Of a stretch of 13,605 nt of DNA, positions 1-13,605 are shown one piece after another. This DNA is from a bacterium. GTDB taxonomy: Bacteria > UBP15 > UBA6099 > JAJRTR01. The notes beneath the pieces were generated by a model. The model saw nothing but the letters and a program-made list of their open reading frames with translations, was not told where the DNA came from and did no database searches. A program made the translations under genes and the position numbers. How positions within the stretch are numbered: the first letter of the stretch is position 1; every line of letters starts with the position of its first letter. The stretch lies in NCBI GenBank assembly GCA_024278215.1, contig JAJRTR010000030.1:1-13605 (forward strand). The letters run 5' to 3'.

Positions 1-2
1 AC

Positions 3-2117
3 GTGGAAGGCAACTACGACATTCTCAACTACGATGGATTCTTATGTATAGACAACGACGGCAACGCCTGCGTCGGAAGTACTGATGGAACAATATACGC
101 TGATGATTTTGTCTGTAATACCGGCAATTGTATAGATACTTCTGACCTGAACCTGTCAACTCTCACACGAGGCACGGGACTTACCGGCAGCAATTATAAT
201 GGATCTGCCGCCACAACCTGGGCCGTCAATTACGGAAGTACAGCCGGGACAGCAGTTGAAGGCAACAAAACACTGGGTATCACAGCCAATACCGGCATAT
301 CCGTGTCGGGCAGCCCGGTCACTCTGGGTACCGGCGGAAATATTACGGTTGGAGTCGATACCACCTGGTCAGATGGTCGCTATGTGAATGTTACAGGTGA
401 TACAATGACAGGCGCGCTGACGATGAGCGGAGCAGCCGCAGATATTACTTTCGACAATGCAGGCGGAAATATTACAACCGCCGGAGGTACAATCTCCGAC
501 AGCGCCGGCGATGTCACAGTAAATGATGCACTTGGAGTAACAGGGGCCATCACAGGATCGAGCACAGTACAGGGAACACGGTTAATCTCAACCGTAGCAA
601 TCGGCACTGCGCCATTGACCGTCACATCCACCACGAAGGTAACCAACCTGAACGCCGACCTGCTCGACGGCCTCACATCTTCACAATTCCTGCGAAGCGA
701 CACATCCGATGACTGGAACGGACTTATACAGGGACGGCAGGACGATAACCTGGCGGTCTCCGACGGCTATGTCTGTGTGGACAACAACGGCGCCACGGCT
801 GCCTCCTGCGCCGGAACTACGGACGGCACTGTTTACGCCGACGATTTTGTCTGCAACAGCGGGAATTGTATCAGTAGCGACGCGATACCCGACATTTACG
901 TTTTCAACACCAGCGACACAATGAGCGGCAGCCTGACTGTTCAGGATAATATATATGTGAACAATCCCGACTATGGGCAGGGGCTTGTGGGGAACTACGA
1001 CTCGACGAAAATCCGGCTTGTCTACTCGATGGGCGCGGCCTACATGCTCTCCGCCGACGGAACGGCGCCCGGCAATCTCTACGGTATCGCTTATACCCAC
1101 ACCAACTATACCGGCGGCGGAGCGAAGGCGGGGCTGGGACACCAGATGCTGATCATGGCCAACGGAGTCACCACAACAGCTATAGGAACCGGTATCTGGA
1201 CAAATGGAAATATCACAACATCTACGGATGACAACCTCTACATAACCGACGGCTCGATCTGCGCAGACGATGCGGGCGGCACATGCGTGGGAAGCACGGA
1301 CGGCACAGTTTACGCCGACGACTTTATATGCAACGGCGGCAACTGCCTTGGTGCCGCGGATATAGCCGACGGACTTGGAGCCAGCGAAATCGCCGATATC
1401 TATGTTTTCAATACCAGCGACACCATGTCCGGCACACTCGCCGTGGCCGGCACACTGTCCGCGAACAATGGTATCAGTGTCGATGGAAACACAGTCATCG
1501 ACAACGGCGCGGGCTGGCATCGCTCTTATGGGGCCACCGGCTGGTACAACGGCACATACGGCGGCGGCTGGTACATGACGGACACTACTTATGTCAAGGT
1601 ATACGGTGGCAAGAAAATCTGGGCGCCGAGCTATTACGACTCGGACAACACGGCCCGCTATGTGGACCCGAGCGGCAACACGTATCTGAACCGGCTCGTG
1701 AGCGTTGACGATACGACAAAGGTAACCAACCTCAACGCCGACATGACGGACGGCTACCACGTCAGCACTACAGCAAACGCCGCCAATACGATCCCGGTTC
1801 GCAACGCGAGCGGTTATTTGTACCTAGGCTGGATCAACACAACAAGCGGCAGCGCCGGCACGACCACGCCGACCAGGATTTACGGATCGTATGACAGCTT
1901 TATAAGATATTACACACCCGCCAACTTTAAAACAGCTATGGGCACCACCATGTCTTGTCATATAAGAAGCTTCACAGTCGGGTCGACTTCCAACTGCAAC
2001 GCCGGCACGGCGGTTGTCGGCACGATGGACACAGGTTACAACGTGGCGAATCCCGGGAACTTCACCGGCGGCCCTACAAGCGGCTACATGATCTGTTGTC
2101 CGACATTGCCATGGTAA
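3..2117 (+). CDS. Tail-fibre-like repetitive surface protein, 3' part (5' end outside window)
   Basis: This is 704 residues of a low-complexity, Gly/Thr/Asn/Asp-rich protein typical of beta-structured phage tail fibres and bacterial adhesin stalks. The first in-frame GTG lies at base 3 and no stop precedes it, so the real start is probably to the left. Visible modules are three four-cysteine cassettes (core C..D..G..C.GSTDGT.YADDF.C..GNC), each of the last two followed by DIYVFNTSDTMSG. There are two copies of TKVTNLNAD, a motif common in tail-fibre repeats, and a GDTMTGALTM segment. The last ~55 residues form a distinct Cys-containing tip with an ICC near the end. No catalytic motif is seen. 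It precedes the hxsD-like gene by 72 bases in the same direction, so it may be co-transcribed and may be a partner or surface scaffold of the maturation system; that link is inferred only from position. A prophage or ordinary adhesin gene is the alternative. Confidence 0.75.
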   Translation: MEGNYDILNYDGFLCIDNDGNACVGSTDGTIYADDFVCNTGNCIDTSDLNLSTLTRGTGLTGSNYNGSAATTWAVNYGSTAGTAVEGNKTLGITANTGISVSGSPVTLGTGGNITVGVDTTWSDGRYVNVTGDTMTGALTMSGAAADITFDNAGGNITTAGGTISDSAGDVTVNDALGVTGAITGSSTVQGTRLISTVAIGTAPLTVTSTTKVTNLNADLLDGLTSSQFLRSDTSDDWNGLIQGRQDDNLAVSDGYVCVDNNGATAASCAGTTDGTVYADDFVCNSGNCISSDAIPDIYVFNTSDTMSGSLTVQDNIYVNNPDYGQGLVGNYDSTKIRLVYSMGAAYMLSADGTAPGNLYGIAYTHTNYTGGGAKAGLGHQMLIMANGVTTTAIGTGIWTNGNITTSTDDNLYITDGSICADDAGGTCVGSTDGTVYADDFICNGGNCLGAADIADGLGASEIADIYVFNTSDTMSGTLAVAGTLSANNGISVDGNTVIDNGAGWHRSYGATGWYNGTYGGGWYMTDTTYVKVYGGKKIWAPSYYDSDNTARYVDPSGNTYLNRLVSVDDTTKVTNLNADMTDGYHVSTTANAANTIPVRNASGYLYLGWINTTSGSAGTTTPTRIYGSYDSFIRYYTPANFKTAMGTTMSCHIRSFTVGSTSNCNAGTAVVGTMDTGYNVANPGNFTGGPTSGYMICCPTLPW
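30..131 (+). repeat. Four-cysteine cassette, copy 1
   Basis: The encoded segment has cysteines at residues 15, 23, 38 and 43 of the visible protein in the pattern C-x7-C-x14-C-x4-C. The ACVGSTDGTIYADDF core is shared with copies 2 and 3. This copy lacks the DIYVFNTSDTMSG tail. The spacing suggests two small disulfides or a metal site in a secreted stalk. Confidence 0.7.
741..941 (+). repeat. Four-cysteine cassette, copy 2, with DIYVFNTSDTMSG tail
   Basis: The segment begins DDNLAVSDGYVC, continues SCAGTTDGTVYADDF and DDFVCNSGNC, and runs into IPDIYVFNTSDTMSGSLTV. It keeps four cysteines but has a slightly longer first gap than copy 1. Confidence 0.7.
1227..1445 (+). repeat. Four-cysteine cassette, copy 3, with DIYVFNTSDTMSG tail
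   Basis: The segment begins DDNLYITDGSIC, continues TCVGSTDGTVYADDF and DDFICNGGNC, and after a short insertion (IADGLGASE) ends in DIYVFNTSDTMSGTLAV. It is the closest relative of copy 2, which suggests duplication of a ~200-base unit inside the gene. Confidence 0.7.
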
Positions 2118-2189
2118 TCATCTGTTTATCTTCTGTATAGTTTTGCAATTGCTCAGTGTCGGACATTCACAGGAAAGGCGGCAGAGAAG

Positions 2190-2543
2190 GTGAACTCTTT
2201 CGCGGAAAAGTACGACAAAGTAATTCCTCTCGATACGGATATATACCCGTTGGAGAGCATACAGCTTGCAGCCTGCGGTTTTCTGGACGAAGCTTTCTTT
2301 CATCTATTCCCTGAAAGCGGCAGCGGCAGACTCGGCAAGGTCAACGCGGCAATCAAGGCGAGAGCCGGCGGCGACATGAATACAGATGAAATATGCGGAA
2401 GGTTCGTTAACGAACTTAACAGGCAGAGCTTGAGGATAGCGCTCGACAGGATAAACATAAAAGTGAGAACGCAGATAGTAGGCCGCGCGCTCGCCTCGGC
2501 GATTGCCCCCGCGGAGAAGGAATCCCGGGAAGACGCGATATAA
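2190..2543 (+). CDS. hxsD: HxsD-like protein of a His-Xaa-Ser system
   Basis: This 117-residue soluble protein resembles HxsD, the small conserved partner encoded beside the HxsB/HxsC radical SAM maturases, which I presume helps present the HxsA-type substrate. An N-terminal strand/helix motif V-I-P-L-D-x-x-I-Y (residues 11-19) is followed by the helix LESIQLAACGF. A C-terminal helix holds FVNELN (72-77) and LR (81-82), close to the family signature LLNDYxLRE as I remember it, then a basic amphipathic tail around residues 86-106. The start is GTG, with AGGAAAGG at 2171-2178 about 11 bases upstream. No ATG fits before the conserved LD..IY motif. It is followed after 46 bases by a second, shorter HxsD-like gene and then directly by the hxsB-type gene, which supports the assignment. 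The identification rests on motif memory plus context; sequence similarity is only moderate. Confidence 0.7.
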   Translation: MNSFAEKYDKVIPLDTDIYPLESIQLAACGFLDEAFFHLFPESGSGRLGKVNAAIKARAGGDMNTDEICGRFVNELNRQSLRIALDRINIKVRTQIVGRALASAIAPAEKESREDAI

Positions 2544-2589
2544 AGTCCGCGGATGGACGGGGACGCCGGAAAAATCCACAGGAGTTGTT

Positions 2590-2802
2590 ATGACGACAGC
2601 AAGAACAGTAACACTGGACGCAAGAATATATAAACCCAGCGCTGTAAAAGCGACGATCAAAGATTATTCGGATGTATCGGACATAAAGATGGAAAAAGAC
2701 GGTCGCACAATCATAGTAACCTTCGAGAGCTGGCCCGAGGAGTACGAAGACACTATCGAATTCGAGTTCTGCAACTACACCCTATGGAAGATGAGGAACT
2801 AG
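2590..2802 (+). CDS. Shortened HxsD-like protein (70 aa)
   Basis: The start is the ATG at 2590, with a good AGGAG at 2580-2584 five bases upstream. The in-frame GTG 29 codons earlier would overlap the upstream gene and has no such site. The protein opens TVTLDARIYKPSAVK, matching the V-x-L-D-x-x-I-Y motif of the preceding HxsD-like protein. It has a central Lys/Asp-rich beta region and ends FEFCNYTLWKMRN, which lines up with FVNELN...LR of HxsD (shared F-x-N-x-x-L). It therefore looks like an HxsD fold missing the last ~30-residue helix. Its stop codon touches the ATG of the hxsB-type gene, implying translational coupling. It may be a dedicated peptide-recognition subunit for that radical SAM enzyme, in the manner of PqqD/RRE proteins. 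The function is inferred; the relationship to HxsD is by eye. Confidence 0.6.
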   Translation: MTTARTVTLDARIYKPSAVKATIKDYSDVSDIKMEKDGRTIIVTFESWPEEYEDTIEFEFCNYTLWKMRN

Positions 2803-4257
2803 ATGTACACCGAAGTTATCGACAGAGCGCCCGCGATAAGGAAAGACCTGGGTTTTTTCCGTTTCAGGCGATACAGCGCGAATGAATATATACTGACAAA
2901 CGACCTTGGCGATTATATCTCCATGCGTAAGGAAGATTTTCAAAACCTGGTGCATGGCGGAGAGATGCCGGACGGAGCGATAGTAGAGAAACTGACTTCG
3001 ATGGGTATACTGCGCCGTGAAGAGTTCGCCGTCCCGGAGAATATCCACAGGTACAGAAACAAGAACAGGTTTCTTTTTCAGGGCACGCTTCTGCATATAA
3101 TAGTCGGCACACTCCGGTGCAACCTGAAATGTTCATACTGCCAGGCGAGCGCGCAAAAAGGTGCGGAAAAGCAATTTGACATGGATGAAGAAACCGCGAA
3201 GAGAGTAGTGGACGCCATCTTCCAGAGCCCCGGACCGAAAGTGGACATCGAGTTCCAGGGCGGGGAGCCGCTGGTCAACTGGCCGATTGTCGAATACATA
3301 ATCAACTACGCGAACAGGAAATCGCTCGTCGAGGATAAGGACGTTTTCTTTTCGCTGGTCTCGAATCTCGTTTCCATCTCGGACGACCAGCTCCAGTTTC
3401 TCGTGGACAACGAAGTGGGAATATCAACATCTATAGACGGCCCCGAGAAGTTGCACGACCTGCACAGGGGAAGCGGCAGTTTCAAAAAAACGACGGCCAA
3501 TCTGAAAAAATGTGTGGAAACATATAAGGAAAAGTATGTGTTGAGGCTTCCCGGCGCGTTGTTGACGGCAACTACGGATTCACTTGCTTACCCGGTGGAA
3601 ATCGTAGACCAGTACGTGGAACTCGGTCTGGAATCCGTGCACCTGCGGAAAGTCAGCCCCTTCGGAATGGCCTCGAAGAGCATGGCGAAATTCGCTTATA
3701 CGGACAGCGAGTTCCTCGAGTTCTATGAGAAAGCTTTTGACAGAATAATAGAGCTGAACAAAGAAGGAACGCGCTTCACTGAAAGGGCTGCTTATCTGTT
3801 CCTTTTAAAGATGATGACGGACTATCCCGTGAACCACATGGACTGCCGCAACCCGTGCGGCGCGGGGATAGGACAGGTCGCCTACAACTATAACGGCAAT
3901 GTTTATACCTGCGACGAAGGCCGCATGATGAGTATGATGGGGCGTGAGGATTTCAAACTGGGCAACGTCATGGAGAATACATTTGAAGAGATGATGGACA
4001 ACGATGTCGTCAGAGCCATGTGCGCCTCTTCATGCCTGGAGAGTCTGCCCGCCTGTAATCTTTGTGCATACAAACCCTATTGCGGAGTATGTCCCCTGTA
4101 CAATTTCGCCGTGGAAGGCTCCCTTTTCGGCATGGAACACTTCAACGAAAGATGCAGGATCAACAAAGGTATTCTGGACATTATTATGAAGAAAGCCAGG
4201 GACCCTGAAGTATTAGATATTTATACGAGTTGGATAAACGACATTCTGATAACCTGA
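2803..4257 (+). CDS. hxsB: Radical SAM maturase, HxsB-type with SPASM-like C-terminus
   Basis: This is a 484-residue radical SAM enzyme of the HxsB group, expected to modify His/Ser residues of a repetitive substrate; the chemistry is not established. The N-terminal ~95 residues form a DUF-like region (RYSANEYILTNDLGDYI) typical of peptide maturases. The SAM cluster motif is LRCNLKCSYCQAS with C106, C110 and C113, followed by FQGGEPLVNW (GGEP 153-156). A cysteine-rich C-terminus (C348, C352, C370, C407, C411, C418, C421, C427, C430, C451) would bind auxiliary Fe-S clusters. The stretch CNLCAYKPYCGVCPLYNF is strongly reminiscent of HxsB. Its ATG directly follows the stop of the short HxsD-like gene, with GAGGA at 2793-2797. 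The His-Gly-Ser precursor lies 66 bases downstream, which is the main support for the substrate. Confidence 0.85.
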   Translation: MYTEVIDRAPAIRKDLGFFRFRRYSANEYILTNDLGDYISMRKEDFQNLVHGGEMPDGAIVEKLTSMGILRREEFAVPENIHRYRNKNRFLFQGTLLHIIVGTLRCNLKCSYCQASAQKGAEKQFDMDEETAKRVVDAIFQSPGPKVDIEFQGGEPLVNWPIVEYIINYANRKSLVEDKDVFFSLVSNLVSISDDQLQFLVDNEVGISTSIDGPEKLHDLHRGSGSFKKTTANLKKCVETYKEKYVLRLPGALLTATTDSLAYPVEIVDQYVELGLESVHLRKVSPFGMASKSMAKFAYTDSEFLEFYEKAFDRIIELNKEGTRFTERAAYLFLLKMMTDYPVNHMDCRNPCGAGIGQVAYNYNGNVYTCDEGRMMSMMGREDFKLGNVMENTFEEMMDNDVVRAMCASSCLESLPACNLCAYKPYCGVCPLYNFAVEGSLFGMEHFNERCRINKGILDIIMKKARDPEVLDIYTSWINDILIT

Positions 4258-4308
4258 CACAGGTTGATTATTAAGGAAAAGCATGTTTTAATTATTATAG
4301 GATGGAAC

Positions 4309-4316
4309 AGGGGTGA
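4309..4316 (+). promoter_or_regulatory. Ribosome binding site of the His-Gly-Ser precursor
   Basis: AGGGGTGA lies seven bases before the ATG at 4324 and closely matches the anti-Shine-Dalgarno sequence. It decides the start against the in-frame TTG at 4264, which has no comparable site. It is the strongest ribosome binding site in the array, fitting a substrate made in excess over its enzymes. Confidence 0.6.
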
Positions 4317-4323
4317 CCCAATA

Positions 4324-4629
4324 ATGAGAAAAAAAGAAGAAAAGAACAAACTGCCGAAGCCGGATAAGAGCATCAAGACATTCCTTTCATCCGAGGACGG
4401 GAAAGTTACGAAAAAGGGCCTGGTCGCCGGGGCGATCGTAATGGCGATAGTCGGCATGGCTACTGAAGCCTACGGGCATACCAGCCACAGCAACAGCCGG
4501 TTTCAGAACCTGCCTTCCCTGGACTATGGCCGCCACATATCACACAGTTCACATGGCTCGCACGGCTCGCACGGTTCTCATGGCTCGCACGGTTCACACG
4601 GCTCGCACGGTTCGCACGGTTCATGGTAG
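4324..4629 (+). CDS. hxsA: His-Gly-Ser repeat precursor peptide (short HxsA-like)
   Basis: The 101-residue product has three parts. A charged leader (1-31, MRKKEEKNK...SSEDGKVTKK) precedes a single hydrophobic segment (GLVAGAIVMAIVGMATEA, 32-49). A tail from residue 50 carries His-x-Ser triplets: HTS, then a linker ending in HIS and HSS, then eight HGS units (77-100), and a terminal Trp. HxsA proteins are defined by such His-Xaa-Ser repeats and are the presumed substrates of HxsB/HxsC. This one is short and almost purely HGS. The hydrophobic segment could act as a signal peptide cut after AYG or TEA, or as a class III (pilin-type) segment cut at KKG|L by the A24 peptidase encoded downstream. 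An intrinsic terminator follows. A metal-binding His-rich protein unrelated to Hxs is possible but unlikely beside an HxsB-type gene. Confidence 0.8.
   Translation: MRKKEEKNKLPKPDKSIKTFLSSEDGKVTKKGLVAGAIVMAIVGMATEAYGHTSHSNSRFQNLPSLDYGRHISHSSHGSHGSHGSHGSHGSHGSHGSHGSW
4552..4623 (+). repeat. Eight tandem His-Gly-Ser codon units
   Basis: Eight 9-base units encode HGS. Codons vary between units (CAT/CAC, GGC/GGT, TCG/TCA/TCT), so the array is not a fresh slippage product. The protein repeat has been kept while third positions drifted, which points to selection on the peptide. Confidence 0.9.
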
Positions 4630-4678
4630 GACCGTGAAGGTTCAAAAAGGCTTTACGGCATTTGTTTAAGAACATAAA

Positions 4679-4740
4679 ACGGCGCTTGTCCTGTAACTAC
4701 CGGACGCAACCGGATTTACAGGACAGGTTCCGTTTTTTTT
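4679..4740 (+). terminator. Rho-independent terminator after the precursor gene
   Basis: A long hairpin pairs ACGG (4679-4682) with CCGT (4730-4733) and TGTCCTGTAA (4687-4696) with TTACAGGACA (4716-4725). A small CCGG/CCGG inner stem is possible, and the structure ends in a run of eight T. It lies about 50 bases after the precursor stop. It should end, or strongly attenuate, transcripts before the three downstream radical SAM genes. Confidence 0.88.
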
Positions 4741-4751
4741 CATACAATAAC

Positions 4752-4780
4752 TTAACTTGTGCGTTTTTATAAAAGATAGT
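4752..4780 (+). promoter_or_regulatory. Possible sigma70-type promoter for the downstream radical SAM genes
   Basis: TTAACT (4752-4757), 17 bases, then GATAGT (4775-4780) match four of six bases at each box. They lie in an AT-rich stretch just after the terminator and about 120 bases before the next gene. The position is sensible because the terminator would otherwise cut off the downstream genes. The match is weak. Confidence 0.25.
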
Positions 4781-4785
4781 AGTAG

Positions 4786-4843
4786 AATTTATGGGGACAC
4801 GATCCGGAACTAAAGGTCAAACTTCAGTCATGTCCCCAAAATT
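4786..4843 (+). repeat. GGGGACA inverted repeat
   Basis: AATTTATGGGGACA (4786-4799) is mirrored by TGTCCCCAAAATT (4831-4843) around a ~31-base centre. Boxes of this kind occur as short dispersed palindromes in many environmental genomes, often linked to IS200/REP-associated transposases. It may instead be an operator or 5' leader structure of the gene at 4901. Confidence 0.5.
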
Positions 4844-4900
4844 CTTGCAATATATCTGAATTCGTACAAGCAGTAATAATACAAGAGACTCATAAGTCTG

Positions 4901-5872
4901 GTGACGCTTTTGGACCGCATTGACGTAAAAGTCGGTTATTTATGCAACAACTCGTGCCTGTTCTGTGTCCAGGCCCACAACAAGGGCAAGGGCAGGGACA
5001 AGAGCACGGAAAAAATAATAAGTATACTTGAGGAATCGCGGAAGAAGTACGAAGCGGTGGTTCTCACGGGCGGAGAAGTCTCCATCCGAGACGACGTCTT
5101 CGATATAGTCGCCGCCGCAAGGGACCTCGGTTACAAAAAAATCCATATCCAGTCGAACGGCAGAAGATTCTATTACAGGGATTTCTGCGTGAAAATGATA
5201 GAATCCGGAGCGACCGAATTCGGACTTGCTCTGCACGGCCATATCCCCGAACTGCACGACTATCTCACCCGCGCGCCGGGAAGCTTTCTCGCCACGCTGC
5301 GCGGCATCCGCAACCTGGTCGAACTCGGCCAGTCCGTCATGACCAACACGGTCATCACGAAATCCAATTACCGCCACCTTCCCGCTATTGCGCAGGTTCT
5401 TGTAAGCGCCGGCGTTTTCCAGTATCAGTTCGCTTTCGTACATGTAGCGGGCAACGCGAAAACCTACGCCCCGGCGGTTGTACCCAGAAAAACGCTTGTG
5501 GCTCCTTACGCGAAGCGTGGACTCGATGTCGGGCGGGCCAGAGGCGTGGCTGTGATGACGGAGGCGATACCCTACTGCTTTATGCGGGGCTACGAGCAGC
5601 ACATCGCCGAAAAGATAATTCCTGAAACAAAAATATTCGACGCGGAATTCGTGATAGAAAGCTACACTGAAGTACGCAGAAACCAGGGGAAGGCCAAGGG
5701 CCCGCCGTGCGAGGAATGCGACATGCGCAAGATTTGCGAGGGGCCGTGGCGTGAATACCCGGAGATGTTCGGCTGGGATGAATTCAAACCGGTAAAATGG
5801 CACTCCGTCACCGGCGGCGCCGACATCGCGTTCAGGGAGAAAAAAACCGCCCCGCCCCGGAAGGGCGCATAG
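4901..5872 (+). CDS. Radical SAM protein, HxsC-like (1 of 3)
   Basis: This 323-residue radical SAM enzyme has the cluster motif YLCNNSCLFCVQ (C15, C19, C22), LTGGEVS (GGE 57-59) in place of the usual GGEP, and IHIQSNGRRF. Its C-terminal cysteines are IPYC (C226) and CEECDMRKIC (C270, C273, C279), ahead of a WREYPEMFGWDEF ending. A single PLC-type cysteine plus a C-x2-C-x5-C set followed by an aromatic/Gly stretch is the layout I associate with HxsC maturases, though the CSQPP signature of classical HxsC is absent. The start is GTG with no clear ribosome binding site; a TTG three codons later is an alternative. The conserved SAM motif begins by residue 8, so little more can be trimmed. The gene is separated from the precursor by a terminator and followed 7 bases later by a paralogue. 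It presumably modifies the same peptide or a relay intermediate; the exact reaction is unknown. Confidence 0.75.
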   Translation: MTLLDRIDVKVGYLCNNSCLFCVQAHNKGKGRDKSTEKIISILEESRKKYEAVVLTGGEVSIRDDVFDIVAAARDLGYKKIHIQSNGRRFYYRDFCVKMIESGATEFGLALHGHIPELHDYLTRAPGSFLATLRGIRNLVELGQSVMTNTVITKSNYRHLPAIAQVLVSAGVFQYQFAFVHVAGNAKTYAPAVVPRKTLVAPYAKRGLDVGRARGVAVMTEAIPYCFMRGYEQHIAEKIIPETKIFDAEFVIESYTEVRRNQGKAKGPPCEECDMRKICEGPWREYPEMFGWDEFKPVKWHSVTGGADIAFREKKTAPPRKGA

Positions 5873-5879
5873 ATAACCG

Positions 5880-6848
5880 ATGGCCGAACAGGGATACATA
5901 CAACTCACACGCGACTGCAACCAGAACTGCCGCTTCTGCTCGAACCCCGCCAACAGTAAGCGCATCGACATCGACCGCGCCGTCGGGCTGATCAACAGTT
6001 TCATCGAGCGCGGCTACAGTGGGATCATCTTCACAGGCGGCGAGCCCACACTCTGCCCGTTCCTGCCGGAACTCATAGCCCACGCGTCGCGAAAAGGTAT
6101 CCCGAACCGCATTATAACCAACGGCCAGAAAATCTGTGACCGCTCATATTTCGAAACCCTCTACGAAGCCGGCCTGCGGAATGTGAACATTTCCATATAT
6201 TCCGTCAGGGACGATGTCCAGGCGTTTCTTTCCGGCAACCCGGATTCGCTGAAAAACATCGCCGGTGCCCTGAAAACGCTGGATGTCTTTAAGGGTGATG
6301 TACAGACCGTGGTCAACACGGTGATCAACAAATATAACAGCGATCACCTGTCGGAAAACGTGCGCTGGGTGCTCGATAACGCGCCCTTCGTGCCCCATTT
6401 CGTGTGGAACAACCTTGACCCGGGAAACAGTAAGTGCAAAGAAAATCCCGACACAGTCCCGAAGCTGAACGACTTCCAGCTCGAATTGTACAAAGCCGTG
6501 GATCACGTTCTCAAATCCGGGCGCACATGCCGGATCGAGCGGGTGCCCCTCTGTTACATGACGGACTTCGAGCATCTCTCCACGGAGACAAGGAAGATTG
6601 TAAAAAAGGAAAAAACCACGACCTACTTCCTGGACGAAAAGGAACTCTTTTCGCAGGACTCGTATCAGTACGACAAAGCGGATTGCTGCTCCGCCTGCTT
6701 CCTCGAGCGGATATGCGCGGGGCTGTTCGAGATGGATGTATATTATTCTTCCGACGAACTGTACGCCTGTTTTATCGACAGCGAAAAGATAACAGAGAAA
6801 ATCCTCCACGGAACAACCGTGAAGGCCCCCGGCGGGATTATGACATAG
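5880..6848 (+). CDS. Radical SAM protein, HxsC-like (2 of 3)
   Basis: This 322-residue paralogue has RDCNQNCRFCSNP (C13, C17, C20), FTGGEPTLCP (GGEP 53-56) and IITNGQ. It also has VPLC (C225) and a C-terminal CCSACFLERICAG set (C269, C270, C273, C279). These fall at nearly the same positions as in the first copy, so the architecture is shared although the middle region differs widely. CSNP after the SAM motif is the nearest of the three to the CSQPP of classical HxsC. The ATG lies 7 bases after the upstream stop and has only a weak ribosome site, which suggests translational coupling. Unlike copies 1 and 3 it lacks the FG[WF]DEF tail and ends in a different Tyr-rich sequence (DVYYSSDELYACF), hinting at another substrate or role. 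Confidence 0.75.
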   Translation: MAEQGYIQLTRDCNQNCRFCSNPANSKRIDIDRAVGLINSFIERGYSGIIFTGGEPTLCPFLPELIAHASRKGIPNRIITNGQKICDRSYFETLYEAGLRNVNISIYSVRDDVQAFLSGNPDSLKNIAGALKTLDVFKGDVQTVVNTVINKYNSDHLSENVRWVLDNAPFVPHFVWNNLDPGNSKCKENPDTVPKLNDFQLELYKAVDHVLKSGRTCRIERVPLCYMTDFEHLSTETRKIVKKEKTTTYFLDEKELFSQDSYQYDKADCCSACFLERICAGLFEMDVYYSSDELYACFIDSEKITEKILHGTTVKAPGGIMT

Positions 6849-6855
6849 AAACTGC

Positions 6856-7893
6856 GTGGAACCAATGAAAAGAAAAACCGGCGACGGCTACTACGATGTA
6901 CCGCCGCACGCACAGGACGATAAAAAGAAACACATCGAGATCAGCCTCGGCATGGCCTGCAACAACAAGTGCATATTCTGCCTGAATGTCGGCCCGCGCA
7001 AGATCGTACCGTTCGAGCAGGTACGTAAAGAAGCGGCGGAATACGCCGGGGCCGGCTATAATTCCATCGGCCTCATCGGCGGCGACCCGACCGTATATCC
7101 CCGCATTTCGGAACTCGGTCGACAAATCAAAGCCATGGGCTACAAACATATTCACATGATCAGCAACGGACGCCGCTTCAGCGACATCGAATTCCTGGAT
7201 GAATTGATCGAGGCCGGTTTCAACAGGTTCTCAGTCTCCATCCACAGCCACCTGCCCGAAGTCGAGGACAAACTCACACAACGGCCCGGAAGCCACGCCC
7301 AGAAAATTCAGGGACTCAAAAATCTGGTCAGGCGATCAAGAGAGGGCGCGTTCCGCGAACGCGTCCCGATAAATATTGTTATGCACAAGTTGAATATCGA
7401 TAATCTGGCCGCGAGTGTCAGGTTCTTTTCCGACATCGGCATTACGGATATGAGGCTTCTCATCATACGACCCGAGGGCTACGCTCTGCAACATTTCGAC
7501 CTTCTCGTGCCGCGCCTCACACGGGTGAGGGAGCGGCTGCCGGCCGTGATCCGCGCGGCACACCTGCGAAAACTCAAGGTCATGATCGACCCGCCGCCCT
7601 ACTGCCTGTTCTACGACATACCCGGTTTCAACCGGATGGTAGCGCGAGACTATCTCGATTATGTGATCTCCGACGCGCCGGACAGGGCGGTGCGCGAAAC
7701 TTTTTCATGGAACGAATACAGGTTGAAGCAAAAAGTGAAAGACCCCGGCTGCAACAACTGTTGCTTCAACGGAATATGCGAGGGCGTCTGGACCGGCTAT
7801 GTAAAGGTATTCGGGTTCGATGAATTCGTACCCGTCACGGACGAAATGCTGTCGGACATTCCCGCGCCGGGCGCCACAGGAAAAACGGAGTAA
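6856..7893 (+). CDS. Radical SAM protein, HxsC-like (3 of 3)
   Basis: This 345-residue enzyme starts at GTG; an ATG three codons in, with GGA four bases upstream, is an equally likely start. Motifs are MACNNKCIFCLNV (C35, C39, C42), GLIGGDPTVYP (GGDP in place of GGEP, 75-78) and MISNGRRF. The tail has PPPYC (C250) and GCNNCCFNGIC (C299, C302, C303, C308), then EGVWTGYVKVFGFDEFVPV. The ending and the SNGRRF motif show it is closest to copy 1 (SNGRRF, FGWDEF), suggesting these two share a duplication and copy 2 is older or of other origin. It has an N-terminal extension of about 20 residues rich in Lys and Asp relative to the others. Seven bases separate it from copy 2, and its stop lies one base before the A24 peptidase ATG. 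Confidence 0.75.
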   Translation: MEPMKRKTGDGYYDVPPHAQDDKKKHIEISLGMACNNKCIFCLNVGPRKIVPFEQVRKEAAEYAGAGYNSIGLIGGDPTVYPRISELGRQIKAMGYKHIHMISNGRRFSDIEFLDELIEAGFNRFSVSIHSHLPEVEDKLTQRPGSHAQKIQGLKNLVRRSREGAFRERVPINIVMHKLNIDNLAASVRFFSDIGITDMRLLIIRPEGYALQHFDLLVPRLTRVRERLPAVIRAAHLRKLKVMIDPPPYCLFYDIPGFNRMVARDYLDYVISDAPDRAVRETFSWNEYRLKQKVKDPGCNNCCFNGICEGVWTGYVKVFGFDEFVPVTDEMLSDIPAPGATGKTE

Positions 7894-7894
7894 A

Positions 7895-9046
7895 ATGGAG
7901 ATAGATTTCAGTGACAGCGTCATCAAGTTGTTCTCCAGTGTTTCGCTGGTCGTTTTTCTGTTTCTCAGCTACCATGTCATAAAAGAGGACCTGGCATCCC
8001 AGAAAATCCCGAACAAACTCATTCTCAAATTCATGAAAATCGGCTTGTTCATGTGTGTGACTCTTTTGGTCTACGGTCTACTGAAAGACAATCAGTTCGC
8101 TGTCAATTATGCAAAGATACTGTTGCTTAATGCCGCCGTTGCCCTGGTTTGTGGATACTTATTGTGGTACTTCGACCTGTTCAGTCCGGGCGACTCGAAA
8201 TATTTCGCACTGGCGGCGCTTCTTGTTCCACTCGAGTCATATACATACCAGTACGTGCCCGGTTTCCCCGCATTGCTTATTCTGATAAACGCCTATGTCA
8301 TAGCATTTCTCCTGATGTTCGCCTACACGCTTTATGTTTTGGCCGGGCGAGCTGTAACCGCCGTCGCCGCCGGTGATCTCTCGAAAGAGAATATCAGGCG
8401 AGTCGCCGACAGCGTAATGGAGAAACTCAAAGCGCCGGCATTCTGGGTCAGTCTCGCCGGTATGCTCCTCTACATGGCTTCCATACTCCTGATAATGAGA
8501 GACTCGATCAACGTGATCCAGGGCTTCTTCAATTTCTCGCCGGGCCATTTTACCCTGATCACTGTTCTGATACTATACTTCGCCGGCAGCCGGCTTCAGG
8601 GCCTTATGAATGATAATAAAATAGTGGCCCGGGCCGCATATTTCGTTTTCGCGGGCGTAATATCCTTTCAGTATTTTATCCTCCGGCAAAATGTCTTTCA
8701 CATGATCGCGGAAACTGTCGCCGCCTCCTTTTTCATGATCGTCTTCATCCCGATCGCGAAATATGTTATCGATTTATATTACGGAACAATGGAGAACAAT
8801 AAGGTTGAATATATCCGAATGGGTATCGTTCTGACGGAAGAGACAGTAGAGAAATTCCAGACGGACTGGGGTGTCGAGGTGCCTGCCCTTGTTCCCCTAT
8901 CGGACAGTCAGTCGCAATCAGTCAAAGACAACATCCCCAACAACGAAAAAATATGTACGGTCAAGCACATAACATTCGGCCCGTTTATCTTTATCGGCGC
9001 GATGTTTACTTTCTTGTTACGGCACACGATCATTCACTATCTATAG
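7895..9046 (+). CDS. A24-family (prepilin peptidase-like) membrane aspartic protease
   Basis: This 383-residue polytopic membrane protein starts at the ATG at 7895, one base after the previous stop; the upstream in-frame ATG would overlap that gene. The two A24 signatures are present. The first is KEDLASQKIPNKL, with D32 five residues before Ile-Pro, as in D-x5-[IV]-P of prepilin and preflagellin peptidases. The second is FSPGDSKYF, with D100 in the G-x-G-D-x-K-like motif. Hydrophobic helices flank both. It lacks the zinc-binding N-methylase domain of PilD and instead has a second block of helices (~175-305), a soluble loop and a final TM helix near the C-terminus. Family members cleave leader peptides just before a hydrophobic segment, on the cytoplasmic side. 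The likely substrate here is the precursor's KKG|LVAGAIVM site, inferred from shared operon position. A role in an unseen pilus is the alternative. Confidence 0.7.
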   Translation: MEIDFSDSVIKLFSSVSLVVFLFLSYHVIKEDLASQKIPNKLILKFMKIGLFMCVTLLVYGLLKDNQFAVNYAKILLLNAAVALVCGYLLWYFDLFSPGDSKYFALAALLVPLESYTYQYVPGFPALLILINAYVIAFLLMFAYTLYVLAGRAVTAVAAGDLSKENIRRVADSVMEKLKAPAFWVSLAGMLLYMASILLIMRDSINVIQGFFNFSPGHFTLITVLILYFAGSRLQGLMNDNKIVARAAYFVFAGVISFQYFILRQNVFHMIAETVAASFFMIVFIPIAKYVIDLYYGTMENNKVEYIRMGIVLTEETVEKFQTDWGVEVPALVPLSDSQSQSVKDNIPNNEKICTVKHITFGPFIFIGAMFTFLLRHTIIHYL

Positions 9047-9143
9047 CAATTCGCGCCATCTTCGTAATTGCCCCGGCAGCTTCACGGCAAAACATATCAC
9101 GAACGCGAACGCATGTTCCGGCCTTACGAGAGCGGCTTTTCGC

Positions 9144-10676
9144 TCAATCACTGTTTTTTCCTGTGCCGGTATCGGCCGGGATAAGGCTGATCAAGGCGTA
9201 ATAATAATTGAAAATATTCTCGGAAAACAACTCCCGTGGCGCAAACTTGCTGAAAACCTTCGAGCATATCTCCTTCCGGCCGGTCGCGCATTCCATCTCG
9301 AATACAACAACTTTACACCTGCGATGTTTCTCCATGAACGCGCCATCCAGCAACTGTGTTATCTCGTAATTCGGGTTGTCGGTATACGTCATTCCTATGG
9401 AAGGATTAACAGAAAAAACGGAACACTTATCAACCACTTTCGGAAGACGATCCGCAATGAAATCGTCCTGCGCCTCCGCGAAATCCCTCAGGACGACAAG
9501 ACTCACATTAAACGACGAAAAGAGAAAGACTGCCAGACAGAGCGTGACCAGGCCGTTTCTTACAGCAATGCTTTTTGTCACGTCAAGAAGCCAATCGGCG
9601 GTTATTCCGAAAAAGAGAATTAACGGAATAGTCGCCGGCAGCATAAACCTCGGGAAATCCCCCAGGGGGAGATGAATGTCGAGAAGACTTATCGCGAGTA
9701 TTGAAACAAAAACGAAAAAGAAAAGTGGGCGGGAAACACCGCAGCGACGACCGAGAAACACAGGCGCGACGAATAACGGGATAGAGACAAAAAACGGGAT
9801 GTATTGATTCGAAAACAGGAAAATAATATTAGTCTTAACGACACCGGGATAACCACCCGGTGGAAGCGCGAATGCACTTCTGTACACAGGTGGAAGAACA
9901 AAAATCAGAGCAGCAATCAGTGCGGCTCCGGCCAGGGCCGCAAGTATCTTTTTGAGGTCGTGCGGACCGGCGGCAAGAAGAACAATCAGGATAAAGGCGG
10001 CTGTATACGCGTTGCGAGGCTCGAGCAGGATAGAAAATACTATTGCCGAAAAGAGACCCGCCCCCGATAGTGCGTCTTTATTCCTCAGGTACAGAAACAA
10101 AAATGTGAATGTGATGCACAGAAACAGCAAATCCGCGGTTTCCGTGGTAGCGTTTCCGGAAAGAATCACATTGAGCGGGAGCACGGAAGCCGCGAACGAC
10201 GCGAAAAGCGCAGTGCGCGCACTGCCCGCCGCCGCCATCGCCATGATGAAAACCACAGGGATGCACAAAACCCCCAGAACAGAATTCAGCGTGAACAGGA
10301 CATTCGGCGAATACCTGCCCGTCAGCCGCATCGCGGCGGCGCCCATGAATGGGAACCCGGTGGCGTAAACGGGAGGCTGCCTGTCTTCACATTTTTCAAA
10401 TGTTCCAGCCGTGCAAACCGAGAAATCGCCTTCCCCCGCGATCATCCGCGCAATATTGTTGATTTCATACTCGACATAAAACACCTTGAACCTGTGTGGA
10501 CTGTGGTCGAACCGAAACCATATCCCGAGAATAATTGTTGCCGCGAGAAGCAGGATGAAAACCGGCTTCAGCTTTTCTCCCACTCGCAGAGCGGCGGGTA
10601 CCCCGACAATAAAAAGCGCCACCGCCGCCGATAAACACAATACGTGCAGGATAAGCAGTAAGAAATTGCCGGTCAT
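9144..10676 (-). CDS. Predicted GT-C/GT39-type membrane glycosyltransferase
   Basis: This 510-residue protein has about ten or more predicted TM segments. The N-terminus (1-55) holds two helices. A first external loop contains FYVEYEINNIARMIAGEG (around 67-83), with acidic Glu residues where GT-C enzymes keep catalytic acids. QPPVYATGFPFMGAAAMRLTG (around 100-120) matches the PP-x-Y...G pattern of PMT/ArnT-like proteins, and SGNATTETADLL follows near 173-183. The C-terminal ~100 residues are soluble. GT39-like proteins move sugars from polyprenyl-phosphate donors at the outer face of the membrane. The start ATG has GGAG about 10 bases upstream. It is convergent with the maturation array, leaving a 97-base gap without a clear terminator. 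Whether it glycosylates products of the array is not shown; these genes are common in this sort of genome. Confidence 0.65.
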   Translation of the reverse strand: MTGNFLLLILHVLCLSAAVALFIVGVPAALRVGEKLKPVFILLLAATIILGIWFRFDHSPHRFKVFYVEYEINNIARMIAGEGDFSVCTAGTFEKCEDRQPPVYATGFPFMGAAAMRLTGRYSPNVLFTLNSVLGVLCIPVVFIMAMAAAGSARTALFASFAASVLPLNVILSGNATTETADLLFLCITFTFLFLYLRNKDALSGAGLFSAIVFSILLEPRNAYTAAFILIVLLAAGPHDLKKILAALAGAALIAALIFVLPPVYRSAFALPPGGYPGVVKTNIIFLFSNQYIPFFVSIPLFVAPVFLGRRCGVSRPLFFFVFVSILAISLLDIHLPLGDFPRFMLPATIPLILFFGITADWLLDVTKSIAVRNGLVTLCLAVFLFSSFNVSLVVLRDFAEAQDDFIADRLPKVVDKCSVFSVNPSIGMTYTDNPNYEITQLLDGAFMEKHRRCKVVVFEMECATGRKEICSKVFSKFAPRELFSENIFNYYYALISLIPADTGTGKNSD

Positions 10677-11061
10677 AAAACACGGGCTCCGTTCCGGAAA
10701 AATTTTGTATGATCATTGGATCGAAAAGAATTCTCCGATGCTTGCATTGCGGTAAAATAAGCCGTGTGTGCCGTACTCAAAAAGCCATCTTTGATACCCT
10801 GTAGCCTGCTTCAGAGAGCTTCATTTAATCATAGCCATAAAACGATAAAAAGCAACAAAGAAAACCTTTGCCTTTTCAATAACCTGCATCGGATTCGCTT
10901 CGGGCGCCGCTCCTTGTATTACAGGCATTCTCATGATTTTCAACCCGCATTGGTGAAATATGCGGGTTATGTCCTTCTTGTCTCTTTGTTGTCGGCGTTT
11001 ATGCCGAACACTCCGCACAGGTAAACTTCCCAAACAAACTGAAATAAGGTATCATTAAACC
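10677..11061. other. Divergent intergenic region, no convincing gene
   Basis: These 385 bases separate two divergent membrane glycosyltransferase genes and must hold both their promoters. Short open frames on both strands have no ribosome sites or recognisable motifs. The notable content is a set of related ATAACCyGCAT boxes (10879-10889 and 10942-10950 direct, 10960-10970 inverted) and a perfect hairpin described separately. AT-rich TATCAT at 11050-11055 lies close to the ATG at 11062 and could be a -10 box of a short leader. Confidence 0.5.
10942..10968. repeat. Perfect 9-bp hairpin AACCCGCAT / ATGCGGGTT
   Basis: AACCCGCAT (10942-10950) and ATGCGGGTT (10960-10968) are exact complements around a 9-base loop. 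The sequence resembles what I recall of IS1380-type element ends, so this may be a leftover insertion-sequence end. No transposase remains nearby. A regulatory hairpin is the alternative. Confidence 0.5.
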
Positions 11062-13272
11062 ATGGTAAGAGAAGCTTCCCCAGCAAAAAACATTCTGAAA
11101 AAATATGCCTGGATAATTATTATTTTACTTGCGATATTTCTTAGAACAGTCTACATGAATTATAACAATATCGGTCATTATATTATCCCGTCTATGATAA
11201 CGGCCCTGGATATCGCGGAGGGCAAAAGCTTTCCTCTCGAGGGTCCTGTTCTCGGCGAATTCAACGCGAAACACGGACCGGCTTCGTACTATCTTTTCGC
11301 GTTGCCTATTCTTTTTGATCACAACCCGCTTAATATCTTTTTCTTTATCGTGTTGCTTAATGTCATATCCGTATACGTGGTATACAGGATAGGAAAAGAT
11401 TTTTTTTCGGTGAATGCAGGCTTGATTGCGGCGCTTATCCATGCTGTGCAGCCCAATCTTGTAGTCTTCTCTCGCAATATTACAGACGACGCGCTTGTGC
11501 AAATCTTTGTCGCGCTGATTTATTACTGCTTTTTTTCTATTATATCGAACAATAAAACACGTCTTTCCTGGGTTGTCCTGCCGGTCGCTTTCGCGCTGGG
11601 AATGCAATTGCATTTCCAACTCGTGGTTACTCTCTTTTTCGTTGTCCTGCTGTTTCTGTTTTTCAAACCTGCCGTGCCTCAAAAGCAACTGGGGATCGGT
11701 ATTGCTATCGCCCTGCTGTGCCTCTCACCCCAGATATGGCACGATCTCACCATAAGCAACACACACTTTCTCTCTTTCTATTACGCAGGCTTGGACTTCC
11801 TGAAAAATAATGTAAGCATACCGGATAACCAGATGAACAGCAGGGGCAACATTTTCAGCAACTGCTTAATCGTCTTCGGCGTTCTGTTCTACTACTATCT
11901 CGCGGCGCTGGTTTTCGTGACCGCCGGAATGGTCAGGGAGAAAGTCGCGAGCGGCACGTGGTTCAACTTTGAAAATCAAAAGATACTGTCTCTGCTGATC
12001 TTTTCCATCCCCTCACTTCTGGTGTTTTCCAATTACGGCAGCCAGATTTTCAACCGGCATCATGCCGCCTTCACGCCTATGGCTATATTGATCGGGATCG
12101 CGCTGAGCGGCATGTTTTCCACCTCGCTCAAGGGTAAAAAAACATACGTGAGAATACCGGCGTTGTTCGCCAGGTCGGCGGTCATGTTGTTTTTCGCCGG
12201 TATTATTCTTTTATACATCGTCAAATCATACGGCATTGCATTAATTAATGTGAATCCTGCTCCCGGCAAATACTTTAATGTGTTCGGTCGATTCATGTGC
12301 ATGGATCAATACCGCAATGATTGCGAAGAAGTATTGGAGAGCGACAGTGTAGACTTCTGGCAGGACACATATTATTACCGGAGAAAGCAGTTTGAAATAT
12401 TTTTTAACGACTTTGGATTAGATCGTAAAACACTTCTTGCAAATGTGCATGGGATGCCGTATTTCAGAATGTTTGGCGACGATGGGTATCTTTTCCGCAC
12501 ATTGCCGCAGGGCAAGTCGACAGATGCGGCATCATTCCATTACCTGATAGCAGAGGCGGACACGCTAAAATCTTTTATCGACCGAATGAAAATCATAAAA
12601 ACAGTGCGTCTTTCCTCGCTTGTAGCGCTTAAATACAAGTCGTATATCGATTATTCGGGTTTAAAGTATATGGATATAAACGATGGACAAACAATAGTGT
12701 CCGGCCCCGGCGATATGCAATGGATCAATAGAGCAGCCCCCTTGATGCAGTTGTCCGATATATGTTGCGGTCATGCCTTTTTCGGTGTTTTTCAGCACTA
12801 TATATTGTGGCTGCATGAATCGTTGGAGTATCCGCACTGGAGCAGGTTCGAGCGTGGTGTGGACAGGTCGATAAACCTTGGGATAACCGATAGTTCACTT
12901 GATACTACCAACCATTACCACTGGATCAGGGCATGGAACCAGGGCGGCAAGATAGTTAAGGGATCAATAGGGGAACCGGATGATTTTTCGTCGATGCTGC
13001 TGGTCGTCGAGGTGCTTTTCAAGGATATACGGGAAACGCTTGTCGGGCCGGGCCGGGATGTCGAGATACACTTGTATTTCAACAATAAAGAGATACAGAC
13101 AGCGGAGGTGGGTTACAGCGGAAATATCTTCTTCGGAGAGAGTTACAGACATTATTACATTATCGACAAGAAGTATTTCGGCGACAGTAACGCCTTTACA
13201 TTTACAATAAACGATCCACATACGGAAGAAAGATACGCGATCGACGTATACGGCATTGCGCTGAAAGACTGA
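11062..13272 (+). CDS. GT39-like membrane protein with large soluble C-terminal domain
   Basis: This 736-residue protein has a membrane half, about 14 to 395, with some ten hydrophobic helices; a C-terminal soluble half of ~340 residues follows the last helix (373-390). The membrane half has the glycosyltransferase-family order: TM1 (16-31), an external loop, HGPASYYLFALPILF (71-85) and a run of helices with FSRNITDDALVQ (136-147). The catalytic acid normally found in the first loop is not obvious, so activity is uncertain. The soluble half contains YYRRKQFEIFFNDFG and a Trp/His-rich region (NHYHWIRAWNQGG) and a beta-rich end; I do not recognise its fold, but it may bind carbohydrate. The gene is visibly more AT-rich than the radical SAM genes and lies divergent from the other GT39-like gene. 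No close tie to the maturation array can be shown. Confidence 0.6.
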   Translation: MVREASPAKNILKKYAWIIIILLAIFLRTVYMNYNNIGHYIIPSMITALDIAEGKSFPLEGPVLGEFNAKHGPASYYLFALPILFDHNPLNIFFFIVLLNVISVYVVYRIGKDFFSVNAGLIAALIHAVQPNLVVFSRNITDDALVQIFVALIYYCFFSIISNNKTRLSWVVLPVAFALGMQLHFQLVVTLFFVVLLFLFFKPAVPQKQLGIGIAIALLCLSPQIWHDLTISNTHFLSFYYAGLDFLKNNVSIPDNQMNSRGNIFSNCLIVFGVLFYYYLAALVFVTAGMVREKVASGTWFNFENQKILSLLIFSIPSLLVFSNYGSQIFNRHHAAFTPMAILIGIALSGMFSTSLKGKKTYVRIPALFARSAVMLFFAGIILLYIVKSYGIALINVNPAPGKYFNVFGRFMCMDQYRNDCEEVLESDSVDFWQDTYYYRRKQFEIFFNDFGLDRKTLLANVHGMPYFRMFGDDGYLFRTLPQGKSTDAASFHYLIAEADTLKSFIDRMKIIKTVRLSSLVALKYKSYIDYSGLKYMDINDGQTIVSGPGDMQWINRAAPLMQLSDICCGHAFFGVFQHYILWLHESLEYPHWSRFERGVDRSINLGITDSSLDTTNHYHWIRAWNQGGKIVKGSIGEPDDFSSMLLVVEVLFKDIRETLVGPGRDVEIHLYFNNKEIQTAEVGYSGNIFFGESYRHYYIIDKKYFGDSNAFTFTINDPHTEERYAIDVYGIALKD

Positions 13273-13311
13273 ATTGTAGTTCAGAACTTCTGAGGAAACA
13301 CTTATACGGGT

Positions 13312-13489
13312 GAGCCGATTGTAAAATTATGTTCGTGGCGAGGTCGAGCGAAATTGTTCGGAGCAAGGCGGAGGCGTAAAATCCTCGCAGGCGTACTTGT
13401 AGAGTACGTCGAGGACGATTTTACGCTGACAACGCAGCTATGGACAATAGCAGCCGACTGCAGCAGAATCAGAATTTTGCAATTGGCTC
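13312..13489. repeat. ~180-base imperfect palindrome of dispersed-repeat type
   Basis: Outer arms at 13312-13328 (GAGCCGATTGTAAAATT) and 13473-13489 pair over 17 positions, with both non-Watson-Crick pairs being G-U compatible. A core hairpin at 13374-13426 pairs GCGTAAAATC with GATTTTACGC, CTCG with CGAG and CGTACT with AGTACG around a 5-base loop. The core resembles intergenic repeats I have seen in deltaproteobacterial and related genomes. It starts 40 bases after the last gene, so it could also end that transcript. The remaining ~115 bases to the window edge show nothing convincing. Confidence 0.7.
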
Positions 13490-13605
13490 GGGTGCAATCA
13501 GCCGAATTTCAGGACTCCTGACCTGGGAGAAGGGTAGAAAAGAGGGCATGGCGAGAGAGGCACACAAAAAAGCGTATGAATAAAGGAAAAATGTCGAGTG
13601 GAGAG

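Follow-up and report, generated by a model that had tools for sequence, protein, structure and literature searches.

The His-Xaa-Ser (Hxs) systems were discovered in silico, and the literature that we searched gave neither a product nor a function for any of them. The classical set consists of HxsA, HxsB, HxsC and HxsD (TIGR03976-TIGR03979) and is found on plasmids, phage and mobile elements; the classical loci that we read (n=4; Aeromonas, Paraburkholderia, Nostoc plasmids and one Leptospira phage) have one HxsD and one HxsC, and neither an A24 homologue nor a SEEG leader. NCBI curators have already named the further families HxsA4, HxsC4 and HxsD-like. Also comparable are the triceptide systems (XncB, OscB, MscB, HaaB, YhhB), where SPASM radical SAM enzymes act on repeated three-residue motifs, His-initiated ones included; radical SAM/SPASM enzymes are known to link C2 of His to the β-carbon of Ala or Arg at i,i+2, and MscB links Phe to the β-carbon of Ser at the same spacing (PMC11002830).

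The window studied here is a stretch of 13,605 nucleotides that makes up an entire contig, and both of its ends are therefore possibly truncated. Positions 2190-9046 hold a real, uncharacterised bacterial cluster for a small exported peptide rich in His-Gly-Ser repeats, in which HxsD, an HxsD-like protein, HxsB, a precursor of the HxsA4 type, three HxsC-like radical SAM proteins (rS1 to rS3) and an A24 aspartyl peptidase follow each other on the forward strand (Table 1). Every gene that the sequence-only reading had named in this range is present, and the gene at 3-2117, just upstream of HxsD and outside the range of that reading, belongs to the locus as well. The GT39-like genes at 9144-13272 were considered as further members and rejected, since homologues are absent near other HxsB loci. 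The first genes are separated by 46 nt (HxsD to HxsD-like), 0 nt (to HxsB) and 66 nt (to HxsA), and those downstream of the terminator hairpin by 7, 7 and 1 nt (rS1/rS2, rS2/rS3, rS3/A24); a terminator placed 3' of the precursor gene would yield precursor in excess over enzyme.

Table 1. Features of the Hxs locus in the window, with profile scores and model cut-offs
Feature	Position	Strand	Remarks
Large fibre-like exported-type protein	3-2117	+	5' end cut by contig; C...C...GxMxCC module in the last ~60 residues
HxsD	2190-2543	+	117 aa, GTG start; TIGR03976 33 bits, E 5.7e-8, cut-off 50 not reached
HxsD-like protein	2590-2802	+	70 aa; NF038315 56.3 bits, cut-off 41 passed
HxsB radical SAM/SPASM maturase	2803-4257	+	484 aa; TIGR03978 499.5 bits, cut-off 370 passed
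HxsA4-type precursor	4324-4629	+	101 aa; NF038313 68.8 bits, cut-off 55 passed; leader FLSSEDG, hydrophobic segment, core
Predicted A24 cleavage site G26|K27 (SEDG^K)	4399-4404	+	placed by the conserved E-E/D-G position
Eight HGS repeat units	4552-4623	+	9-nt period; core ends in W
Intrinsic terminator hairpin	4675-4737	+	between precursor and downstream radical SAM genes; -35.7 kcal/mol, z -8.59, then T run
rS1, HxsC-like radical SAM	4901-5872	+	TIGR03977 107 bits (cut-off 267.9); HxsC4 NF038332 161 bits (cut-off 500)
rS2, HxsC-like radical SAM	5880-6848	+	TIGR03977 69 bits (cut-off 267.9); NF038332 58 bits (cut-off 500)
rS3, HxsC-like radical SAM	6856-7893	+	TIGR03977 81 bits (cut-off 267.9); NF038332 149 bits (cut-off 500)
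A24-type (prepilin peptidase-like) membrane aspartyl peptidase	7895-9046	+	383 aa from ATG 7895; PF01478 22.6 bits, E 1.5e-4

Sequence establishes which genes are present, that the leader is conserved and the catalytic residues are intact, and that the parts recur across phyla. The best explanation for this, which taken in all its parts we regard as evenly balanced between right and wrong, is that the locus serves the maturation of a ribosomal peptide and belongs to the HxsA3/HxsA4 branch of Hxs systems. The HxsB and HxsD models, on which the sequence-only reading had staked its assignment, both match, the latter below its cut-off; HxsB, HxsA4 and HxsD-like exceed the cut-offs of their NCBIfam models, whereas HxsD and all HxsC-like proteins stay below. 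With the classical systems the locus shares an HxsB above cut-off, an HxS-repeat precursor, an HxsD relative, HxsC-like partners and a compact one-strand operon, but, unlike them, it has a pair of HxsD-type genes, three HxsC-like genes, none of which reaches the HxsC cut-off, and a leader of the SEEG type, and it also encodes an A24 peptidase and an exported protein ending in Cys-Cys. The curated subfamilies come closer, since precursor and HxsD-like protein pass their cut-offs and the leader falls in the HxsA3 domain family; rS1 and rS3 are however similar to HxsC4 only at scores well under its cut-off, and the CC-ended and A24 proteins tested match no NCBIfam model. The Hxs loci of Clostridia (e.g. 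that of Faecalibacterium prausnitzii, L097) and Omnitrophota (L045, L047) likewise combine HxsD, HxsD-like, HxsB, an HxS precursor with the same leader, one or more HxsC-like enzymes and an A24 protein, but their HxsC-like enzymes number one or two and not three, their gene order is different, and extra proteins of ~300 aa lie beside the precursor.

The notion that the locus represents a distinct, expanded subtype holds in so far as it departs from the classical four-gene set, but among the 75 HxsB loci of our survey, drawn from about ten phyla, expansion is the norm for this branch: at least three extra radical SAM genes occur in 26 of the 51 loci whose downstream sequence is long enough, and two HxsD-type genes in 29 of the 75. 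HxsD and the HxsD-like protein are homologous by profile comparison (97% probability), and their AlphaFold2 models (pLDDT 88.9 and 95.4) show the successions beta-alpha-beta-beta-alpha-alpha and beta-alpha-beta-beta-alpha, respectively. The nearest folds are Rpb11-type subunits for HxsD and Pcc1 (KEOPS), KH and ferredoxin-like domains for the HxsD-like protein, all below significance (Z 6-8); no PqqD entry stands among the Foldseek or VIA-align matches listed for either protein, whose top matches were not significant. As the predicted models are unlike a winged helix, we do not favour a role of HxsD as a PqqD-like, winged-helix RRE adaptor. We infer that the two proteins would form a small alpha/beta heterodimeric adaptor in precursor recognition.

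HxsB has conserved its CxxxCxxC motif and its C-terminal set of cysteines, and it matches the model of the cyclophane-forming GrrM/OscB enzymes with an E-value of 3.8e-24, although this is under the model cut-off. It would modify the His-Gly-Ser triads, most likely by joining a ring carbon of His to the β-carbon of the Ser two residues on, and by analogy with the triceptides such a three-residue His-to-Ser cyclophane is our best guess for the Hxs product. An aromatic residue and a β-carbon donor at i,i+2 fit the triceptide rule (PMC11002830); this spacing of His and Ser is however the one triceptide-type feature visible in the precursor, and the GrrM/OscB, YhhB and AmcB models score HxsB far under their cut-offs. 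The top-scoring relatives of HxsB comprise thioether formers (PapB, SCIFF) and formylglycine-forming sulfatase maturases in addition to cyclophane formers, and since these catalyse mixed reactions, the chemistry cannot be read from family membership. That Ser, His or Gly undergo another type of radical SAM chemistry, such as oxidation, epimerisation or ether-link formation, is consequently a serious alternative that falls just short of an even chance, and the product could then be, for instance, a metal-binding repeat peptide, as the His-rich repeats suggest. Thioether links are nonetheless ruled out by the lack of Cys in the precursor core.

The precursor contains eight HGS and eleven HxS triads, with codons that vary synonymously from repeat to repeat, and its leader is of a widespread type: the motif FLxSEEG(K) is common to precursors across phyla (in 61 of the 70 Hxs loci for which an HxS peptide was identified), and NF038309 matches 27 of 30 leaders. 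We propose that the precursor would be recognised in the cytoplasm via its FLxSE(E/D)G leader, that the A24 peptidase would cut this leader at the membrane after SEDG, and that the cut would free a peptide whose new N-terminus bears the hydrophobic segment for export. The motif is thus a candidate cleavage site, and the E-E/D-G position is conserved wherever a precursor was identified in an A24-bearing locus (22 of 22). The correlation between A24 presence and Gly at the cleavage position is however weak, because most A24-less loci have this Gly too, and since the EEG leader is retained in 39 loci that have no A24 gene nearby, the motif may serve in enzyme recognition and not in cleavage.

As to the peptidase, its start is better placed at 7895, 1 nt past the preceding stop, than at 7820. 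Both catalytic aspartates are present; D57 and G124-D125 (numbering of the 408-aa reading frame) are invariant in 12 sequences, and so are the D, N, GD and K positions among the homologues (n=12). The PF01478 score is just short of the gathering score of 26.5, whereas a paralogue in the same genome (L026) reaches 36.5 bits and several A24 homologues of other Hxs loci pass. Within 9 kb of HxsB an A24 homologue is found in 27 of the 75 loci, often directly beside hxsC or hxsB, where the density of non-Hxs A24 genes (18 in ~44 Mb) would lead one to expect ~0.6 loci by chance. Furthermore, in F. prausnitzii and two other Clostridia (L104, L095) the Hxs A24 is the only A24 of the genome, and these genomes gave no pilus or T2SS ATPase match above ~28 bits and no N-methyl prepilins. 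The proposal of a dedicated leader peptidase, already made in the sequence-only reading, is supported by these genomic observations, both the recurrence of A24 at HxsB loci and the several Clostridia whose sole A24 occurs without type IV prepilins; our literature search returned no paper that places an A24 or prepilin peptidase in a peptide system with radical SAM enzymes.

We consider it unlikely that the A24 protein acts instead on type IV or Tad pilins or on another exported protein, with the hydrophobic segment of HxsA being an ordinary Sec signal that signal peptidase I cleaves at its AxA-like end and the EEG motif merely a recognition site for the modifying enzymes. Its frequent position next to hxsB or hxsC and its solitary occurrence in the three Clostridia are in poor agreement with such a function, but the 39 loci with EEG and no nearby A24 would be accounted for, classical HxsA has a signal-peptide-like N-terminus and no A24, and the genome of the window encodes N-methyl prepilins, Flp-like pilins and several T2SSE ATPases. 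In addition, A-x-A closes the hydrophobic stretch before the core in many leaders, and an ordinary signal peptidase could therefore suffice. There is indeed some likeness to Tad/Flp prepilins and their TadV-type A24 peptidases, namely an A24 with both catalytic aspartates and an acidic-Gly sequence followed by a hydrophobic segment, comparable to the genome's own Flp (FADEEG^QGLTEY). HxsA however lacks the pilin Glu+5, and some genomes with an Hxs A24 gene have neither pilus ATPase nor prepilins. That the leader is a true Flp/Tad prepilin was rejected, the resemblance being limited to that just described: Pfam matches of 30 leaders include no prepilin family, Flp among them, at E up to 10, and hhalign gives only 7% probability against the Flp/TadE pilins of the genome.

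The remaining radical SAM proteins each have four C-terminal cysteines, which suits one auxiliary cluster, and are HxsC-like yet outside every curated equivalog, because their scores lie under both cut-offs. They fall into three distinct clades that each recur in the Hxs loci of other phyla: that of rS1 comprises 31 rows from Hxs loci, that of rS2 ten rows, all from Hxs loci (SH-aLRT 100), and rS3 groups with Hxs-locus proteins of Schekmanbacteria and Buchananbacteria (SH-aLRT 98). HxsC-like radical SAM genes are also abundant elsewhere in this genome, apart from Hxs genes. Probably all four radical SAM enzymes modify the His-Gly-Ser peptide, where rS1 to rS3 would add further modifications or act on other segments. 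Such modification may be stepwise or combinatorial, as the sequence-only reading proposed. The tie of the downstream genes to Hxs is firm for rS2, which among 117 related genomes is found solely where HxsB is present and each time inside the Hxs locus, but less so for the peptidase, since its paralogue L026 lies beside double radical SAM genes of the HxsC-like kind, and the 17 kb read there contain no HxS gene. Further precursors with the same leader were not found near the double radical SAM genes of the genome, which has four such leaders in all.

The large protein at the 5' end of the window has no recognisable Pfam or NCBIfam domain, but its C-terminal C...CP...GxMxCC module recurs in ~18 of 61 HxsB loci, where the protein encoded immediately before HxsD carries it, and genome matches to the module lie almost exclusively at Hxs loci. 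These putatively exported CC-ended proteins are an undescribed family, reported here for the first time, that is nearly always located at Hxs loci. Such linkage bears on the notion that two pathways share the locus, HxsB with HxsD and the HxsD-like protein acting on the peptide and rS1 to rS3 on another target, for example this very protein. The strong terminator between the two gene groups would fit, as would the plentiful HxsC-like genes away from Hxs loci and the fact that a second CC-ended protein of the genome adjoins a double HxsC-like gene (L028). We nonetheless regard two pathways as quite unlikely, given that rS2 is confined to Hxs loci, that in many loci the extra radical SAM genes come immediately after HxsA or HxsB, and that HxsB and HxsC are already paired in the classical systems. 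In the preferred reading, the exported repeat peptide would act on the cell surface in concert with the fibre-like protein encoded upstream.

We can conclude that the His-Xaa-Ser observation of the sequence-only reading is confirmed and its interpretation partly supported, and that a predicted prepilin-type peptidase and a putatively exported Cys-Cys-ended protein recurrently accompany Hxs loci in many phyla. It is possible, though we hold it to be less than probable, that a widespread Hxs branch recruited a prepilin-type A24 enzyme as leader peptidase of a ribosomal peptide, forming a module with the CC-terminated exported partner and a variable radical SAM set, whose products, surface peptides with His-Ser crosslinks in tandem, would in some phyla be linked to type IV filament genes. 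If the HxS triads do become His-Ser cyclophanes, eight or more would stand consecutively in one precursor. The peptidase as a recurrent Hxs component provides a testable cleavage site, and F. prausnitzii, a common human gut bacterium, is a cultured host that offers it no other obvious substrate. Finally, the CC-terminated partner could point to the biological role of the Hxs locus.

The sequence-only reading had placed four radical SAM enzymes, two HxsD-like proteins and an A24 peptidase (of the prepilin-type membrane aspartyl family) around a single His-Gly-Ser peptide, and this gene set is confirmed. HxsB, the HxsA4-type precursor and HxsD-like pass the curated NCBIfam cut-offs, and HxsD and the three HxsC-like enzymes (rS1, rS2 and rS3) score below theirs. 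The precursor has 101 residues with 8 HGS and 11 HxS triads, its repeats show synonymous codon differences as expected of a repeat selected as protein, and a hairpin followed by a T run (-35.7 kcal/mol, z -8.6) lies 3' of its gene. Taken together, the gene set, family scores, repeats and hairpin therefore uphold the original observation. The source genome comprises 4.55 Mb in 207 contigs, one of which (C205, 13,605 bases) is the entire window.

Features of the window and of related loci
Feature	Location	Strand	Remark
Fibre-like gene	window 3-2117	+	5' end cut; CC-ended family, upstream of HxsD
HxsD	window 2190-2543	+	
HxsD-like	window 2590-2802	+	
HxsB	window 2803-4257	+	
His-Gly-Ser precursor (HxsA4)	window 4324-4629	+	
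rS1	window 4901-5872	+	HxsC-like
rS2	window 5880-6848	+	HxsC-like
rS3	window 6856-7893	+	HxsC-like
A24 peptidase	window 7895-9046	+	just under Pfam cut-off
Large membrane protein	window 9144-10676	-	resembles 11062-13272 product by appearance
Large membrane protein	window 11062-13272	+	PMT_2 match, mannosyltransferase-like
Dispersed repeat	window 13312-13490		
Second Hxs locus, same genome	L009 (G000:C37:13000-31000), genes 693-10301	-	
Hxs genes beside pilus-like genes	L043 2997-8797; L044 2324-8480		two Patescibacteria
Orphan double HxsC-like genes, own genome	L026 5906-8479; L027 6145-7641; L028 563-2830; L029 5101-7071; L030 3681-5933; L034 5012-7429		
Other CC-ended genes upstream of HxsD	L042, L045, L047, L054, L061, L069, L076, L079, L080, L087, L091, L113, L117, L119		

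Scanning species-representative genomes turned up 80 HxsB-related loci, distributed over Omnitrophota, Patescibacteria, Elusimicrobia, Clostridia, Myxococcota, Schekmanbacteria, archaea and unclassified bacteria, and counts were taken over the 75 in which HxsB is a strong gene match. Two HxsD-type genes occur in 29 of these 75, and 27 have, within 9 kb, an A24 gene homologous to the window's; at least three further radical SAM genes are found within 9 kb in 26 of the 51 loci with at least 7 kb of downstream sequence. By these counts the window is typical of a branch distinct from the classical Hxs loci (n=4; plasmids of Aeromonas, Paraburkholderia and Nostoc and a Leptospira phage), which in contrast have one each of HxsA, HxsD, HxsB and HxsC, and none of which has an A24 homologue. 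The earlier interpretation of a distinct subtype with a dedicated leader peptidase stands in part, namely in the difference from classical loci and in the A24 genes recurring near HxsB. Plasmids also carry HxsB-like sequences (414 records, Klebsiella accounting for 316; query coverage below 80% in most records), and one of 38.7% identity occurs in a human faecal record that is labelled as phage and lacks annotation (MT837156.1).

The A24 homologues (n=12) share an invariant D, N, GD, K pattern, matching the way prepilin peptidases arrange their catalytic residues. The full complement of A24 genes and pilus-type ATPases was surveyed in twenty A24-bearing genomes, and N-methyl prepilins were looked for in five of these. 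In the genomes of F. prausnitzii (L097), L104 and L095 the Hxs-locus A24 is the only one, and neither a convincing pilus-type ATPase nor an N-methyl prepilin was found. L084 and L098 likewise come from genomes with a lone A24; each of these encodes one ATPase of about 365 residues and no N-methyl prepilin. In these five genomes the peptidase lacks any obvious substrate besides the HxS precursor. In other phyla the context of A24 is mixed. In L043 and L044 a gene set with the look of a type IV pilus operon immediately precedes the Hxs genes; judged by sequence likeness only, it includes FTLIELL prepilins and PilB-, PilT-, PilC- and PilD-like proteins.

Across phyla the precursor leaders read P-x-I-K-K-x-I-x-x-F-L-x-S-E-E-G-[KNR]-I-x-[KR], and lead into a hydrophobic segment. 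These precursors were gathered with the motif itself; in a separate count made without conditioning on it, 61 of the 70 loci in which an HxS peptide was identified carry the motif, among them all 22 that bear A24, and NF038309 matches 27 of 30 leaders. EEA replaces EEG at the genome's second Hxs locus (on contig C37) and in three relatives of the same order, and none of these loci has an A24 gene. The second locus encodes three larger HxS precursors, HxsD, HxsD-like, HxsB, relatives of rS1 and rS2, a 325-residue DUF483-like protein and a 417-residue radical SAM protein; the L009 stretch holds no A24 gene. The HxS leader visibly resembles the Flp pilins encoded in the same genome (FADEEG^QGLTEY), but homology is unsupported by family and profile comparison, and the A24 cleavage site that we infer in the leader is therefore a candidate site.

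When 176 radical SAM domains of Hxs loci were placed in a tree (a quick method, with some long branches), the rS1 clade had 31 rows, that of rS2 had 10 (SH-aLRT 100) and that of rS3 had 3 (SH-aLRT 98), the last with Schekmanbacteria and Buchananbacteria proteins. The Buchananbacteria locus L054 has rS2 and rS3 relatives in the respective clades and further HxsC-like genes. The downstream radical SAM genes had been expected to keep to Hxs-bearing relatives, and for rS2 this is borne out: among 117 related genomes only five, all HxsB-bearing and of the window's own order, have it at E <1e-150, each inside an Hxs locus, and it is missing from the two HxsB-less genomes of that order, both incomplete. 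The four C-terminal cysteines common to the HxsC-like enzymes would fit a single auxiliary cluster, and HxsB retains a larger SPASM-type cysteine set. The genome also carries many orphan genes with two tandem HxsC-like domains away from any Hxs gene, of which that in L026 adjoins an A24 paralogue and a glycosyltransferase-like gene.

Profile comparison makes HxsD and HxsD-like homologous (97%), and the predicted models, both confident (pLDDT 88.9 and 95.4, respectively), share a beta-alpha-beta-beta-alpha core. Fold searches gave weak matches only, to Rpb11-type RNA polymerase subunits for HxsD and to Pcc1 of KEOPS, KH and ferredoxin-like domains for HxsD-like. Since Pcc1 and Rpb11 are dimerising domains, an HxsD/HxsD-like heterodimer is plausible.

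In about 18 of 61 loci the gene immediately before HxsD encodes a secreted-looking protein (19 by script, one being left out as a radical SAM gene). Its C-terminal module, C-x(n)-C[PA]-x(n)-[GS]-x-[MLF]-x-C-C, has four cysteines invariant in 18 aligned copies and matches no Pfam or NCBIfam model, and many of these CC-ended proteins begin with a TTYYP[SA]PYGxY motif after a signal-like segment. Genomes almost always have a single such gene, sited at the Hxs locus: of 12 genomes searched, 8 have a match, all with a copy there, and the clear copies outside Hxs loci number only two, one next to a double radical SAM gene on contig C10 of the source genome and the other beside prepilin-like genes in the L091 genome. 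Judged by sequence, the CC-ended protein is a previously undescribed exported-type family and a new Hxs-locus component. Homologues of the two large membrane proteins were not found near other HxsB loci. The sharply bounded dispersed repeat of about 178 bp beyond them has 17-bp terminal inverted repeats (GAGCCAATTGCAAAATT...AATTTTGCAATTGGCTC) and at least 40 copies in the genome (92-96% identity, several at contig ends); it folds as one long hairpin (-83 kcal/mol, z -9.4), has no Rfam match and looks like a MITE-type element.

The radical SAM/SPASM enzymes HaaB, ScaB and YhhB form a bond between His C2 and the beta-carbon two residues on (i+2), and MscB links Phe with Ser at the same spacing (PMC11002830). 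HxsB falls below the cut-offs of the cyclophane-former models that it matched, so that His-to-Ser cyclophane chemistry is a guess by analogy and not by membership. No Hxs product is reported in the literature searched, and PMC9062424 mentions HxsB and HxsC only as earlier annotations. Most likely, the precursor would be bound via its leader, HxsB would modify the HxS triads and rS1-rS3 would modify them further, whereupon the A24 peptidase would cut the modified precursor at the membrane and the exported peptide would act with the CC-ended protein. The locus is a variant of the known Hxs system, in which an A24 peptidase and a CC-ended protein, neither found in any curated Hxs model, are recurrent components.
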